In this document: in pieces, positions 1 through 64,000 of the stretch
Layout of the letters: each line of letters starts with the position of its first letter
How positions within the stretch are numbered: the stretch's first letter is position 1
NCBI GenBank assembly: GCA_017458065.1
Contig: JAFTGD010000042.1
Location: 1-64,000 of the forward strand
DNA from: Oscillospiraceae bacterium
GTDB taxonomy: Bacteria; Bacillota; Clostridia; Oscillospirales; Oscillospiraceae
Length of the DNA stretch: 64,000 bases
Reading direction: 5' to 3'
Position numbers and translations under genes: made by a program
The notes under the pieces: model-generated
What the model was told of the DNA's origin: nothing
What the model saw: only the letters and a program-made list of their open reading frames with translations
Databases searched by the model: none

Positions 1-3
1 TGG

Positions 4-924
4 ATGGCCTCCTATGGTATTTATTCTGATTTTGGCTTTCGACACCTTGATCAGTATACCATAGGAGGCCTTTTACGTCAGCCTCTACGCTACTGTTTAT
101 TCCGTTCTCCCCAGCATAGCTGGGGGTTTAAGCATTTCAATTACCAGAGTTTTCCGATGGAAGCGTTTCTGCATATTGGATTCACGCATCATCGAGTCAT
201 TCTCGGCAAAGTGAAGGATTATGATGAGCGTCTTTTCTATGTAAAATCTTGTGCAGCCGAACATTTAACTGTGGACGCCTTAAAAGAGAGCATCGCACGT
301 GATGATTATCATCATCAAGGGAGTTTGCCTAATAACTTCATGCGGACGATTTCTGCCGGGCAGCAGGCGTTAAAAGCGGTCAGTACGTTCAAAGACGAAT
401 ATCTTCTGGACTTTATCAATGTAGAGGAGCTGAATGTCCGCGACCGGCAGGATGTGGACGAGCGGATGGTGGAAAACGCCATTATCCACAATATAAAGAA
501 CTTCATCCTGACGTTCGGAAAAGACTTTACCTTTGTCCGTAACCAGTATCATTTGGACGCCTTTGGGGAAGACCAGTATATCGATCTTCTGTTCTTCAAC
601 CGTGAGCTGAACTGTCTGGTAGCGGTGGAGCTCAAGACCGGGAAGTTTAAGACCTCCTATCTGGGGCAACTGCAGGGATATCTCAGTATTCTGGATGGTT
701 TCGAGCGCAAACCGCATGAGAATCCGGCAATCGGTATTATTCTATGCAAGGATATGAACAAATCCTTTGTGGACTATGTGATCCAGGACTATACCAAGCC
801 CATGGGGGTGGCAACCTATCAGACTTCTAAAGATATGTCGGCAGAGCTGAGAAAGGCCCTGCCGGATGTGGAAGATCTGCGCAAACTCCTGGATTCGGAA
901 GAATCGGGAGGGCCCGAACGATGA
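4..924 (+). CDS. YhcG-like PD-(D/E)XK nuclease (DUF1016 type), 5' end uncertain
   Basis: The C-terminal half matches the YhcG/DUF1016 nuclease fold: YIDLLFF near residue 195, then VAVELKTGKF near 209 supply the acidic and E-x-K active-site residues, followed by a GQLQGYL helix. Such nucleases are common companions of type I restriction loci, and the gene overlaps an HsdS remnant by 4 nt, which fits. Recognisable family similarity begins only around Met52 (position 157). Residues 1-51 are encoded by a 15-bp inverted repeat and a GC hairpin and do not look like protein. The frame is open to the window edge, so the true start may lie upstream, or at 157 after a rearrangement. Family about 330-380 aa; 306 aa here suggests N-terminal loss. 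Confidence 0.75.
   Translation: MASYGIYSDFGFRHLDQYTIGGLLRQPLRYCLFRSPQHSWGFKHFNYQSFPMEAFLHIGFTHHRVILGKVKDYDERLFYVKSCAAEHLTVDALKESIARDDYHHQGSLPNNFMRTISAGQQALKAVSTFKDEYLLDFINVEELNVRDRQDVDERMVENAIIHNIKNFILTFGKDFTFVRNQYHLDAFGEDQYIDLLFFNRELNCLVAVELKTGKFKTSYLGQLQGYLSILDGFERKPHENPAIGIILCKDMNKSFVDYVIQDYTKPMGVATYQTSKDMSAELRKALPDVEDLRKLLDSEESGGPER
6..70. repeat. 15-bp perfect inverted repeat with 35-nt spacer
   Basis: GGCCTCCTATGGTAT at 6-20 is repeated exactly in inverted orientation at 56-70. It lies at the head of the YhcG-like frame beside a restriction-locus remnant. It could be a recombination or invertible-segment site, the end of a lost element, or a hairpin. No T-tract follows the second arm, so it is not a typical terminator. 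Confidence 0.6.
104..132. repeat. GC hairpin resembling a single type I-E CRISPR repeat
   Basis: CCCCAGC-ATA-GCTGGGG at 109-125 sits inside a 29-nt block that begins GTTCT and ends GTTTAAG, close in length and symmetry to type I-E repeats. Only one copy exists in the window and no cas gene is present, so this may be chance or a vestige. Confidence 0.25.
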
Positions 925-1244
925 CACCCCAGGAACTGAAAAACAGCATCCTGCAGCTTGCCATCCAGGGGAAGCTCGTCGAGCAGCGCCCCGAAGAGGG
1001 CACAGCGGAGGAACTGTATAAACAGATACAGAAAGAACCCATCAACACTGATAAAAATCAAATACAGATATTCGAGGGATTATTGCCATTTGAAATACCA
1101 AATAGTTGGATATGGGTTCGTTTAAAGAATATTAGCCAGGCGAGCATGGCAAATATTATTGTCCCCCTCCCGCCGCTCGCCGAGCAGAAACGCATTGTCG
1201 CCCGGCTGGAAGAGCTTCTGCCCCTGTGCGAGAGGCTGAGATAG
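921..1244 (+). pseudogene. hsdS: HsdS (type I restriction specificity subunit) stub, recognition domains deleted
   Basis: This 107-aa product keeps the usual HsdS N-terminus (ELKNSILQLAIQGKLVEQ) and the opening of the first target-recognition domain (IPNSWIWVRLKNIS). It then jumps directly to the conserved segment that normally ends a recognition domain (IIVPLPPLAEQKRIVARLEE). Intact HsdS is about 400 aa with two recognition domains; roughly 300 residues are missing in frame. It overlaps the YhcG-like gene by 4 nt (ATGA). It cannot specify DNA recognition, though it could still bind HsdM. No hsdM or hsdR lies in the window. Confidence 0.8.
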
Positions 1245-1254
1245 TACAAGACCC

Positions 1255-2148
1255 ATGAACCTGACCAAAAACCGGCCTTTGACGGGCCATCTGTTCGCCC
1301 TGTTCAGCGTAACGGCCTGGGGCACCTCCTTCCTCATCAGCAAGAGCCTGATGACAAAGGTAAGCCCTGTCCAGCTGATGTGGATGCGTTTTGTGATCGC
1401 ATGGCTTGCCATGTGGCTGATCTGCCCGAAACGGCGTTTCCGCTGGCGAGAGGACGGGCCGATTCTCCTGCTCTCGCTCATTGGCAACACGCTCTACTTT
1501 CTGGCGGAGAACATCGCTCTGCAGCTGACCCAGGCGACAAACGTCAGCATCCTCGTCTCGTCCGCGCCGATTCTCTCGGTACTGCTGATGCGGCTTTTCC
1601 GTCAGAGCGAGCGGCTGACCGGGCGGAAGCTGGTCGGCATCGTGCTCGCCTTTCTGGGTGTATTGCTCGTCGTCTTTAACGGCGTGTTTGTCCTGAGGCT
1701 GAACCCCGCCGGAGATGCCCTGGCGCTGGCCGCCGCTCTGTGCTGGGCCGTCTACGGTTTCCTCGCCAAACGGATTCTGGAGTCTTCCGACAGCGCCCTT
1801 GTGACGCGCAAGCTGATGTTCTACGGCATTCTCAGCACGACCCCGCTGCTTCTGGCGGAGAAGACGCCACTTGCGGCGATGGCATCCCTCGGCCCGGTGG
1901 ATATCTGCGGCCTGCTGTATCTTGGGCTGATCTGCAGCGCGCTGTGCTATCTGCTCTGGAACCGGGCGATTGACATCCTCGGCGCGCTGAAAACCAACCT
2001 GTATGTTTACGCGGTGCCGCTCGTGACCATGCTGGCCGGCGCCCTGTTCCTGCGTGAGGCGATCACCGCAACCGGCCTGATCGGCATCGTGCTCGTAGTC
2101 GGCGGCATGATGCTGAGCAGTTTGGAAAAGAAAACAAAGAACGGATAA
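1255..2148 (+). CDS. EamA-family (DMT superfamily) transporter
   Basis: A 297-aa integral membrane protein with about ten predicted transmembrane helices in two repeats of five, the EamA arrangement. The first repeat opens with AWGTSFLISKSLM and the second with AALCWAVYGFLAKRIL, the usual half-repeat starts. Family members export amino acids or metabolites, or scavenge nucleoside-like compounds; the substrate cannot be told from sequence. It starts 10 nt after the HsdS stub with no clear Shine-Dalgarno site, so its promoter and start are less certain than its family. It is otherwise unlinked to the genes around it. Confidence 0.9.
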   Translation: MNLTKNRPLTGHLFALFSVTAWGTSFLISKSLMTKVSPVQLMWMRFVIAWLAMWLICPKRRFRWREDGPILLLSLIGNTLYFLAENIALQLTQATNVSILVSSAPILSVLLMRLFRQSERLTGRKLVGIVLAFLGVLLVVFNGVFVLRLNPAGDALALAAALCWAVYGFLAKRILESSDSALVTRKLMFYGILSTTPLLLAEKTPLAAMASLGPVDICGLLYLGLICSALCYLLWNRAIDILGALKTNLYVYAVPLVTMLAGALFLREAITATGLIGIVLVVGGMMLSSLEKKTKNG

Positions 2149-2311
2149 AAGGAGAAAAAAACATCAAGCCCGCTCTGGACAGCGGCAAGACTGTCTGCTT
2201 TGCCCGTCTCGCTGCCCTGCACGCGGTCACTGGCTCCATCTACGAAGACTGATCCGCAGGCGGGTTTGCCCGCAGCAACTGATTTTCTTCTGAAAATTCC
2301 ATAAGTGAAAA

Positions 2312-2356
2312 AACACAGGCCCTCTTCCAATTCCGGAGGAAGGCCTGTGTTCCTTT
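2312..2356. terminator. Bidirectional intrinsic terminator
   Basis: AACACAGGCC at 2312-2321 pairs with GGCCTGTGTT at 2342-2351. A T-rich run follows on the plus strand, and a run of six T's follows on the minus strand. It would end both the rightward EamA transcript and the leftward cupin/activase transcript. The stretch from 2149 to 2311 has no supportable gene. Confidence 0.8.
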
Positions 2357-2374
2357 TTCTCAATGGATTGCGGA

Positions 2375-3085
2375 TTATTCAAACATCAGCAGCAGGGCCA
2401 TCTTAAACGGGCCGTCCGCCTTGACATAGTGCGCCCCGTTCTTGGCAAACTTGAAGTTTTGTCCCGCGGAGATCGGATATTCCTTTCCTTCATATCCGAT
2501 GATCCCTTTTCCTTCCAGCGCAAATACCAGCGCCTCACCTGGCGCTGCGTGCTCTGTCAGGCCGGTGCCTTCGTCAAAGCTCATAAGAGCAAACTTCACT
2601 TTGTCGTCGCTGATGATATTCATGTTGACAATCCGATCCTTCTGGATGGGCAGCAGTTCCTTCAGCGCAAAAACTTCTCCGGCTTTGATAATATCGTTCA
2701 TAACAGTCTCCTTTGTTAAAGTAATTTCAGTATATACACAGTTTTCTTCCGCCTCAGTCCCTACCGGAACCCCGACAGGCGTGACATAGAGATCTCCCTG
2801 TTTCAGCTTTGTCCTGACGTCCGAAACGACCGCATCCATGTTCCCCGATGCAACCACCCAGAGTTTGGAAACCGGATAGCTTTCCGGGCTGATGGATGTT
2901 CTCCTCGCAAGGGAAAAATGGAAAACCGGACAGCTGTTCAGTTCACTGATCAGCCGGGATACCGTACACCCGGGAACCGGGGCATTGTCTGCCGCAATGG
3001 AAAAGACCTGATACTCTGGCTCCTTCACTTTCTTCTCCTTCCCCTGTCTGCCTCTGAGGGTTTTAAAACCCGCAACCATCATCAT
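2375..3085 (-). CDS. Two-domain cupin protein
   Basis: A 236-aa protein. Residues 129-236 form a clear cupin barrel: TEHAAPGEALVFALEG gives the first motif, and GQNFKFAKNGAHYVKA gives the second with its metal-type histidine. Residues about 20-125 look like a second, degenerate cupin that lacks the usual histidines. The start is the first of three tandem ATG codons, 10 nt after AGGAGA; a longer reading frame lacks such a site. The gene follows the CoA-enzyme activase by 61 nt and probably shares its transcript. Stand-alone cupins of this kind have no assigned reaction; a sensor or isomerase role is possible. Confidence 0.8.
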   Translation of the reverse strand: MMMVAGFKTLRGRQGKEKKVKEPEYQVFSIAADNAPVPGCTVSRLISELNSCPVFHFSLARRTSISPESYPVSKLWVVASGNMDAVVSDVRTKLKQGDLYVTPVGVPVGTEAEENCVYTEITLTKETVMNDIIKAGEVFALKELLPIQKDRIVNMNIISDDKVKFALMSFDEGTGLTEHAAPGEALVFALEGKGIIGYEGKEYPISAGQNFKFAKNGAHYVKADGPFKMALLLMFE

Positions 3086-3146
3086 TATATCGTTTCTCCT
3101 GTTTGCGGGCTGTTGCCGCGGCAACAATTCCGCCCGTTCTTTCGGA

Positions 3147-6100
3147 TCAACAATAATAGAGGAAGGAGCGCAGACGGGCCCAGGCGCTCTCGTCCCAGTC
3201 GCCGTCAAAATAGAGCTGCGTCAGCGGTGCTTTGACCTCATCCCGCAGGCCGCGCATTTCCATCACCATTGCCGCGTTTTCATACCGCGGCGCCACTGAC
3301 AGCACAGCCGCACAATTCTCCCCCATCTCCGCCGCCTTGGCAAACCGGTACCGGATGTTCCCACCGGTGATTCGCGCCAGTTTCCGGTCCGCCGTCGCAC
3401 GGAGAGCTTTCAGATCCCGGCTGAAGCTTCCGTTTTCGCCTAAAACATCTGCGAGTTTTCTGAGCAGCACGGTCTGCTTTTCGATAAAATCTCCGCATCC
3501 GGACGAGACCGCAGCTTCTTCCTGCCACTGGAAGAGCAGCGCCTCCGATACCGGCGCACGGAGGATATGATTCCCCTCCCGCTCAAGCCGGTCAAGAACT
3601 CCTTCATTCAGCGTCGTTTGGCACAGCGGGTCCCCTACCGCAGCAAGCCGCCTGCCGCCGCGTGGCTGTCTGCCGATCGTTTCGGCCAGGGTGAGCAAGG
3701 CGTCCTCCTCCGGGATATCCCTTCGTTTCCATTCTTCCCTGAGCTTCGGGTCCGCCAGATACAGCAGGTCTGCCTCAACCAGCGCGTGCAACAGAAGTTC
3801 CGGCTGTCGGATCCGCTGTGGGAGCTGTTCCAGAACCGGGGCCGTGATATGGACATCCTGCATTCCTCGCCGGTCCAGAACCGAACGGATTACCCTGGCA
3901 TACTGACCGTCCGCCTCCGCGCCCTCTGTCGCGGGAATCAGGAAACTTGCGCTTTTCCGTGCCTCCGGCGGCATTGTGGAAAGCTGTTCCAGCACGCCAC
4001 CCAGAAGCGCCGGAAACGGCAGATACTCCTTGGCGCTCGTCTCTGCCCGGCCGGTCAGAAGCTGCCGGCGGTCCGTTTCGGGCATCGCAATGCTCCGGAC
4101 TCCGTACGCTTTCTCCAAATAACGGCAAATCCCCTGCGTGTACAACCCGAAATCCGGTACATAGACCGTTTTCTCTCTGTCAGGATCAGCGGAAATGTAC
4201 GCTCTGCGGGAATGAACCGCCATCAGGTCAAAGTTCTTGTCCAGCGCCACGGTCTCCCTGTGAGAAAGGCTGTTCAGGAAAGCCTCAATCCGGGTAATCA
4301 CACCGACTTTGGAAAAATGCTCGTCGACTTCGATCTGCAGGTAAGGCTTGTCCCCCATTTCTTCCCGGAACAGATAGGACAGCATGGTATCCGGACCGCA
4401 GCCGTGATTGGTAAGATAAACCGCATAGAGATTCGGATGATGTGCGATCAGCTTTGCGCCGGAGAGGATATGCTGCCCGAAAGGCCAGTAAAGATTCGGA
4501 TAATCCTCCCCGAGGTCAAAATCGTGAGCCGGGAGATGCTCGAGATTGATGACCTTATGGCCCCGCTGAAGCAGCAGTTCCGGGATTCCCATGTTGAGCA
4601 CCGGGTCCGAGATCCCATAGTTGCGCGTGATCATTACCAGCACCTTGTCCTCGGGCTTCAGGCGGTCCAGCAGATCCTGCCCTAGCTTCTCGGCTGCCGC
4701 ATCATATTGTCTGACCGCTCTGGCGCCCGCCAGAAGTGCCGCCGCGCAGAGGGGCTTCGGCTTTCCCAGCTGTCTGCCCACGGAAAGCATGGCCGTCGCC
4801 ATGGCTTCTTTCCCGAAATCAAGGTCGAAGGTCGGGTTGAGAAGCGTGATGCCGCGCTCTTCCAGTCTGAGAATGTCCGCGATCGATTTCGCCGCCGTCT
4901 GCATGTAGACACAGCCGTAATTGGACGGGACATGGGACTTGACATGTTTGATGGTCCGGACGTTCGGCATGAAAATATAATCCACGTTTCTGTCGATCAA
5001 CTGCTGCATATGGCCGTAAATCAGTTTGACCGGATAGCAGGTCTCTCCCTGCGCGGCCTGCTGCGCAAGACGCACGGTCTCCTCATTGCTGGGATCGGAA
5101 AGCAGCACGTTGTAGCCCAGCGCCTTGAAAAAGGCATTTGCCATCGGGAAAAACTTATGGATCATCAGCGCATAGGGGATTCCGACGGTTTTCTTCTGCG
5201 GATCGAGCTTTCCGTCATAGTTCTGGAAAAAGTTTTTCCTGGTCCGGTGATAGAAGGCGATGTTCTCTTCGATTTCCTCGGAAAACCGCGGAGAAAGAAT
5301 TTCCGTTTCCGAAAAATCAAAGCCCGCGAAACTGCTGGCCCGGTCCCCTGTTTCCTCCGCTGCCATCAGGGCCGCTCCATAGGCCCCGCTGACCGAAAAA
5401 CACGGCGACACCGTCAGCCGGTCCGGAAAGGCATTCTGGAAGGCCGCGACAATTCCCGGATTATAAGCCACCCCTCCCTGAAGAACAATGTGTTCTCCGA
5501 TATGCTTGTTCCCCACCACTTTGTGGAGATAGTTGCGAATAATGGCCTGGCAGAGCCCTGCCGCGATGTCGGCCTGGCTTGCCCCTTCCGCCAGCGCCGA
5601 ATCGATTGCCGTCTCTATAAACACCGTGCACCGCTCTCCCAGATCCGCGGGGGATTCGGACCGGAGCGCAAGCTCACCGAATTCAGCCAGCGGGATATCC
5701 ATTCTCGCTGCCTGTTCCTCTATAAAGGAGCCCGTACCGGCAGCACAGATTCTGTTCATCTGAAAGTCCGCCACTTCTCCTTCTTTGAGCGAGATAAACT
5801 TGGAATCCTGTCCCCCGATTTCGAATACCGTATCCGCTTCGGGGACCCACCGCACCGCTGCTTTCGCCTGTGCGGTAATTTCATCCCGGACGGCGTCTGC
5901 CCCAATCATGCGCCCGATCCGCTCGCGCCCTGAGCCGGTTACGCCGACCGCGACAAACGGGATTTCTCCGAATCGTTCCCGGATGGATCGCAGCCCCTTA
6001 CGAACCGCGCCCTCCGGATCCCCCGCTGTACGGAGATACTGAAAGTCCACCAGCGTCCCCTCCCGGTCCACCAGCACCAGATCCGTGCTCGTGGAGCCGA

Positions 6101-7028
6101 TGTCGATGCCGAGGGCGACACCGCTCTCCGGAATCACACCGCTTGCGTCCGGCTCGCGCTGCCTGGTATCCGCTCTCTCCGTCAGGGGTGCCATCCTCTT
6201 TTCCCGGCTTTTTTCCGCTCTCTCATTCTCCAGCATATTCCGGAGCTCCGCGGGAAGAATCTCTGCTTCCGCCTGCAGCGCACATCCGATTGCCATCTGG
6301 AACAGAGGTGCCTCCGGGATAATCAGCTCTCCTTCTTTAAGCCCAAAAACTTCGCGGACCGCCCGAACCGCTCCGCTGTTTTGTGTCACACCGCCGGTAA
6401 ACACAACCGGCTTTTTCACAGGAAGGTTTTTCACGATCGTCGCTTTGTAGTTCCGGATCATGGCATAGCAGAGCCCCAGCAGAATATCCGGTGTCCTTAC
6501 TCCTTCCTGCTGGCGGTGAATAATATCGGTTTTGGCAAATACCGAGCAGCGCCCAGAAAGCCTTGGCACAGATTCCGCCCGTGCGACTGTCTCGGAATAA
6601 TCTTCGATCCTCATCCCAAGCCGGGACATCTGATCTTCAAAGAACGAGCCGGTTCCTCCAGCGCAGTGTTCGTTGGAAGAGAATTCCGGGATGCCCTGTG
6701 TTGCCCCGGATACAAAGCGGGCGCCCTGACCGCCGATATCGATGATCGACCCGGGGTGATTTGTGCTGTAACGCACCCCGTCGACCAGTGCGGGGATCTC
6801 TCCGACTGCACGGACAGCGGGGCAGCTTTCCAGAACAATCTGGGCGTTTGCGCCGGTTACAGCGGCAAGCAGTTTCTCCTGCGGAAGATTCAGGGCTCTG
6901 AGTCCTTCCGCGACGGTCTGACGGAGCTGCCCGTGATGCTTTGCAATCCACTTCTGTCTGATCTCTTTTCCCTGCAGAACAACCATTTTCACGGTCGATG
7001 TTCCAATATCCATTCCAAGCCGGATCAT
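3147..7028 (-). CDS. Tandem 2-hydroxyacyl-CoA dehydratase activase (BadF/BcrA-type ATPase), long form
   Basis: A 1293-aa protein with two ASKHA ATPase domains: residues about 2-265 (GMDIGTSTVK) and 305-560 (GIDIGSTSTD). Each carries the CAAGTGSF-type cysteine expected to bind the bridging [4Fe-4S] cluster (Cys122, Cys428) and a second cysteine (GRC, GERC). From about residue 612 a DUF2229-type region follows, then a segment resembling the dehydratase beta subunit (GCGPDTMLSYLF). The family uses ATP to drive one electron into 2-hydroxyacyl-CoA dehydratases. No separate dehydratase subunits lie nearby. ATG at 7028 is preferred over an upstream TTG because homology starts there. It is divergent from a Crp/Fnr gene. 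Confidence 0.9.
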   Translation of the reverse strand: MIRLGMDIGTSTVKMVVLQGKEIRQKWIAKHHGQLRQTVAEGLRALNLPQEKLLAAVTGANAQIVLESCPAVRAVGEIPALVDGVRYSTNHPGSIIDIGGQGARFVSGATQGIPEFSSNEHCAGGTGSFFEDQMSRLGMRIEDYSETVARAESVPRLSGRCSVFAKTDIIHRQQEGVRTPDILLGLCYAMIRNYKATIVKNLPVKKPVVFTGGVTQNSGAVRAVREVFGLKEGELIIPEAPLFQMAIGCALQAEAEILPAELRNMLENERAEKSREKRMAPLTERADTRQREPDASGVIPESGVALGIDIGSTSTDLVLVDREGTLVDFQYLRTAGDPEGAVRKGLRSIRERFGEIPFVAVGVTGSGRERIGRMIGADAVRDEITAQAKAAVRWVPEADTVFEIGGQDSKFISLKEGEVADFQMNRICAAGTGSFIEEQAARMDIPLAEFGELALRSESPADLGERCTVFIETAIDSALAEGASQADIAAGLCQAIIRNYLHKVVGNKHIGEHIVLQGGVAYNPGIVAAFQNAFPDRLTVSPCFSVSGAYGAALMAAEETGDRASSFAGFDFSETEILSPRFSEEIEENIAFYHRTRKNFFQNYDGKLDPQKKTVGIPYALMIHKFFPMANAFFKALGYNVLLSDPSNEETVRLAQQAAQGETCYPVKLIYGHMQQLIDRNVDYIFMPNVRTIKHVKSHVPSNYGCVYMQTAAKSIADILRLEERGITLLNPTFDLDFGKEAMATAMLSVGRQLGKPKPLCAAALLAGARAVRQYDAAAEKLGQDLLDRLKPEDKVLVMITRNYGISDPVLNMGIPELLLQRGHKVINLEHLPAHDFDLGEDYPNLYWPFGQHILSGAKLIAHHPNLYAVYLTNHGCGPDTMLSYLFREEMGDKPYLQIEVDEHFSKVGVITRIEAFLNSLSHRETVALDKNFDLMAVHSRRAYISADPDREKTVYVPDFGLYTQGICRYLEKAYGVRSIAMPETDRRQLLTGRAETSAKEYLPFPALLGGVLEQLSTMPPEARKSASFLIPATEGAEADGQYARVIRSVLDRRGMQDVHITAPVLEQLPQRIRQPELLLHALVEADLLYLADPKLREEWKRRDIPEEDALLTLAETIGRQPRGGRRLAAVGDPLCQTTLNEGVLDRLEREGNHILRAPVSEALLFQWQEEAAVSSGCGDFIEKQTVLLRKLADVLGENGSFSRDLKALRATADRKLARITGGNIRYRFAKAAEMGENCAAVLSVAPRYENAAMVMEMRGLRDEVKAPLTQLYFDGDWDESAWARLRSFLYYC

Positions 7029-7057
7029 GTTTTCTCTCTTTCTCGCCTGCTGCGGCG

Positions 7058-7105
7058 TTGACAAAGCTCTCGTCTTTGCGTATAATATCGTTAGTCTGAA
7101 CTAAC
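7058..7105 (+). promoter_or_regulatory. Consensus promoter with GTTAG-N6-CTAAC operator for crp-like gene
   Basis: TTGACA at 7058-7063, a 17-nt spacer and TATAAT at 7081-7086 form a perfect sigma-A promoter reading toward the Crp/Fnr gene at 7130. GTTAGTCTGAACTAAC at 7090-7105 covers the expected start site, ideal for repression. The same dyad lies in the region from which the leftward activase must be transcribed, so one protein could control both. Confidence 0.8.
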
Positions 7106-7129
7106 TTCTGTGATATTTGGGGAATCCTT

Positions 7130-7816
7130 ATGTTGAAGCCTGCTGATCGGAAAACAATTCTTTCCAGTGCAATTTTTAAAGGCATTTCCGGCGAGGATCT
7201 GGATACCGCTCTCGAATTTCTTCATGCCCATGACCGGTCATATGGTCGGGATGAGATGATTTTTCTGATCGGCGATCCCATATCCTCGGCGGGGATTATT
7301 CTTGAAGGCTCTGTCGAACTCAGTTTTATGGACGAGAACAGCAACAACGTCAACATGAACCATTTCATCAAAGGCAGCGTCTTCGGAGAAGCGCTGGCCT
7401 GTGCACAGGCTGAACGCAGCCCCATGCAGATGCGTGCGCTAACTGACTGCCGAATCCTGTTTTTCGACTTTCAGTCCCTGTTCCGTTCCCCGTCCTTCGT
7501 TCTCGACTATCAGGCGGTCCTCATTCGGAACCTTCTCCGGGATTTTTCCCGCCAGAACGTCTTCCTCAACCAGAAAGTACGCATCATGAGCCAGAAACTC
7601 CTTCGCGACCGTCTTCGTGTTTACCTAAGCGAACTGATTCCTCCCGGTTCCGACCGGATCTCCCTTCGGTTTAACCGCAGTGAGCTGGCGGAATTTCTCG
7701 GGGTCAACCGCAGCGCGCTCTCACGCGAGCTCTCCCGTATGCAGGAGGAAGGTCTTATTGCTGTTTCCGGCACAGAAGTCCGGATTCTCCACTCTGATTT
7801 TCTGATCCATCATTAA
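7130..7816 (+). CDS. Crp/Fnr-family transcriptional regulator
   Basis: A 228-aa protein with an N-terminal cyclic-nucleotide-binding-type barrel (about residues 15-130, with GIILEGSVELSF) and a C-terminal winged helix whose recognition region is FLGVNRSALSRELSRMQEEG. No Fnr-type N-terminal cysteine cluster is present, so its ligand is unknown. It is preceded by a GGGGA site and a perfect promoter carrying a dyad operator. It is divergent from the CoA-enzyme activase, which it probably regulates along with itself. It is one of three Crp/Fnr paralogues in the window, each paired with a redox gene. Confidence 0.88.
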   Translation: MLKPADRKTILSSAIFKGISGEDLDTALEFLHAHDRSYGRDEMIFLIGDPISSAGIILEGSVELSFMDENSNNVNMNHFIKGSVFGEALACAQAERSPMQMRALTDCRILFFDFQSLFRSPSFVLDYQAVLIRNLLRDFSRQNVFLNQKVRIMSQKLLRDRLRVYLSELIPPGSDRISLRFNRSELAEFLGVNRSALSRELSRMQEEGLIAVSGTEVRILHSDFLIHH

Positions 7817-7850
7817 TTTTATCTCCTGACGTTATACCACTCTTTTCGGA

Positions 7851-7883
7851 AACCGGCTTCCGCACTTGCGGCAGCCGGTTTTC
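7851..7883 (+). terminator. Intrinsic terminator of the Crp/Fnr gene
   Basis: AACCGGCT at 7851-7858 pairs with AGCCGGTT at 7873-7880, with an inner CCGC/GCGG stem and a short T run. It sits between two convergent genes. Confidence 0.7.
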
Positions 7884-7887
7884 ACGC

Positions 7888-8679
7888 CTACCCCGCCAGT
7901 GATACAGGAACGACACTGCGGATGTTTCTGCCGTCGCAGCAGATCTCCTGAACCACAGCCCTGACATCGAAACAGGAGGAAATATTCTCTGCGGTCAGCA
8001 CCTCTTCTACGGGACCGTAGAGTGCGGTTCCCTTCCGGTTCATCATCAGGCTTTCATCCGCCACTGCCAGGGCATTCGTCGGGTAATGGGTGTTAATGAT
8101 CGCACTGATCCCCTCTTCCTTGGCCAACGAGTGGATCATGTTCAGCACCAGCAGCTGATTGCGGAAGTCCAGTCCGGTCTCCGGCTCGTCCAGAATGATA
8201 AGCTCCGGTTCGTTGATCAGGGCCCGCGCAATCAGAACCATCTGTAGTTCTCCTCCGCTCATGCAGTTGCAGTCTTTCTCTGCCAGATGGCGGATACCCA
8301 CGCGCTCCATAACCTGCTCTGCCATGATCATCTCTCGTTCACCCGGCTGCTCCAGCGTTCTGAGGTGCGCGCTGCGCCCCAGCATGACCATCTCCAGCCC
8401 CGTATAGGCAAAAGAAAAACCATGGGTCTGCGGAATGTAGGAAACTCTGCTCCAGAAGGAGCGCGGTCTGATTTCATGAATGTCCTGCCCGCAGAAGAGG
8501 CTCTGTCCTGTTTTCCACGGCAGCAGTCCGACGGTGCACTTGAGCAATGTTGTCTTCCCAATGCCGTTTGGCCCCAGGACAGCCAGCACAGAACCTTTTT
8601 CGAGTCCGAAGGAGATATCATGAAGTACCTCTTTCTGACCGGGATATGCAAAACAACCTTTTCTGACTTCGAGTATCAT
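7888..8679 (-). CDS. Iron/corrinoid-type ABC transporter ATP-binding protein (FepC/BtuD-like)
   Basis: A 263-aa ABC ATPase with Walker A GPNGIGKTTLLKC, signature MSGGELQMVLIARAL, Walker B LIILDEPETGLD and switch histidine in INTHYP. ATG at 8679 overlaps the stop of the upstream permease gene as ATGA, and a longer frame would run inside the permease. It is the third gene of a binding-protein/permease/ATPase operon of the FecBCD type, which imports ferric chelates, heme or cobalamin. The exact cargo cannot be read from this subunit. Confidence 0.9.
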   Translation of the reverse strand: MILEVRKGCFAYPGQKEVLHDISFGLEKGSVLAVLGPNGIGKTTLLKCTVGLLPWKTGQSLFCGQDIHEIRPRSFWSRVSYIPQTHGFSFAYTGLEMVMLGRSAHLRTLEQPGEREMIMAEQVMERVGIRHLAEKDCNCMSGGELQMVLIARALINEPELIILDEPETGLDFRNQLLVLNMIHSLAKEEGISAIINTHYPTNALAVADESLMMNRKGTALYGPVEEVLTAENISSCFDVRAVVQEICCDGRNIRSVVPVSLAG

Positions 8680-9704
8680 CGGAACGCACTCCTGCTTCTG
8701 TTCAGCAATGAAATAAATACCGGAGCCCCGACAATCGCGGTCAGGACCGAGATCGGCAATTCGATCACACTTGCCGACCGCGCCAAAGTATCGATCAAAA
8801 TCATAAAACCCGCACCGAGGCTGAGGCTCAGCGGGACCACATTCCGATTGTCGCTGCCGACCATCATTCTCGCACAGTGCGGCACCAGCAGACCGACCCA
8901 GCCAACCTGCCCGCACATGGAAACTGAAGCCGCCGTGATCACTGTCGCCGCCAATATAAAAACCAGTCTGGTCCGGGCCAGGTGAATCCCGCTTGCCTTC
9001 GCCTCATCTTCACTCAGCGAGAGAATGTTCAGTCTCCAGCGAAACAGCCAGATCACAAGGCTTCCGCAGAGAATCAGCGGGCATCCGATCAGAAGCTTCC
9101 TGTACGTCGCACCGGTGAAACTGCCCATCAGCCAATACGTGATCGCCGGGAGTTTGTCCTGGGGATCGGCGGTATACTTGAGCAGGGATCCGATGGCATT
9201 GAACAGCGAGGACATGATCGTTCCGGCCAACACCAGAAACACCAGAGACCGGTTTTCATTCTTGCCCGCGACATGCAGCGTCAGCCAGACCGACGCCAGA
9301 CCGAAAACCAGAGCGATCAGCTGTGTCTCCAGAATGCTGCGGGAGAGAATAATCGCGAGGATTGCCCCCACGCAGGTTCCACTGGTCACACCCAGCACGT
9401 CGGGTGTGGCCAGCGGATTAAAAAACAGGGACTGAAACGTTGCACCCGCGCAGGCAAGACCCGCGCCGACGACAATTGCTTCCAGGATACGGGGCAGGCG
9501 GAGATTGATGACGATGGCATAGTTTTTGACATTCCCCTGCTGTCCGATGACCGCGCTCTTCAGAGAGGCCAGAACATCTTGCACCGGTACGCTCATGCGC
9601 CCGACACAGAGGCTGACGACGCCCAGCACAAGCGGGAAGATACACATGAGCAGGACCGCCGACAAAGTAAAACGTCCTTTTCTGATCCAGAACGTGCTGT
9701 GCAT
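8676..9704 (-). CDS. FecCD-family ABC transporter permease
   Basis: A 342-aa protein with about ten transmembrane helices and hallmarks of the FecCD/BtuC family: LRLPRILEAIVVGAGLACAG near residue 68 and GWVGLLVPHCARMMVG near the C-terminus, the ATPase-coupling region. It overlaps both neighbours (1 nt with the binding protein, 4 nt with the ATPase), showing tight translational coupling. It forms the channel of a chelate importer. Confidence 0.92.
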   Translation of the reverse strand: MHSTFWIRKGRFTLSAVLLMCIFPLVLGVVSLCVGRMSVPVQDVLASLKSAVIGQQGNVKNYAIVINLRLPRILEAIVVGAGLACAGATFQSLFFNPLATPDVLGVTSGTCVGAILAIILSRSILETQLIALVFGLASVWLTLHVAGKNENRSLVFLVLAGTIMSSLFNAIGSLLKYTADPQDKLPAITYWLMGSFTGATYRKLLIGCPLILCGSLVIWLFRWRLNILSLSEDEAKASGIHLARTRLVFILAATVITAASVSMCGQVGWVGLLVPHCARMMVGSDNRNVVPLSLSLGAGFMILIDTLARSASVIELPISVLTAIVGAPVFISLLNRSRSAFR

Positions 9705-10795
9705 CAGTAACAGAGCATCTCCGCAAGCTCGGCTTCGCTCAATTCATAGCCGTACCAGGCGGCGTAGTATTCGCGGATGACCTCGGTAAGCGGATAGTCC
9801 GCAAACTGTTCCGGATAAGTATTGCAGGCCAGCCAGGCCAAAACCAGAGGCGCGTCGGGGTTGGGTGTAAACCAGTTCCACATCCCGAGCGTCGTGTCGT
9901 AAACACGGCCGGTCTGCACCGCTGTCATGAGGGAAAAGTCCACTCCCTCTACCTTGTTTCCGAGGACATCCTCCGTGTTCAACTGCAGAAGACCGGGGCC
10001 GTCCAGGAAGAGGATCTCGGGATCCCAAGAGAAAATCTGTTCCATGCTGACCTGATTGAAGCCTTTTGTCTCGGCGGCCATATCCCTGACACCGAGGTGC
10101 TTCATCCAGAAGTTGCCAAATGAGCCCTGCCCGGAAACCTGCGGCACCGCGTCGTTCAGCTTCCAGAGGATCAGCGCGCTGGGACGGCCATCCTCCGGGA
10201 TTTCGGCGATTCTGCTCTCCACCTCTGTGACAATGGCGTCACCGGCCGCGACAAACGTATCCGTCTTGCCCTCTTCCCCAAAAACATCCTCCAGGAGATC
10301 AAGCCACTGTTTGTAGCGCTCCAATGGATCCGCCGGCGTATCGGCCCAGACGGTTGCAAAGCCGATGCTCGGGATTCCGCTGGCCTGCAGGATCTCCGCA
10401 TGAGCCGTATTGCCTGCGTTGTAGAATATAACATCAGGTTTCAGCTTGATGATCTCTTCGATGTTCAAATCACTCTGGGCGTAAACCGTATCGGCAGTCT
10501 CCATGAGTTCCGGCGCGATGTCCTTCAGGACTGTTTTGGAGATGGTATCCTTAAATGACCCGCAAAAACCGACGATATACGGCGCTTGCCCGCCGAAGTA
10601 GGCCATATAGGTGGACAGGATCGGAATCTGGTCGATTACGACACGGGTGATCTCATCGGGGACCTCTACCTGATTCCCGGCGTGGTCCACGACGGTGTGT
10701 GTCCCTGTGGCCTCATCGGCAAAAGCCGTCATTGAGCCTGCGGCGACGCTTACAAGCAGCGCAAGGCAAAGCAGGATGGAAAAACCTTTTTTCAT
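9704..10795 (-). CDS. ABC transporter substrate-binding protein (iron chelate/corrinoid type), no lipobox
   Basis: A 363-aa protein with a Sec signal peptide (MKKGFSILLCLALLVSVAAG, cleavage probably after TAFA) and a class III binding fold: DHAGNQVEVPDEITRVVI near residue 37 and LKPDVIFYNAGN near 118. The usual lipoprotein cysteine is absent, which is unusual for a Gram-positive binding protein, so membrane tethering is not obvious. It is the first gene of the FecBCD-type operon, behind an AAGGAG site. An exact GTTAG-N6-CTAAC dyad lies 25 nt upstream. Substrate is unknown; iron chelates and corrinoids are the family norm. Confidence 0.88.
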   Translation of the reverse strand: MKKGFSILLCLALLVSVAAGSMTAFADEATGTHTVVDHAGNQVEVPDEITRVVIDQIPILSTYMAYFGGQAPYIVGFCGSFKDTISKTVLKDIAPELMETADTVYAQSDLNIEEIIKLKPDVIFYNAGNTAHAEILQASGIPSIGFATVWADTPADPLERYKQWLDLLEDVFGEEGKTDTFVAAGDAIVTEVESRIAEIPEDGRPSALILWKLNDAVPQVSGQGSFGNFWMKHLGVRDMAAETKGFNQVSMEQIFSWDPEILFLDGPGLLQLNTEDVLGNKVEGVDFSLMTAVQTGRVYDTTLGMWNWFTPNPDAPLVLAWLACNTYPEQFADYPLTEVIREYYAAWYGYELSEAELAEMLCY

Positions 10796-10819
10796 TTCTT
10801 TTCTCCTTTGATTTTATTT

Positions 10820-10835
10820 GTTAGCCAACGCTAAC
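10820..10835 (-). promoter_or_regulatory. GTTAG-N6-CTAAC operator upstream of the FecBCD-type operon
   Basis: GTTAGCCAACGCTAAC is an exact match to the motif found at 7090 and 59463. It lies between the start of the binding-protein gene and an AT-rich promoter region (candidate -10 TAGAAT at 10848-10843 on the minus strand). No good -35 can be assigned, so the promoter is approximate. Confidence 0.65.
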
Positions 10836-10859
10836 TATCAGCATTCTATCTATTGCCAC

Positions 10860-10888
10860 AAAAAAACGCCGTTGCCATGGCAACAGCG
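10860..10888 (-). terminator. Intrinsic terminator downstream of the flavodiiron operon
   Basis: On the minus strand CGCTGTTGC and GCAACGGCG form a stem around a CATG loop, followed by seven T's. It separates the flavodiiron/ferredoxin operon from the FecBCD promoter. A second hairpin, GGAGCTATCG at 10921-10930 with CGATAGCTCC at 10941-10950, lies closer to the gene. Confidence 0.8.
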
Positions 10889-10959
10889 AGTTAGATTCTT
10901 CTATCCAAAATATCTAAAATGGAGCTATCGTCCATAAAGGCGATAGCTCCGTGATTTCA

Positions 10960-12150
10960 TCATGCTGTGAGCAGCTTCTCAACCAGTGCCGGAATCGCCG
11001 CGAAATCCGTTTCCTCCGGGTTCCACTGTGACCGCACATTTTCTTCGATGACCGTAAAACCCGCCTCTGTGAGCTTTGCCTGCAAGAGCTTCACACTCTC
11101 GCCGCTCCAGCCGTAACAGCCAAAGGCCGCAGCTTTTTTGTTTTTGAACTTAAGCTGCTTAAGAAATTCCAGCCAGCCTGCTACGGAGGAAAGATAGCTG
11201 TTGGAGACGGTAGGCGAGCCCACTGCGATGGCTCTGGACTTAAACACCTCGGTCATGATCTCGTTCTTGTCGGCCTTGGCGATGTTAAAGACCTTCACCA
11301 CGGTGTCGGGGCTCTGCCGGTGGATCTCTTCCGCGATCTTATGCGCGATCTTCGTGGTGCCCTCCCACATGGTATCGTAGGCGATCGTCACCTGATCCTC
11401 CTGATAGGCGGCAGCCCACTCGGCGTACTTCTCCACGATCTGCAGCGGATTCTCCCGCCAGATGGCGCCATGGGAGGGAGCGATCATTTCAATAGACAGA
11501 TTCAGCTTTGCGATCTCCTCCAGCTTCTTGGTCAGGATCGGGGCGAAGGGATTGAGGATGTTGGCAAAGTACTTCATGGCCTCCTTGTTCAGCAGACAGG
11601 GATTGGCCTTGTCGTTGAACAGTTCCTCCACGGCGTAGTGCTGGCCGAAGGCGTCGTTGGAAAAGAGAATATTATCGCCGGTCATATAGGTGGCCATGGA
11701 GTCGGGCCAATGGAGCATCCGCATTTCCACGAAAACCAGCTGCTTGCCGTTGCCGATGTTCACGCTGTCACCGGTCTTGACCACATGGAAGTTCCAGCCG
11801 CGCTTGCCGTACTGCCCCTCAATGCTCTTGACGGCATTGGCCGTGCAGTAGATGGGCGTGTCGGGAATCTTCTCCATCAGCGTGACCAGGGATCCGGAGT
11901 GGTCGCACTCGCCGTGGTTCGCGATGATGAAGTCGATCTTCTTCAGGTCGATCTCCTTTTCCAGGTTCTCCACAAACTCAAAACGGTGTGGGGACCAGAC
12001 GGTATCCACCAAAACAGTTTTCTCTTCCTCGATCAGATAAGCGTTCTGGCTGGAGCCGTTCATTATGGAGTAGTCATCGCCGTGGAAGCTCTCCAGTTCC
12101 CAGTCGATATAGCCGATCCAGCTTACATTTCCCTTGACATGCTTTCTCAT
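10960..12150 (-). CDS. fprA: Flavodiiron protein (FprA-type A flavoprotein)
   Basis: A 396-aa two-domain protein. Residues 1-250 are a metallo-beta-lactamase-like diiron domain with ligands H79-x-E81-x-D83-H84, H147, D166 and H227, all visible. Residues about 255-396 are flavodoxin-like, with the FMN loop GSPTVSNSYLSS. The family reduces O2 to water or NO to N2O, protecting anaerobes. Its start codon touches the stop of a [4Fe-4S] ferredoxin gene, the likely electron donor. The DUF438/hemerythrin gene and a Crp/Fnr gene upstream support an oxygen or NO stress role. Confidence 0.93.
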   Translation of the reverse strand: MRKHVKGNVSWIGYIDWELESFHGDDYSIMNGSSQNAYLIEEEKTVLVDTVWSPHRFEFVENLEKEIDLKKIDFIIANHGECDHSGSLVTLMEKIPDTPIYCTANAVKSIEGQYGKRGWNFHVVKTGDSVNIGNGKQLVFVEMRMLHWPDSMATYMTGDNILFSNDAFGQHYAVEELFNDKANPCLLNKEAMKYFANILNPFAPILTKKLEEIAKLNLSIEMIAPSHGAIWRENPLQIVEKYAEWAAAYQEDQVTIAYDTMWEGTTKIAHKIAEEIHRQSPDTVVKVFNIAKADKNEIMTEVFKSRAIAVGSPTVSNSYLSSVAGWLEFLKQLKFKNKKAAAFGCYGWSGESVKLLQAKLTEAGFTVIEENVRSQWNPEETDFAAIPALVEKLLTA

Positions 12151-12338
12151 TACTCTTCCTCCCGAATCGCCCCGACCGGGCAGCCGTCTATGGCAGTCAT
12201 CACATCATTGCGGTTGTCATCGGTGGTATCGGCTATGGCCTCTGCCTTACCGTCGACGTTCAGTTCAAAAACCTCGGGGCAGGCTACGGTACACATCCCG
12301 CAGCCGATGCAAAGCTCCTGATCCACAAATGCTCTCAT
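12150..12338 (-). CDS. [4Fe-4S] ferredoxin
   Basis: A 62-aa single-cluster ferredoxin with CIGCGMC at residues 10-16, a further CP at 20-21, and DGCPVGAI near the C-terminus. The first three cysteines plus the late DGCP cysteine can hold one cubane; the second cysteine set of an 8Fe ferredoxin is absent. It overlaps the flavodiiron gene by 1 nt and probably feeds it electrons. GGAGGA lies 6 nt before the ATG. Confidence 0.9.
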   Translation of the reverse strand: MRAFVDQELCIGCGMCTVACPEVFELNVDGKAEAIADTTDDNRNDVMTAIDGCPVGAIREEE

Positions 12339-12366
12339 GTTTCTTCCTCCTCATTTCATTCAATAT

Positions 12367-12397
12367 AAACAGCATTACCATTTTGATTATGCTGTTT
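12367..12397. promoter_or_regulatory. Dyad (AAACAGCAT ... ATGCTGTTT) upstream of ferredoxin-flavodiiron genes
   Basis: AAACAGCAT at 12367-12375 and ATGCTGTTT at 12389-12397 are perfect inverted arms with a 13-nt spacer, just upstream of the ferredoxin start. The arms share the AACAG core with a larger dyad at 13975-14016, so the nearby Crp/Fnr protein may bind both. The rest of 12339-12495 holds a second short palindrome, GTACGG-ACA-CCGTAC, but no gene. Confidence 0.5.
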
Positions 12398-12495
12398 CTT
12401 TCACAATATAAACCTCAACAGTTTCGTGTACGGACACCGTACAGCGGGACCAGCCGGCTTCTCCGCCGCGATCGAAAAGGCGTCTTCGGCTCTGC

Positions 12496-13959
12496 TCATT
12501 TCTTCCGCGCCCGGCTTTCAAAGTGCGCCTTTGCCGTGGTGAGATCCTCCACCAACTCCGCCGCGCCGAGATAGTTTCCTTTCTCATCCCGGACCGCTGC
12601 GTAAATCACCCGAACCGGGTGGTCGTCATTGGGCGTCCAGACCTCCATATAGTCCCGCACGCCGGACTTGAAATCGTCCAGCAGCTGCTTGACCATAGGC
12701 TTGACGCGCTCCGGGTGGCACTCGTAGGTGGAGCGGTCCAGCGCCGACAGCGGGCGGGAGAACACCTTGCCATAGTTGGTAAAAAAGCGGTTGATATCCT
12801 CCTCGTCGATGAAGGTGATGTCGATAGGCAGCACCTTAAAGAGACCGTTTAATTGTGCAATATTCAGCTTCCCGCCGGGGAAATGCAGGAAGCCTTCAAC
12901 CACGGCTGTGCTCGTCTCGGTTTTTCTTGCTGCCAGGGCCTCCTCACCGTGTACCCACTTCGGAGCGTCTTCAATGAAAATAAAGCCCATCTCCGGCAGA
13001 TCGCGGTAGGCGTCCAGCCACTCTTCCTCTGTCAGATGCTCCAGGCACAGGGGAAAGAAGATGTTTTCCTCCTTGTAGATCATCTCCTTCATGCGATTGA
13101 GAACGGTTTCCGCGGCAGCTTTCTCGGAAGAGAAATTTACCTCCGTAAGCGTATTGGCGAGTCTTGCCACCTCGGCCTTAATCTCATCATCCACGCCCCA
13201 CATGACGTCGTTGGGGCCGGTGACGCCGTGATGCAGCAGCATGGGCATCAGGATGCTCTCTTTCTTGCTGTACAGGACATCGATCTTCCGCAGGGCTTTC
13301 AGGTCAGCCAGCAGCGAGGAAACCTCTCCCGCATCGAGGGCTGCCAAAGCCCGGTCAAGGATCGGCTCCAATGCTCGGTTCTCCCGGCGCAGCACATCCA
13401 CCGGATGACCCTCCGGCACTTGTGCGCCGTTCTTTACGGCGGCCTGTTTCTCCTCCTCGGCCCACAGCTCCGCCTCGGTCTTTCCGTGGAACAGCGCCGA
13501 GTGCAGGTCGCAGAGCTTCTGCACCTCCTGCATAGGCAGACCGTCGTCAATGAGGCCCTGTTCGGCCTTCACAATGTCGTGAACGGACACGCTCTCAAAG
13601 TCCCGGACAAAATCCGCCCGGACACTTTCCAGGTCCTCGCCCTGATTGAGACGCAGGATCAGGTTCTTAAGCTTAGTGTTGCGATCCTCCGCCGTACCGG
13701 TGAGCACCTCTGCCGCTTCCCGACCGGGGACCCCTGTCACGGTAAATCCGTTGTCCTCAAACGCCGCAATGATCTTATCCATGGAAATGCCCTTGATCGC
13801 CGCGCCCTTGGGGACCGTCATGACCTTGCCCATGAACTTCAGCGCCACGGGGCTGGTGATGTCCTTAAAGCCCAGCTCCGCCATGATTTCCTTCACGTTC
13901 GGGTACTCCGCAACCAAATCGGCAACCGATTTGGTCATATCAAGTTCTTTCATTTTCAT
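12496..13959 (-). CDS. DUF1858/DUF438/hemerythrin/PAS protein (NO or O2 stress)
   Basis: A 487-aa multidomain protein. Residues about 5-75 match DUF1858 (VADLVAEYPNVKEIMAELGF), about 95-165 match DUF438, and about 180-320 are hemerythrin-like with conserved His/Glu (HHGVTGPNDVMWG, KEENIFFPLCLEHL). About 360-485 is a PAS-type domain (LPIDITFIDEEDINRFF, GRPLSALDRS-like). Proteins of this build are linked to nitrosative and oxidative stress in anaerobes. A GGAGG site lies 4 nt before the ATG at 13959; a second ATG 6 nt later is also possible. It lies upstream of ferredoxin and fprA and divergent from a Crp/Fnr gene. Confidence 0.87.
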   Translation of the reverse strand: MKMKELDMTKSVADLVAEYPNVKEIMAELGFKDITSPVALKFMGKVMTVPKGAAIKGISMDKIIAAFEDNGFTVTGVPGREAAEVLTGTAEDRNTKLKNLILRLNQGEDLESVRADFVRDFESVSVHDIVKAEQGLIDDGLPMQEVQKLCDLHSALFHGKTEAELWAEEEKQAAVKNGAQVPEGHPVDVLRRENRALEPILDRALAALDAGEVSSLLADLKALRKIDVLYSKKESILMPMLLHHGVTGPNDVMWGVDDEIKAEVARLANTLTEVNFSSEKAAAETVLNRMKEMIYKEENIFFPLCLEHLTEEEWLDAYRDLPEMGFIFIEDAPKWVHGEEALAARKTETSTAVVEGFLHFPGGKLNIAQLNGLFKVLPIDITFIDEEDINRFFTNYGKVFSRPLSALDRSTYECHPERVKPMVKQLLDDFKSGVRDYMEVWTPNDDHPVRVIYAAVRDEKGNYLGAAELVEDLTTAKAHFESRARKK

Positions 13960-13974
13960 GAAACCTCCAGCTTG

Positions 13975-14016
13975 TTTTCTGTTCTGTTTGTACTATAATA
14001 TAAGCAGAACAGAAAA
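13975..14016. promoter_or_regulatory. 12-bp dyad operator in divergent DUF438/Crp intergenic region
   Basis: TTTTCTGTTCTG at 13975-13986 and CAGAACAGAAAA at 14005-14016 are perfect inverted arms 18 nt apart, flanking a plus-strand TATAAT at 13994-13999. The centre lies between the two divergent genes, so a bound dimer pair could control both. A smaller stem, GTATC-CACA-GATAC, follows at 14020-14033. Confidence 0.65.
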
Positions 14017-14049
14017 TCCGTATCCACAGATACAGATTGGAGGAAATGG

Positions 14050-14721
14050 ATGGTTTTTTCCACACTAACATCCTGCCGGCTCTTTGAAGGACTGGCAGAA
14101 GCCGAAATCGAGAAGCTGTTAACCTCTGTGCATTACAAGGTTGCCCGCTATGAGAAGGATCAACCGGTTTTTCATCTGATGGATGACGCGGATCACGTTG
14201 CCATTATTCTGCAGGGCAGTATTCAGGCGCAGAAAATTTTCCCCAGCGGCAAAGCTATGCAGGTGACAGTCGGGCGCTGCGGTGACATGCTGGGGCAGGC
14301 GGCCATGTTCTCTGTTCAAAGGAAGTGCCCTGTTGAACTGACAGCTCTGGAGCCGTCGGAACTTTTGATGCTCGATCGGGAAAACATGCTGAAGCTGCTC
14401 CATGCAGATGTCAGGCTTTTGGACGCTTTTCTCTCGGAACTAGCCACCGCGACTTTTCAGCTGCAGTGGCGCATTGAACTGCTGTCTTACTCCGGAATTC
14501 AGCAGAAGATCGCGTTTTATCTGCTCTCTCAATCCATGCAGTCCGGTGATCCGGTCGTGCAGATCCCAAGCTCCATTACCAAGTGGGCGCTGAGTATGAA
14601 TGTTTCCCGTCCTTCCCTGCATCGCGAGTTGAAAGAATTGGAGGATCAAGGACTTATTGCTGTTTCCTCACCCCATATTACCATCCAGGACTCACAGGCC
14701 CTCCGGAGGATTTTAGGTTGA
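14050..14721 (+). CDS. Crp/Fnr-family transcriptional regulator
   Basis: A 223-aa protein with an N-terminal sensor barrel (VAIILQGSIQAQKIF near residue 55) and a C-terminal winged helix (WALSMNVSRPSLHRELKELEDQG). There is no N-terminal cysteine cluster for an Fnr-type iron-sulfur centre, and no HcpR-type heme ligand can be assigned. It is divergent from the DUF438/flavodiiron gene set across a long dyad, so it probably senses oxygen, NO or redox state and drives that module. A TTGGAGGAAATGG leader supplies the ribosome-binding site. Confidence 0.87.
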   Translation: MVFSTLTSCRLFEGLAEAEIEKLLTSVHYKVARYEKDQPVFHLMDDADHVAIILQGSIQAQKIFPSGKAMQVTVGRCGDMLGQAAMFSVQRKCPVELTALEPSELLMLDRENMLKLLHADVRLLDAFLSELATATFQLQWRIELLSYSGIQQKIAFYLLSQSMQSGDPVVQIPSSITKWALSMNVSRPSLHRELKELEDQGLIAVSSPHITIQDSQALRRILG

Positions 14722-14739
14722 GTTATCTTTAATTGAGAC

Positions 14740-14767
14740 TTGAAATCCATCGGATTTCCCGTATAAT
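14740..14767 (+). promoter_or_regulatory. Promoter of the nitrilase-family gene
   Basis: TTGAAA at 14740-14745 and TATAAT at 14762-14767 are separated by 16 nt; AAGGAGG lies shortly before the ATG at 14800. Confidence 0.7.
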
Positions 14768-14799
14768 GGCTAAAAGAACGGATATAAGGAGGACTAAAC

Positions 14800-15597
14800 A
14801 TGAAGCTCGCTTTGGCACAGATGCAAATGACCGAGAGCATCGAAGAGAACCTGCAGAAGACGCTGCGCCTGATCCGCGAGGCAGGCCGACAGGGCGCAGA
14901 CCTGATCTGCTTCCCCGAGATCCAGCTGACCCCCTTCTTTCCGCAGTATGAGGGGCGCGAGGTCTCCGCTTATGTTCTGGAAGAAACAAGCCCCGAAGTG
15001 CAGGCCGTCTGCAGCGCCTGCCGGGAAGCCGGCATCTGGGCGTCGCCGAATTTCTATCTGGACTATGGCGGGAAGCGCTATGACACCAGCCTGCTGATCG
15101 ACCGCGAGGGCCGAATCGTCGGCCGTCAGAAGATGGTACATATCGCCCAGTGCCCCTGCTTCTATGAACAGGATTACTACACGCCGTCCGAGGAGGGCTT
15201 TGCCGTTTTTGAGACCGAGCTCGGCCGCATCGGGATCGTCGTCTGCTTTGACCGGCACTATCCCGAGAGCATGCGGACCGAAGCCCTGCGGGGGGCCGAT
15301 CTGATCCTGATCCCCACGGCCAACACCACCGACGAGCCGTCGGATCTGTTCCAGTGGGAGATCCGCATCCAGGCGTTCCAGAACAGCGTTTTCACGGCCA
15401 TGTGCAACAGGGTCGGTCTTGAAGGCGCGATGCACTTCTCCGGCGAGTCGCTCGTGATCGGTCCGGACGGCGAACTGCTGGCGCTGGCCGGAAACGGCGA
15501 AGAGCTGCTGCTCTGCGAGATCGAACCGGAGCAGGCTTCTAAACGGCGCAGTGAAAAAGCCTATACCCGCCTGAGACGCCCGGAGCTGTACGAATAA
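14800..15597 (+). CDS. Carbon-nitrogen hydrolase (nitrilase superfamily)
   Basis: A 265-aa protein with the complete nitrilase-superfamily triad: Glu40 (CFPEIQL), Lys111 (GRQKMVHI) and Cys149 (VVCFDRHYPE). Length and motif context fit the amidase/N-carbamoyl-hydrolase branches, such as N-carbamoylputrescine amidase or omega-amidase, rather than true nitrilases. The substrate is not fixed by sequence alone. The gene has its own promoter and AAGGAGG site. An imperfect hairpin around CTCCGGCCGGAG at 15610-15621 follows the stop. Confidence 0.9.
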   Translation: MKLALAQMQMTESIEENLQKTLRLIREAGRQGADLICFPEIQLTPFFPQYEGREVSAYVLEETSPEVQAVCSACREAGIWASPNFYLDYGGKRYDTSLLIDREGRIVGRQKMVHIAQCPCFYEQDYYTPSEEGFAVFETELGRIGIVVCFDRHYPESMRTEALRGADLILIPTANTTDEPSDLFQWEIRIQAFQNSVFTAMCNRVGLEGAMHFSGESLVIGPDGELLALAGNGEELLLCEIEPEQASKRRSEKAYTRLRRPELYE

Positions 15598-15663
15598 AAA
15601 GGCGATTTTCTCCGGCCGGAGCAAGAAATCTTCAAAAAAATAGCTCGATTAGAAAAATAATGG

Positions 15664-15692
15664 TTGACACGGGCATGATGTTGTGGTATAAA
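15664..15692 (+). promoter_or_regulatory. Promoter of the sulfur amino-acid leader transcript
   Basis: TTGACA at 15664-15669, a 17-nt spacer and TATAAA at 15687-15692 form a strong sigma-A promoter. Transcription would begin near 15699 and read the leader peptide, the terminator and then the MetY-type gene 350 nt downstream. Confidence 0.8.
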
Positions 15693-15737
15693 CATATCAA
15701 CTCAATCGGTTTGTAGGAATTGCCTGGAGGAACCACG

Positions 15738-15818
15738 ATGCGTACATCCAATTTCAACTGCATGATGTGGTGCGACATGCGCTGGGAGATGCGCATGCGG
15801 CTTTGCCTGCCCGCTTGA
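15738..15818 (+). CDS. Met/Cys/Trp-rich leader peptide, candidate attenuator
   Basis: A 26-codon frame with a strong TGGAGG site 7 nt before its ATG. It encodes six Met (including the start), three Cys, two Trp and four Arg; the core reads CMMWCDMRWEMRMRLC. This composition is far from random and matches the sulfur amino acids made by the downstream enzyme. It ends 23 nt before a perfect 9-bp terminator stem. The arrangement of strong promoter, biased short peptide, terminator and biosynthetic gene is that of a translation-coupled attenuator, here presumably sensing charged Met-tRNA or Cys-tRNA. Not a family I recognise. Confidence 0.7.
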   Translation: MRTSNFNCMMWCDMRWEMRMRLCLPA

Positions 15819-15841
15819 GGTTTCCTTTCTGTCTTTCACGG

Positions 15842-15876
15842 CCGGGGAGCTCAACGGGCTCCCCGGTACTTTTTTT
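15842..15876 (+). terminator. Attenuator terminator in the sulfur leader
   Basis: CCGGGGAGC at 15842-15850 pairs perfectly with GCTCCCCGG at 15858-15866, followed by seven T's at 15870-15876. It lies after the leader peptide and 168 nt before the MetY-type start, so transcription of that gene must pass it. Confidence 0.85.
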
Positions 15877-15889
15877 GAGGTGAACAAGG

Positions 15890-15946
15890 ATGAAAGAATT
15901 GTTGGAACAGCTGCTCCGCAGCAATTACAGGTTTGGACGAATGTGA
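15890..15946 (+). CDS. Second short leader reading frame (18 aa)
   Basis: Just past the attenuator terminator, a GAGGTG site 7 nt upstream of ATG opens an 18-codon frame (MKELLEQLLRSNYRFGRM). It has no Met/Cys bias. It may be a second regulatory uORF or may simply be chance. A small GCGC-ATGA-GCGC hairpin follows near 15963-15976. Confidence 0.35.
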   Translation: MKELLEQLLRSNYRFGRM

Positions 15947-16044
15947 CCTCTGTCTGAACCTTCGCGCATGAGCGCGCACAGAATGAATACAGAACGATAT
16001 TTGATCAAAATATAAAAAAATAATCATCAGAAAGAGGTAACATC

Positions 16045-17328
16045 ATGTCTAACTATAAATTCGAGACCCTGCAGCTTCACGTCGGCCAGGAACAGGCCGA
16101 TCCCACCACCGACGCCCGCGCCGTACCCATTTACCAGACCACGTCTTACGTTTTCCACAATTCCGCCCACGCTGCGGCCCGCTTCGGCCTGCAGGACGCC
16201 GGCAACATCTACGGCAGACTTACCAACTCCACCCAGGACGTGCTGGAGAAGCGCCTGGCCGCACTGGAAGGCGGTGTCGGCGCGCTGGCGCTGGCTTCCG
16301 GCGCCGCGGCTGTGACCTATACCATCCAGGCCCTGGCCCAGGCGGGCGATCACATCGTCGCCCAGAAGACCATCTACGGAGGCAGCTATAACCTGCTGGC
16401 GCATACGCTTCCGCTCTACGGCATCCAGACCACCTTCGTGGATGCTCACAATCTCGCCGAGGTCGAAGCCGCCATCCAGCCCAACACTAAGGCCATTTAT
16501 CTCGAGACCCTGGGCAACCCCAACTCCGATATCCCCGACATCGACGCCATTGCGGCGATCGCCCATAAGCACAGCATCCCCCTCGCCATCGACAACACCT
16601 TCGGCACCCCGTATCTGATCCGTCCCATCGAGCACGGCGCGGACATCGTTCTTCACTCCGCAACCAAGTTCATCGGCGGCCACGGCACGACCCTCGGCGG
16701 CATCGTGGTGGACTCCGGCAAGTTCGACTGGAAGGCCAGCGGAAAGTATGCTCCCATCGCCGAAGCCAATCCCAGCTATCATGGCATCTCCTTTGTGGAT
16801 GCGGCCGGTCCCGCCGCCTTCATCACCTACCTGCGGGCGATCCTGCTGCGCGACACCGGCGCGGCCATCTCCCCCTTCAACGCTTTCCTGCTGCTGCAGG
16901 GCGTAGAGACGCTGTCCCTGCGGCTGGACCGCCACGCCGAGAACACCAAGAAGGTCATTGAGTTCCTGGCCAACCATCCCCAGGTCGAGAAGGTCAATCA
17001 TCCTTCCCTGCCCGATCATCCCGACCACGCTCTGTTTGAGAAGTACTTCCCCAACGGCGGCGCCTCCATCTTCACCTTCGACATCAAGGGCGGGCAGAAG
17101 GAAGCCCATGCCTTCATCGACGCGCTGGAGATCTTCTCGCTGCTGGCAAACGTCGCGGATGTGAAGTCGCTGGTCATCCACCCGGCAACCACGACGCACT
17201 CCCAGCTGACCACGGAAGAGCTGGAGGATCAGGATATCCATCCCAACACGATCCGCCTCTCCATCGGCACCGAGCACATCGACGACATCATCGCCGATCT
17301 GGAAAAGGGCTTTGCCGCAGCAAAATAA
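16045..17328 (+). CDS. metY: O-acetylhomoserine sulfhydrylase / homocysteine synthase (MetY type)
   Basis: A 427-aa Cys/Met-metabolism PLP enzyme, the length typical of MetY rather than of the shorter MetB/MetC proteins (about 380 aa). The PLP lysine is Lys208 in SATKFIGGHGTTLGG; the cofactor-binding DNTFGTPY and substrate-loop regions are intact. It makes homocysteine (or cysteine) from O-acetylhomoserine and sulfide. AAAGAGGTAACATC precedes the ATG. A leader with a Met/Cys-rich peptide and terminator lies upstream, so expression probably rises when sulfur amino acids are short. Confidence 0.93.
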   Translation: MSNYKFETLQLHVGQEQADPTTDARAVPIYQTTSYVFHNSAHAAARFGLQDAGNIYGRLTNSTQDVLEKRLAALEGGVGALALASGAAAVTYTIQALAQAGDHIVAQKTIYGGSYNLLAHTLPLYGIQTTFVDAHNLAEVEAAIQPNTKAIYLETLGNPNSDIPDIDAIAAIAHKHSIPLAIDNTFGTPYLIRPIEHGADIVLHSATKFIGGHGTTLGGIVVDSGKFDWKASGKYAPIAEANPSYHGISFVDAAGPAAFITYLRAILLRDTGAAISPFNAFLLLQGVETLSLRLDRHAENTKKVIEFLANHPQVEKVNHPSLPDHPDHALFEKYFPNGGASIFTFDIKGGQKEAHAFIDALEIFSLLANVADVKSLVIHPATTTHSQLTTEELEDQDIHPNTIRLSIGTEHIDDIIADLEKGFAAAK

Positions 17329-17358
17329 TCACACCACATCGAGAATCTCTCTCCTGGG

Positions 17359-17391
17359 TCGCCCCGGTATCCGTCTTCGGTACCGGGGCGA
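17359..17391 (+). terminator. Hairpin downstream of metY
   Basis: TCGCCCCGGTA at 17359-17369 pairs with TACCGGGGCGA at 17381-17391, an 11-bp stem. No T-tract follows, so termination efficiency is uncertain. Confidence 0.55.
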
Positions 17392-17448
17392 TCTGTCGTG
17401 TCCAGAAGAGCACGGATGACAGGGCCCGACAGGACCGTCAGCATATCC

Positions 17449-17476
17449 TTGCTTTTCTTCCGAAAAGGAATATAAT
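17449..17476 (+). promoter_or_regulatory. Promoter of the PPC-domain gene
   Basis: TTGCTT at 17449-17454 and TATAAT at 17471-17476 are separated by 16 nt; GAGGAGG lies close before the ATG at 17507. Confidence 0.65.
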
Positions 17477-17506
17477 AGTGTCAGAAAACCACATGAGGAG
17501 GACACG

Positions 17507-17932
17507 ATGGAATACAGAAGATTCGGCGATACCCTGATTGTCAGGATCGATAAGAACGAGGAGATCACGGAGCAGGTCCGCGTTGTGGCGGAGAAGGAGA
17601 ACATCAAGCTTGCCAGCGTCGAAGCGCTGGGCGCGGTGAACGACTTTACCGTCGGCGTGTTCAACACCGCGGAGAAGAAGTACTACGCCAACCACTTTGA
17701 GGGCGCCTTCGAGATCGTCTCTCTGACCGGCACCATCAGCACCAAGGACGGAGAGTTCTACCTGCATCTGCACATGAGCGCCGGTGACGACAAGGGCTGC
17801 GTCTTCGGCGGGCACCTGAACCGCGCCAATGTCAGCGCCACCTGCGAAATGGTCATCCGCGTGATCGACGGACAGGTCGACCGGCGCTTCAGCGACGAGG
17901 TCGGCCTCAACCTCTTCCATTTCGGCGATTGA
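17507..17932 (+). CDS. PPC/DUF296-domain protein
   Basis: A 141-aa single-domain PPC (DUF296) protein. The conserved histidines H87, H89 and H103 sit in HLHMSAGDDKGCVFGGHL, the metal- or ligand-binding signature of the trimeric fold. Bacterial homologues are often called DNA-binding by analogy with plant AT-hook proteins, but no AT-hook is present and the function is unproven. It is monocistronic, with its own promoter and a strong terminator. Confidence 0.85.
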   Translation: MEYRRFGDTLIVRIDKNEEITEQVRVVAEKENIKLASVEALGAVNDFTVGVFNTAEKKYYANHFEGAFEIVSLTGTISTKDGEFYLHLHMSAGDDKGCVFGGHLNRANVSATCEMVIRVIDGQVDRRFSDEVGLNLFHFGD

Positions 17933-17951
17933 TGGTCATCTCATAAAACAG

Positions 17952-17997
17952 CCAGCGTACGGGAAGCTCTATCCGGAGCTTTCCGCACGCTGGTTTT
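17952..17997. terminator. Bidirectional intrinsic terminator
   Basis: CCAGCGTACGGGAAGCTC and GAGCTTTCCGCACGCTGG form a long stem with one mismatch, followed by TTTTC on the plus strand and TGTTTTA on the minus strand. It separates the PPC gene from the convergent CoA-transferase gene. Confidence 0.8.
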
Positions 17998-18027
17998 CTA
18001 AGGAGTGTTTTGTTTTTTCTCTATTGT

Positions 18028-19227
18028 TCAGATGACGCCGGCCTCATGCAGGGCCTGGAGCTTTGCCTCGTCATAGCCCAGGACGTCGCCGAAGATCTTC
18101 GCGTTGTCCTCGCCCAGTTGCGGCGCCGGCTTTCGCGGGCAGGCTTTGGTCCGGGTCAGCTTCTGGGCGGTGGCGGTGATGTGCATCTTGCCGACGCCCG
18201 GCTGGTCGATCTCGGGGAACATGTCGCGGGCGCCTGCAATCTGCGGGTCCTCTACCATCCTGTCGATGGTGTTCACCGGGCAGGCGGGGCAGCCCGCCGC
18301 GTTCAGGATCTGGTCCACTTCCTCGGTGGTGTGGGCCCTGGTCCAGACCGAGATGATCTCGCCCAGGCTCTCGTGGTTTGCGACGCGGTCCGGGGTCTTT
18401 GCGTACAGCGGATCCGTCTTGAGCTCCGGATGGCCGATCACGTCGCAGAGGATGCCGAAGAGCTTGTCGTTGCCCGCCGCCACGACGGCGCTGCCGTCGC
18501 TGGTCGGAAACACATCGTAGGGATAGGTGGATTCATAGCGGTTGCCGATGCGCTGCGGGATGCGCCCCTCGGTCTGATAGATCATGGTGATGTTCTCCAT
18601 GGCCGAGACCACCGAATCCACCAGCGCCACATCCACCTTCTCGCCGAGGCCGGTCTTTTCCTTGTTGACCAGCGCGGCCAGCACCCCGATGGCCATGTTC
18701 AGGCCGCCCAGCACATCGCCGATGGGTGTGCCGACGCGGGTGGGCTCGCCGCCGGGCCAGCCGGTGGTGCTCATCATGCCGCCCATGGCCTGGCCGACGA
18801 TGTCATAGCCGGCGCGCTTGCTGTAGGGGCCGGTGTGACCGAAGCCGGATACCGAGCCATAGATGATGCCGGGGTTGACTTCCTTCAGCACGTCATAGCC
18901 GAGGCCCAGCTTTTCCATGGTGCCGGGGCGGTAGTTCTCGATCACCACGTCCGCCTGCTTGACCAGTTCCAGGAACATGGCCTTGCCCTCGGGGGCCTTA
19001 AGGTTCAGCGTGACGCCCAGCTTGCTGCGGTTAAAGTTGATATAGTAGGCGCTCTGGGTGCGCTCCTTGTCGAAGAAAGGTCCCATCTTGCGGGTGTCGT
19101 CCCCGCCGTTGGGGTTCTCGATTTTGATGACGGTGGCGCCCATGTCCGCCATGATCATGCCGGCATAAGGTCCCGCCAGCACGCGGCACAGGTCCAGAAC
19201 AACAACGCCGTCCAACAGTCCGTTCAT
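18028..19227 (-). CDS. Type III CoA-transferase (CaiB/BaiF family)
   Basis: A 399-aa protein with the family start (GVVVLDLCRVLAGPYAGMIMADMGA), the ENYRPGTMEKLGLGYD CoA-site segment and the substrate-site stretch QAMGGMMSTTGWPGGEPTRVG. These enzymes move CoA between carboxylates through a mixed anhydride on a conserved Asp. It lies downstream of an operon with a dicarboxylate carrier and an HMG-CoA-lyase-like enzyme. Activation of an imported dicarboxylate, as in succinyl-CoA:hydroxymethylglutarate transferases, is therefore an attractive but unproven role. A terminator hairpin precedes it, so it may also have its own promoter in 19228-19335. Confidence 0.88.
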   Translation of the reverse strand: MNGLLDGVVVLDLCRVLAGPYAGMIMADMGATVIKIENPNGGDDTRKMGPFFDKERTQSAYYINFNRSKLGVTLNLKAPEGKAMFLELVKQADVVIENYRPGTMEKLGLGYDVLKEVNPGIIYGSVSGFGHTGPYSKRAGYDIVGQAMGGMMSTTGWPGGEPTRVGTPIGDVLGGLNMAIGVLAALVNKEKTGLGEKVDVALVDSVVSAMENITMIYQTEGRIPQRIGNRYESTYPYDVFPTSDGSAVVAAGNDKLFGILCDVIGHPELKTDPLYAKTPDRVANHESLGEIISVWTRAHTTEEVDQILNAAGCPACPVNTIDRMVEDPQIAGARDMFPEIDQPGVGKMHITATAQKLTRTKACPRKPAPQLGEDNAKIFGDVLGYDEAKLQALHEAGVI

Positions 19228-19334
19228 ATTCCAAAATCCTCCTGAATGTCAAATGTGATACCCGGCGGCGAGAGCGGCTGCCCGTTTCGGCAAACCGTTC
19301 GCCCGCAGGATCCGCAGTTTCAATTTGTTTTCTG

Positions 19335-19359
19335 AAAACGGCGCCCGAATGGGGCGCCG
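19335..19359 (-). terminator. Terminator between the MatC-like carrier and CoA-transferase genes
   Basis: CGGCGCCC and GGGCGCCG form a tight stem around a short loop; TTTTC follows on the minus strand. Confidence 0.65.
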
Positions 19360-19379
19360 CTTCTTGTCATGATGTTTGA

Positions 19380-20645
19380 TCAGCCGATGATGCCGAACAC
19401 GCCGACCAGAGCCAGCAGCGCCAGGAACAGGACGCAGAACACGGAGACTGCGAAGAGCTCGATAAACAGAGCGTTGGAGGTCTTCTGCTTGGCAAACTCC
19501 GCGTCGCCCTCGTAAGCGCCCATGATGATGGCGCCGACGGTGGAGGCGGGGCTGAAGCCCGCGCAGGACGAGATGATGCCGATGGTGCTGATGATCTCGA
19601 CGGCGGAGACGCTGCCGCCGACCTTTTCCACAATGGTTCCGACCGTGGGGAGCAGCGTGGGCAGCACGACGCCCATCGTGGAGGAGAACCAGCTCATGCA
19701 GCCGGCGCAGATGCCCGCGATCGGGGCTGCGGTCTTCGGGGACATGACGGAAGCCATGATGTTGGCGAGGAGGTCGATGCCGCCGGTGCTGATAACAAGG
19801 TTCATGAGGACGCCGACGCCGCAGACGAGGACCAGGGTGTTCCAGGGGACGCCCTTCATGGCGGTCTTCTGGTCGCAGATGCCGAGGATGATCAGAACCG
19901 CGGCGACGATAAAGGAGGCCAGACCCACATCCATCTTCAGGAAGATGACGCCGGCCAGCATGGCCAGGATGCCGACGAGGGCGATGATGTGCTTGCCTTC
20001 CAGCTTCTTGACTTCACTGGTCTCGGTGAAGCTTGCGCCGCCCTTGACCTTGTAGCCCTTGTAGAAGATGAACGCGATCACGGCCAGGATGATGCTGCCG
20101 ATGCCGGTGTTGATGATCATGGGAGTCAGCACGCCGGTGAAGCCCTGCTCGCCCATGAGCTTGCTGACGAGAATGCCTTCCGGGCTGATGGGGGACCAGC
20201 GGCCGGAGTAGGTTGCAAGGTCGCCGATGATCATAAGCATGATGGGGTTGTATCCGGTCTCATGCGCGAGTGGGATAGCGAGGGCCGCGACGAAGGCCAG
20301 GGTCGGCACACAGCCGGGGCCGATGGCGGACATGACCCAGCCCACCACATACATCAGGATGGGGATCAGCCAGACCTGCTTGCCGAAGGCCTTGACCAGT
20401 TTCTTCATGACGATCTCCAGGCAGCCGTTTGCCTGAATGACGCCGAAGAGCAGGGTCACGCCCAGCAGGGTCATAAACAGCGAGGAGCTGAAGCCTTTGA
20501 TAACTTCTTTCCCGGTAAACGCGCCTGTGGCGTAAGCCAGGATGGCCGCCGCCGCGATGGCGAGAAGGCCGACGTTGGTTTTTCTGACAAAGCCGAGAAC
20601 GATGACGGCTACCAGAATGATCAGAGAAAGTACACCCATATCCAT
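19380..20645 (-). CDS. MatC-like dicarboxylate transporter
   Basis: A 421-aa protein with about twelve hydrophobic helices. The N-terminal part (VIVLGFVRKTNVGLLAIAAA ... SSLFMTLLGVTLLFGVIQANG) matches the MatC N-terminal family of dicarboxylate/malonate carriers within the ion-transporter superfamily. It lies 26 nt downstream of a VOC gene in an operon with split transketolase and an HMG-CoA-lyase-like enzyme. It is the likely importer of that pathway's substrate, probably a di- or hydroxy-carboxylate. Confidence 0.85.
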   Translation of the reverse strand: MDMGVLSLIILVAVIVLGFVRKTNVGLLAIAAAAILAYATGAFTGKEVIKGFSSSLFMTLLGVTLLFGVIQANGCLEIVMKKLVKAFGKQVWLIPILMYVVGWVMSAIGPGCVPTLAFVAALAIPLAHETGYNPIMLMIIGDLATYSGRWSPISPEGILVSKLMGEQGFTGVLTPMIINTGIGSIILAVIAFIFYKGYKVKGGASFTETSEVKKLEGKHIIALVGILAMLAGVIFLKMDVGLASFIVAAVLIILGICDQKTAMKGVPWNTLVLVCGVGVLMNLVISTGGIDLLANIMASVMSPKTAAPIAGICAGCMSWFSSTMGVVLPTLLPTVGTIVEKVGGSVSAVEIISTIGIISSCAGFSPASTVGAIIMGAYEGDAEFAKQKTSNALFIELFAVSVFCVLFLALLALVGVFGIIG

Positions 20646-20671
20646 TGTTTGATCTCTCCTTATTCTTTTTC

Positions 20672-21052
20672 TCAGTTTTTATAGACACTGATTTCGACTA
20701 AGTTTTCATCCGCGTCGCGGAGATAGATGCTGTCGATGGGGCCGCAGGCTCCCGTGCGCTGGACGATGCCGAGCTCGATGGGATAGCCTTTTTCTTCAAT
20801 TTCCGCCTTGATGTCGTTGATGTCGCCCTCGGCGATCAGGCAGATGTCCTGGCTGCCGTAGGTGACGTTTCTGGCGGCGGGGAGAAACTCCGCCTTCTGG
20901 CGGTGAATGTTGATCTTCTGATTGCCGAACTTCACGGCATAGCGGTTGTTGCGGTCGTCCAGTTCCATGCCCAGGATGTCCACATAGAAGTGCAGGCATT
21001 TTTCCAGATCGGCGGTGGTGACGACAAGGTGGTCCAGGTGGTCGATCTTCAT
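20672..21052 (-). CDS. VOC-family (glyoxalase/dioxygenase fold) protein
   Basis: A 126-aa single-module VOC protein: DHLDHLVVTTADLEKCLHFYVDILGM at the start (in two parts: LDHLVV and FYVDILGM) and DADENLVEISVY at the end, with His and Glu in metal-ligand positions. Members include glyoxalase I, epimerases and dioxygenases, and the reaction cannot be assigned. It is embedded between transketolase and transporter genes, so it probably acts on an intermediate of that operon. Confidence 0.87.
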   Translation of the reverse strand: MKIDHLDHLVVTTADLEKCLHFYVDILGMELDDRNNRYAVKFGNQKINIHRQKAEFLPAARNVTYGSQDICLIAEGDINDIKAEIEEKGYPIELGIVQRTGACGPIDSIYLRDADENLVEISVYKN

Positions 21053-21076
21053 AGGTTGTCTCCTTCTCCGGGGCGT

Positions 21077-22015
21077 TCAGGCTTTCCTGGCCAGAACGGC
21101 CTTGATTTTCTCTTCAATCGCTTTCTGATTCAGTCCGTATTTGTCCATCAGCTCCTGGGGCTGGCCGGACTCGCCGAAGCTGTCCTGCACGGCCACCATT
21201 TCCATCGGGGCGGGGCAGTTCTTTGCGAGGAATTCGGCAACGGCGCTTCCCATGCCTCCGTTAACCTGGTGCTCCTCGGCGGTGACGATGCAGCCGGTCT
21301 CCTTCACGGCGGCGAGGATCGCCTCCTCGTCCAGGGGCTTGACGGTGTGCAGGTCATAGACCCGGACAGAGATGTTCTCCCTGGCCAGTGCTTCGGCCGC
21401 CTGCATGGCCTCATAGACCATGGCGCCGTTTGCGAAGACGGTCACGTCGCCGCCCTCACGGCAGAGGCGGGCCTTGCCGATCTCAAAGGGGGTCTCTTCG
21501 TCGGTCACAACGGGGACCGCTTCACGGCCGAACCGGATGAAGCAGGGGCCCTGCTTCTTCGCGATGGCGAGGGTGGCCTTGCGGGTCTCCTCGGCGTCGC
21601 AGGGGACGATGACGGTCATATTGGGCAGCACCCGCATGAGGGCCACGTCCTCGAGGGACTGGTGGGTGGCGCCGTCCGGTCCGACGGAGATGCCCGCGTG
21701 GGCGCCGGCCAGCTTGACGTTGAGGTTGTTATAGCAGACGGTAGTGCGGATCTGATCCCAGGCGCGCCCGGCCAGAAACACACAGTAGGTGGAGACAAAG
21801 GGGGTCATGCCGGAGAGCGCCAGGCCCGCGGCCGTGCCTACCATGTCCTGCTCGGAGATGCCCATATCCAGGAAGCGCTCCGGATACTGATCCCGGACCC
21901 AGACCGTCCGGGTCGACTTTGCCACGTCGGCGTCGAGAACCATGATGTTCTCGCCTTTTTCACAGAGGGAAAGCAGTGCTTTTCCGTAGCCGTCACGCAT
22001 CGGTACCTTACTCAT
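21077..22015 (-). CDS. Transketolase, C-terminal subunit (locus 1)
   Basis: A 312-aa protein holding the pyrimidine-binding and C-terminal domains of transketolase: RFLDMGISEQDMVGTAAGLA supplies the catalytic-base Glu that contacts TPP, and the C-terminal domain ends with GESGQPQELMDKYGL. It overlaps the N-terminal subunit gene by 4 nt. Split transketolases are common in anaerobes, both for pentose phosphates and for specialised sugars or sulfo-sugars. Linkage to HMG-CoA-lyase-like and carrier genes points to a specialised catabolic role rather than the central pathway. Confidence 0.93.
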   Translation of the reverse strand: MSKVPMRDGYGKALLSLCEKGENIMVLDADVAKSTRTVWVRDQYPERFLDMGISEQDMVGTAAGLALSGMTPFVSTYCVFLAGRAWDQIRTTVCYNNLNVKLAGAHAGISVGPDGATHQSLEDVALMRVLPNMTVIVPCDAEETRKATLAIAKKQGPCFIRFGREAVPVVTDEETPFEIGKARLCREGGDVTVFANGAMVYEAMQAAEALARENISVRVYDLHTVKPLDEEAILAAVKETGCIVTAEEHQVNGGMGSAVAEFLAKNCPAPMEMVAVQDSFGESGQPQELMDKYGLNQKAIEEKIKAVLARKA

Positions 22016-22848
22016 GATTTCGTCTCCTCCTCTCTGACTTCCGCCAGTGCCTTTTCCAGTTGCTCCGCATTGGGTGCGTTGCCGTGCCAGTTGCAGTCGC
22101 CTTCCATAAAGGAAACGCCCTTGCCCTTGACGGTGTCCGCAATCAGTACGCTGGGCCTGCCTTTGTAGGCCGCCGCCATCTCAAAGGCCTTCAGCACCTG
22201 GTCCATATCGTGCCCGTTCAGCTGGATCACGTTCCAGCCGAAGTCGTGCCACTTGGCCGCGAGGTCGCCGAGCGCCTTGATCTCTTCCGTGGTGCCGTCC
22301 AGCTGGACGTGGTTGTAGTCCACAATGGCACAGAGATTGTCCAGCTTATTCTGGGCTGCGGTCATGACGGCTTCCCAGACCTGGCCTTCCTGCAGCTCGC
22401 CGTCACCCAGCAGGCAGTAGACCCGGTTGGCCTTATTCTGCTTCCTGAAGCCGATGGCCAGACCGTTTGCAATGGAGAGCCCCTGTCCGAGGGAGCCGCT
22501 GGAGCAGTCCAGGCCCGGCGTGCTCTGCTTGTGGGGGTGGCCCTGCAGGATGCTGCCCAGCTTGCGGAGGGTTCCGAGCTCTTCCAGCGGGAAGAAGCCC
22601 TTCCGCGCCAGCACGCTGTAGAGCACCGGGGCCACATGGCCCTTGGAGAGGATGAAGCGGTCTCTGCCCTCCCAGTCGGGGTTCTGCGGATCGACCTTCA
22701 TCATCCCGCCGAAGTACAGCCCGACCATCAGGTCGGTGGCGGAGAGGGAGCCGCCCGGGTGACCGGAGCCGGCTTTGTGCACCATGGTGAGGATGTCCTC
22801 GCGCACGGTTCTGCTCATTGCTTTGAGTTCAGTGATGTTCATATGCAC
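22012..22848 (-). CDS. Transketolase, N-terminal subunit (locus 1)
   Basis: A 278-aa TPP-binding half of transketolase, with the cofactor motif GDGELQEGQVWEA, GHPGGSLSATDLMVG at the start and SKGHVAPVLYSVLA. It works as a complex with the C-terminal half encoded immediately downstream with a 4-nt overlap. A second, diverged pair lies at 29790-31550, so this genome stretch has two paralogous split enzymes with different partners. Confidence 0.93.
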   Translation of the reverse strand: MHMNITELKAMSRTVREDILTMVHKAGSGHPGGSLSATDLMVGLYFGGMMKVDPQNPDWEGRDRFILSKGHVAPVLYSVLARKGFFPLEELGTLRKLGSILQGHPHKQSTPGLDCSSGSLGQGLSIANGLAIGFRKQNKANRVYCLLGDGELQEGQVWEAVMTAAQNKLDNLCAIVDYNHVQLDGTTEEIKALGDLAAKWHDFGWNVIQLNGHDMDQVLKAFEMAAAYKGRPSVLIADTVKGKGVSFMEGDCNWHGNAPNAEQLEKALAEVREEETKS

Positions 22849-22867
22849 CTCCCAGATCTTTCTGATA

Positions 22868-23785
22868 TCAGTCCTGTGTGATCACACAGGGATGTTCCGG
22901 AATGTTGATGTGGTGGCCGCTGAAGTTGCCGTCGATATTGGCCTTGGCGTACTTGGCGGTCTGCAGCAGCTTATCAAAGTCGATGCCGGTGTCATAGCCG
23001 CACTTGTTGAGCATGTAGACCAGGTCCTCCGAAGAGGTGTTGCCCGTCGCGCCGGGGGCGAAGGGGCAGCCGCCCAGGCCGGCGATGGCCGCCTGCACGC
23101 TGTCCGCGCCGCAGTTGATGGCGGTGAGGCTGTTGACGATGCCCATGTTGCGGGTGTCGTGGATGTGGACGTTGAACTCGTCCTCCGGGAACTCCTTCTT
23201 CACGGTGGTGAAGACTTCCTCGACCAGAGTCGGCCAGGCATAGCCGACGGTGTCGCAGAGGGTGAAGGCGTGGATGCCGATGGCGCGCATCTTCTCCAGC
23301 AGGCTCAGCAGCGGATCCATGGACTTCATCTCGCCCTCAAAGGGGCAGCCGAACACGGTGGCGATGTCCTGGGTGATCTTCACATCTGGGAAGGCGTCGC
23401 GGATCTTCTTGAGCTCGTCCAGGGATTCCTGGCAGGTCCGGCGGACATTGTTCTTGTTGTGGGACTCGCTGAGGGACATGACCGGGGTGATCTCCTTCAG
23501 GCCCGCTTCCACTGCGGCGTTTGCGCCGTAGAAGTTCGGCACCAGAGCGAAGAACTCGACGCCTTTGCCGTCATACTTCTCGAGGACATGCTCCGTCACC
23601 TCGCGGGCGTCGCGCATCTGGGGGATGGCCTTGGGGCTGACGAAGGAGGTGATCTGCACTTTCTTATAGCCGGCGTCAATGATGCCGTCGATGATGTTCA
23701 GCTTGACTTCGGTGGGGATAAACTCTTTAACGCTCTGGAACCCGTCGCGGGGGCCGATTTCTACCACATTGACTTTTTTATTCAT
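22868..23785 (-). CDS. HMG-CoA-lyase-like aldolase (DRE-TIM metallolyase)
   Basis: A 305-aa HMGL-like TIM barrel. Catalytic and metal residues are visible: R13-D14 in GPRDG, H207 and H209 in HIHDTRNMG, and Cys240 in GGCPFAPGATGNTSSED, the loop typical of hydroxymethylglutaryl-CoA lyase. The true lyase splits HMG-CoA into acetoacetate and acetyl-CoA; paralogues cleave other branched hydroxyacyl-CoAs. It is the first gene of a leftward operon with transketolase, VOC, carrier and CoA-transferase genes, and is divergent from a PrpR-N regulator. Confidence 0.88.
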   Translation of the reverse strand: MNKKVNVVEIGPRDGFQSVKEFIPTEVKLNIIDGIIDAGYKKVQITSFVSPKAIPQMRDAREVTEHVLEKYDGKGVEFFALVPNFYGANAAVEAGLKEITPVMSLSESHNKNNVRRTCQESLDELKKIRDAFPDVKITQDIATVFGCPFEGEMKSMDPLLSLLEKMRAIGIHAFTLCDTVGYAWPTLVEEVFTTVKKEFPEDEFNVHIHDTRNMGIVNSLTAINCGADSVQAAIAGLGGCPFAPGATGNTSSEDLVYMLNKCGYDTGIDFDKLLQTAKYAKANIDGNFSGHHINIPEHPCVITQD

Positions 23786-23887
23786 CGGATCTGTTCTCCT
23801 TTAAGCTTTTTTCTTGCCAGTGATGCCATTTTATCATTTTTTCAACAAACATCCATTCACACGGTTTTTCCGCAGAAAAAGCTTGAT

Positions 23888-23927
23888 TTTGTTTCATTGT
23901 GTGGTATTCTTTTTGTACTGAAACAAA
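23888..23927. promoter_or_regulatory. Dyad operator between lyase operon and PrpR-N regulator
   Basis: TTTGTTTCA at 23888-23896 and TGAAACAAA at 23919-23927 are perfect inverted arms. The 22-nt spacer holds a possible -10 (TATTCT). Arm centres are 31 bp apart, about three helical turns, as expected for two dimers or a looped oligomer of the adjacent regulator. No -24/-12 sigma-54 element was seen. Confidence 0.6.
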
Positions 23928-23989
23928 TTGGCGGATTTTTTCGCCTTTTACCGTCGGAAACACTTGAAAACACGGGAGGAAACAGCCCC

Positions 23990-25873
23990 ATGGAAAAACA
24001 GTTTTTCATCTCCGTTCTGGCCTACGGCAAGCTCTGCGACATGGCCCGGCAGGCCGTGGCGGATCTGGACTATGAGGACACCGAAATCCAGATCTATGAC
24101 TGCAACGTGGATACCCTCCCCGCGACGGTGGAGCAGGCCACCAATCAGGGCTGCGAGATCTTTGTCGCCGGCGCCGGGAACGCCGCGGCCTTCTCCCGCT
24201 GCTCCCAGGCCCACCTGGTGGAAATCCGCATCGGTACGGTGGACTATCTGCGGGCCATCCGCAAGGCCGTACAGATCGGAACCCGGCCGCTGATTGCGGT
24301 CTACCGCTACGGGCGCGCGGTGGATCTGCCGCTTCTGGAAGAGCTATCGGGGGTCAAGCTGGAGCTTCTGCAGTACGAGGATAGCGCTGACCTCTATCAG
24401 GGAGTCCAGCGCTCAGAGGCAGATGTGGTGATCGGCGCATCGCACGCGGTGGAAATTGCCGAAGAGCTGCACAGAAAACACGTCCTGCTCTACTTCAGCG
24501 AGGCGTCCATGCGCAGCGCCCTGCGCCGGGCGCGCGACCTCGCCGTGGACCTGCAGAAGAACATGTTCGGTTTCCGCCTCAACCAGACGGTGCTCTCCCA
24601 CGCGCCTTTCGGCTTCGTAGCTACGGACGACCGGGGCCGCATCCTGGTCTTCAACCGGATGCTGCGCCGGCAGACCGGCCTGGAGGACGTCCGCGTCCAG
24701 GGCAGACCGCTGTCGGAGGTGGTCCCCGCCCTCGCCCCGGAGGATTTTCTCGCCGGGGATGAGATGCAGACCGACCAGCGCCGTCTCATAAACGGCGCCA
24801 TGCAGCGCTGCGTCCAGCTCCGCGTAGAAGACCGGGGGAAGAGCTTTGGCTCGCTGACCTTTCTCTACCCGGACAATGCCAGGCGAAGCCGCTCCGAGCC
24901 CGGAGAGGGCGAGCGTTTCCGCGCTCACCACAGCTGGAAGGACGCTGTCAGCCTCTCCCCCGCCATGCAGAGCATGATCCGCGAGGCAAAGCTGCTGGCG
25001 GACCAGCCCTATCCCCTCGCCATCGGCGGCGAGGCCGGCGTGGGGAAAAGCTTTTTCGCCCAGTGCATCCACAGCGGCTCCCGCCGTGCCAGAGAACCCT
25101 GGCTCAGCATCAATCTCGCCGCGCTCCCCGACCAGGACGCCCCTCGCATTCTCTTCGGCGTCGAGGACGGCAGCGCGGTGCGCCAAGGGCTGCTGGAGCT
25201 GGCCCAGGAGGGCTCGGTGCTGCTGCAGGGGATCGGCTCTTCAACTGCTGCGGTTCAAAGCTGCATTCTGCAGGTGCTGACCGACGGGCAGTTCCGCCGG
25301 ATCGGCGGCGTCTTCCCCGTGCCCTTCCGGGCAAGGTTTATTACTGCGTTTAACGAAGGCGACCCGGCCCTGCTGCGGGACGACCTCTGGCAGCGGCTTT
25401 CGGTCTTCCGGGTGGAAGTGCCTCCGCTCCGCCGGCGGGAGGAGGACATCCCGGCGCTCTTCTCCCTCCTGGCGCAGGAGCGCGGCGTCAGCCTCCGCAG
25501 GCAGGGTGCCGACTTTGACGCGCTGCTGCGCTTCTATTCCTGGCCGGGCAATCTCTCAGAACTCAGCGCCGTCTGCCAGCGCTATCTCTTCTATCTGCGG
25601 CAGACGGAAAAGCCCAGTCCTTCCGCTCGGCATCAGCTGCTGATCCGCGCCATCGGAGAGGACGAGCTGTTTGCCGAGTACCGGCGCCGCTATCCCGTGC
25701 TGCGGGATCCGTCCTCCGCCGCTCCCGAAGAGCTGCTCCCCGCCATCGAGCATATGAAGCAGCTGCTGAAGGTCAGCAACGACCGCCTTGCCGAGAAGCT
25801 CTCTCTGAGCCGGACGACGCTCTGGCGCATCAAAAAGGAGAACGAACGGAAACAGGCGGAAATCAAATCATAA
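23990..25873 (+). CDS. PrpR-N/PAS/AAA+ regulator, sigma-54-contact motif absent
   Basis: A 627-aa protein with a PrpR-N-type sensor (residues about 5-190), a PAS domain (about 200-290), an AAA+ domain (about 318-500) and a C-terminal helix-turn-helix (DRLAEKLSLSRTTLWRIKKE). Walker A is intact (GEAGVGKS, 347-354), as is the PPLRRREEDI segment. The GAFTGA loop that contacts sigma-54 is replaced by GVEDGSAVRQG, and the Walker B acidic pair is replaced by Gln-Gly (SVLLQGIG, 409-416). It therefore probably acts without sigma-54, as TyrR does. ATG at 23990 follows GGGAGGAAAC; the longer open frame upstream is antisense to the lyase gene. Confidence 0.88.
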   Translation: MEKQFFISVLAYGKLCDMARQAVADLDYEDTEIQIYDCNVDTLPATVEQATNQGCEIFVAGAGNAAAFSRCSQAHLVEIRIGTVDYLRAIRKAVQIGTRPLIAVYRYGRAVDLPLLEELSGVKLELLQYEDSADLYQGVQRSEADVVIGASHAVEIAEELHRKHVLLYFSEASMRSALRRARDLAVDLQKNMFGFRLNQTVLSHAPFGFVATDDRGRILVFNRMLRRQTGLEDVRVQGRPLSEVVPALAPEDFLAGDEMQTDQRRLINGAMQRCVQLRVEDRGKSFGSLTFLYPDNARRSRSEPGEGERFRAHHSWKDAVSLSPAMQSMIREAKLLADQPYPLAIGGEAGVGKSFFAQCIHSGSRRAREPWLSINLAALPDQDAPRILFGVEDGSAVRQGLLELAQEGSVLLQGIGSSTAAVQSCILQVLTDGQFRRIGGVFPVPFRARFITAFNEGDPALLRDDLWQRLSVFRVEVPPLRRREEDIPALFSLLAQERGVSLRRQGADFDALLRFYSWPGNLSELSAVCQRYLFYLRQTEKPSPSARHQLLIRAIGEDELFAEYRRRYPVLRDPSSAAPEELLPAIEHMKQLLKVSNDRLAEKLSLSRTTLWRIKKENERKQAEIKS

Positions 25874-25877
25874 AAAA

Positions 25878-25905
25878 CCGAGGGTCTGCAGTCCGCAGCC
25901 CTCGG
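25878..25905. terminator. Bidirectional intrinsic terminator
   Basis: CCGAGGG and CCCTCGG enclose an inner CTGCAG/CTGCGG segment. Six T's follow on the minus strand (end of the TRAP operon) and CTTTC on the plus strand (end of the regulator). Confidence 0.8.
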
Positions 25906-25932
25906 CTTTCGTTATACAGTTGTTGCGTCTGA

Positions 25933-27204
25933 TTATCCGATCGGGATGTTCAGCAGAATCGGCACATAGGTATAGAGAAGCAGAATACCGAACTCCAGGA
26001 TCAGATAGGGCATAATCTTCTTTGATACGGCGCCGATGGTCGTCTTGCAGATCCCGGTGGCGACAAAGAGGTTGACCGCCATGGGCGGCGTAATCATGCC
26101 GATGGATGTGTTGACAATGATGATCAGGCCAAGTGCCACAGGGCTCACGCCGAGAGCGGTCGCCATGGGCAGGAGGATCGGGGTCACCAGCAGGATGATA
26201 GACTGGGTCTCCAGGAAGCAGCCCAGGAACAGGAGCAGCAGGTTCATCGCGAGAAGAATCACGAACTTGTTGCTGAAAGTGCTCATGACGGCGGTGGAGA
26301 TCATGGTGGGGATGTTCTCGCTGGTCATGTACCAGGCGAAGGGAGCGGACATACCCACGACAAACAGCACAACAGCCGAGCTGATGCAGCTGTCCTTGAA
26401 GATCTTATACAGCTGCTTGAGGTTGAGTTCCTTGAAGACAAAGCAGGAGACGATCAGCGCGTAGACGCAGGCGACCGCCGCGGACTCGGTCGGTGTGAAG
26501 ATGCCGCCGTAGATGCCGCCCAGGATGATGACCGGCATGAGCAGCGCGAGGAAGGCATCCTTGAATCGGATAAAGTACTCCTTCACGGGATACTTGGTTG
26601 CATCCACCGAGTCGTACTGTTTGCACATGATCGCGTTTGCGATGCACAGGCCGACAATCAGCATGATGCCGGGGACCCAGCCTGCCGCAAACATGCTGAT
26701 GATCGACACGCCCGCCGTGACTGCGTAGGTCACCATCGGGATCGAGGGCGGGATAACCACGCCCAGAGTACCCGAGGACGCCGCGATCGCAGCCGCTTTC
26801 TCAGGGGGATAGCCCTTCTGGATCATGCGGGGTGCCGTGATGCCGCCGATGGCGGCGACGGTGGCGGGGTTCGAGCCGGAGATCGCCCTGAAGAAGCCGG
26901 AGGCGACGACCGAAATGCAGGCCAGACGGCCCGGGAGACGTTTGAGCAGCAGCTCAAAGAAGCCGATCAGGCGGTCGGAAATGCCGCCTTCCGCCATGAT
27001 GTTGCCGGCGAGGATAAAGAACGGGACCGCCATCAGGGTCGTATTATCCAGCTGGGTAAACATACGGGTGGGGACCGCCGCGAGGTACTGCATGTTGCCG
27101 GTCACAGCCATCGTCACCGCGGCGGCAATACCGAGGCAGATCGCGATGGGGACGCCGAGGAACAGCAGAATAAACAGAACGCCGAAAAGTATACCTGCAC
27201 CCAT
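25933..27204 (-). CDS. dctM: TRAP transporter large permease (DctM)
   Basis: A 423-aa protein of the DctM family with about twelve hydrophobic helices, including the signature stretches LFVATGICKTTIGAVSKKIM and GSNPATVAAIGGITAPRMIQ. It is the ion-coupled translocation subunit of a TRAP importer. It follows the small permease gene without a gap, and is last in an operon led by transketolase genes. Confidence 0.95.
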   Translation of the reverse strand: MGAGILFGVLFILLFLGVPIAICLGIAAAVTMAVTGNMQYLAAVPTRMFTQLDNTTLMAVPFFILAGNIMAEGGISDRLIGFFELLLKRLPGRLACISVVASGFFRAISGSNPATVAAIGGITAPRMIQKGYPPEKAAAIAASSGTLGVVIPPSIPMVTYAVTAGVSIISMFAAGWVPGIMLIVGLCIANAIMCKQYDSVDATKYPVKEYFIRFKDAFLALLMPVIILGGIYGGIFTPTESAAVACVYALIVSCFVFKELNLKQLYKIFKDSCISSAVVLFVVGMSAPFAWYMTSENIPTMISTAVMSTFSNKFVILLAMNLLLLFLGCFLETQSIILLVTPILLPMATALGVSPVALGLIIIVNTSIGMITPPMAVNLFVATGICKTTIGAVSKKIMPYLILEFGILLLYTYVPILLNIPIG

Positions 27205-27714
27205 TTACGCTTCCTCCTTCTTTTCGGTTGAGACATCCGAAGGCTTTGGATCTCTGAGCCCTTCGAAGGTATGGATTGTGTAAAAGATCGCCATCAGCAC
27301 AATCCCGATGGGAATCAGCAGATACATGGCGCCCAGCGGCAGCTCCAGCATGGGGCTTGTCTTGCCCTGGTTGAGCATCTTGGAGGATACGGCCCAGCCG
27401 TACTTCACGAGGAAGACGGCAAAGGCGTCGACCAGCAGCGCTACCAGAACGGATATCGCCTTGACGATCGCTTTGGGGAAGATCATCGGCACGATTTCGA
27501 CCACAAAGTGTCCGCCCTGGCGGGAGGCCAGCATCAGGCCCAGATAGACGATGGTGATCATGCCGTAGCGGGCAAATTCATCGCTCCAGGGGAGGGCATA
27601 CAGCTTGCTGTAGCGCCCGATGGTCGCAAAGAACACGACCAGGACCATCAGGCACATGACGATCACGCAGATGACTTCAACAACTTTTGAAAAACCATCC
27701 AGAAATTTTTTCAT
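27205..27714 (-). CDS. dctQ: TRAP transporter small permease (DctQ)
   Basis: A 169-aa four-helix protein matching DctQ, with the family's PWSDEFARYGMITIVYLGLM segment at residues about 43-62. It pairs with DctM to form the membrane unit. A hairpin between it and the binding-protein gene probably lowers its expression relative to the binding protein. Confidence 0.93.
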   Translation of the reverse strand: MKKFLDGFSKVVEVICVIVMCLMVLVVFFATIGRYSKLYALPWSDEFARYGMITIVYLGLMLASRQGGHFVVEIVPMIFPKAIVKAISVLVALLVDAFAVFLVKYGWAVSSKMLNQGKTSPMLELPLGAMYLLIPIGIVLMAIFYTIHTFEGLRDPKPSDVSTEKKEEA

Positions 27715-27739
27715 GTGAGCTCCTTTATCGCGAAAACAT

Positions 27740-27773
27740 GCCCGACGGACGGATACAGCTCAGTCCGTCGGGC
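27740..27773 (-). terminator. Intergenic hairpin between dctP and dctQ
   Basis: GCCCGACGGAC and GTCCGTCGGGC form an 11-bp stem followed by ATGTTTTC on the minus strand. It lies inside the operon, downstream of dctP, and is likely a partial terminator or an mRNA-stabilising stem. Confidence 0.7.
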
Positions 27774-27814
27774 TGTTTTCTTGCTTTACCGCATTGCTGT
27801 GGCGTTAAGGATTC

Positions 27815-28840
27815 TTACTTGTCGGTCACTGCCTGGATTGCAGCGAGCATATCCTGGTCAATTCCCAGAGAGGTGTCGTCGTAAACGCTCTGGACAGCCT
27901 CGACCCAGACATCCTGGTCGACATCGGTGAAGGTGACGCCAAGGGCTTCCATCTCGGCACGGGCGGAGTCGCCGATCTCTTTGCTGATGGCGCGCTCAGC
28001 AGCTTTGCCTTCCTCGGCAGCCTTGTCGAAGGCTTCCTTCTGCTCGGCGGTAAAGCCGTTGTAGATGTCTTCGTTGATCATGAGGACGCAGGGGCTGTAG
28101 AACAGGTCGATCATGGAGATGTAGTGCTGGACTTCATAGACCTTCGCGGTCAGGATGATGGCAAGGGGGTTCTCCTGTCCGTCGACGGTGCCCTGCTGCA
28201 GAGCGGAGAAGATTTCACCCCAGGCGAGAGGAGAGGGGTTGGCGCCGAGCGCGGTGTAGGTGGCCATGTGGACCTTGTTCTCCATGGTGCGGATCTTCAT
28301 GCCGGCCAGGTCGGCGGGGGTGGCGATCTCTTTCTTGTCGTTGGTCAGATCACGGAAGCCGTTCTCCCAGAAGCCGAGGGCCTTGATGCCGGAGCCGTCA
28401 AACTCGTCCAGAAGGGTCTGGCCGACTTCGCCGTCGAGCACTTCGTAAGCCTGCTCAGCATTCTTGAACAGATAGGGCAGGTCCAGGACGCCCCAGTTGG
28501 CGGTCTTCTTGGAGAAGGAGGGGATGGGGCCGGTGGAGACCAGGCACATCTCCTGGGTTCCCATGGAAACGGCGTCCATCATGTCGGACTCGTTGCCGAG
28601 GGCGGAGTTGGGATAGATGTCGAGGGTCATCTCGCCGTTGGAATACTCCTCGAGGAGCTTCTGCATGGCCTGCAGGCCGCGGACATAGTGGCCGTCGGGG
28701 GCGGTGGTGGTGCCAACCTTGAAGCGGACGGTGGCGGAGTCGGAGCCGAGCAGGCTGCCGTCATCGGCAGCGTGGGCAACCGGGGCGCAGAGGGCGATGA
28801 CCAGAACGAGGGCCATCAGGAGTGCGAGTTTCTTCTTCAT
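27815..28840 (-). CDS. dctP: TRAP transporter substrate-binding protein (DctP)
   Basis: A 341-aa DctP-family protein with a Sec signal peptide ending AHA-A. The diagnostic TRAP segment is visible: LADLPYLFKN-type (VLDLPYLFKNAEQAYEVLDG), then GFWENGFRDLTNDKKEIATP and AGMKIRTMEN, whose arginine clamps a substrate carboxylate. The ligand is thus an organic acid. No lipobox cysteine is evident. ATG at 28840 follows GGAGAACAAC. It lies downstream of transketolase and PGDH_C oxidoreductase genes, implying a sugar-acid substrate. Confidence 0.93.
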   Translation of the reverse strand: MKKKLALLMALVLVIALCAPVAHAADDGSLLGSDSATVRFKVGTTTAPDGHYVRGLQAMQKLLEEYSNGEMTLDIYPNSALGNESDMMDAVSMGTQEMCLVSTGPIPSFSKKTANWGVLDLPYLFKNAEQAYEVLDGEVGQTLLDEFDGSGIKALGFWENGFRDLTNDKKEIATPADLAGMKIRTMENKVHMATYTALGANPSPLAWGEIFSALQQGTVDGQENPLAIILTAKVYEVQHYISMIDLFYSPCVLMINEDIYNGFTAEQKEAFDKAAEEGKAAERAISKEIGDSARAEMEALGVTFTDVDQDVWVEAVQSVYDDTSLGIDQDMLAAIQAVTDK

Positions 28841-28898
28841 GTTGTTCTCCTTTTCTTTTTTGTTTTTATATATAGGGTTTTGCTGACAAATAAGGGGC

Positions 28899-29762
28899 TC
28901 AGATCTTGGGATTCTCCGGGTGGAGCATGGTGGCGATGACCTTCTCCAGGACCTCGTCGTCCCATACCTTTCTCCAGTCCTCACGGAGGACCAGACGGTT
29001 GCCGAGCTGGATGGCGACCTTGCAGGCGTCGGACACGGGGGGATTGCCGGGCAGGTAGCCGAGGAAGTTTGCGCTCAGGTTCAGGACATGACCGGTCATG
29101 AAGGACACGGCAGCCTCTCTGGGGATGCCGCGCTTGACGCCCTCATCCACGGTCTCGGCCATGGCATAGAGGAAGCAGGCGCCCATCACCTCAACGAGGG
29201 TCGGCTCGAGGAAGGCGATCTGCTCGGTGGTCAGCAGGAAGACGTCGTCGGCGCGGTACATGCACTTGGTGGCCTCTTTGACCATCTCCATCTTGTCATC
29301 GTCGCCGCAGATCTTGCTCATGACAACATCCTGGTGCCCGCCGTCGCCGCCGAAGCGATCCTGGAAAGCTTCCTCTTCCTTCTGCCATTTCAGGAAGGAG
29401 GGGTGGCAGGGATGGGTCACGACGAAGGTGCAGTCGTCACGCAGGGTGACTTCCTTGGCGATGGCCGCCGCGGGGTCGAGGATCATGAACACGGTGCCCG
29501 GCTTCAGCATGGGGACATACTGCTTGGAGAGCTCCTTGATCATCGAATCCTTCACGGCGAAGACGACGATGTCCGCAAAGTCGATGGCTTCCTGAGCCGA
29601 GACGCACTTCATGCCAAGCTCCGCCTCAACGCGGGGGACTGCCGGCGCATAGCCTTCTACCAGTTTGACCTCATAGCGGTCAGGCATGGTCATCAGGCTT
29701 CTTGCCATGCGGGTACCCATTTTGCCCGCAGCGCCGATCATGGCTACTTTGATCTTTTCCAT
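28899..29762 (-). CDS. NAD(P)-dependent oxidoreductase, PGDH_C type (ApnO-like?)
   Basis: A 287-aa protein with an N-terminal Rossmann domain (MIGAAGKMGTRMARSL, ADIVVFAVKDSMIKEL) and a helical phosphogluconate-dehydrogenase-type C-terminal domain (THPCHPSFLKW, EPTLVEVMGACFLYAM). Proteins of this build include D-apionate oxidoisomerases, whose pathways also use a specialised transketolase. The neighbouring split transketolase and carboxylate-binding TRAP system fit such a role, but the length and substrate residues could not be compared here. An unrelated hydroxyacid or semialdehyde dehydrogenase activity remains possible. Confidence 0.75.
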   Translation of the reverse strand: MEKIKVAMIGAAGKMGTRMARSLMTMPDRYEVKLVEGYAPAVPRVEAELGMKCVSAQEAIDFADIVVFAVKDSMIKELSKQYVPMLKPGTVFMILDPAAAIAKEVTLRDDCTFVVTHPCHPSFLKWQKEEEAFQDRFGGDGGHQDVVMSKICGDDDKMEMVKEATKCMYRADDVFLLTTEQIAFLEPTLVEVMGACFLYAMAETVDEGVKRGIPREAAVSFMTGHVLNLSANFLGYLPGNPPVSDACKVAIQLGNRLVLREDWRKVWDDEVLEKVIATMLHPENPKI

Positions 29763-29789
29763 GGTATGTGTTCCTCCCTTTTGGATATT

Positions 29790-30728
29790 TTATTTTTTCA
29801 GGGTGCTGACAACTTTTTCGGCGATCGCCTCAGGGGAGAAGCCGTAGGCGTCGGCCAGTTCCTTGGCCGGGCCGGACTCGGCGTAATCGGTGAGGGCGAT
29901 CCGGGTAACCCATGCGGGCTTGTTCTCGCAGGCGAGGCGGCTGATGTAGGAGCCGAGGCCGCCGTTGATGTTGTGATCCTCCACCGTGAAGAGGCAGCTG
30001 CTCTTTGCCATGACCTTCAGGATCTCGGAAGGATCCTTGCCGTAGAGGATGTTGATATCGGCGACCGTGACGTTGACACCCTTTTCCTTCAGGAGTTCCG
30101 CCGCTGCGAGGACGCGGTCCAGAACAAAGCCACTGGAGAAGAGCACCGCGTCGTCGCCGTATTCCTTCCACACCGTGATGCCGCTCTCGGCAAAAGGCGC
30201 GTCCACATCGTAGACGACGGGCTCTCTGCCGCTGCCGGCACGGATATACACCGGTCCGTCGATCTCGACGGCCTTCTGCACTGCGTGATAGCACTGCGCC
30301 GCATCCGCCGGGGTGAAGATGGTGAAGTTCGGATAGCTGGAGACGATGGCCAGATCCTCATAGAACTGATGGGTCACGCCTTCGCGCTCGCCGCCGAGGA
30401 TACCGGCGTTCACGCCGATGAACTTGACATTGAGGTTGGTATATCCCACGAAGGTGCGCATCTGCTCGCCGCCGCGCATCGTCAGGAAGCCGGCGTAGCT
30501 GCCCACGAAGGGGATCATGCCCGCGCTTGCGAGACCTGCCGCCGTATCGACGGCGCCCTGCTCGGCAATGCCGCACTCGACATAGCGCTCCGGATACTTC
30601 TCACCGAAGGCCACCGCACGCATCGCCTTGAGAGAGTCCGGGGAGATGACCATAATGTTCGGATGCTCATCGGCCATGTCCATCAAAGCTGCGGCGTATG
30701 CTTCTCTTGTGCCCTTAAAGCTTGTCAT
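29790..30728 (-). CDS. Transketolase, C-terminal subunit (locus 2)
   Basis: A 312-aa pyrimidine-binding half of transketolase: YVECGIAEQGAVDTAAGLAS provides the conserved Glu, and ALTDYAESGPAKELADAYG marks the C-terminal domain. It lies 3 nt downstream of its N-terminal partner. It clearly differs from the locus-1 subunit, including in the substrate-facing segments, so a different donor sugar is likely. Confidence 0.92.
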   Translation of the reverse strand: MTSFKGTREAYAAALMDMADEHPNIMVISPDSLKAMRAVAFGEKYPERYVECGIAEQGAVDTAAGLASAGMIPFVGSYAGFLTMRGGEQMRTFVGYTNLNVKFIGVNAGILGGEREGVTHQFYEDLAIVSSYPNFTIFTPADAAQCYHAVQKAVEIDGPVYIRAGSGREPVVYDVDAPFAESGITVWKEYGDDAVLFSSGFVLDRVLAAAELLKEKGVNVTVADINILYGKDPSEILKVMAKSSCLFTVEDHNINGGLGSYISRLACENKPAWVTRIALTDYAESGPAKELADAYGFSPEAIAEKVVSTLKK

Positions 30729-30731
30729 GAC

Positions 30732-31550
30732 TCACTTACCCCCCAGTTCTTTTTCCGCGATGGCAAACTGCTCATCGGTGGGTACGCCCTTGTGCCAGGC
30801 GTTGTTATGCTCCATAAAGCTCAGGCCCTTGCCCTTGACGCAGTCGCAGACGATGCAGGAGGGCAGGTTCTTCTCCGCCTTGGCCGCCGCGACGGCGTCC
30901 TTGATAGCGGCGATGTTGTGTCCGTCGATCTCCTGGACATGCCACCCGAAGGCCCGGAAGCGGTCGGCGACGTTGTTCTGCCCGACGGTGAACTCAACGG
31001 ACTTGTAGCTCTGCCAGCCGTTGCGGTCCACAAAGACGATCAGGTTGTCCAGATTGCGGCCGCGCGCCGTGTTGATGCCTTCCCAGCACACGCCCTCCTG
31101 CAGCTCGCCGTCGCCGCAGATGACGTAGGTGTAATAGTCCTTCTTCAGCGCCTTCGCCGCGAAGGCCATGCCGGCGCCGATCGCGATGCCATTGCCGAGG
31201 GAGCCGGATGTCATGTCGACGCCGGGCGTTGCGTGCATGGACGGATGTCCCTGGAACATACTGCCGAGCTGGCGCAGGTTGAAGTGCTCCACCTTCGGCT
31301 CGAAATAGCCTCTCTCGTTGAGGGCAGCGTAATAGATCGGGCAGGAATGACCCTTGGAAAGGATAAACCGGTCGCGATCTTCCCACTCGGGATTCTTCGG
31401 ATCGATGTTCATCACATCAAAATACAAAGTCGCTACGATATCCGCAATCGACAGTGCCGGGCCGGGATGTCCGTCTTTTCCCTCATAGACCATCCGCACG
31501 GCCTCGAAGCGGAGCTTCTTGGCAATCTGCTGGAGCTTCTCGTTTTCCAC
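30732..31550 (-). CDS. Transketolase, N-terminal subunit (locus 2)
   Basis: A 272-aa TPP-binding half, with GDGELQEGVCWEG and ILSKGHSCPIYYAALNERGY. It is the first gene of a leftward operon running through the C-terminal half, the PGDH_C oxidoreductase and the TRAP genes. A perfect-consensus promoter and a palindromic operator lie directly upstream. It would act with the 312-aa partner as a specialised transketolase. Confidence 0.92.
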   Translation of the reverse strand: MENEKLQQIAKKLRFEAVRMVYEGKDGHPGPALSIADIVATLYFDVMNIDPKNPEWEDRDRFILSKGHSCPIYYAALNERGYFEPKVEHFNLRQLGSMFQGHPSMHATPGVDMTSGSLGNGIAIGAGMAFAAKALKKDYYTYVICGDGELQEGVCWEGINTARGRNLDNLIVFVDRNGWQSYKSVEFTVGQNNVADRFRAFGWHVQEIDGHNIAAIKDAVAAAKAEKNLPSCIVCDCVKGKGLSFMEHNNAWHKGVPTDEQFAIAEKELGGK

Positions 31551-31576
31551 CGCAATCTCCTCCGTTTTTTGTTTAT

Positions 31577-31640
31577 CATCAAACGTTAAACCTTTGATGT
31601 TTTACGGCTTTATTATACTGATCACATACCTGCCTGTCAA
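31577..31640 (-). promoter_or_regulatory. Consensus promoter and FadR-type operator of transketolase/TRAP operon
   Basis: On the minus strand TTGACA (31640-31635), a 17-nt spacer and TATAAT (31617-31612) are a perfect promoter. CATCAAA at 31577-31583 and TTTGATG at 31593-31599 form an operator over the early transcribed region. A related half, GTTAAACGCTTGAC at 31716-31729, overlaps the GntR gene's own promoter. Confidence 0.8.
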
Positions 31641-31724
31641 TTGGCGATAGTGTACATAAATTTCAGTTGACTTTTAGCACATTTTCACAAAACATTCGTC
31701 ATTAAACGAAAAATGGTTAAACGC

Positions 31725-31753
31725 TTGACGGTTTCGGTTCGGTTGTATATAAT
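31725..31753 (+). promoter_or_regulatory. Promoter of the GntR-family gene
   Basis: TTGACG at 31725-31730, a 17-nt spacer and TATAAT at 31748-31753. The -35 lies inside an operator-like GTTAAACGCTTGACG element, suggesting autoregulation. Confidence 0.75.
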
Positions 31754-31795
31754 AGGGGCGACCATTTCCACCTGCAATCAGAGGAGCGTGATGAC

Positions 31796-32512
31796 ATGGA
31801 TAAAGTAAGCTTGCAGGCGAAGCCCCAGGTCCGGCTCTCGGCCCCGGATTACGTGATCGAACAGCTTAAACAGGCAATCGCGGAAAAACGCCTGAAACCC
31901 GGTGACCGGCTGCCGGCTGAGACCGAGCTGGAAGCCCTCTACGGGGTAAGCAGAGGATCCATCCGTCAGGCGATGAAGGCGCTGGAGATGCTCGGTGTGG
32001 TGACCATCCGCCCCGGCGACGGGACCTATGTGAACGACGAGATCTCACAGAAGAGCTTCAACCCTCTGATCTTTGCCCTCTTGCTCTCCAATCCCTCCAC
32101 CCAGATGATCCGCGATGCCCGTTACGCCATGGAGCGCGACATTCTCGAGCTGATCCTGAGTGACGAAGAGCGGGCAAAGGCCTCCATCCCCCTGCTGCAG
32201 GATAACCTCGCCCATCACCAGGCGCTGCTTGATGCGAAGGCGTCCGCGGACGAACTGGTGGAGAACGATCTCGCTTTTCACAGGATCCTCTCCGAAGCCT
32301 GCGGGAACCTTGTGATGAAGATTGTGTACGATTATGTTCTGGAGGCCTTCCGGAGCATGATCGTCAGGACCACCACGGCGCAGATCGAAGCTGATACGTC
32401 CTACACCATGCAGGACCACGGCAGGATCCTCAGTGCCATCGAGGCGCGGGATTACGGTCAGGCAAAGCTGGCGGTCAAGTCTTCTTCCGAGGTCTGGCAT
32501 GACCTGATGTAA
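31796..32512 (+). CDS. GntR-family regulator, FadR (FCD) subfamily
   Basis: A 238-aa protein with an N-terminal GntR winged helix (LKPGDRLPAETELEALYGVSRG, then SIRQAMKALEMLGVVTIRPG) and an all-helical FCD ligand domain (residues about 85-235) that keeps metal-type histidines in LAFHRILSEACGN and LQDNLAHHQALL. FCD domains bind organic acids or sugar acids. It is divergent from the transketolase/TRAP operon and sits beside its operators, so it is the probable substrate-responsive repressor. GAGGAG precedes the ATG. Confidence 0.9.
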   Translation: MDKVSLQAKPQVRLSAPDYVIEQLKQAIAEKRLKPGDRLPAETELEALYGVSRGSIRQAMKALEMLGVVTIRPGDGTYVNDEISQKSFNPLIFALLLSNPSTQMIRDARYAMERDILELILSDEERAKASIPLLQDNLAHHQALLDAKASADELVENDLAFHRILSEACGNLVMKIVYDYVLEAFRSMIVRTTTAQIEADTSYTMQDHGRILSAIEARDYGQAKLAVKSSSEVWHDLM

Positions 32513-32531
32513 ACCTTCCCTCCCCTCGCCG

Positions 32532-32550
32532 CGGCGGAGAGGCTCCGCCG
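32532..32550 (+). terminator. Hairpin after the GntR gene
   Basis: CGGCGGAG and CTCCGCCG form a stem with a 3-nt loop. No T-tract follows, so it may only weakly separate the GntR gene from the dehydrogenase gene. Confidence 0.45.
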
Positions 32551-32631
32551 TGCCCCGGATTCCGCCCCCTCCCCCGTCGCAGTACCCTGTGCAGTTCTCA
32601 TGAAAAAAATATTGAAAAGGAGTCTTGCCCC

Positions 32632-33603
32632 ATGAAAATTGTCATCCTCGACGGTTATACCGAAAACCCCGGCGATCTGAGCTGGGAACCCCTGGCTGCA
32701 TTCGGCGAGCTGACGGTCTATGACCGCACTCCCTACGACGACGCCGTGATTGCCGAGCGCATCGGCGACGCCGAAGTCGTCTTCACCAACAAGTGCCCCA
32801 TCCGCAAGCCCGTCTTCGATGCCTGCCCGAACCTGAAGTACATCTCGGTCCTCGCCACCGGCTACAACATCGTCGACTACAATTATGCCTGGGAGAAGGG
32901 CATCTGCGTCTCCAATATTCCGACTTACGGAACCGCCGCCGTCGGCCAGTTTGCCATCGCGCTGCTGCTCGAGATCTGCCACCATGTCGCCCACCACTCC
33001 GAGGCGGTCCACGAAGGCCGCTGGGAGACCAATCCCGACTGGTGCTTCTGGGACTATCCCCTCATCGAGCTGGCCGGCAAGACCATGGGCATCATCGGCT
33101 TCGGCAAGATCGGCCAGACCACCGGCAAGATCGCAAAGGCGCTGGGCATGACCGTCCTCGCCAGCGGCAGTCGTGAGACCGAGGCCGGCAAGGCCATTGC
33201 CGAGTACGTCGACCGCGACACCCTCTTCGCCCGCAGCGACGTGGTCGTGCTGCACTGCCCGCTCTTCCCCGAGACTGAGGGCATGATCAACAAGGACTCC
33301 ATCGCCAGGATGAAGGACGGCGTCATCCTCATCAACAACAGCCGCGGCCAGCTGGTCGTGGAGCAGGATCTCGCTGACGCCCTCAACAGCGGCAAGGTCG
33401 CAGCAGCCGGTCTCGACGTGGTCTCCACCGAACCTATCAAGGGCGACAACCCCCTGCTCAAGGCCAAAAATTGCCTCATCACCCCGCATATCAGCTGGGC
33501 GCCGAAAGAGGCCCGCGAGCGCATCATGGCCTGCTCGGTGCAGAACCTCCAGTCCTATGTGGACGGCGCGCCCATCAACGTCGTGAACAAGCCCCGGACA
33601 TAA
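32632..33603 (+). CDS. D-2-hydroxyacid dehydrogenase (hydroxypyruvate/glycerate type)
   Basis: A 323-aa NAD-dependent D-2-hydroxyacid dehydrogenase. The Rossmann motif is GIIGFGKIGQ near residue 151. Catalytic Arg lies in NNSRGQLV, Glu in GLDVVSTEPI and His in TPHISWAP. Closest in feel to hydroxypyruvate reductase/glycerate dehydrogenase. AAAAGGAGTCTTGCCCC precedes the ATG. Its place beside the transketolase/TRAP locus suggests it handles a two- or three-carbon hydroxyacid released by that pathway, for example glycolate, glycerate or their oxo forms. Confidence 0.92.
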   Translation: MKIVILDGYTENPGDLSWEPLAAFGELTVYDRTPYDDAVIAERIGDAEVVFTNKCPIRKPVFDACPNLKYISVLATGYNIVDYNYAWEKGICVSNIPTYGTAAVGQFAIALLLEICHHVAHHSEAVHEGRWETNPDWCFWDYPLIELAGKTMGIIGFGKIGQTTGKIAKALGMTVLASGSRETEAGKAIAEYVDRDTLFARSDVVVLHCPLFPETEGMINKDSIARMKDGVILINNSRGQLVVEQDLADALNSGKVAAAGLDVVSTEPIKGDNPLLKAKNCLITPHISWAPKEARERIMACSVQNLQSYVDGAPINVVNKPRT

Positions 33604-33639
33604 GAGAAACAAGTAAGAAACAAATACAATCTCTGTATA

Positions 33640-33689
33640 AGGAAACCGGAAGCAAGTCCTTTTTCGGATCTGCTTCCGGTTTCCTTTTG
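33640..33689 (+). terminator. Intrinsic terminator of the dehydrogenase gene
   Basis: AGGAAACCGGAAGCA at 33640-33654 pairs perfectly with TGCTTCCGGTTTCCT at 33671-33685, a 15-bp stem running into a T run. Confidence 0.9.
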
Positions 33690-33743
33690 TATTTTCGGCA
33701 AAAAGCGCGCCATGCTTTGTTGTACTGCAGATAAAGCTATCTC

Positions 33744-34607
33744 TTATAATGACTTGCGTAAGATTGATTCGAACAGCCTTACCGCCGGAGGCAGCACCTG
33801 ATACCGCTTCCAGATCAGCGTCCCCTGAACACGGAGCTCAGGGATCAGCGGACGGAAGCAAAGGGCGCTGTCGCTGGAGACATTGATGAGTTTATCAAAG
33901 CAGAGCGCATAACCCAAGCCGTCCTCCACCATCAGCGAGGCGTTGTAGATCAGATTATAGGTGCCGACCACGTTCATACGCTGCGTTTCATCCCCGTTCC
34001 AAAGCTGCCCGTCCGCCGCACGGGAGATCAGCAGCGGTTTGCCGATCAGATCATCCATCGTGATGGTCTCTTTCCCAGCCAGTTCACTGTCACGCCGCAT
34101 CAGCACGCCGAAGCGGTCCTCCTGCGGGAGCACAAGGCTGTGATACAGAGAGCGGTCAAACTCGCTGAAAATGAGCGCAAAATCCAAAAGCCCGTTACCC
34201 AGCTGATCCATCAGATCCGCCGTGTCACCGCTGACCACATGGACGCGGACACCGGGATGCTCCTGCATAAGCTGTCCCGCCGCACGGGAGAGGATATGGA
34301 AGGCGTGGGATTCACCTGCCCCGATGTGGATCTCGCCCGTGACCGTGTCGCGAGCCTGCGTCAGCTCCGCTTCGGTCAGCTGCAGGAGGCGCAGCATCTC
34401 CTCGGCGCGTTTGCGCAGAATCATCCCCTCCTCGGTCAAGGTGATCCTTCGGCTGCCGCGCCGGAACAATGTGACGCCAAGCTCCTCCTCCAGATCCTTC
34501 ATCTGCCGGGAGAGGGCGGGCTGAGAGACATGCAGCGCCTCCGCGGCGGCGGAGATATTGCCCTCGCGCACCACCGCGAGATAGTATTGCATCAGTCGAA
34601 TATCCAT
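33744..34607 (-). CDS. LysR-family transcriptional regulator
   Basis: A 287-aa LysR protein: an N-terminal HTH (MDIRLMQYYLAVVREGNISA, then AAEALHVSQPALSRQMKDLE) and a periplasmic-binding-like effector domain. It is divergent from an alpha/beta hydrolase gene, the standard LysR layout, so it probably activates that operon in response to a small-molecule ligand. Confidence 0.93.
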   Translation of the reverse strand: MDIRLMQYYLAVVREGNISAAAEALHVSQPALSRQMKDLEEELGVTLFRRGSRRITLTEEGMILRKRAEEMLRLLQLTEAELTQARDTVTGEIHIGAGESHAFHILSRAAGQLMQEHPGVRVHVVSGDTADLMDQLGNGLLDFALIFSEFDRSLYHSLVLPQEDRFGVLMRRDSELAGKETITMDDLIGKPLLISRAADGQLWNGDETQRMNVVGTYNLIYNASLMVEDGLGYALCFDKLINVSSDSALCFRPLIPELRVQGTLIWKRYQVLPPAVRLFESILRKSL

Positions 34608-34633
34608 GGGTTCAGCTCCTTCTATGCATTTAG

Positions 34634-34690
34634 AGCATACTATGCTATCAGATATAAGTATTTGAATATATCATATTCCTCTGTTATACT
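34634..34690 (+). promoter_or_regulatory. LysR-region dyad and hydrolase promoter
   Basis: AGCATA-C-TATGCT at 34634-34646 is a perfect dyad of LysR-site type. TTGAAT at 34662-34667, a 17-nt spacer and TATACT at 34685-34690 form the rightward promoter of the hydrolase gene at 34722. Confidence 0.65.
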
Positions 34691-34721
34691 GGTGTCAACC
34701 AAAAAACGGAGGGATTTCTTT

Positions 34722-35675
34722 ATGTCTTACGGATACATCACCAAGCTGAATGAAAATGTTGAGCGCCGGCATGTGCGTTATAACAACCGTTATGGCATCG
34801 CCATCGCGGCAGACGTCTATACGGCGAAGGATCTGGATAAAACGCAGAAGCACCCCGCACTGATTGTTGGTGCGCCCTACGGCGGCGTCAAGGAACAGGG
34901 CCCCTGCGTCTATGCCAATGAGCTGGCCCAGCGGGGCTTTGTCGTGCTGACCTTCGATCAGGTTTATATGGGCGAATCCGGCGGCGAGCCCCGGCATGTC
35001 TCCAGCCCGGATCTCTTTGCGGAGAGCTTTTCCGCAGCGGTGGACTTTCTGGGCGTGAAGCTCCCCTATGTGGACCGGGAGAAGATCGGCGTCATCGGCA
35101 TCTGCGGGTCCGGCGGCTTTGCCATCAGCGCCGCCCAGGTGGACACCCGCATCAAGGCCATCGCCACCACCAGCATGTACAACATCACCGACGGACGCTT
35201 CATGTTCGGCGGCGACAAGGCCATGATCGAGGGCATGAAGCAGCAGCTTTCCCTGCAGCGCTGGGCGGATTTTGAAAACGGAGCGCCCGAATACAATCCC
35301 AGCTTCCCGGAGGAGCCCTACGAGTACGACAAGCGCCCGCAGGTCGATCCGCTGACCGACGAGTGGAACCGCTTCTACGCCGTACCGCGTGGCCATCACC
35401 CCAACGCCAGCGGCGGCTTTACCACCACCTCCATGCTCTCCATGATGAACTTCTTTGCTCTGGACTATATTCAGGAAATCAGCCCCCGGCCCATTCTCTT
35501 TATTGCGGGCGACCGCGCCCATTCCCTCGGCTTCAGCCAGCGGGCCTACGACATGGCCGCCGAGCCCAAGGAGCTGTATATCGTGGAGGACGCCGAGCAC
35601 ATCGACCTCTATGACCGGGTGGACCGCATCCCCTTTGACAAGCTGGAGCTCTTCTTTAAGGACAACCTGAAATGA
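34722..35675 (+). CDS. Alpha/beta hydrolase (dienelactone hydrolase/YcjY-like)
   Basis: A 317-aa alpha/beta hydrolase. The nucleophile elbow reads GICGSGGF, a Cys-x-Ser-x-Gly variant seen in YcjY-type hydrolases. An oxyanion-side PYGGVKEQG and a late acid/His pair (IAGDRAHSLGF, EDAEHIDLYD) are visible. No signal peptide. ATG at 34722 follows ACGGAGGGATT. It is the first of three tightly packed genes with a small helical protein and a lipoprotein, under LysR control. Substrate unknown. Confidence 0.88.
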   Translation: MSYGYITKLNENVERRHVRYNNRYGIAIAADVYTAKDLDKTQKHPALIVGAPYGGVKEQGPCVYANELAQRGFVVLTFDQVYMGESGGEPRHVSSPDLFAESFSAAVDFLGVKLPYVDREKIGVIGICGSGGFAISAAQVDTRIKAIATTSMYNITDGRFMFGGDKAMIEGMKQQLSLQRWADFENGAPEYNPSFPEEPYEYDKRPQVDPLTDEWNRFYAVPRGHHPNASGGFTTTSMLSMMNFFALDYIQEISPRPILFIAGDRAHSLGFSQRAYDMAAEPKELYIVEDAEHIDLYDRVDRIPFDKLELFFKDNLK

Positions 35676-35893
35676 GCGGCGAGGAGCTGACCCAGGCGCT
35701 GCGGGACGCCGGCTGTGGTGATGCGGCGGCAAAAGAGTTCATGCAGCTCTATACAGAGGGACAGACCGCAAAAGCGCAAAAGCTCCTGTCCCGACATCGG
35801 AAGGAGCTTCTTGACGGCATCCACGCCGAAGAGCGAAAGATCAGCTGCCTGGATTATCTGGAATACACTTTGAGGAAGGGCGAACAAGCATGA
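35672..35893 (+). CDS. Small hypothetical protein (73 aa)
   Basis: A 73-aa, predominantly helical soluble protein (AKEFMQLYTEGQTAKAQKLL near the middle). It overlaps the hydrolase stop as ATGA and the next start by 4 nt, so it is certainly part of the operon. No known motif is visible; similar short proteins accompany hydrolases in related bacteria, but a role cannot be assigned. Confidence 0.75.
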   Translation: MSGEELTQALRDAGCGDAAAKEFMQLYTEGQTAKAQKLLSRHRKELLDGIHAEERKISCLDYLEYTLRKGEQA

Positions 35894-36432
35894 GTAAAAA
35901 AGTACTGATCACGTTGCTGCTGATCAGCTCTGTGCTGCTTTCGGCTTGCGGGAGCGGTAAAGCGCAACCGGAGGCGGTTATGCCGCAGCCGACAGAGGCA
36001 GCACCTTCTCCCATCCTCATACAAGAGCCCACAACGGTGGAAGACACAGAAGCCCCGCAAGTGGACGCAGAGGAGAAAACGGAAATGAAGCTGATGATCG
36101 GAGATACGGAAGTTGCTGTCCAGTGGGAAGACAACGAAAGCGTTGCCGCCCTGCGGGAGCTTGCGGCGGATAACCCGCTGACAATTGCCATGTCCATGTA
36201 CGGCGGTTTTGAGCAGGTCGGGGCCATCGGAACGAGCCTTCCGCGAAACGATGTGCAGACCGTCACAGAGGCGGGCGATATCGTCCTCTATGCCGGAAAT
36301 CAGATCGTGATTTTTTACGGCTCCAACTCCTGGGCATACACAAGGCTGGGAAAGGTCACAGATCTGAGCTTGCAGGAACTGACAGACCGACTCGGAAACG
36401 GCGACGTTACACTGACGATCTTTTGCGAATAG
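35890..36432 (+). CDS. Lipoprotein with cyclophilin-like fold domain
   Basis: A 180-aa lipoprotein: signal peptide with lipobox LSAC at residues 17-20, a Pro/Glu/Thr-rich linker to about residue 65, then a domain (MKLMIGDTEVAVQWEDNESV ... GDIVLYAGNQIVIFYGSNSW) resembling the cyclophilin-like proteins common in Clostridia. These lack peptidyl-prolyl isomerase evidence. Last gene of the hydrolase operon, exposed on the outer face of the membrane. Confidence 0.8.
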   Translation: MSKKVLITLLLISSVLLSACGSGKAQPEAVMPQPTEAAPSPILIQEPTTVEDTEAPQVDAEEKTEMKLMIGDTEVAVQWEDNESVAALRELAADNPLTIAMSMYGGFEQVGAIGTSLPRNDVQTVTEAGDIVLYAGNQIVIFYGSNSWAYTRLGKVTDLSLQELTDRLGNGDVTLTIFCE

Positions 36433-36469
36433 AAAGCGAGAGTCCATCTGCCGAGAAGGACCGCAATAT

Positions 36470-36518
36470 AAAAATGGCTGTAAACGACGAAAAGTTTTCT
36501 CCGTTTACAGCCATTTTT
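36470..36518. terminator. Strong bidirectional terminator
   Basis: AAAAATGGCTGTAAACG at 36470-36486 pairs with CGTTTACAGCCATTTTT at 36502-36518. Flanking A and T runs make it functional on both strands, between the lipoprotein gene and the convergent ferredoxin gene. Confidence 0.9.
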
Positions 36519-36602
36519 ATTTGTTATGCTCTGCGGAAGGCGCCTTGTCTGACACGGTTTCTGCTCAGAAATCCAAGGTCGTTTTTTCATCCGAGAATCG
36601 GT

Positions 36603-37376
36603 TCAGTCCTCCAGAATTCTGCCGTCGCGGGTGATGGTGACCACCTGCCAGGGGATGAACTTTCCGCTGTTTCGCAGGGCGGTCTCGGCCGCTCTCTGCA
36701 GGCCGCCGCAGCAGGGCACTTCCATGCGGACGATGGTGACGCTCCTGATGTCGTTATTCGCAATGATCTCGGTCAGTTTCTCGCTGTAGTCCACGGCGTC
36801 CAGCTTCGGGCAGCCGACCAGCGTGACCTTCCCTTTCATGAAGTCCTCGTGCATGTTGGCGTAGGCATAGGCCGTGCAGTCCGCCGCGATCAGCAGCTTT
36901 GCCCCGTCGTAGAAAGGTGCCCTGGTCGGAAGCAGCTTGATCTGGCAGGGCCACTGGTTCAGGCGCGACACCGGCTTTGCATGCACAGCCGCAGTCTGCG
37001 GCGCTGCCTCCCCGGCCGGCTCCTCGCTGCGCCTGAGCTGCATGAAGCGGGAACCCGGGCAGCCGTGCCCGGCGGCGTGCTGCTTCATCTCTTCCATCAG
37101 TTTCTTCTCGTGTTCGCTCATGGCCTGTTCCTCCGCTTTCTTTCTCTGGCTCTCTTTCACGGCTTCGGCGTCATAGGCCGGGGCTTCCCGCTCTTCAAAG
37201 CTAATGGCGCCAGTGGGGCAGTTCGGCAGACAGTCGCCGAATCCGTCGCAGAAATGCTCGCGCATCAGCTTCGCCTTCCCGTCGACGATGTCGATGGCGC
37301 CCTCGTGGCAGGCCTTCGCGCACAGACCGCAGCCGTTGCACTTCTCTTCGTCGATATGGATGATCTTTCTTATCAT
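36603..37376 (-). CDS. Two-cluster ferredoxin-domain protein with C-terminal redox domain
   Basis: A 257-aa protein. Residues 10-65 hold two [4Fe-4S] motifs, CNGCGLCAKAC and CDGFGDCLPNCP. A charged linker follows, then a conserved C-terminal region with paired cysteines (GCPGSRF, VGCPKLD, EVPCCGG). Proteins like this sit beside Crp/Fnr regulators in anaerobic Firmicutes and are thought to work in redox or hydroxylamine/NO responses, without a defined reaction. ATG at 37376 follows GGAGG. It is divergent from the Crp/Fnr gene at 37478 across a dyad. Confidence 0.85.
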   Translation of the reverse strand: MIRKIIHIDEEKCNGCGLCAKACHEGAIDIVDGKAKLMREHFCDGFGDCLPNCPTGAISFEEREAPAYDAEAVKESQRKKAEEQAMSEHEKKLMEEMKQHAAGHGCPGSRFMQLRRSEEPAGEAAPQTAAVHAKPVSRLNQWPCQIKLLPTRAPFYDGAKLLIAADCTAYAYANMHEDFMKGKVTLVGCPKLDAVDYSEKLTEIIANNDIRSVTIVRMEVPCCGGLQRAAETALRNSGKFIPWQVVTITRDGRILED

Positions 37377-37433
37377 TTTCCGGTCCTCCTCTTGTTTTTC
37401 TGCCTGCATTATAGTAGAATCAGGGGGTCAAGT

Positions 37434-37451
37434 ATGTGGTTTGAGCCACAT
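37434..37451. promoter_or_regulatory. Crp/Fnr-type dyad (ATGTGG-N6-CCACAT)
   Basis: ATGTGG and CCACAT are perfect arms with a 6-nt spacer in the divergent ferredoxin/Crp region, the symmetry expected for a Crp/Fnr dimer. A TTGGAGG site for the Crp gene follows. Confidence 0.65.
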
Positions 37452-37477
37452 TTTGAAAACTTTTTTGGAGGATCGCC

Positions 37478-38143
37478 ATGGAATATTCACTGCCCGGTCC
37501 GGTTGTCCTGTTTCAGGGCATGACCGAGGAGGAGGCCGGCCTCTGCCTCACCGCCCTGAAGGCACAGAAAAAACAGTATGCGAAGGACTCGCTCATCCTC
37601 CATGCCGGGGACCGGACGGACCGCATGGGCCTGGTTCTCTCCGGGAGCGTCACCATCGAGAACAACGACATCTGGGGCAACTGCACCATCCTGATCCATG
37701 TGGAAGCCGGGGCGTTTTTCGCGGAAACCTATGCCCTTCTGCCCGGTGAGATCATGCTGGTGGATGTCCGGGCCAACGAGGACTGCTGCATCCTGTTTCT
37801 CGATGTCTCCTGTATCTTCGGGGATCCCGCGCCTTCCCCCTGGAAGGAGAAGCTGACAAGGAATCTTCTGCGCATCTCCGCCAACAAAAACCTGGCCCTC
37901 ACCGGCAGAAGCTTTCATACCTCGCCGAAGAGCGCCAGGAGCAGAATTCTGGCTTACCTCAACACGGTGTCGCTGCAGAAGCACGCATCCGAGTTTGATA
38001 TCCCCTTCAATCGCCAGCAGCTGGCGGACTATCTGAATCTGGAGCGCACCAACATGTCCAAGGAACTGGGCCGCATGCAGCGGGAGGGAATTATCGCATT
38101 CCGGAAAAACCACTTCAGGCTGCTCGGCACGGGGCCCACATAA
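37478..38143 (+). CDS. Crp/Fnr-family transcriptional regulator
   Basis: A 221-aa protein with sensor barrel (MGLVLSGSVTIENNDIWGNC near residue 50) and a winged helix with LADYLNLERTNMSKELGRMQ. It has cysteines in the barrel (NEDCCILFLDVSC) but no Fnr-type N-terminal cluster. The divergent ferredoxin-domain gene is its probable target. Third Crp/Fnr paralogue in this window. Confidence 0.88.
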   Translation: MEYSLPGPVVLFQGMTEEEAGLCLTALKAQKKQYAKDSLILHAGDRTDRMGLVLSGSVTIENNDIWGNCTILIHVEAGAFFAETYALLPGEIMLVDVRANEDCCILFLDVSCIFGDPAPSPWKEKLTRNLLRISANKNLALTGRSFHTSPKSARSRILAYLNTVSLQKHASEFDIPFNRQQLADYLNLERTNMSKELGRMQREGIIAFRKNHFRLLGTGPT

Positions 38144-38195
38144 CACAGGAAAATAACAGGGCCGCCGACGCGGTCCTGAATCGTTTCTCTCATAT

Positions 38196-38229
38196 GGCAA
38201 GGGCAGGAGCCGCCGCTCCTGCCCTTGCC
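38196..38229. terminator. Very stable hairpin between convergent genes
   Basis: GGCAAGGGCAGGAGC and GCTCCTGCCCTTGCC form a perfect 15-bp stem around a CGCC loop. No T-tract on either side, but its position between convergent genes suggests termination or transcript protection. Confidence 0.6.
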
Positions 38230-38237
38230 GTCTTCCG

Positions 38238-39005
38238 TTATACAGGCGTCTCCATGAATTCATCGATGGCCTTGAGCACGGGGACTGCGTACTCCTCGCC
38301 GCCGAAGAGCCACTGCTCGTGCTGCATGTTGAATTCGCGGATCTGCGGGTCGCGGAAATATTTCTTATACCGCTTCAGATACTTCTTGCCCATCTTGTTG
38401 GCGTAGATAAAATGCACCCCTGTGTGCTCGACATGGATATCGTCCTCCAAATGCGTGAGCAGGTCGGTGTAGTACTCGTTTTTGATGGACTCCGGGGAGA
38501 ACTTGGAGAAGCAGGCCATGAACCTGTCTGCGGTCTCGTCGTCCATCTCAAAGAAGCTCTTCAGCTTCTCCCGGGTCTTGGCTTTTTTCTTTTCGCTGCC
38601 TGTAAAGCTTGTCAACAGCGGCACCACCAGCTTGGACTGCAGCCAGGCGCTGAACTTGCCGCTCTGATCCAGGTCCGGGCTGCCGAAGATGCCATGATCA
38701 AGATGTACGTTCCGCCGCTGGATCAGCTGCCCGACGAAGCTGCTGCCAAGTGAGGAGCCAATGGCCCCGTCGATCCGGCCGCCGTAGTTTTCTTTGATGT
38801 ACTGCTCGATCTTTTCCGTGACCGTGATCATATCGGGAAAGACGGAGCCGCTGCCGTCAAAGCCGTCATAGTTCACGCAGACCAGATGATATTTCTCTCC
38901 GAGCCGATCCAGCACAGAGCCGAAATTGACCTGATAGTTGCAGGCTGTCCCCGGCAGCAGAAAGAGGGTCTTGCCTGTCATGTTTCCCATTTCATCAAAT
39001 TGCAT
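38238..39005 (-). CDS. Alpha/beta hydrolase
   Basis: A 255-aa alpha/beta hydrolase with nucleophile elbow GSSLG at residues 83-87, oxyanion loop LPGTACNY near 18 and a late His in NMQHEQWL. It shares the YDGF ... NYGGR ... G-x-S-x-G layout with the 270-aa hydrolase at 55249, so they are paralogues. It lies 24 nt downstream of the ECF ATPase gene and so belongs to the TetR/ABC/ECF operon. It may process the imported substrate after uptake. Confidence 0.87.
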   Translation of the reverse strand: MQFDEMGNMTGKTLFLLPGTACNYQVNFGSVLDRLGEKYHLVCVNYDGFDGSGSVFPDMITVTEKIEQYIKENYGGRIDGAIGSSLGSSFVGQLIQRRNVHLDHGIFGSPDLDQSGKFSAWLQSKLVVPLLTSFTGSEKKKAKTREKLKSFFEMDDETADRFMACFSKFSPESIKNEYYTDLLTHLEDDIHVEHTGVHFIYANKMGKKYLKRYKKYFRDPQIREFNMQHEQWLFGGEEYAVPVLKAIDEFMETPV

Positions 39006-39029
39006 GGTTTGTCTCCTTTCTCCGGCAAA

Positions 39030-40445
39030 TCATTCTATCGTATATTGCCTTGTGCAGCAGGCGCGGATCAGCTCGCTGTCGTGCGTCACTACGAGAATCG
39101 TGATCCCGCGCGCCTTGAGCTGTTTTAAGAGTGCGGCTGTTTCCAGCATGTGCGCGTGATCCAGGCCGCTGGTAGGCTCGTCCAGCATGATGATCTCCCG
39201 GCCGGAGGCCAGGGCGCAGGCGATGGCAAGCCGCTGCTTCTGGCCGCCGGAGAGACTTTGCGGGTGACGATCCAGATATTGATCCAAATCCAGGGCGCGA
39301 AGGATCCCGGCTGCCTGCTCCTTTTCGTTTTCTGTCCCCTTCGGCAGACTGATCAACACTTCTTCCAGGACGCTCTCGGTAAACAGCTGGTTGCCGGTAT
39401 CCTGCATCACCATGAAGCACAGCTTCTGCCTGGCTTTCCGGTTGTAGGTTCTGTCCCGGTATTTTAGCACGCCATTGCATCGCTTTTCAAGTCCGCAGAT
39501 ACAGTTGAGCAAGCTGGTTTTCCCCGCGCCGTTTCTCCCCGTGATCGCAGTGATCTCACCCGCCGCGAGACTGAGCGTTGGCAAGTTCACAACCGGCGTT
39601 TTGCTGCCGGGATAGCAGAAGTGAAAGTCTGTGAGCGTCAGCGTTTCGTCCTCGTTCAGAACGGACGGAAGCCCGACGCTTCCGGGGGACTCCTGAATCG
39701 TAGAGCGCAGTCCCATCCCGGCAAGCGCCTCCGGCGTCAGGGCATTCTTCTCCTCGCCTATCAGTTCCCGAATGATCTTTCCATCGCGAAGAATGACCGC
39801 TCGGTCGATGAGATCCCAGAGATAGGCGATCCGATGTTCAGCGGCAACAATCGTTTTCCCCTCTTTGCGCCATTCGAGAATCAGCTTTCGCAGGGCCAGC
39901 GTCGCCTCATAATCGAGATTTGCCGAGGGTTCGTCCAGAAGGATGATCCCGGCCCCCGCCACACTGACGGCTGCGCAGGCGATCTTTTGCTTCTCACCGT
40001 CCGACAGGCGAAAAATGTTTCTGTCCATAAGCGCTTCGATCCCGAGGCGGGCGACGGTATCGTCAATGCGCCGGTAGATCTCCTGTTCGGGCAGTCCCCG
40101 GTTTTCACAGCCGAAGGCCAGTTCCCCCGTGGTATCAACATTATAGAACTGGCTGCGCGGATTCTGAAACACCGTGCCCACCTGCAGGGCCGTGTCATAC
40201 AGCTTCTGGCTTCCGACGGCTTTCCCGTCGATCAAAACCTCGCCCTCCAGAAAGCCGGGATAAAAATGCGGGATCAGGCCGTTAATCAGCCGCAGGACCG
40301 TGGTCTTCCCGCAGCCGGAGGGGCCGGTTAACAGGACGAACTCTCCCTCCCGGACGCTGATGCTTACGCCGGAGAGGCTGTTTTCTCCGTATTCGTGCCC
40401 TTCTTCCGAACCGTAACGGAAGCTGACGTTTTTCAGTTCTACCAT
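39030..40445 (-). CDS. ECF transporter ATPase, two fused ATP-binding domains (EcfA-EcfA')
   Basis: A 471-aa protein with two ABC modules in one chain. Module 1 has GPSGCGKTTVLRL, signature LSDGEKQKIACAA and ILLDEPSANLD. Module 2 has GRNGAGKTSLLNC, signature LSGGQKQRLAIACAL and IIMLDEPTSGLD. This is the fused form of the EcfA/EcfA' pair that energises ECF vitamin and metal importers. It overlaps the EcfT gene by 7 nt. Confidence 0.93.
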   Translation of the reverse strand: MVELKNVSFRYGSEEGHEYGENSLSGVSISVREGEFVLLTGPSGCGKTTVLRLINGLIPHFYPGFLEGEVLIDGKAVGSQKLYDTALQVGTVFQNPRSQFYNVDTTGELAFGCENRGLPEQEIYRRIDDTVARLGIEALMDRNIFRLSDGEKQKIACAAVSVAGAGIILLDEPSANLDYEATLALRKLILEWRKEGKTIVAAEHRIAYLWDLIDRAVILRDGKIIRELIGEEKNALTPEALAGMGLRSTIQESPGSVGLPSVLNEDETLTLTDFHFCYPGSKTPVVNLPTLSLAAGEITAITGRNGAGKTSLLNCICGLEKRCNGVLKYRDRTYNRKARQKLCFMVMQDTGNQLFTESVLEEVLISLPKGTENEKEQAAGILRALDLDQYLDRHPQSLSGGQKQRLAIACALASGREIIMLDEPTSGLDHAHMLETAALLKQLKARGITILVVTHDSELIRACCTRQYTIE

Positions 40446-41176
40446 AGCTTCACCCCGCCGAGCTCCAATATCCAGACCGCGATCACGAAGAGGCAGCCTG
40501 CAAGAAGGACAAAATCCTGGGCCCGAAAACCGATCCTGCAGATGTTGGTTCGCCGGACCGGCGCGCCAAGTCCCCTTGTAAGCGCGGAGGCGGAGAGCTC
40601 TTCACCGATGCGCACGGTGCTGGTCATCATGGGGACAAGCTGGTACTCCAGCACCTGCCCGCCCTTCACGCCGCCCAGATGGATCCCTCTCATGGCCATG
40701 GCGCGCCGGATGGATCTCCACTCCGAACCGATTGTGGGAAACAGCCGGAACATGACGGACATGGGGATCGTGATCGTCTGGGGCATATGAAGTCTTTCCA
40801 TCGCCGAGATGAACTCGCTCACCGAGGTGGTAGCGACCAGGTATTCCCCCATCACAACCGTCACCACAAAACGGGTCAGGATCCCCCCGCACATGAGGGC
40901 TATATAATTCAGAACACCCGGCAGATAAGGCATGGCAAGCAGCAGCCCGTACCCGATCGCAAGTATGGCGAGGCCCTTCGCAAATCGGCTCCACTGTCTT
41001 TCCGCGAGCAGCAGCAGAAACGGCAGTGCGGACAAAACCGTTTTGATCTGCCTCAGCTGCCCGCCGCCGAGGCCGCCCATCACAAACACTGCAAGGACAA
41101 GGACCAGCGCCAGCTTGGTGCGCGGGTCAAGAAACCCGCGCCGCTTCTCCTGGGCCTGCGCCGATGAATATGCCAT
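40439..41176 (-). CDS. ECF transporter T component (EcfT)
   Basis: A 245-aa membrane protein with about five hydrophobic helices and two coupling motifs: RAMAMRGIHLGG near residue 163 and SALTRGLGAP near 203, matching the Ala-Arg-Gly helices by which EcfT docks on the ATPases. Start and stop overlap both neighbours, so the three ECF components are translationally coupled. Confidence 0.92.
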   Translation of the reverse strand: MAYSSAQAQEKRRGFLDPRTKLALVLVLAVFVMGGLGGGQLRQIKTVLSALPFLLLLAERQWSRFAKGLAILAIGYGLLLAMPYLPGVLNYIALMCGGILTRFVVTVVMGEYLVATTSVSEFISAMERLHMPQTITIPMSVMFRLFPTIGSEWRSIRRAMAMRGIHLGGVKGGQVLEYQLVPMMTSTVRIGEELSASALTRGLGAPVRRTNICRIGFRAQDFVLLAGCLFVIAVWILELGGVKLW

Positions 41177-41760
41177 CAGGCGAGACCGGCCTTCTCAAAA
41201 TGCTTTTTCAGAATCGCCCGGCCCAGCAGACCGCCCAGCAGGCCGCACACAAAGCACGCCGCCAGAAGTACCGGCGCCATCCACAGGGGCATCAGTTTCG
41301 AGACGGCATCGATGTAGGCCTGGCCATAATCCGCTCTCTGGGCAAAGTAGCCTTCATAGTCGGTAAACAGCGGCAGATAGTTGCCGAAGATCCACATGCT
41401 GAACAGGCCGTAGCACAGGACCGCCTTTTTTGCGCTTTTGTATTCCCCGCTCTTAAAGCAGATTTCCGCCAGAACACCGGCGATGGCGCAGGTCAGCAGT
41501 GGCCAGGGACCCATTCCGGTCAGCAGCATCAGGATGCCCATGATCATCGCCATAATGAAGATCATACCCGGCTTCTTCACCTTGGTCAGAAACAGCATGA
41601 ACGGGATGCCGCCCAGAATGGGGACCAGCACCGACAGAAGCGGCAGAAAGATCGGGATCATGCCCAGCATGGCCACCGCAAACAGGATGACGAAGTAGAT
41701 GGCGCTGTAGATTCCGATGTTGATCAGATCGCGGCCTTTCAGTTTGTTTTCGTTTTTCAT
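41176..41760 (-). CDS. ECF S component, MptD/Trep_Strep-like
   Basis: A 194-aa hydrophobic protein with five or six helices. The opening (LKGRDLINIGIYSAIYFVIL) and GGIPFMLFLTKVKKPGMIFI match the MptD (Trep_Strep) group of predicted ECF substrate-binding subunits. This group has no settled ligand. Its partnership here with two ABC exporters and hydrolases offers context but not proof. It overlaps EcfT by 1 nt. Confidence 0.85.
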   Translation of the reverse strand: MKNENKLKGRDLINIGIYSAIYFVILFAVAMLGMIPIFLPLLSVLVPILGGIPFMLFLTKVKKPGMIFIMAMIMGILMLLTGMGPWPLLTCAIAGVLAEICFKSGEYKSAKKAVLCYGLFSMWIFGNYLPLFTDYEGYFAQRADYGQAYIDAVSKLMPLWMAPVLLAACFVCGLLGGLLGRAILKKHFEKAGLA

Positions 41761-41834
41761 TCAAAACTCCTTTCTTCTTTTCCTTCCTGCTGAAGGGAAG
41801 GCGGCGCGCCGGCGCCGGGTGAGGTGCAACTTGT

Positions 41835-43571
41835 TTATTTTACTTTCCAGCTGGCCGCCTCATGGCGCTCGCTGATGAAGTTCTTATAGATCCCATCCTG
41901 CCCCAGCAGTTCTTCATGGGTGCCGCGCTGGACGATCTTTCCGTGATCCACCACCAGAATCTGGTCGGCATGCTCCACCGTTTTCAGCCGGTGGGCGATC
42001 ATGACCACGGTCTTCTCTCTTGTCAGCGCCTGAATGGCCTGCATGAGCTCGTTCTCGTTCTCCGGGTCCACATTGGCCGTGGCTTCGTCCAGGAAGATGA
42101 CCGGGGCGTCCTTCATCATGGCCCGGGCGATGGAGATGCGCTGTTTCTCGCCGCCGGAGAGAGACGCGCCTCCCTCGCCGATCACCGTGTCATAGCCGTC
42201 CGGCAGGGCGGTAATGAAGTCGTGGCAGCAGGCTTTCTTCGCCGCTTCGATCACTTCCTCCATGGGCGCCTCAGGGCGGCCGAAGCGGATATTGTTCGCG
42301 ATGGTATCATGGAACAGATACACGTTCTGGAACACGAAGGAATAGTTTGCCATCAGAGAGTCCATGTCGTAGTCCTTCACATTCCGCCCATCCAGGGTGA
42401 CCGCGCCCTTCTCCACATCCCAGAAGCGGGCCAGAAGATTGACCAGCGTGGTCTTGCCGCCGCCGGAGGGCCCGACGATGGCGGTCGTGGTCTTTTCGGG
42501 GATTGTAAGCGCCGCGCCGTCGATGATTTTCCGCTTGTCGTAAGAAAACACGATGTCTTCCGCAGCGATATTCAAAGTCCCCGGGACGATATCCTCCCCG
42601 GAAATATCCATCTGGGGCGTGTCCAGGATCTCCTGCGCCCGGTCCACGCTGACATCAACCACGCGCAGCAGCGCCGAATAGTTCCCGGCAGTTTCGAGAC
42701 TGGCGTTGACAATGAAGGCGGAGATCACCATGACCACGGCCGTCAGCCCATCCATGCTGCCGCCGCAGTAGAACAGGCAGGTAAACAGCACCATCGCAAC
42801 GCCGGTGAGCTTTGAGATCAGGTTCTGCACGGACATATGGGGGATGAGGGCAAACTCCATATCGGTATTGATCCCGGCGTTGACCGCGATCGCCTCATTG
42901 AGTTCCCGGCTCTTCTGCCCGGTCAGGTGATAGGCCTTGACCTCCGCCATACCCTGCAGGTATTCCAGGACTTTCTCAACAAGCCTGGCGTCCGCGTCGA
43001 TCTTTTTCCCGGCCAGTTTCCCCGCCGCCTTCTGCAGCCAGGTGTTTGCGTACAGAAACAGCGCGAAGCCCACAAGCAGCACCAGTGCGATGCGCCAGTC
43101 GAAAAAGAGCAGCATGACGATAATGAGAGTGGTCGTCAGCATGCCCTCGCAGACCATCATCACCACACGCGTTGCCACATTCTCCAGGTTCTCCATGACG
43201 TTGGTCGTGACGGAGGTGATCTGGCCCAGGCTGTTCTCGTTAAAATAGCCCATGGGCAGATAGCGCATATGCTCGGCGATTTCCACGCGCTTCCGGGCGC
43301 AGGTGTCATAGCCTGCCTCGGTCTGCAGCATAGTCGCCTTTGCTTTGACAAGTCCCGCTCCCAGGATGGAGAGCAGCATGATGCCGAGGCTTGTCAGGAT
43401 GTCCTTTGTCGTGACCGTACCCGCCATCAGCGCACGGACCATCACGGCAATGGCGGGGATCTTCAGGGCTTCAAAGACCGCCTGCACGATCCCCAGCAGG
43501 ACGGAGGTCTGGAACTTCTTTTTATTCTCCTCGCCGCAGAAGGCAAAGAATTTACGGATGATTTCAAGCAT
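41835..43571 (-). CDS. ABC exporter-fold half-transporter (second of pair)
   Basis: A 578-aa half-transporter: N-terminal six-helix type IV exporter domain (residues about 1-310) and C-terminal ATPase with GPSGGGKTTLVNL, LSGGEKQRISIARAM and VIFLDEATANVD. It overlaps its partner gene by 8 nt, indicating a heterodimer. Exporter-fold pairs next to ECF and TetR genes resemble the YbtPQ/IrtAB type, which despite their fold can import siderophores. Direction of transport cannot be read from sequence. Confidence 0.92.
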   Translation of the reverse strand: MLEIIRKFFAFCGEENKKKFQTSVLLGIVQAVFEALKIPAIAVMVRALMAGTVTTKDILTSLGIMLLSILGAGLVKAKATMLQTEAGYDTCARKRVEIAEHMRYLPMGYFNENSLGQITSVTTNVMENLENVATRVVMMVCEGMLTTTLIIVMLLFFDWRIALVLLVGFALFLYANTWLQKAAGKLAGKKIDADARLVEKVLEYLQGMAEVKAYHLTGQKSRELNEAIAVNAGINTDMEFALIPHMSVQNLISKLTGVAMVLFTCLFYCGGSMDGLTAVVMVISAFIVNASLETAGNYSALLRVVDVSVDRAQEILDTPQMDISGEDIVPGTLNIAAEDIVFSYDKRKIIDGAALTIPEKTTTAIVGPSGGGKTTLVNLLARFWDVEKGAVTLDGRNVKDYDMDSLMANYSFVFQNVYLFHDTIANNIRFGRPEAPMEEVIEAAKKACCHDFITALPDGYDTVIGEGGASLSGGEKQRISIARAMMKDAPVIFLDEATANVDPENENELMQAIQALTREKTVVMIAHRLKTVEHADQILVVDHGKIVQRGTHEELLGQDGIYKNFISERHEAASWKVK

Positions 43572-45309
43572 CGTCTCTCACCTCCCGATGCGCTTTCCAC
43601 ATGGTCTCGTACAGACCGTGGCGGGAAAGCAGTTCTTCATGCGTCCCGGAATCGTCGATGACGCCGTCCCGGATCACATAGATTTTGTCCGCGTCCACGA
43701 TGGTGGAAAGCCGGTGTGCAATGACGATCAGCGTCTTGCCCCGGGTGAGCTGTGACACCGAGCGCTGGATCACAGCCTCGTTCTCCGGGTCGGTATAGGC
43801 GGTGGCCTCGTCCAGGATGACGATGGGTGCGGCCTTCAGCATCGCCCGGGCGATGGAGATGCGCTGCCGCTCGCCGCCGGAGAGGTGGCCGCCGGAAGAG
43901 CCGACCATGGTGTCATAGCCCTGTTCCAGACTCAGGATGAAGTCATGGCAGCCGGAGCGCCGCGCCGCTTCCTCCACCTCCGCGTCCGTGGCATCCGGCC
44001 TTCCCAGGCGGATGTTTTCCCGGACGCTCATGTTGAAGAGATAGTTGTCCTGCGAGACAAAGGCGATCTTGTCGGCATAGGCCTCCTGCGGGATCCGGCG
44101 GATGTCCTCGCCGCCCAGACGGATGCTGCCGCTGTCCACGTCCCAGAGCGAGGCGATAAGCCTTGCGATGGTGCTTTTGCCGCTGCCGCTGGGTCCCACC
44201 AGGGCCACGAAGGAGCCCTCCGGGATATCCAGCGATACGCCGTGCAGCACTTCCTTGTCCTTGTAAGAGAAATGCACATCTTCCAGACGGAGACTGTTCT
44301 CCTCCGGCGCCGCCCCGCTCTCCGGGCGCGCCATTTCGGGGGCCTCCAGAATGGCGCGTACCTCGCCGAAGATCGTCCCCATGGTGCGGAAATCGTCCGA
44401 ATAGCTCATCATGGTGATGATGGGCGTGATGACGCCGACGGAGAGAATGATGATGGTGACAAAGTTCTCTGCACTGAGACTGCCGCCCTTCACCAACAGG
44501 CCGCCGATGGGCAGCACCGAGACCATGGTGGCCGGCATGATCACCATGGCGAAGGTAAAGGGAATGATGCTGGCGCGCATCCAGTCGATAAAGCTGTGGG
44601 CCGCCTCATAGGCGTCGTGGACAAAATGGTCGTACGAGCTCTTGGTCTTGCCGAACACCTTGATGACCTGAATGCCGCCGATGTACTCCACCGCGGTGTC
44701 GTTCAGCGCCTTGGTGGCGGTGACGGTATGCTCATAGAACTTGGCGCTCCCTGCCATCATGAACACATAGCAGAACATCCCCAGCGGAACCGTGGCAAGC
44801 GAAGCAAGCCCCATTCGCCAGTCGATCGTAAAGATATAGATGAGGATGATGATTGGGATCAGAAGATTGGCCGTGAACTCCGGCACGATATGTGCAAGCG
44901 TCGTCTCGATACTGTCGATCCTCTCGATCAGGGTGTTTTTCAAGGCGCCGGAGCTCTGCTCCAGCACCGTGCCCAGGGGCATGCGCGTAAGCTTCTCGGT
45001 GCAGCGCTTACGGATCTCGCCCAGCACGGCGAACGTCGCCTTGTGGCTGGTGGCTGTGGAAAACGCGTGGCACAGAACTCTGCCCAGCCACAGCAGCGCC
45101 ATCACGGCGCAGCGCGTCAGGTAGAAGTCCAGCTCCCGGTTTCCCGCCATCAGCGCTTTCACGATCTGCGTCACGACAAAATACGGGGCGACGGAGAACC
45201 CCACGCCAATCACAGCCAGAAAGACGCTCAGCGCGTACTGTCCTCCGTGATCGCCTGTCTGCCCCAGCACCCAGGCCATGGGGGATGGGGCGTTTTTCTT
45301 TGCGTCCAA
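43564..45309 (-). CDS. ABC exporter-fold half-transporter (first of pair)
   Basis: A 581-aa half-transporter with a six-helix domain, then an ATPase domain carrying GPSGSGKSTIARL, LSGGERQRISIARAM and IVILDEATAYTD. It is the first gene of the leftward ABC/ECF operon, preceded by CAAAGGAGG-like sequence and two GTTAG/CTAAC elements. It forms a heterodimer with the next gene. TetR control from directly upstream points to induction by a toxic or scavenged small molecule. Confidence 0.92.
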   Translation of the reverse strand: MDAKKNAPSPMAWVLGQTGDHGGQYALSVFLAVIGVGFSVAPYFVVTQIVKALMAGNRELDFYLTRCAVMALLWLGRVLCHAFSTATSHKATFAVLGEIRKRCTEKLTRMPLGTVLEQSSGALKNTLIERIDSIETTLAHIVPEFTANLLIPIIILIYIFTIDWRMGLASLATVPLGMFCYVFMMAGSAKFYEHTVTATKALNDTAVEYIGGIQVIKVFGKTKSSYDHFVHDAYEAAHSFIDWMRASIIPFTFAMVIMPATMVSVLPIGGLLVKGGSLSAENFVTIIILSVGVITPIITMMSYSDDFRTMGTIFGEVRAILEAPEMARPESGAAPEENSLRLEDVHFSYKDKEVLHGVSLDIPEGSFVALVGPSGSGKSTIARLIASLWDVDSGSIRLGGEDIRRIPQEAYADKIAFVSQDNYLFNMSVRENIRLGRPDATDAEVEEAARRSGCHDFILSLEQGYDTMVGSSGGHLSGGERQRISIARAMLKAAPIVILDEATAYTDPENEAVIQRSVSQLTRGKTLIVIAHRLSTIVDADKIYVIRDGVIDDSGTHEELLSRHGLYETMWKAHREVRDDA

Positions 45310-45331
45310 GTGTGAACAACCTCCTTTAAAC

Positions 45332-45374
45332 GTTAGCTAACGGCATATAGTTTGAGTTAACTAACCTCTATACA
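45332..45374 (-). promoter_or_regulatory. Operator cluster of the ABC/ECF operon
   Basis: GTTTGAGTTAACTAAC at 45350-45365 matches GTTAG-N6-CTAAC with one mismatch, and CGTTAGCTAACG at 45331-45342 is a perfect 12-bp palindrome. On the minus strand a possible -10, TGTATA, lies exactly 3 nt from the first operator. A GCCTGTCC/GGACAGGC hairpin at 45383-45405 upstream probably ends the TetR transcript. Confidence 0.65.
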
Positions 45375-45424
45375 AACCCATCGCCTGTCCCATTTCAGGA
45401 CAGGCGGCGCAGGTTCTTTCGTTT

Positions 45425-46033
45425 TTAACAGCCCAGCAGCTGCTTCCAGCCCGGCAGGAAGAAGCTCTCCACCGTTTTGAGGCACCGCAGGGCCTCCTCC
45501 TGGGAGTAACCGTGGATCACCGGCTCAAACAGCGCGGTGGTATAGGCGCTGAGCAGAAGATGCAGCTCTTTGGGGTCGATCTCCTGGACGGGATATCCGT
45601 ACTCCCGGATCATCGGCAGAAAGCGGAGCATCTCCTGCTGGTGCTGCTCCACCAGATCGTGCAGAAAGGTTTCATAGGGCGTGCCCTGCGCTTTTGTGAG
45701 CAGCAGGCGGTATTCCTCCATGTTGGGATAGATGATCTCACGCATCATGTCGACCTCGGAATCCTGCCAGATGTCGACGGTCCCGTCCTGCACGGTGGCG
45801 AGGTTCCGGGAGATATGCGCTTCCAGCCAGGCGTGGATCCGCTCAACCGCGGGGGAAACCAGCTCTCGAAACAGATCCGATTTGTCTCGGCAGTGGCGGT
45901 AAAGCCCTGCGGCCGTCATACCCGAGCGCTCCCCGATGCGGCGCATGGAGGCGTTTTCAAATCCGTAGGTCATAAATTCTTCCCGAGCGGCGGCAAGCAC
46001 TCTGGCGTGGCTGGCCGTTTTATCTCTCGGCAT
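45425..46033 (-). CDS. TetR-family transcriptional regulator
   Basis: A 202-aa TetR protein. The N-terminal HTH is ASHARVLAAAREEFMTYGFE, then NASMRRIGERSGMTAAGLYR with HCRDKSDLFREL; the helical ligand domain follows. ATG at 46033 follows GGAGGAACCGCTC; a longer frame lacks a site. It lies directly upstream of the ABC/ECF operon on the same strand. Its own promoter carries a GTTAG-N6-ATAAC operator just after the -10, so autorepression is likely, and it is the best candidate reader of the motif across this island. Confidence 0.92.
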   Translation of the reverse strand: MPRDKTASHARVLAAAREEFMTYGFENASMRRIGERSGMTAAGLYRHCRDKSDLFRELVSPAVERIHAWLEAHISRNLATVQDGTVDIWQDSEVDMMREIIYPNMEEYRLLLTKAQGTPYETFLHDLVEQHQQEMLRFLPMIREYGYPVQEIDPKELHLLLSAYTTALFEPVIHGYSQEEALRCLKTVESFFLPGWKQLLGC

Positions 46034-46051
46034 GAGCGGTTCCTCCAAACA

Positions 46052-46099
46052 GTTAGATCTGCATAACCGAATGTTAACACGATTCACTTATCCTGTCAA
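46052..46099 (-). promoter_or_regulatory. TetR gene promoter and operator
   Basis: On the minus strand TTGACA (46099-46094), a 17-nt spacer and TAACAT (46076-46071). GTTAGATCTGCATAAC at 46052-46067 follows after exactly 3 nt. It differs from GTTAG-N6-CTAAC at one position. Confidence 0.75.
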
Positions 46100-46126
46100 G
46101 CGGAAATCTGAAAGAATCCTTGATGA

Positions 46127-46228
46127 CAGGAGCCGGGAAGGCGATGAATATCTCCTCCCGGCTCCTGACAAAACCTTCTTCTGCTTCACAGTGCAAAAGG
46201 CCGGGCGCCGAAACGGTCGGCCGCCCGG
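46127..46228. other. Gene-free divergent spacer with two hairpins
   Basis: CAGGAGCCGGGA (46127-46138) pairs with TCCCGGCTCCTG (46156-46167), and CCGGGCG (46201-46207) pairs with CGCCCGG (46222-46228). The stretch 46100-46268 holds no credible gene. Terminator-like stems between divergent promoters are unexpected and may be leftovers of a deleted gene. Confidence 0.5.
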
Positions 46229-46268
46229 TATCTTCCCGCATCGATAGATCAAATAACCTCCTGCTGCC

Positions 46269-46318
46269 TTGAAAATGCATGCTGTTTGAGCTATAATAGT
46301 AAGTGATAGCTAACTAAC
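46269..46318 (+). promoter_or_regulatory. Promoter and operator of the membrane-protein gene at 46340
   Basis: TTGAAA at 46269-46274, a 17-nt spacer and TATAAT at 46292-46297. ATAGCTAACTAAC at 46306-46318 follows, a variant of the GTTAG/CTAAC element. Confidence 0.7.
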
Positions 46319-46339
46319 AGGATTGACGGAGGCATCAAA

Positions 46340-47041
46340 TTGAACAGAGAAAAAGCGATGAGGTATTTGAAAATTGGTCTGCTGGGGGCGGTGCTGACGC
46401 TGATCGGCGATCTTTTGATAGGCGCGGCAAAGTTCCCGGACGGCGCGGATATGATCGACGGTTATTTTGCCATTGCACTGGCGATGCCCGCATGGCGGCC
46501 GATCCTGGGCGGCCTGATCGGTTTTGCGGGGATATGCCTGGAGTTCTGCGGCCTTCTGACGGTCTATCCTCTGATTCGTGAGAAGATGCCGCGCGGCGGC
46601 AGGTTCTATAAGCTTGCGATGTACGTCTACCTCGCGGTCGCCGGCGGAGCCGTGCATCTGCCGTGCGGTGTGTTCATGTGGATATATCGATCTGTTACGG
46701 AGGCAGCGGGACAGGCGGTCGGTTACGACATCGCGCTCAAATACCTCCTGTACGTTCTGCTGCCTGTTACCGCCGTATTTACGGTATTTTTCATTGGGGC
46801 GAATGTGGTACAGTTTATCGCTTTTATCAAAGGGTACACGCCATTTCCCAAATGGTACTGCGTGTTCAATCTGCTGATCGGGAAAGCGGTGTTCAACTCC
46901 GTCCGTCAGCTTGGCAACACAGCGCTGATTAACGGGATCGGGACGTCAAATATGAGCCTCGGCGCGCTGGTCATGTTTACGGCGCTGCTTCTTGGCTGGA
47001 GAAAGTACGCAGGAGATAAAGAATACCTGCCGCAGGGATGA
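46340..47041 (+). CDS. Uncharacterised multi-pass membrane protein (possibly DUF6796)
   Basis: A 233-aa protein with about six hydrophobic helices, no catalytic motif and a conserved TPFPKWYCVFN segment near residue 173. It opens with LKIGLLGAVLTLIGDLLIGA. A paralogue lies at 54411 and a 3' relic of another at 55102. Its promoter carries a GTTAG/CTAAC-type operator, placing it in the TetR-linked regulon. Function unknown. Confidence 0.8.
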   Translation: MNREKAMRYLKIGLLGAVLTLIGDLLIGAAKFPDGADMIDGYFAIALAMPAWRPILGGLIGFAGICLEFCGLLTVYPLIREKMPRGGRFYKLAMYVYLAVAGGAVHLPCGVFMWIYRSVTEAAGQAVGYDIALKYLLYVLLPVTAVFTVFFIGANVVQFIAFIKGYTPFPKWYCVFNLLIGKAVFNSVRQLGNTALINGIGTSNMSLGALVMFTALLLGWRKYAGDKEYLPQG

Positions 47042-47095
47042 ATCGGGAACGGGAAGATGTTCCGGATTCTTATTCGTCATCGTATCGTCTTCCCG

Positions 47096-47809
47096 CTATT
47101 TCTTCACGCTGAGCAGCAGCCCGTTTTCGTCCTTCACCAGCGTGTATTCCGCGGCAATCGGGTTTTGATCGCCGACGATACAGTAGTCGCAGCACGGGGC
47201 CGTACAGCAGGTCCCCTCCCGGATCAGCGCCGCGTGCAGCTTCTGCATGGCCAGATGGTCGCAGTTGCACATCACCGGAAGGATATGCTCCATGTGATGC
47301 CGCTTGGCAAACTCGGCGTTCGGGCACTGGGTAAAACTATAGCGGACAACGCCGTTTTCCCTGTCGTATGAGAAGCCGCCCATGCGGAAAGAGGCCGGTA
47401 ATTCTTTGATCTCCTTTTCCCGCGTGTCGCTGGTCTTTTTGAATATCCTGCCGGCAAGGCGATTGTCCAGCTTGCGATTGAGATTAAACACCTTCCCCAG
47501 CGTATCGAAGCTTCCCATAAAGCAGTCATAGACATCCTGCTGAATCTCCTCGATCGGAGGCTTATCCGGAACGACGGCGTACCAGGCGAAGATCAGGATG
47601 GGATCGTATATGCTGACGGTTATTTTCGCGCCGCCCAGAGCGGGCTCATCTTTCAGATACTCCGCGTACTGAAGCTGTACTTTCTCCCATAGCGCTGCGG
47701 CGGTCTCATCGTCGTAATAGCGGTGCAGCAGCTTCTGCACGCATTCCTTCGCCTTCTTCGTATAGATTACATGTTTGCTGAGGTCAATGGGCAGTTCGCT
47801 TTCTTTCAT
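47096..47809 (-). CDS. L-2-amino-thiazoline-4-carboxylate hydrolase-like protein
   Basis: A 237-aa protein resembling the ATC-hydrolase family by its C-terminal half: CPNAEFAKRHHMEHILPVMC, then NCDHLAMQKLHAALIREGTC and a Cys-rich end. The founding enzyme opens the thiazoline ring of 2-amino-thiazoline-4-carboxylate on the way to cysteine, but most members are untested. ATG at 47809 follows GGGGGG. The third gene of a membrane-protein/ATC/ATC operon. It diverges most from the other two copies and carries extra cysteines (TCCTAPCCDYC). Confidence 0.72.
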   Translation of the reverse strand: MKESELPIDLSKHVIYTKKAKECVQKLLHRYYDDETAAALWEKVQLQYAEYLKDEPALGGAKITVSIYDPILIFAWYAVVPDKPPIEEIQQDVYDCFMGSFDTLGKVFNLNRKLDNRLAGRIFKKTSDTREKEIKELPASFRMGGFSYDRENGVVRYSFTQCPNAEFAKRHHMEHILPVMCNCDHLAMQKLHAALIREGTCCTAPCCDYCIVGDQNPIAAEYTLVKDENGLLLSVKK

Positions 47810-47831
47810 CGTTTCCCCCCGTGTTTTGTCT

Positions 47832-48548
47832 TTATTTGTATCCCTTGCCCTGCGAAAAGACAGGCGGCCAATAGGGCATGGGCTTTGCATTGATTTTCAG
47901 CTTGAAGTCGCAGTAGTCGCCGTCGGCAAAGCAGGTATGCTCCCGGAACAGAGGCACACCAAAGGCGCCGAACATCACGTAGTCCAGATTGCACAGATAG
48001 GGCATGTACGCCTCATAGCCATGGGCTTTTGCAAAGTTGGACAGCGGGCAGACCAGATTGTGATAGCTGAAATCATAGCCCGGTTCCGGCGGGATCATCG
48101 TTTTTGTTTCAAAGCTCCCCGGGTTGTTCGCCGCGTTGGCCGCATTCTGCGCATCCTTTTTCTGATACTTTTTGTTGAGAGACCTGACGTTGGTAAAGGA
48201 CCTGTGTGCGATCGTTTTCACGATCCCGGGCATGGCGCTGAAACGCCGCTCGTAGGCCAGAACCATCAGATGCCCGATCTCCTCCATGTCGACGCCATAG
48301 GTTTTCAGCACCTCGCCCATGGAGACGAAGCAGTAGGCGCCGGTCAGATTGCTCGTCCCGCTGACGTCGTCCCCGCCGATGTACGGGAAGTTCTCCAGCA
48401 TGTTCTTCTCATAGTGCTCCCAGATCTCGTCAAAGAGCGCGGCGTAAGGTTTTCCGCCGGCCTTTTCCAGCTCTGCGGCAATGGGTTTGAGAAGACTCTT
48501 CATTCCCTTTTTCAGCTTCGGGGCTTTTTTCATATAATAGTCGTGCAT
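47832..48548 (-). CDS. L-2-amino-thiazoline-4-carboxylate hydrolase-like protein
   Basis: A 238-aa member of the ATC-hydrolase-like family: an N-terminal helical region (MKKAPKLKKGMKSLLKPIAA) and the C-terminal core CPLSNFAKAHGYEAYMPYLC, NLDYVMFGAFGVPLFREHTC and FADGDYCDFKL. Second gene of a three-gene operon behind a GTTAG/CTAAC-type operator. Two further family members lie at 47096 and 58141, an unusual local expansion. Confidence 0.75.
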   Translation of the reverse strand: MHDYYMKKAPKLKKGMKSLLKPIAAELEKAGGKPYAALFDEIWEHYEKNMLENFPYIGGDDVSGTSNLTGAYCFVSMGEVLKTYGVDMEEIGHLMVLAYERRFSAMPGIVKTIAHRSFTNVRSLNKKYQKKDAQNAANAANNPGSFETKTMIPPEPGYDFSYHNLVCPLSNFAKAHGYEAYMPYLCNLDYVMFGAFGVPLFREHTCFADGDYCDFKLKINAKPMPYWPPVFSQGKGYK

Positions 48549-48565
48549 GTTGACCTCCTCTCATC

Positions 48566-49063
48566 TCAAAACAGTGTGCAGATCCATGCGGCAAGCGCGG
48601 AAGCCGCAGGAAAGATGACCAGCAGCTTCAGCAGCTGGCTTTTGATGTTGTAGCCGTACTTTTTCAGCGGATATACGCTTTCCACTTCCGGATAGTAATA
48701 CTGAAAGAATCTGAATTTCATCAGAAGAAAGTAATCAAAACAGATCATATCGTAGGCTTTGTATATCGTAAGAATCAGCACAAACCGCAGGAAGAACTGC
48801 CAGAAGCCAAAGCCGCTCCTGAAGCCGTCCCAGACAGCAATCACGCCGACGCCAAGCAAAATCAGGACGGCGAACATCATAAGCGTCCAGCCGATCGTTC
48901 TGGCGCCGTAAAACAGCTCCTTTTCTCTCGGCAGCAGGACTTCCTTTGCTTCCTTCGGCGCTGATGAAAAAAATCTCATCTCCTGGACAAACGCCACCGC
49001 CGAGAGCAGCATGATCGTAATCGCCGCACAAAACAGGATCGCCAGGAAAACCGTTAACAACAT
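48566..49063 (-). CDS. Uncharacterised membrane protein, paralogue family A
   Basis: A 165-aa protein with about four hydrophobic segments. The core FGFWQFFLRFVLILTIYKAY and DMICFDYFLLMKFRFFQYYY recurs in the proteins at 56635 and 58915. ATG at 49063 follows GGGAGG by 8 nt. First gene of an operon with two ATC-hydrolase-like proteins, directly behind a -10 plus operator. No known motif. Constant pairing with these hydrolases suggests a membrane partner or transporter. Confidence 0.82.
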   Translation of the reverse strand: MLLTVFLAILFCAAITIMLLSAVAFVQEMRFFSSAPKEAKEVLLPREKELFYGARTIGWTLMMFAVLILLGVGVIAVWDGFRSGFGFWQFFLRFVLILTIYKAYDMICFDYFLLMKFRFFQYYYPEVESVYPLKKYGYNIKSQLLKLLVIFPAASALAAWICTLF

Positions 49064-49109
49064 CTTGCGTCCCTCCCGTTCCATTTCTGATGATCAGTCC
49101 TGATCATAG

Positions 49110-49134
49110 ATTAGCTATATCTAACCATATCATA
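49110..49134 (-). promoter_or_regulatory. -10 and operator of family-A/ATC operon 1
   Basis: ATTAGCTATATCTAAC at 49110-49125 matches GTTAG-N6-CTAAC with one mismatch. The minus-strand -10 TATGAT (49134-49129) is exactly 3 nt away. TTAGCTATATCTAACCATAT is shared exactly with the element at 59463, so the two promoters are duplicates. Confidence 0.75.
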
Positions 49135-49296
49135 GCACGTTTTTCTCCAAAACACCAGCCCCCATTTCAGCTCAATTTGCCGGCTTTCTCTGTCCGCGGA
49201 CCCGATCCACATGCAGGGCACGGTCCGTCTGATCGGCAGATAAACGATCAGAACCTGAAACCAGGCAAGAAAACAGTAGCATTTTGACGTGTGCCG

Positions 49297-49368
49297 TGCT
49301 ATAATACCAAAAAAGTTAGACTCGGTTTACCTCATTGGGAGAAAAGTGTCCGTCACGGCGCTTTTTCT
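49297..49368 (+). promoter_or_regulatory. Extended -10 promoter and leader hairpin of the MBL-methyltransferase gene
   Basis: TGC-TATAAT at 49297-49305 is an extended -10. A terminator-like stem, AGAAAAG at 49340-49346 with CTTTTTCT at 49361-49368 around a CCG/CGG core, lies in the leader about 100 nt before the start codon. A degenerate GTTAG-N6-TTTAC lies at 49315-49330. The rest of 49135-49469 shows nothing else. Confidence 0.5.
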
Positions 49369-49469
49369 ATGCCCAATTGTTAAGCTCATCTAATTTTGAT
49401 GAATCCTGTTAAACTCGAATCTCTTCTTTTCCATTTTCAAGTCTGTTCTCATAAGGAGGATTATGTGCC

Positions 49470-51146
49470 ATGTCAAGAAAAGCGTCCAATTTTCAGAAAG
49501 TCGTGATGAGCTGGGGCTATCGCGGCAAGGAGATCTTCAAGCCGCTGAATACCGGCCGTATCGACGACCGCGTCGCCTGCGTGCGGGAATGGGTCGCCAA
49601 TATCTTTTTCTATACCAAAAACGGAACGACCGTCATGATTGACGCCGGATACAACTACGAGCGCCTGGGCGAGAAAATGGCCTGGCTGGGCATTGACCCC
49701 GCGTCGATCCGGCATATCCTCATCACCCACCAGGACACCGACCATGTCGGCGCGGTGGAAGACGACAGCGACGGGCTGTTCCGCGGCGCGACCCTGTATC
49801 TGAGCGAGATCGAAAACCGCTATCTGACCGGCGCGGTACGCCGCAAAGTGAGCTACGGGGCATACAAGCTCCCCATGGTGAAGACCTCCAATCCCCGCGT
49901 TCTCCTGAAGGATGGTCAGATCCTGGACATTGACGGCATCAAAATTGAGTGCATCCTGGTGCCGGGCCACACCTGGGGCCACATGGTGTATCTCATTGAC
50001 GACGCCTATCTCTTCACGGGGGACACCATCTGGTTCGGCGCCGACGGCGGTTACAGCTTCATCGACGGGCTTGCGGAGGACAACGAGCTGGCCAAGCGCT
50101 CTCTCGAGGAGCTGGAGCGGAAGCTGCGCTCCCGCGGCCTGACGCCAAAGGTCATCACCGGGCACACCGGCTGGTCAGACAATCTGGACTTTGTCTTTGC
50201 CCACAGGGACAAAGTCTGCAAGGGCAACCGGAAACAGAAGCCCCACGACCCCAAGGCCCCTTATGACGGCTACGACGAGACGGACGACACCGAGGAAAAC
50301 GCAAAAACCGTCCTGCTGGAGAAGCAGGATGAGAGCATTTTCCGCGAGACCAACAAACCGGCCTACGGCAACTGGATGCCGAAGGAGCTGGTGGCGGCCT
50401 CGGCTGCCGGGGCCGGCGTGCTTCTGGCCGCGGGCGCCGCGGTCGGCTGCTGTGCCGTCAAACGCGGCAGCAAGCTCGGGAAGCTGCTCTCCGCCGCGCT
50501 GCTGGCCGGGTCCGCCGGCTGCGGAGCGTTTACGGCTTACGGCGAGGTCGCCCGCCGCGCCTTCTCCTACGACGGTGAACGCAAGCTGTCCCGGCAGATC
50601 GTCGAGGGGACCGCTTCCTATGTCACGCTCCCCGAGGGCGGTGTCGGACTGGATGTGGGCTGCGGCAGCGGAGCGCTGACCATCGCCTGCGCCAAGCGGC
50701 ATCCCAATGCCCGCATGGTGGGCTGCGACATCTGGAGCGGCGCATACAAAGTGATTTTCACAAAAGAGGTCTGCGAACACAACGCCAGAGCAGAGGGCGT
50801 CTCCAATATACGCTTTACGGAAGGCAACGCCGTAAAGCTCCCCTTCGCCGACGGAAGCTTTGACGCTGTGACCAGCAACTATGTCTACCACAACATTACA
50901 GGGCACAACAAGCAGGAGCTCCTGCTGGAGACCCTGCGCGTCCTGAAGAAAGGCGGCACCTTCGCCATCCACGACCTGATGAGCAAGGCGCGTTACGGCG
51001 ACATGGATGCCTTTGTGCGGAAGCTCAGGGAACAGGGTTATGAGGACGTCCGCCTGATCCGCACGACGGACGGCAGCTTCATGGGCAAAACAGAAGCGGC
51101 GCTGCTGGGCCTGGGCGGCTCCACGCTGCTGGTCGGCAGAAAGTAA
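49470..51146 (+). CDS. MBL-fold hydrolase / SAM-methyltransferase fusion protein
   Basis: A 558-aa fusion. Residues about 35-250 are a metallo-beta-lactamase-like domain with HQDTDH (87-92), GHTWGH (166-171), TGDT (183-186) and GH (231-232), so a two-metal site is expected. After a charged linker, two hydrophobic segments (about 307-328 and 337-357) form a hairpin that could sit in the membrane. Residues about 385-558 are a class I methyltransferase with motif I LDVGCGSGALTIA and RVLKKGGTFAIHDL. TAAGGAGGATTATGTGCC precedes the ATG. I do not recognise this architecture as a named family. Confidence 0.85.
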   Translation: MSRKASNFQKVVMSWGYRGKEIFKPLNTGRIDDRVACVREWVANIFFYTKNGTTVMIDAGYNYERLGEKMAWLGIDPASIRHILITHQDTDHVGAVEDDSDGLFRGATLYLSEIENRYLTGAVRRKVSYGAYKLPMVKTSNPRVLLKDGQILDIDGIKIECILVPGHTWGHMVYLIDDAYLFTGDTIWFGADGGYSFIDGLAEDNELAKRSLEELERKLRSRGLTPKVITGHTGWSDNLDFVFAHRDKVCKGNRKQKPHDPKAPYDGYDETDDTEENAKTVLLEKQDESIFRETNKPAYGNWMPKELVAASAAGAGVLLAAGAAVGCCAVKRGSKLGKLLSAALLAGSAGCGAFTAYGEVARRAFSYDGERKLSRQIVEGTASYVTLPEGGVGLDVGCGSGALTIACAKRHPNARMVGCDIWSGAYKVIFTKEVCEHNARAEGVSNIRFTEGNAVKLPFADGSFDAVTSNYVYHNITGHNKQELLLETLRVLKKGGTFAIHDLMSKARYGDMDAFVRKLREQGYEDVRLIRTTDGSFMGKTEAALLGLGGSTLLVGRK

Positions 51147-51243
51147 GCCGGCAAAGCAAGCGAGCGGCCGACCGCAGCGGAGGATCAACCGGCGGAGGAT
51201 GAAAACACCCTGCCGCTCAGCGTGAAAAAGAGGATGACAAACG

Positions 51244-51735
51244 ATGGTGATAAAACTTATCTTGGAAGGTCTCGGGCTTGGCGCGCTGCTGGTCCTCATC
51301 TGCGCGGTCGGCATCCGAAACGGCGCGGTCGGAATGGTGCATCTGTACGATAAAAAAGTACAGGACCGCGTCATTTCGCTTCGCATGGCGACCGGGGAGG
51401 AGATCAGGAAACGGAGCCTGATCTTCAAGGTTCTGTGTGTTCCGGGGTATATGATCTATGTGCTTCTCTGCGTTTATGGGATCAACCACGCGCGGGGCTT
51501 TCTGCCGGGCTTCTGGCAGATGCTGGTGATCTTGTCCATCATGAATCTGATCGACCGTCTTCTGATTGACGGATATTGGGTGGGGCATACCGGCGCCTGG
51601 ATCATTCCGGGCACAGAAGATCTTCGGCCCTATATCACCGCGCGGGACAAGCGGCGGAAATGGATCATGGGGACCTTGGGCATGGCAGTGATTGCCGCTG
51701 TCCTCTCAGGCTTCATGTGCCTTGTCCTGCGGTAG
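51244..51735 (+). CDS. Uncharacterised membrane protein
   Basis: A 163-aa protein with four hydrophobic helices and a conserved-looking GYMIYVLLCVYGINHARGFL region, then LIDRLLIDGYWVGHTGAWII. Its layout (short N-terminal helix, charged loop, paired helices, D-x-x-x-D-Y-W) is reminiscent of the family-A membrane proteins at 48566, 56635 and 58915, but identity is too low to be sure. It follows the fusion gene and may be co-transcribed. Confidence 0.75.
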   Translation: MVIKLILEGLGLGALLVLICAVGIRNGAVGMVHLYDKKVQDRVISLRMATGEEIRKRSLIFKVLCVPGYMIYVLLCVYGINHARGFLPGFWQMLVILSIMNLIDRLLIDGYWVGHTGAWIIPGTEDLRPYITARDKRRKWIMGTLGMAVIAAVLSGFMCLVLR

Positions 51736-51853
51736 AGGAACTCCCGCGGCCGGACGCTGCTCCCGGTTGTTGGGACCGCTCATCTGAGAAGGAGACCTTG
51801 CATGAAAGATGTGAATCCGGCATGCCGGAGCCGCAACGTTGGGGCCGGTTGAT

Positions 51854-52828
51854 ATGACGGATGTTCAAAATGTCACCACGCTCTACGGTGCAGACACTTT
51901 GGAGGTCCAAAGCACCGATGACTGCCGTGTTTACCGCACGACGCATTCAAATGGGAGCGGTACCGTAGAGAAGTTTGACGTCCTTCCCGGCATCCAGCTG
52001 TACAACCAGCGTTTTCAGCTGACCAGCCTGGATTATGACCAAAGCACTCCGCGATATTCAAAGGATATTATCACCATCAATCACTGCCGCCGCGGCCGTT
52101 TTGAAGCGGAATTTGCAGACGGCGAGTTTCTGTACCTTGGTGAAGGCGACCTCGCGATGAACCTGCCGGAAAACGCGCCGGTTCGGCACAGCTTTCCGCT
52201 GACGTATTTTCAGGGAATTACAATCATTATTTCCGTTTCGAATGCGATGACAGGTATGTGTGATTCCGGCTCCATCCTCGGCCCTGTCCCGATCGACCTG
52301 TCCCTCTTAAGGGAGCGTCTTCTCAAAGGGAATGAGTTTATCATTTTTCGGTCCAATCCTGAATCTGAGCGCATTCTTGAAGACATGTACCGCGAGCGAC
52401 AGGATAGCCGGATTTTTTATCTGCGGCTGATGGTTCTGGAGCTTCTGTTATTCCTGCTGACATCGGGAGAAACCGTAGGGGAACGTCCGCCCTATTTTCA
52501 CCGAAATCATGTCATGACAATCAAGAACATGACGCAGTACCTGCTGGAGCATTTAGACCGTAACTTCACACTGGAAGAACTGTCCGGGCAGTTTGAGATT
52601 CCGCTTTCCACCATGAAGAAGTGCTTCAAGGCTGTTTACGGCAAACCGATTCACGCCTATGTGCGGGATTATCGAATGCAGACGGCGGCGAAGCTGCTCC
52701 GTGAAACAGATTTATCCATTGCTGAGATCGCTGAACAGATGAGCTATTCGAACCAAAGCAAGTTTACCGGCGCGTTTAAGACGCGCATGGGCTGTACGCC
52801 GCTCGCTTACCGAAATTTGAAAACCTGA
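51854..52828 (+). CDS. AraC-family transcriptional regulator
   Basis: A 324-aa protein with an N-terminal ligand region and a C-terminal double HTH: FTLEELSGQFEIPLSTMKKC, FKAVYGKPIHAYVRDYRMQT and LSIAEIAEQMSYSNQSKFTG. The N-terminal part resembles siderophore-responsive AraC regulators (SPRYSKDIITINHCRRGRFE-like segment), though this is a weak impression. ATG at 51854 is preferred over an upstream TTG. It lies upstream of a ZinT-like gene on the same strand. Confidence 0.9.
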   Translation: MTDVQNVTTLYGADTLEVQSTDDCRVYRTTHSNGSGTVEKFDVLPGIQLYNQRFQLTSLDYDQSTPRYSKDIITINHCRRGRFEAEFADGEFLYLGEGDLAMNLPENAPVRHSFPLTYFQGITIIISVSNAMTGMCDSGSILGPVPIDLSLLRERLLKGNEFIIFRSNPESERILEDMYRERQDSRIFYLRLMVLELLLFLLTSGETVGERPPYFHRNHVMTIKNMTQYLLEHLDRNFTLEELSGQFEIPLSTMKKCFKAVYGKPIHAYVRDYRMQTAAKLLRETDLSIAEIAEQMSYSNQSKFTGAFKTRMGCTPLAYRNLKT

Positions 52829-52929
52829 AAGAGGAAAAGTGAACTTTTTGGATTAACGGTTATCATACAAAATATGCTATGATTGTCCCCGGCGGTTAGC
52901 TCTGCCTAATTTTGAACGGAGGATCTATC

Positions 52930-53634
52930 ATGAAAAAATTCCTGTCCTGTTTTCTGGTTTTTGCCATGCTCATCTCTGCCGGCGCCGCTTTCGCTTTTGC
53001 GGATGAAGCGCCGGGGCCGGATTTTCTTGCACTGATTTCAGGCGAGAACGGAACCACTTACATTAATCTTTTTGATGAAATTCTCAAGGAAGACTACGAT
53101 GATCTCTGGCTGAAATATTGCGGAGGGGACGCAGACTATGTTACCGTCCTGAAGACATATATCAGCGGCGATCTCTACGGTAAGGACGCCTTTGACATTT
53201 ATGGCGATGGCAGCAGCGGCTTTATCTTCGACTGCTTTTACATCAACGATGTCAAGTCCATCACTGTCCTCGGCGACACAATAACCATTGAAAAAAACGA
53301 CGGCAGTTCGGAAACTCATACCTACAGTTACATCGGGAAGCGCCTTGTCGGCGACGGCGAGACCATGTATTATAACGGGGATGCGTTCAGTGCCGCGTTT
53401 GAATGTGATGTTTATCGCAGCAACGATGAGGCTGGAGAATTCAACTACTTTTTCTTCCGGGACGACACAATGGAGACCACATACCATCTTGAATTCCGGT
53501 ACGGAACCGATATGGACAGTCTCTCCCAATACATGATGGGAAAGTACGCCTATTGGCTGGCGGCAGGCTTTGATGCAGCCGCTGATTCCGAAACAACAGA
53601 AAATGTGATTGCGCTCTTCTGCGGCGAAAAGTAA
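52930..53634 (+). CDS. Secreted ZinT/YodA-like lipocalin-fold protein
   Basis: A 234-aa exported protein: a Sec signal (KKFLSCFLVFAMLISAGAAF, cleavage after AFA) and a body that ends like ZinT, with YHLEFRYGTDMDSLSQYMMG and KYAYWLAAGFDA. ZinT binds zinc and hands it to importers in proteobacteria. The usual His-rich N-terminal stretch is absent, so metal binding would rely on the fold's internal histidines. ATG at 52930 follows CGGAGGATC. Its position after AraC and near ABC/ECF genes hints at metal supply. Confidence 0.7.
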   Translation: MKKFLSCFLVFAMLISAGAAFAFADEAPGPDFLALISGENGTTYINLFDEILKEDYDDLWLKYCGGDADYVTVLKTYISGDLYGKDAFDIYGDGSSGFIFDCFYINDVKSITVLGDTITIEKNDGSSETHTYSYIGKRLVGDGETMYYNGDAFSAAFECDVYRSNDEAGEFNYFFFRDDTMETTYHLEFRYGTDMDSLSQYMMGKYAYWLAAGFDAAADSETTENVIALFCGEK

Positions 53635-53744
53635 TTTCCGGCCATCTTTCAGCGAAGAATACACCCGCAGTCAGCGCCGTCTGATACGCTGCCGCAGGCG
53701 CGAATGTATTCAAGATCATCCCCGTGCTTTTAAAGCATCATTAC

Positions 53745-53797
53745 AATCTCCCGTACATCGGCATGAAGGAACATCCGATTGTGCGGGAGATTTCTTT
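53745..53797 (+). terminator. Intrinsic terminator of the ZinT-like gene
   Basis: AATCTCCCG and CGGGAGATT, with an inner ATCGG/CCGAT stem, run into TTTCTTT. The stretch 53635-53744 holds no supportable gene. Confidence 0.75.
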
Positions 53798-53831
53798 GTG
53801 AGGAAAGAATTGTTTCCAAATATATTCCCTG

Positions 53832-53972
53832 TCACCAGGCATCGTTAACCCAGTGAAGCAATTCCGTCTTCAAGGCCTCGCGGTCTTGCTTGCATTCCTC
53901 GGGATGCTGCCTCTCAGACTTGAAGGCCATTTTGTAGATCCAGGGCAGTTGGGTAAGCAGCGCGTGGCTCAT
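53832..53972 (-). CDS. Small ORF coupled to the SRPBCC gene (46 aa)
   Basis: A 46-codon frame that starts inside the stop of the SRPBCC gene (ATGA overlap). Its sequence looks protein-like: SHALLTQLPWIYKMAFKSER, then a charged helix and LLHWVNDAW. It could be a genuine tiny partner, or the frameshifted C-terminus of a longer ancestral protein. No known motif. Confidence 0.45.
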   Translation of the reverse strand: MSHALLTQLPWIYKMAFKSERQHPEECKQDREALKTELLHWVNDAW

Positions 53973-54424
53973 GTGGTCATAAGCGTCCCGCTATCCCGGG
54001 GCAGCAGTCGGATCCATTTCCTCTGCCGGTGCGCATAGAATGCTTTTGCCCACAGCCAGATGAATATGGTTTTCCATCCGGCGCGGATCTCCACCTCATC
54101 GGTGTATTCCGTCTCCTCGCCCCGCTCTCTCAGCGTGATTTTATGATCCCAAACCCGAACGTGTTCGTTGTGTTCCCTGCTCTGGATAATGTCGATATCA
54201 AAACGCTCGATCCGGATCGTATGCGTTCCAAAGGGGATAAAACCGAAGAGCTTGAAACGGTAGAAGGACAGGTCGCCGACTCGCCAGACCGGGTCTTTGT
54301 CTTCGCTGAGCGGTGTAAAACTCGCATACGGCGAGGCAACGGCTTGCAATGTCTCCAAATGTTGAAGCTTTTTGAATACGACTTCCCGCTTTGCTGGGAA
54401 GACCGATGTCTTATGTACAATCAT
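53969..54424 (-). CDS. SRPBCC-family (START/Bet v1-like) protein
   Basis: A 151-aa protein with the SRPBCC pattern: an opening strand with HKTSVFPAKREVVFKKLQHL, a central antiparallel sheet and a long C-terminal helix (WKTIFIWLWAKAFYAHRQRK). The fold binds hydrophobic ligands or lipids; function here is unknown. It overlaps the upstream membrane-protein gene by 14 nt and continues the leftward operon. Confidence 0.82.
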   Translation of the reverse strand: MIVHKTSVFPAKREVVFKKLQHLETLQAVASPYASFTPLSEDKDPVWRVGDLSFYRFKLFGFIPFGTHTIRIERFDIDIIQSREHNEHVRVWDHKITLRERGEETEYTDEVEIRAGWKTIFIWLWAKAFYAHRQRKWIRLLPRDSGTLMTT

Positions 54425-55100
54425 TCAAGTTACCCTTCCTTTTGAGATGGATCAGTCCAGCAAGCATGAACAGCATCCAACCGGCCGATTCCAGCGTCAC
54501 GGAGATGTTGCGGGTCAGCGCAGACGGGATCCGTTTGAGGAGAATGTCAGCTATAAGCATAACAGCCGGACAGCAAACCGCCCACCACTTGCCGAGATAG
54601 AGCTTGCCGGAGAGGATAAGCTGCCAGAGGACGATCGAAATCCCGAGATCTTCCATCAGGAAAAACACGATGATCGGGATCTCATACGGATGCTCGATCC
54701 TTTCAATCAACGTCAGACTAACTTCCGGCGCGATCCCCAGGTTGGCGGCTGTCTGAAATACGATGGGCGGCAGGCAGTCAATGGCGATGAGATAAAGGGA
54801 CGATACCGCGTAGCAGACCGTAGCAACGATAGACAAGCACTTCACCCAACGCTTTGCCTGCACGGAACAGATGATCTCATACCAACCCGACAAGCCGACG
54901 CACATGGCGGGGACCCCCAGCATCGCCAGAATCATACACAGAGCATAAGACCAGATTGGGCGAGTCATCCATGCCTCCGCATCGCTCATCAGCCCAAAGC
55001 CGTCCATCCAATAGGAGAGCAGCATCATCAGCACTCCCGCGCAGACGCCGATCAGGAGACGAACTTTCAATGGTCTATCTCTACGATTCTCTTTCTGCAT
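54411..55100 (-). CDS. Uncharacterised multi-pass membrane protein (paralogue of 46340 family)
   Basis: A 229-aa protein with about six hydrophobic helices. The start (RPLKVRLLIGVCAGVLMMLL) and overall spacing parallel the protein at 46340. ATG at 55100 has no Shine-Dalgarno site but lies one base after the stop of the relic frame at 55102-55248, suggesting translational re-initiation in an ancestral operon. Compared with the 46340 protein its ends differ, so they are distant paralogues. Confidence 0.72.
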   Translation of the reverse strand: MQKENRRDRPLKVRLLIGVCAGVLMMLLSYWMDGFGLMSDAEAWMTRPIWSYALCMILAMLGVPAMCVGLSGWYEIICSVQAKRWVKCLSIVATVCYAVSSLYLIAIDCLPPIVFQTAANLGIAPEVSLTLIERIEHPYEIPIIVFFLMEDLGISIVLWQLILSGKLYLGKWWAVCCPAVMLIADILLKRIPSALTRNISVTLESAGWMLFMLAGLIHLKRKGNLNDCT

Positions 55101-55101
55101 A

Positions 55102-55248
55102 TCACACAAAAAACAGTAGTCCAAAGAACATGATCGCGCCGGCCCAGTTCCCGCTGCCGCCAATGCGGGTCGGCATCAGCACGAGCATCAAAAGGGTCGT
55201 GTTGAACACGCAGGCCCATTTCGGCAGTGGCGTCAGGCCGGGGATCGC
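55102..55248 (-). pseudogene. 3' relic of a membrane-protein gene (46340 family)
   Basis: A reading frame closed by TGA at 55102-55104 encodes TPLPKWACVFN followed by two hydrophobic stretches (TTLLMLVLMP, GAIMFFGLLFFV). It matches the TPFPKWYCVFN region and C-terminus of the intact protein at 46340-47041. The upstream three quarters are missing; the frame runs straight into the stop of the hydrolase gene at 55249. Confidence 0.7.
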
Positions 55249-56061
55249 TCATTCTGTTTCATCCTCCGATAAAGAAACCACCTTTTGCAGGGAAAGCCTG
55301 TGCACGGCATCAACTTCCTCGATGAAGCTCTCCGTGTTTTCACCGATCAGCCCGCCATGACCCATATCCGGGAAAATCTTGACCGCAAACGGATAGCCCT
55401 GTTTCTTCAGCTCCTCGAGGCCTGCGGAGAGCTTTTTATCCACCGTTCCCTTGATCCCGTACCAGATGTGCATATCTGTGTTTTTGAAAACGCTGTAATC
55501 CGTCTTCTTGCCGATCATGCAGCGGTCCTGATTCTTCCAGCTTTTCCATGTGGCCTTGGTATATAAGATTCGGTCGGCCTCCTCAAGGCTGCGGCCGGTG
55601 ATCCTCGCCAGAAAGCGCTTGCGCAGCTTCCCGGCCCGACCCATGACAACGAAGAAAAGCCCGGTGAAGAAGAACAAGTAGACCTCTTTGAGTGCCTCGC
55701 TTTTGATATCCGGGTAATCCCGCAGCGACATGCCGTCCGCGATGGTCGTGGTGATTTGCAGCCGGTTGTCCTCCAGGATCTGCATCAGCGTGCGGCAGCC
55801 GTAGGACAGCCCGTATAGGATATCCACCCTGCCGCCGTAGTTTTGTATGATATAGTCCTCCAGCGCCTTTGCCTCATAGGCAATCGACTTGAATTCTGTC
55901 TCCGGCTCAGAGGGGTTGAAGCCGTCATAGGCCAGCAGGATCACGTGGTATCTCTCCGCGATCTTCTGCGCCGTCGGCAGCACGCCGAGATAGCTCGTCC
56001 CTCCGCCGTGAAGCAGGACCATAAGCTCTTTGTTCTCTTGCCCGAATTCAAAGAATTTCAT
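55249..56061 (-). CDS. Alpha/beta hydrolase
   Basis: A 270-aa alpha/beta hydrolase: oxyanion loop LLHGGGTSYLG near residue 16, nucleophile elbow YGLSYGC near 83 and catalytic His in PDMGHGGLIG near 240. It shares YDGF and NYGGR landmarks with the hydrolase at 38238. A hydrophobic stretch (YLFFFTGLFFVVMG) in the cap could touch the membrane or a lipid-like substrate. It overlaps the truncated hydrolase gene upstream by 4 nt. Confidence 0.87.
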   Translation of the reverse strand: MKFFEFGQENKELMVLLHGGGTSYLGVLPTAQKIAERYHVILLAYDGFNPSEPETEFKSIAYEAKALEDYIIQNYGGRVDILYGLSYGCRTLMQILEDNRLQITTTIADGMSLRDYPDIKSEALKEVYLFFFTGLFFVVMGRAGKLRKRFLARITGRSLEEADRILYTKATWKSWKNQDRCMIGKKTDYSVFKNTDMHIWYGIKGTVDKKLSAGLEELKKQGYPFAVKIFPDMGHGGLIGENTESFIEEVDAVHRLSLQKVVSLSEDETE

Positions 56062-56609
56062 CTGCTCACGCTCCCTTGGCCGTTCCAGACACAGCGGCTT
56101 GCGTAATAGCGCCGGATGTCCTCGATGATTTCCCGCTCGCCGTCACGGCCTTCTTTGACAAAGGTGAAGACCGGCCAGACGATGTTTTCGGGCTTGAAGC
56201 GCCGCAGCATCCTCTCATGTACCCGGATCGTGAACTCCGTCTCGTCCATCAGGTCGTAGTCCGGCAGCAGCGGATACAGCGGAATCCATAACTCAGCTCC
56301 GGTCTCGGAGATATAGCGCTTGATGGAGCCTTTGAAGGGAAGCTGCCAGCGGCGGGAGCCTCCTCCGGGGAAATAGACCACGGCGCGGTCCGGCTCGCTG
56401 CCCGCTTTTTTTCCCACGATGATATGGAAGCCGTCCAGCTGTTCGTCCCGGAATTCATAGCCTCGGAGCGAGGGCAGCTTGAATTTGAATTTCTTTTGAA
56501 CGTCATAGGACTCCTGCTTGAATTCCTCGTAGCTCTCCTCCTGATGGAGTGAGCTGCCCTTGACGACTTTGCGTACGATGGGCTTCAACAGACTGTATAA
56601 TAAGCTCAT
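56058..56609 (-). pseudogene. Alpha/beta hydrolase copy with internal in-frame deletion
   Basis: A 183-aa product nearly identical to residues 1-145 and 282-300 of the 311-aa hydrolase at 59897. It lacks the 136 residues between Trp145 and Trp281. The missing part contains the nucleophile elbow (GFSGG) and the catalytic-His region (GMFHSW), so the protein cannot be an active hydrolase. Start, GGAGGG site and frame remain intact, so it may still be made. The last 18 residues differ from the full-length copy. Confidence 0.85.
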
Positions 56610-56634
56610 TCTAATCCCTCCGATTCATGGATCG

Positions 56635-57141
56635 TCATGCTTTCGCGATCAGCGTAAGGATCCAGGCCGTCAGCGCACAGACGACGGGAGTCATAACGAT
56701 CTGTCCGAGCTGCTGCCTGCGGTTATATCCGAAGTCCTGCCAACCGGCACAGCCCTCGGCCTCCGGAAAGAAGCGCTGAAAGAAGTGCGTCTTCGTCAGC
56801 AGGAAATAGTCCAAGCCGATAATGTCGAATGCCTTCACGCCGAAGCCAATTATTAAGAAGCGCAAGAACAGCTGCCCAAAGCCGTAACCCTGTTTGACTC
56901 CGTCCAGACCGCCCCAGATGAACACGCCGATCATCATGGCCAGGATCAGTAAAAGCGCCGCCCAACCGGCCATGCGCTTTGCGCTCATTGGCAGGTGGTT
57001 CAGCCTTGGCTCAAGGCGTTCCTGCACGTCTTTCGGGAAGTTCTTGATCAAGCCCTTATAGGGAAGCGTCACCGTGGCGGACCAGATCATCAGCCACAGC
57101 AGCGCCATCATAATCACTGTCAAAAGGATCGTCAGACTCAT
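56635..57141 (-). CDS. Uncharacterised membrane protein, paralogue family A
   Basis: A 168-aa protein of the same family as 48566 and 58915, with GYGFGQLFLRFLIIGFGVKA and LDYFLLTKTHFFQRFFPEAE, and GYNRRQQLGQIV before the last helix. About four hydrophobic segments, no motif of known function. ATG at 57141 overlaps the stop of the acetyltransferase gene as ATGA, so the two are translated together. Confidence 0.83.
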   Translation of the reverse strand: MSLTILLTVIMMALLWLMIWSATVTLPYKGLIKNFPKDVQERLEPRLNHLPMSAKRMAGWAALLLILAMMIGVFIWGGLDGVKQGYGFGQLFLRFLIIGFGVKAFDIIGLDYFLLTKTHFFQRFFPEAEGCAGWQDFGYNRRQQLGQIVMTPVVCALTAWILTLIAKA

Positions 57142-57782
57142 TTCAGCGCAGCTCCGGCTTCCCGCATCAGATCGTACATGTGGAACTTTTCTCCGCAATT
57201 TCTGACGCGGTCGAGCGTCATCCCAAGATGCTGATACCGGAGGCTCTTGTCCTTGTCGTCCGTGTCAAGGATCACCGGAAGCCCTCTTTCGTCGGCGAGT
57301 GCGTAAACGTACTCCATCATCCGCCGCATGTAGCCCTGCTTCTGATACTCGGGCCGGACGACGAGAACTTCGATCCGGATAAACTTCCGCTTTGCTTTCC
57401 GCATTCTCGTCTCAATGGTGTTTCCCTCCGCAAAGCAGGCCCGGATAAAAGACTTCATATTTTTAAGACCGCCAAGCGCCTTTTTCTCGGCAAAAATCAT
57501 TTTCATGCCGTCCGCAAACCCGATGGACCCGACGCCGTCCCCGGACAGGACCAGAAAGCCCTCCTGTTTTTCGGACGTGGTATAAAGAAGCCCGCTGTTG
57601 TAGGAAGCCTGTATGATGGCCTCCATGTAAGCGCGCATGTCCTCACGGGACCTGATATATTTTATCAGGCCGAGGTCGTCCTCACTGTATTTGTAATCAT
57701 AGAATGTATCCGCAATCCGGCAGGAGATCTCATGCACCTGCTCGCCGGTCAATCCGCTGAGTTTTATCATGGATGCCAACAT
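57138..57782 (-). CDS. GNAT-family N-acetyltransferase
   Basis: A 214-aa protein with the GNAT acetyl-CoA signature in RIEVLVVRPEYQKQGYMRRM and the following VILDTDDKDKSLRYQHLGMT helix-strand. The acceptor substrate is unknown. It lies in the leftward operon with membrane proteins and hydrolases and is coupled to a family-A membrane protein by a 4-nt overlap. The start could also be Met5 (57770). The stretch 57783-57901 upstream has no clear gene. Confidence 0.88.
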   Translation of the reverse strand: MLASMIKLSGLTGEQVHEISCRIADTFYDYKYSEDDLGLIKYIRSREDMRAYMEAIIQASYNSGLLYTTSEKQEGFLVLSGDGVGSIGFADGMKMIFAEKKALGGLKNMKSFIRACFAEGNTIETRMRKAKRKFIRIEVLVVRPEYQKQGYMRRMMEYVYALADERGLPVILDTDDKDKSLRYQHLGMTLDRVRNCGEKFHMYDLMREAGAALK

Positions 57783-57901
57783 TCTTCTTTACCTCTGAGT
57801 ATTATTTGAGAGAGCCACGGCCGGCAGCGGTTGACGCGCTTGCAGTATTCCTTCTGCAGGCGCTCAAAGAGGTCGCCGCCGTGCGTTTGCCGCCGCGGCA
57901 A

Positions 57902-58114
57902 TCAGGATATTTCCCCTGTTTCGGCCATTTTCTTCAACAGGATCAGACCCATCATCAGCACCAGAGCATGTCCGAAGGATTCTGTTCCGTGATCCAGCTG
58001 CTTGATCAGCCAGGGAAGGAGAGCCAAAAGATTCCCCAAATCGCCAATCACGTAGAGGAGGCATCCGATGATTCCGACGATCAGCATTCTTCTGGTCTTC
58101 CTGACGGTCTTCAT
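57902..58114 (-). CDS. Small membrane protein (70 aa)
   Basis: A 70-aa protein with two hydrophobic helices (RMLIVGIIGCLLYVIGDLGN and HALVLMMGLILLKKM). Its first helix resembles the N-terminus of the 46340-type membrane proteins (LIGDLL), so it may be a shortened relative. GAGGAGAACGA precedes the ATG, so it is probably translated. It follows the ATC-hydrolase-like gene at 58141. Confidence 0.62.
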   Translation of the reverse strand: MKTVRKTRRMLIVGIIGCLLYVIGDLGNLLALLPWLIKQLDHGTESFGHALVLMMGLILLKKMAETGEIS

Positions 58115-58140
58115 TCGTTCTCCTCTCCCCTCTTAACAGC

Positions 58141-58803
58141 TTACTTGGAGCCGACGTCGCGGAGGGCCTCCGGCTCCTGATCCCCCAGGACCCAGTAGTT
58201 GCATTCCCCGTCGCCGTCTGCCAGAGTCTTGTGACGGATCAGCTTGCCGTGAGCTGCGCCGCAGGTGAGCTGGTCGATGTAGCACAGATTCGGGAGGAAA
58301 TCGATATACCCGTGCCGTCGGGCAAAATCGTTCAGCGGGCAGGTATCGTAGACAAAGGCGATCCCCTTGTCATGCCCCTCCGGATTCAGCCGGATCTTCC
58401 AGGTGTTCCCCCAGGCGTTGCCGCGAAGCCTGTCGGCTTTTTTCTTGTAGTTCTCCAGATACCGGTAGAACAGCCGGACGATCCAGCGGTGCTTCAGCAG
58501 CTTGTTCATATCGAAATGGGCGAGCATGCGCAGGCTTTTCCCCATGGCCGCGTCGATCAGGATCTGCAGATCCTCCTTGCCGAACGCCCGGTCGACCGCC
58601 TCATAGAAAGCGAAGAAGGCGTAGGCTTCCAGCAGGTTGTTGGCCATCGGGTTCTTCCGTCCGCCAAGGTCGCCCTCTTCCCGGATCCACTGCTCGTCGA
58701 GGGCAACCGTCCTCTCCCAGCGCGTTTTTGCTTCCGCCGGCGTATAGTGCTCCGCCAGCCACCTTTTCATCGCCGGTTCAAACATCTTGAGATATTTGTC
58801 CAT
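58141..58803 (-). CDS. L-2-amino-thiazoline-4-carboxylate hydrolase-like protein
   Basis: A 220-aa member of the same family as 47096 and 47832: CPLNDFARRHGYIDFLPNLC, YIDQLTCGAAHGKLIRHKTL and ADGDGECNYWVLGDQEPEAL. The Asp/Gly/Cys end resembles the family core. It belongs to the operon starting with the family-A membrane protein at 58915, the same gene pairing as in operon 1, which argues for a functional partnership. Confidence 0.75.
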   Translation of the reverse strand: MDKYLKMFEPAMKRWLAEHYTPAEAKTRWERTVALDEQWIREEGDLGGRKNPMANNLLEAYAFFAFYEAVDRAFGKEDLQILIDAAMGKSLRMLAHFDMNKLLKHRWIVRLFYRYLENYKKKADRLRGNAWGNTWKIRLNPEGHDKGIAFVYDTCPLNDFARRHGYIDFLPNLCYIDQLTCGAAHGKLIRHKTLADGDGECNYWVLGDQEPEALRDVGSK

Positions 58804-58815
58804 TCTTTCTGCCCC

Positions 58816-58905
58816 CTATCGCCATTCTCTGCTGATCAGCAGACCGTTTTCCCGCCGCTCCGGCGGATACTTCTTCAGCGCTTCGCTGTCCATCAGGCCT
58901 TTCAT
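58816..58905 (-). CDS. Small ORF with strong ribosome-binding site (29 aa)
   Basis: Between the family-A gene and the ATC-like gene, GAGGAGGTCAT precedes an ATG opening a 29-codon frame (MKGLMDSEALKKYPPERREN, then nine residues). Spacing and the near-ideal Shine-Dalgarno favour translation. It may be a genuine microprotein or the remains of a gene. Confidence 0.45.
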   Translation of the reverse strand: MKGLMDSEALKKYPPERRENGLLISREWR

Positions 58906-58914
58906 ATGACCTCC

Positions 58915-59406
58915 TCATAAAATGGAGCAGATCCACGCTGTCAGTACTGCGGCAAAAGGCAGCGTAACGATCTGTCTGAGCTGCTCGCTGCGGTTATAGC
59001 CGAATTGATGATACCCGGCACATCCCTTTGTTTCCGGCAGATAATGCTGGAAAAACTGCGTTTTTGTGATCAAAACATAGTCCAGGGCGAGGATATCAAA
59101 GGCCTTCACGCCGAACAGGATAATGAGGAAGCGCTTGAGGAACTGCCCGAAGCCGTATCCCTGCCGGATGCCGTCCCAGCCGCCGTAGACGATCACGCCG
59201 AGAAAGCCCAGCATACACAGCGCCATACAGACCCAGCCGATCACCGGCGCGGCCGGAAACGGCGGCTTGTGGTCCTTCGCCTTTTCCCGGATATCCTCCG
59301 GGAAAAAGTCCATCAGCCTTTTCCACGGCAGAAAGTACGTGGCCGCCCAGATCATCAGAAAAAGAAGCAGGCACATGAGCAGGGTGAGAAAGATTGTCGT
59401 CAGCAT
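58915..59406 (-). CDS. Uncharacterised membrane protein, paralogue family A
   Basis: A 163-aa protein with GYGFGQFLKRFLIILFGVKA, LDYVLITKTQFFQHYLPETK and GYNRSEQLRQIV, the third copy of the family in this window. About four hydrophobic segments. ATG at 59406 follows GGAGAC. First gene of operon 2, directly behind an exact GTTAG-N6-CTAAC operator. The most similar copy is the one at 56635. Confidence 0.85.
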   Translation of the reverse strand: MLTTIFLTLLMCLLLFLMIWAATYFLPWKRLMDFFPEDIREKAKDHKPPFPAAPVIGWVCMALCMLGFLGVIVYGGWDGIRQGYGFGQFLKRFLIILFGVKAFDILALDYVLITKTQFFQHYLPETKGCAGYHQFGYNRSEQLRQIVTLPFAAVLTAWICSIL

Positions 59407-59462
59407 CGTTTGTCTCCTTGATCGATCTTGATCATTCAAAGGCTGATCCTTTTTTGTTGTTT

Positions 59463-59487
59463 GTTAGCTATATCTAACCATATAATA
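59463..59487 (-). promoter_or_regulatory. -10 and operator of family-A/ATC operon 2
   Basis: GTTAGCTATATCTAAC at 59463-59478 is an exact operator match. The minus-strand -10 TATTAT (59487-59482) lies exactly 3 nt away, the same geometry as at 49110 and 46052. Confidence 0.8.
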
Positions 59488-59588
59488 GCACACTTCCCTC
59501 CAAAGTGCCATAGCTTTTGAGAAAAGAATACGAATAAAATATCCGCCTGCCATGCGACAAGTGGATACATGCTTTATTCTTTTGCCCT

Positions 59589-59864
59589 TCAGTAGGCCAA
59601 GGGGATCAGATACATCAATCCTTCACCCAGATTCCGCAGGACGTAGGAGATCGCCTTTATCGGGCTGGGCAGGGCAGCTCCCAGCACAAGACCTATAATG
59701 AGACCGATGATGGGGTTTAACAGGATGAGCCCTTTCTTCACGCGATAAAACTCTGATCCCGCCCGCGCGTAGGGAACGCCGAGGTAGCCTTCTATGGATT
59801 TCCCCTGTATCGTTTCGATCTGAGAGGAAAACTCCCCGATCGGTGTTACAAGCGTCTTGTTCAT
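59589..59864 (-). pseudogene. Carboxylesterase N-terminal relic fused to membrane tail
   Basis: A 91-aa frame with AAAGGAGAG before its ATG. Residues 1-35 look like the start of a type B carboxylesterase (TPIGEF ... GYLGVPYA), but the rest of that about-500-aa enzyme is missing. Residues about 36-91 instead contain two hydrophobic stretches (GLILLNPIIGLIIGLVLGAA). It may be a pseudogene formed by deletion or a small membrane protein in its own right. Confidence 0.5.
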
Positions 59865-59896
59865 CGATCTCTCCTTTGGTAAACGTTGATGCTTCG

Positions 59897-60832
59897 TTAC
59901 CTATTCTTCCTTTGACGGAAAAACGCGTTGATGTCCTCGACGATCTCCCTTTCACCGTCCCGTCCTTCCTTGACAAAGGTGAAGACCGGCCAGCTGTGGA
60001 ACATGCCGGGCTCGATCTTGATCTCATAGTCCTTGACGCCGCAGCGGAGAAAGGACTTTTCATAGTCCGGGGCGATGCCTGCGAAGACCTCGTCCCCGGC
60101 AAAGTACATGATGATCTTTGGGAAGCCGGTATAGTCGTCCTCGTCCGCCTTGCCCAGGATATACTGCGGCAGATCGCCGTTCGGGTTATAGTACTTCACC
60201 ATGGTATCGAACATGTCCCAGTGCAGAAGCGGGTCTCGCGGGTCGATCTCCTTCATGCGCGCCTTGGCTTCCTCGCTCATCAGCAGGCCGGATACGGACA
60301 CCGGGATCATCAGCCCCGGCATGGGAAGCGTGGAGTATTTCTGCACCATGTGCCGCCCGGCCTGCATCAGCACGTCCGCCCCGCCGGAGAAGCCCAGCCA
60401 GACGATGTTTTCTGGCTTGAAGCGCCGCAGCATCCTCTCGTGGACCCGGATCGTGAATTCCGTCTCGTCCATCAGATCGAAGTCCGGCAGCAGCGGGTAC
60501 AGCGGGATCCAAAGCTCCGCGCCGGTCCCCGAGATATAATGCTTGATGGAACTCCGAAAAGGAAGCTGCCAGCGGCGGGAGCCTCCGCCCGGGAAATAGA
60601 CCACGGCGCGGTCCGGCTCGCTGCCCGCTTTCTTTCCCACGATGATATGGAAGCCGTCCAGCTGTTCGTCCCGGAATTCATAGCCTCGGATTGAGGGCAG
60701 CTTGAACTTGAATTTCTTTTGAACGTCGTAAGACGCCTGTTTGAATTCCTCGTAGCTCTCCTCCTGATGGAGTGAGCTGCCCTTGACGACCTTGCGTACA
60801 AGAGGCTTTAAAAATCTGTATAATAGACTCAT
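59897..60832 (-). CDS. Alpha/beta hydrolase fold-3 (HSL-like) esterase
   Basis: A 311-aa alpha/beta hydrolase. The oxyanion motif is FPGGGSRRW (residues 80-88), the HGGG equivalent. The nucleophile elbow is GFSGG (147-151), Asp247 lies in AGDEVF, and the catalytic His is 279 in GMFHSW. It is the intact parent of the deleted copy at 56058. The N-terminal helix (MSLLYRFLKPLVRKVVKGSS) is basic and amphipathic and may touch the membrane. Natural substrate unknown, probably an ester or lipid. Confidence 0.88.
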   Translation of the reverse strand: MSLLYRFLKPLVRKVVKGSSLHQEESYEEFKQASYDVQKKFKFKLPSIRGYEFRDEQLDGFHIIVGKKAGSEPDRAVVYFPGGGSRRWQLPFRSSIKHYISGTGAELWIPLYPLLPDFDLMDETEFTIRVHERMLRRFKPENIVWLGFSGGADVLMQAGRHMVQKYSTLPMPGLMIPVSVSGLLMSEEAKARMKEIDPRDPLLHWDMFDTMVKYYNPNGDLPQYILGKADEDDYTGFPKIIMYFAGDEVFAGIAPDYEKSFLRCGVKDYEIKIEPGMFHSWPVFTFVKEGRDGEREIVEDINAFFRQRKNR

Positions 60833-60841
60833 CTTTCCTGT

Positions 60842-60928
60842 TCACCCCAATGATCCGGCCAACCGGCCGTCCTTTTCCGGCGTGAAGGTCTGCGCCGGCT
60901 GCCTTCTTTCTGTCGTGTGCTTCTTCAT
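60842..60928 (-). CDS. Small ORF upstream of the hydrolase (28 aa)
   Basis: A 28-codon frame behind GGAGAGAGGT, lying between the FtsX-like permease and the hydrolase genes. Charged N-terminus (MKKHTTERRQPAQTFTPEKD). No recognisable motif; may be a chance frame. Confidence 0.3.
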   Translation of the reverse strand: MKKHTTERRQPAQTFTPEKDGRLAGSLG

Positions 60929-60979
60929 ACCTCTCTCCAGCCTTTCTGCCATTCTTGTTATATGGAATTCTCCGGTCTT

Positions 60980-63520
60980 TTACTCTCTGTTTTTCAAGAT
61001 CTCATTGGCCGGGATCTTCCGGATCCGTCTCATCAGGAAGACGTGGATGACGGCATAGATCAGCATGCAGCCGATGAACAGCACGCCATAGACCCAGGGG
61101 GCCATATGCAGATTGATCGCGCAGGCCACATTGGACACCAGATAGGGATACATGGCGTCCATGATGATCTTCGACAGGGGGATGGAAAGCAGCGTCCCCA
61201 CAAGGATTAAAACCGTATTCCCGTCCAGAAACAGCCTGCTGATCTCCCCTTTCCGGTATCCGAAGACCTTAAAGAGCGCGATGCTTTTGGCCGAGCGGTC
61301 CAACATCACCTTCATCATCAGATACATCACGATGGCCATGATGACCGCGGAGGCGATGATCATGGTATAGACCATGGAGTACATCAGATTGACGAATACA
61401 TCGGCCGCCTTGACCACGTCCGCCTTGCTGCTGACGCTGTAAAGCCTGCCGGATTCGATCTCCAGGTCACAGTCGGAGAATACCACGTTGTAGTAATCCT
61501 CCGGCATGCCGAAGAGCTCCCGCATCGAGCCGATATCCATGAAGACAAAGAACGCCGGGGCATATTCCACGATGCCGTCCACCGTGAAGGCATAGCTTCG
61601 GTCGTTCTGCAGGTCGTTGAGCACCAGCTGCTCGCCGACGGAAAGCCCATACTTCTGCGCCATGGCCGAGCTGATCTGTACGCGGCTCTGGCTCTTTGCA
61701 GGGCTCGCGTCAAAATACGGATTGTCCGGCTCCAGACCCAGGACCGTGACGTCCAGATTGTAGCCCAGAACTTCCTTTTTCAGCGTCTCGGCGTAGGCCG
61801 GGCTGCCGCCTTCCGGCGCATGTTCCTCCGGATACTTGTACAGATACATATACTCGTATTTTGTATCCGCCACATTGTCCCGCCCCACGTGGATGCAGAG
61901 CACATAGGCGTTGATGCCGATCATCATCAGAAGCAGACAGACAAAGATGCCCAGCACCACGCCGACGGCGCTTCTCCCCTCCCGCAGCATCTGGCGCAGC
62001 TGAAATCGGCGGAGAAAACCCATGTTCTTCAGGTCGATCTCCGACACATCCCGGCGCTTCTCCTCGCCGCGGATCATCTGCAGCGCGGGTCTGGAGAGCT
62101 TGTGCCGGATAACCGCGGCATTGACCAATGCCGTGACCAGCGGCGGCATGACGACGCCATAGAGGATCACCGGCAGCTCAACAACGGTGTCCAGCGCCGG
62201 CACGGAGAAATAGGCATAGGTATCCGCCGTCTGCAGGGGCACGCCGTATCTGCTGTAGCCGACGATCGTCCCGATCAGCCCCGCGAGGAAGCTGATGCAG
62301 ACCGGCAGCGTCAGATAATGGCGCAGCAGATCCTTTCGACCCACGCCGAGGGCGTAAAGCGTACCGATCACGCTCTGTTCGGACTCAATACTGTGGATCA
62401 CGAAGACCGAGATCACATAGCCCAGCAGCGCCAGAATGATGACGCCTGCCACAAGACTTGCGTACTTGTTGATGATGACGTCGTCCGCTGCGCCGCCGAT
62501 GCGGGTGTTGTCTTCCGCGGCCGTAAAACTGCACAGATTGGACAGATCTTCCGGCAGGTATTTTTCCGCGATCTCATGGACGGCGCCGCTCAGTTCATCA
62601 GCACCCTCCGCGCCGGCCTCGCTCAGCTTCGATACCGCCTCAAACAGCTCCTCCGGCAGGTAGGGTCTCACCGGCGTGAGCGCGTCGCCGGTCACGGTGT
62701 CGTTCAGTTCGCGCAGCGCATCGCTGAGCTCCCTGTTCCCGCTGGACAGGTCGTCCGCGCCGTTTAAAAGCTCGTTCCGTTTTCCGTAGGTCTGGTCCCA
62801 ATACTGGCGGAACCAGGGATCCGTCACCTCCGCCGGGTCAAATCGGAGCTCCTTCACGCGTTCGCGGAGCTCCCTGCTGCTCATGGCGCCGTTCAGCCGG
62901 TAGGCATAGAGGTATTCCTCCGCCTGCAGCGCCTTATTGCTGCTTTGCAGCCGCTCATAGAGCGCGTCCGTCACAAAGGCCGGGCCGAAGTTGGCGCTGT
63001 CTACCGTGCTGTCGCCCATGGAGCGGAAGGGCGTGTCATAATCCGGCGAGGTCACAATGCCGCTGACGGTCAGCTTCTCTCCCGCCAGAGTGATCGCATC
63101 GCCCACATGAAGTCCATTGGCTTCACAGTACCGTTTTTCCAGCGCGATCTCGTCCGCACTTCCCGGAAGGACGCCCGTTTCGAGCTCAGCAAGGTCGATC
63201 TCTCTGCGCAGATGAAAAACGCGCAGTACGCTTCCGTTATCGCGCTCATAGTCCAGGCAGAACATAGGCTCGACCGTCACGCCGTCCCGCGCAAGGCCGC
63301 GCAGCGCCCCGTCTGTCAGCGGGACAAACACCGTAAACTGCCCGTCCTCCAGATGATTTGCCTCCGCATGCTCGGCGCTTCCGACAATGACCGTATCCGC
63401 CGCGCCGATCAGGCTCACAATCAGGTATATGGCAAAAACGATCACAAGGCCCAGAGCGAGATACCGCAGCCAGTTTGCCCGCAGCTCCCGGAGCATTTTT
63501 CTTCGCAGGATCCGCTGCAT
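60980..63520 (-). CDS. FtsX/MacB-type ABC transporter permease
   Basis: An 846-aa permease with an N-terminal helix (LRYLALGLVIVFAIYLIVSL), a large extracytoplasmic region (residues about 45-330), three helices around 360-500, a second extracytoplasmic region and three C-terminal helices ending in LMRRIRKIPANEILKNRE. The two FtsX domains in one chain match the 800-900-aa permeases of Firmicute export or lipoprotein-handling systems. ATG at 63520 is 1 nt after the ATPase stop. Substrate unknown; antimicrobial peptides or lipids are typical for the class. Confidence 0.9.
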   Translation of the reverse strand: MQRILRRKMLRELRANWLRYLALGLVIVFAIYLIVSLIGAADTVIVGSAEHAEANHLEDGQFTVFVPLTDGALRGLARDGVTVEPMFCLDYERDNGSVLRVFHLRREIDLAELETGVLPGSADEIALEKRYCEANGLHVGDAITLAGEKLTVSGIVTSPDYDTPFRSMGDSTVDSANFGPAFVTDALYERLQSSNKALQAEEYLYAYRLNGAMSSRELRERVKELRFDPAEVTDPWFRQYWDQTYGKRNELLNGADDLSSGNRELSDALRELNDTVTGDALTPVRPYLPEELFEAVSKLSEAGAEGADELSGAVHEIAEKYLPEDLSNLCSFTAAEDNTRIGGAADDVIINKYASLVAGVIILALLGYVISVFVIHSIESEQSVIGTLYALGVGRKDLLRHYLTLPVCISFLAGLIGTIVGYSRYGVPLQTADTYAYFSVPALDTVVELPVILYGVVMPPLVTALVNAAVIRHKLSRPALQMIRGEEKRRDVSEIDLKNMGFLRRFQLRQMLREGRSAVGVVLGIFVCLLLMMIGINAYVLCIHVGRDNVADTKYEYMYLYKYPEEHAPEGGSPAYAETLKKEVLGYNLDVTVLGLEPDNPYFDASPAKSQSRVQISSAMAQKYGLSVGEQLVLNDLQNDRSYAFTVDGIVEYAPAFFVFMDIGSMRELFGMPEDYYNVVFSDCDLEIESGRLYSVSSKADVVKAADVFVNLMYSMVYTMIIASAVIMAIVMYLMMKVMLDRSAKSIALFKVFGYRKGEISRLFLDGNTVLILVGTLLSIPLSKIIMDAMYPYLVSNVACAINLHMAPWVYGVLFIGCMLIYAVIHVFLMRRIRKIPANEILKNRE

Positions 63521-63521
63521 C

Positions 63522-64000
63522 TTAAAGCTCCTCCAGCTCAGCTGCGGAGACCGGGCGCTCGTTTTCCGCTTCCTCCGTGATCCGGCCGTCCCGGATCTGC
63601 AGCACCTTGTGGGCCATGCGCCGGATCGCGGTGTTGTGCGTGACCAGCAGGATTGTGGTCCCGTATTTCCGGTTGATCTGCTCAATGAGCATCAGGATCT
63701 CCCGGCTGGAGACCGAGTCCAGCGCGCCGGTGGGCTCGTCGCAGAGCAGAAGCTGCGGATTCTTGATCAGCGCCCGCGCAATGGCGCAGCGCTGCTGCTG
63801 TCCGCCGGAGATCTGGGACGGGAACTTCTTCTGGTGCTCCGTCAGGCCCAGGGTCTCCAGCAACTCGTCAATGGGCAGCGGAGAGGCCGTCAGGTACTGG
63901 CAGACCTGGATATTCTCCCGCACCGTCAGATTCGGAACCAGATTATAAAACTGAAAAACAAAGCCCAGCTTATCGCGGCGGTATTCGGAAAGCTCCGCTG
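63522..64000 (-). CDS. MacB/LolD-type ABC transporter ATPase (5' end outside window)
   Basis: The frame is open through the right edge, so the start and Walker A lie beyond the window. Visible are the Q-loop region ([20 protein letters not shown]), signature [15 protein letters not shown], Walker [13 protein letters not shown] and switch His in LVTHN. It pairs with the FtsX-like permease immediately downstream. Confidence 0.92.

Follow-up and report, generated by a model that had tools for sequence, protein, structure and literature searches.

Two operons of an Oscillospiraceae bacterium, both within the 64,000-nt stretch of contig JAFTGD010000042.1 that we analysed (the window), probably belong to a large family of modular, iron-repressed cassettes of enzyme genes that is spread over Clostridia of the gut and rumen and their neighbours. 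The cassettes are built on a superfamily of four-helix membrane proteins (MEM and MEM2) that is missing from Pfam, and, judging by their putative operators, they look like an iron-starvation regulon. Communities of the gut and rumen are shaped by competition for iron, and in this genome (96.4% complete) neither of the two siderophore synthetase domains searched for was recognised (Condensation and IucA_IucC, 0 matches each). With a sequence-defined operator, the genes listed behind it and MEM relatives by the hundred, the role of these cassettes becomes a testable question.

The initial annotation had described three membrane-protein paralogues, three ATC-hydrolase-like (PF14196) proteins and several alpha/beta hydrolases or esterases in two operons with duplicated promoters, and this grouping is real (Table 1). 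The six membrane-protein and PF14196 genes that it named are all open frames at the expected positions on the minus strand, and both operons open with a MEM gene downstream of a repeated promoter element. Hydrolases and esterases are indeed present, with the qualification that one esterase gene (56058–56609) is a deleted copy of the intact gene at 59897–60832: it lacks residues 145–280 of the latter, including the nucleophile elbow GFSGG, and its origin as a copy is supported by DNA repeats D2 (90%) and D6 (88%). The true start of the PF14196 gene at 47096 is probably internal, because its longest frame overlaps the upstream gene. Other members of the region also recur elsewhere: DUF6796 membrane proteins accompany MEM and PF14196 genes at other loci, the 151-aa protein belongs to a cluster found near MEM genes in 4 of 80 named loci, and the two parts of the metallo-beta-lactamase–methyltransferase fusion are usually separate cassette genes in relatives. 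An FtsX-type permease (60980–63685) adjoins the cassette.

Table 1. Features of the window discussed in the text, with the basis of each assignment.
Feature	Coordinates	Strand	Basis
FecCD-type iron/siderophore importer (Peripla_BP_2, FecCD, ABC ATPase)	7888..10795	-	profile matches
Alpha/beta-hydrolase-like protein, GSSLG elbow, importer operon end	38238..39005	-	clustering; no own Pfam match
Double ABC ATPase, taken as ECF A component	39030..40445	-	PF00005, 2 stretches
ECF T component (CbiQ)	40439..41176	-	PF02361
Trep_Strep membrane protein, taken as ECF S component	41176..41760	-	PF09605, 221 bits
ABC half-transporter partner	41835..43571	-	PDB-sequence comparison
ABC half-transporter	43564..45309	-	PDB-sequence comparison
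TetR-type regulator of importer cassette	45425..46087	-	family match
DUF6796 membrane protein	46340..47041	+	family match
PF14196 protein, operon 1	47096..47890 (longest ORF)	-	35.9 bits
PF14196 protein, operon 1	47832..48548	-	43.5 bits
MEM-1, small membrane protein, operon 1 first gene	48566..49063	-	longest ORF to 49084; family alignments
Putative iron-box operator ATTAG-N6-CTAAC, 1 mismatch, before operon 1	49110..49125	.	motif scan
Metallo-beta-lactamase fold + class I SAM methyltransferase fusion	49470..51146	+	domain matches
MEM2, divergent second subfamily of MEM superfamily	51244..51735	+	hhalign
151-aa protein, cluster f33	53969..54424	-	no Pfam family
DUF6796 membrane protein	54411..55163	-	family match
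Alpha/beta hydrolase, nucleophile elbow GLSYG	55249..56061	-	PF12697
Esterase copy with internal deletion	56058..56609	-	compared with intact 59897-60832 copy
MEM-3	56635..57141	-	longest ORF to 57198; paralogue alignment, profile match
GNAT acetyltransferase, operon 2	57138..57782	-	PF00583
PF14196 protein, operon 2	58141..58803	-	80.0 bits; AlphaFold2 model
MEM-2, operon 2 first gene	58915..59406	-	longest ORF to 59439; AlphaFold2 model
Putative iron-box operator GTTAGCTATATCTAAC, exact, before operon 2	59463..59478	.	motif scan
Intact Abhydrolase_3 esterase, nucleophile elbow GFSGG	59897..60832	-	profile match

The three membrane proteins proved to be paralogues, two of them being 36 and 38% identical to the first, with 43 invariant columns in a three-paralogue alignment. 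The longest-ORF starts of these genes are probably too early, since the profile matches stop at 49063, 57141 and 59406; for MEM-2 the end at 59406, as first annotated, thus appears better than 59439. The AlphaFold2 model of MEM-2 consists of four long helices (mean pLDDT 90.4). MEM2 was tied to the MEM family by one-to-one hhalign comparisons (97.7 and 98.4% probability), and both have in common a D-x4-D...E signature that may bind metal. One genome scan confirmed 330 MEM relatives. No Pfam family matched more than 2 of 71 MEM members at E ≤ 0.05, MEM-1 matched no Pfam family and no NCBIfam family above its cut-off, and MEM had no PDB fold match at E ≤ 0.001.

All three window PF14196 proteins exceed the curated threshold of 28.1 bits. 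The genome carries six copies, a fourth being found further along this contig, about 8 kb past the window (C19:71772). Every member of a set of 52 (A6) matched PF14196 at E ≤ 0.001. C155, C174, D177, R190, T193 and C201 (58141 numbering) are invariant in 30 of 30 PF14196 proteins, window copies included, so that the loss of all catalytic residues raised at the outset is not apparent; across the broader set of 52, invariance is limited to C155, D177 and C201, with C174 and R190 at 90% or more. When the AlphaFold2 model of the 58141 protein (mean pLDDT 94.7) was compared with the PDB by Foldseek, 46 of the best 50 of 132 rows (E ≤ 10) were H-NOX, V4R or TRAPP proteins by title, all weak matches (best E 4e-3, TM-scores at most 0.44). 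An earlier report describes a sequence relationship of PF14196 with the HNOB/V4R/TRAPP ligand-binding folds, and a 3-Cys cluster (PMC5847659). With this resemblance in fold, the label ‘thiazoline hydrolase’ appears to be an over-interpretation, and we suggest that ‘ATC hydrolase’ here, where the context is one of iron, be taken to mean a ligand-binding-like fold.

The duplicated promoters also held up: a 41-nt element, 88% identical between its copies (49111–49151 and 59464–59504), precedes the MEM gene at the head of each operon and contains the palindrome GTTAG-N6-CTAAC, with one mismatch at 49110. The site at 59463, 56 nt before MEM-2 starts, adjoins a promoter-like −10 TATTAT (59487–59482, minus strand). 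This iron-repressor-type operator was context that the initial annotation had missed. In the 80 named MEM loci the exact palindrome occurs 90 times (0 in controls), permuted-arm inverted repeats (n = 29) at most 2 times each, and the same arms 0–3 times with spacers of 1–5 and 7–15 nt and 11 times with none. The shorter TTAG-N6-CTAA occurs 138 times, vs. 0 in 590 kb of controls; 17 of the 80 loci are without it. It precedes transcription-unit starts for 43/150 cassette genes and 40/91 iron, metal or importer genes, compared with 21/289 other genes and 0/267 in control regions, and sites lie upstream of FeoA/DtxR, DUF3793/DUF2325, ABC/ECF and FecCD importer genes as well. A flavodoxin gene follows a site-preceded DUF3793 gene. 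The whole genome has 16 exact sites, 12 of them on the window's contig, whereas the reversed pattern occurs once. When up to two mismatches are tolerated, no clear excess is seen in the window (13 sites vs. 8.9 expected); its own importer cassette has one-mismatch sites only (45350, 46052 and 46299), and its FecCD-type importer has an exact operator, GTTAGCCAACGCTAAC, at 10820–10835.

Regulators that could act on such sites are present. Three DtxR-type proteins in the genome exceed the cut-off (C19:112456, C19:111743 and C77:46507), and one more does so with in-frame neighbours joined. EqbA, the DtxR-type repressor of the equibactin siderophore cluster, is reported to bind in vitro to a palindrome with the core GTTAGATGTATCTAAC; after EDTA, Fe2+ or Zn2+ strengthens this binding, and Mn2+ does so to a lesser degree (PMC3672683). 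The exact 16-mer is also present at G000:C73:6893. In relatives, a site lies between DtxR and FeoA (L049, L061, L062 and L067); this apparent autoregulation pattern was not seen at the genome's clearest DtxR genes, whose surrounding 14-kb stretches (L222, L224) contain no TTAG-N6-CTAA. With an iron-repressor-type operator, the cassettes would be part of a probable iron-starvation regulon, not of a nutrient or detoxification pathway.

The association of MEM with PF14196, for which a genome-neighbourhood survey had been proposed, extends well beyond this genome. PF14196 genes occur at 37 of the 80 named MEM loci vs. 0 of 40 control regions, with none called within the fetched stretch at the other 43. 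Among 119 relatives, PF14196 is found in 20/22 MEM-bearing genomes vs. 23/97 without MEM, and at class level in 14/19 vs. 44/372, counts that include this genome itself and weak matches and whose Fisher tests ignore the kinship of genomes. Outside this genome, 19 of 33 MEM places have a PF14196 match no more than 10 kb away, where about 0.8 would be expected. Gene content differs widely between loci, and sets are reshuffled from strain to strain.

The suspected link to nearby transport, here of the siderophore type, is likewise borne out. Cassette genes stand in or beside importer operons in the window (38238–45309) and at L139, L142 and L154; the protein ending the window's operon clusters with the alpha/beta hydrolase at 55249–56061. 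For the 43564 ABC protein, among the best 60 of 242 PDB matches, the best half-size ones are YbtP and IrtA (317 and 288 bits vs. 240 for Sav1866), and double-size eukaryotic ABCB exporters score above YbtP (404 vs. 317 bits, over two stretches); its partner does not discriminate (MsbA 265, YbtP 261, IrtA 260 bits). ECF components S, T and A follow in a row (PF09605, PF02361 and a double PF00005), Trep_Strep (PF09605) being what we take to be the S component. ECF ATPase genes are not enriched at MEM loci (11/80 vs. 5/40 controls), and no ferric-siderophore reductase was identified.

Given the putative iron-repressor switch and the adjoining iron-uptake genes, the most likely task of the cassettes is to act on molecules that carry iron, and not to form a general thiazoline-degrading pathway. 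Very probably, an Fe2+-loaded DtxR-family repressor on GTTAG-N6-CTAAC would keep the operons off, and iron scarcity would bring them on together with Feo, FecCD-type, FTR1-like and YbtPQ-like/ECF importers; we lowered our confidence in this step slightly, from one a little higher still, because no TTAG-N6-CTAA surrounds the clearest DtxR genes. It is fairly likely that the cassette proteins target a small iron-binding molecule imported or exchanged by those importers. Somewhat short of an even chance is the full sequence in which the importers deliver a ferric chelate, the cassette enzymes process it and iron is released. Here the H-NOX/V4R-like pocket of PF14196, with its conserved Cys/Asp/Cys/Arg/Thr/Cys, would bind or cleave a ring part of the chelate, ester or amide bonds would be cut by alpha/beta hydrolases and the fragments tailored by SAM methyltransferases and reductases, while MEM, MEM2 and DUF6796 might keep these steps at the membrane or transport the substrate or a metal. 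We propose that genes are reshuffled between strains because the available chelators differ. Processing of imported iron chelates is our best overall reading, at about an even chance, and thiazoline siderophores are one plausible substrate class.

The absence of both synthetase domains favours the use of foreign chelates. The cassettes could conversely build a metal-binding product, either a metallophore or a redox shuttle, independently of NRPS or NIS synthetases. Methyltransferases, reductases and hydrolases would tailor it, MacB-like pumps would send it out and YbtPQ-like/ECF systems would take it back. Methyltransferases MT6, MT12, MT13 or LCM (any in 50/80 loci), ApbA-type reductases (16/80), PEMT-type enzymes (5/75 unlabelled neighbours) and aldo/keto reductases (3/75), long stretches of genes in one direction that include HMA, ZIP and P-type ATPase genes (L082) and the adjoining FtsX-type permease would suit such a product. 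We nonetheless consider this unlikely: no backbone-forming enzyme appeared among the 25 of 86 families listed for the 75 neighbours, just as Condensation and IucA_IucC are absent, and locus composition is too variable for one product. A broader formulation seems slightly less doubtful, namely a combinatorial, partly mobile, NRPS-independent iron-chelate toolbox, undescribed in gut and rumen anaerobes, in which methyltransferases and hydrolases under iron repression combine with PF14196 ligand-pocket proteins and MEM/MEM2, and that either makes a new metallophore class or captures and recodes foreign siderophores. Methyltransferases in such numbers are easier to reconcile with biosynthesis or tailoring than with the dismantling of chelates.

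An iron-starved cell might instead use the cassettes to modify its own lipids, quinones or cofactors, with the membrane proteins, UbiE-like or PEMT-like methyltransferases and esterases acting on membrane molecules. These families are frequent, and flavodoxin, a typical iron-sparing product, lies behind a site-preceded DUF3793 gene; repeated placement in importer operons and strain-to-strain reshuffling point to variable outside molecules, and we regard such remodelling as improbable. Least probable is the function first proposed, uptake and dismantling of thiazoline-containing small molecules with PF14196 as ring opener. L-ATC hydrolase gave PF14196 its name, the likeness extends to a profile match and three conserved Cys, the conserved residues are intact, and the ABC importer's closest annotated plasmid relative lies within an equibactin-like NRPS cluster. 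Unlike L-ATC hydrolase, however, these proteins come as strongly diverged paralogues, with several in a genome, and stand behind an operator that points to iron, not to a nutrient; the divergence within the PF14196 set (14–52% identity to the 58141 copy) speaks against a single shared substrate, and the fold resembles, if weakly, ligand-binding proteins.

Several known systems resemble parts of this arrangement. XusABC of Bacteroides reportedly allows a gut commensal to use foreign siderophores, much as proposed here, and differs in being based on an outer-membrane receptor; we know of no gene family that it and the cassettes have in common. YbtPQ (yersiniabactin importer) and IrtAB (mycobactin importer) are the nearest half-size matches of 43564 among the matches listed; unlike them, the window ABC pair is accompanied by an ECF Trep_Strep module. 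The equibactin locus of Streptococcus equi ICESe2 (EqbA-N), as described, resembles the window in its DtxR-type repressor and GTTAG-N6-CTAAC core, a fused ABC pair likened to YbtPQ by its authors, a further importer, an alpha/beta hydrolase and a mobile element (PMC3672683). Equibactin is an NRPS product, whereas the window genome has no Condensation domain, and the part of the description consulted mentions no MEM, PF14196, DUF6796 or LCM genes (PMC3672683). MEM (58915 copy) occurred in no plasmid record searched. Finally, Anaerococcus prevotii plasmid pAPRE01 (NC_013164.1) carries an NRPS siderophore-type cluster whose ABC gene is 46% identical to window 43564, and which comprises a DtxR-type regulator, a thioesterase, a PPTase, an AMP ligase, an NRPS, a reductase/MT, an alpha/beta hydrolase and an ABC pair; it differs from the window in its NRPS genes and resembles it in the regulator, the alpha/beta hydrolase and an exact operator, GTTAGCCAATACTAAC, between regulator and thioesterase.

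The cassettes are built from gene families that recur together in other genomes, and a shared palindromic operator, GTTAG-N6-CTAAC, stands in their promoters. In the source genome (3.6 Mb in 83 contigs; the window lies on C19, a contig of 273 kb), strand and spacing suggest that two gene runs each form a single operon encoding members of a four-helix membrane-protein family (MEM) and of Pfam family PF14196 (ATC_hydrolase). The esterase copy in operon 2 has lost its nucleophile elbow to an internal deletion; it seems that a local duplication of the MEM-esterase pair was followed by decay of one esterase. Between the operons, the metallo-beta-lactamase part of a fusion protein reads HQDTDH instead of HxHxDH. 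Relatives mostly have the metallo-beta-lactamase and the methyltransferase as two separate recurrent cassette genes, and their fusion here suggests that the two act together.

Cassette genes and operator sites of the source genome, in window numbering unless a contig is named
Feature	Position	Strand	Context
TetR, two ABC half-transporters, Trep_Strep, CbiQ, double ABC ATPase			importer cassette, left of the operons
alpha/beta-hydrolase-like gene	38238-39005		importer cassette
PF14196	47096-47890	minus	operon 1
PF14196	47832-48548	minus	operon 1
MEM	48566-49063	minus	operon 1
metallo-beta-lactamase/methyltransferase fusion	49470-51146	plus	between operons 1 and 2
MEM2, divergent MEM relative	51244-51735	plus	between operons 1 and 2
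AraC regulator	51839-52828	plus	between operons 1 and 2
151-aa protein	53969-54424	minus	operon 2
DUF6796	54411-55163	minus	operon 2
alpha/beta hydrolase	55249-56061	minus	operon 2
deleted esterase copy	56058-56609	minus	operon 2
MEM	56635-57141	minus	operon 2
GNAT	57138-57782	minus	operon 2
PF14196	58141-58803	minus	operon 2
MEM	58915-59406	minus	operon 2
intact Abhydrolase_3 esterase	59897-60832		directly upstream of operon 2
operator	10820		FecCD-type importer (7888-10795) downstream
operators	64338-65265		second TetR-ABC-ECF cassette
operator	72521		PF14196, divergent
operator	82005		DUF3793-flavodoxin-DUF2325
operator	100780		alpha/beta hydrolases, divergent from operon with FTR1-like first gene (named by eye)
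operators	202032, 204790		DUF6796 and BAAT-type hydrolase genes, ApbA between both sites
operator	on contig C78		orphan LCM methyltransferase

The initial annotation had treated the membrane proteins and the ATC-hydrolase-like proteins as parts of one recurring system, and this association holds beyond the genome in which it was noticed. Among 119 relatives (own genome included), MEM occurred in 22, PF14196 in 43, and both in 20 of the 22 MEM genomes (p = 5e-9 by Fisher test, relatedness ignored). With weak matches included, PF14196 was found at class level in 14/19 MEM genomes vs. 44/372 others (p = 4e-9). Outside the window's genome, 19 of 33 MEM places lay at most 10 kb from a PF14196 match, where about 0.8 would be expected (two fragments of one MEM gene in relative genome G046 were counted as one place).

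A scan of named genomes with one peptide pattern yielded 330 MEM relatives, the best 80 of which were retained as loci. By record title, the relatives belong mostly to Clostridia and Erysipelotrichaceae, with two Treponema and a few Bacteroidales, Chloroflexi and Bacillus; nearly all are MAGs, many from ruminants, and a search of plasmid records found no MEM. Using local profiles, we compared the 80 named loci (1.18 Mb) with 40 control regions (0.59 Mb) of MEM-bearing relatives, drawn from the set of relative genomes and not from the named genomes. The families absent from all 40 controls were DUF6796 (43/80 loci), the divergent subfamily MEM2 (38/80), PF14196 (37/80), LCM methyltransferases (27/80), ApbA (16/80), HMA (15/80) and Trep_Strep (8/80). 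Methyltransferases (50/80 vs. 1/40) and alpha/beta hydrolases (47/80 vs. 1/40) were similarly distributed, followed by ABC proteins (38/80 vs. 5/40, with a fused-type profile that also catches ordinary ABC ATPases), ECF ATPase (11/80 vs. 5/40) and FeoB (7/80 vs. 2/40). The gene caller overlooked MEM in 7/80 loci although the scan had it, and 75 of the 87 unlabelled neighbour genes were scanned. Named loci and those from the relative genomes lie partly on the same contigs and were hence not summed; by gene map, loci L145 and L153 are nearly one region. Gene order and content are reshuffled among loci, mostly within co-directional runs, the stretch in locus L082 comprising 25 genes. In loci L084 and L085, a FecCD permease gene and a binding-protein-like gene sit among MEM, MT6 and LCM methyltransferase genes (in L084 also DUF6796), all within a single co-directional run.

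The copy of a 41-nt repeat ahead of operon 2 overlaps GTTAGCTATATCTAAC (59463), and the copy ahead of operon 1 overlaps ATTAGCTATATCTAAC (49110). Across the 80 loci, TTAG-N6-CTAA occurred 138 times (124 intergenic; 63/80 loci) vs. 19.2 in mononucleotide shuffles, and in the control regions not at all (shuffles 5.2); in the count for the window's own group, the overlap of the window with locus L007 makes a single site appear twice. The longer form, GTTAG-N6-CTAAC, was found 90 times, other spacers within 1-15 nt 0-3 times, spacer 0 11 times, and permuted-arm versions at most twice each. The window's genome holds 16 sites, 12 of them on C19, vs. 1 for the reversed pattern. When first genes of transcription units were defined by an upstream gap of at least 60 nt, a site preceded 43/150 cassette, 40/91 iron, metal or importer, 21/289 other and 0/267 control first genes, and in relatives (loci L049, L061, L062 and L067) sites stand between DtxR and FeoA genes. 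Against the operator reading, the window has 13 sites vs. 8.9 expected when two mismatches are allowed, and its importer cassette has one-mismatch sites only. An exact operator at 7090 (region 3147-7816) is flanked by a large BcrAD_BadFG/DUF2229 CoA-enzyme activase gene and, in divergent orientation, by a Crp-type regulator; this region is possibly also iron-repressed.

The classical DtxR/IdeR consensus has a spacing other than N6, and we rejected that box as a description of the operator. A better fit is the site of EqbA, the DtxR-like repressor of the equibactin cluster in Streptococcus equi. In vitro, EqbA recognises a palindrome that precedes the equibactin NRPS genes and has the core GTTAGATGTATCTAAC; after EDTA treatment, Fe2+ or Zn2+ strengthens its binding and Mn2+ does so less, and the authors termed the site unlike other iron boxes (PMC3672683). 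It is the same N6-spaced palindrome as the cassette operator. The EqbA findings make metal-loaded DtxR the likeliest controller of the cassettes, and it would very probably repress their operons at the operator; this probability is slightly lowered by the stretches around the genome's clearest DtxR genes, where no site was found, a result that also counts against the operator reading itself. DtxR-type genes do exist in the genome; a tandem pair lies at C19:111.7-112.8 kb, close to a P-type ATPase. In the surrounding locus (L222, C19:108001-122000), the pair is also near MacB-like genes, with no TTAG-N6-CTAA site around.

The operator also occurs on plasmids. In Anaerococcus prevotii pAPRE01, it separates a DtxR-type regulator from the opening gene of an NRPS siderophore-type cluster, the ABC gene of which is the best plasmid match to the window gene at 43564 (46%). 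The Subdoligranulum plasmid OY725878.1 (L229) has two exact operators along with Trep_Strep, CbiQ, ECF ATPase, ABC, DtxR and TetR genes, and on OY725857.1 (L228) a site starts 42 nt ahead of the ABC match. These plasmid copies suggest mobility for at least the importer part. The exact GTTAGATGTATCTAAC 16-mer also occurs in the window's genome at C73:6893, not beside a known iron gene; this locus (L226) has three operator-like sites (5681, 6894 and 9521) near LPXTG-like surface-protein genes, as judged by eye, and no recognised iron gene nearby.

Aligned with one another, the three window MEM proteins have 43 invariant columns. They had no Pfam match and no NCBIfam match above cut-off (one chance match fell far below), and among 71 relatives every Pfam family matched at most 2 members. 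An AlphaFold2 model shows four long helices (mean pLDDT 90.4, confident), for which a PDB fold search returned nothing at E ≤ 0.001; PDB sequence searches with the MEM and PF14196 profiles found only designed proteins with weak E-values. Across the 71 relatives, T15, P47, G68, K112, D115, D120, F129, F130, P135, G147 and N149 are invariant and E136 almost so. MEM2 is homologous to MEM (profile comparison, 98.4% probability over 153 columns, one-to-one) and in 14 sequences retains the D-x4-D pair and nearly always the following Glu, a signature that may bind metal. Near-duplicates or fragments were removed by hand from the alignments (MEM: A3, 22/27 sequences kept, and A5, 71/76; PF14196: A4, 30/46, and A6, 52/56; and A8, 14/20).

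All three window PF14196 proteins score above the curated Pfam cut-off. In 30 relatives C155, C174, D177, R190, T193 and C201 (numbering of the 58141 copy) are invariant; in a wider set of 52, C155, D177 and C201 remain so, and C174 and R190 are conserved in at least 90%. The AlphaFold2 model (mean pLDDT 94.7) comes nearest, weakly, to the folds of H-NOX/guanylate cyclase, TRAPP/Bet3 and PoxR/MopR, which account for 46 of the 50 matches listed (best E 4e-3). This agrees with a published comparison that links the HNOB, V4R and ATC hydrolase domains, the last two sharing a 3-Cys cluster (PMC5847659). The label ‘ATC hydrolase’ is therefore no proof of thiazoline chemistry, and a literal reading as a thiazoline system appears very improbable. 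The H-NOX-like fold led us to consider a tetrapyrrole or heme role as well and favours it, as does tolI, a gene labelled ATC hydrolase in the cluster for tolyporphin, a tetrapyrrole (PMC8401325). No recurrent heme-enzyme family was noticed among the genes of the loci.

We infer that the cassette proteins would handle iron chelates. The chance that they dismantle or recode imported chelates is about even; this reading is favoured by the importer neighbourhood, where an alpha/beta-hydrolase-like gene closes the importer operon, by the alpha/beta hydrolases, and by the absence of Condensation and IucA_IucC domains from the genome. That the cassettes biosynthesise chelates rather than dismantle them is unlikely, despite the many methyltransferases and reductases that speak for it, and iron-sparing remodelling is more doubtful still. 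A co-expression study of Faecalibacterium places an ATC hydrolase term and a FeoA term in different modules and is of no help to the iron-cassette reading (PMC9674144). An iron-acquisition regulon as such is of a known kind; we found no description of the enzyme cassettes or of the MEM/MEM2 superfamily in searches of an open-access library.

Other genes of the region also have counterparts elsewhere. YbtA and PchR are examples of AraC regulators that sense siderophores; a protein similar by eye to the window's AraC regulator occurs in locus L107, in a cluster found in 4/80 loci. An FtsX-like permease (60980-63685) adjoins an ABC ATPase, and similar large permease-like genes, again by eye, are present in 11/80 MEM loci.
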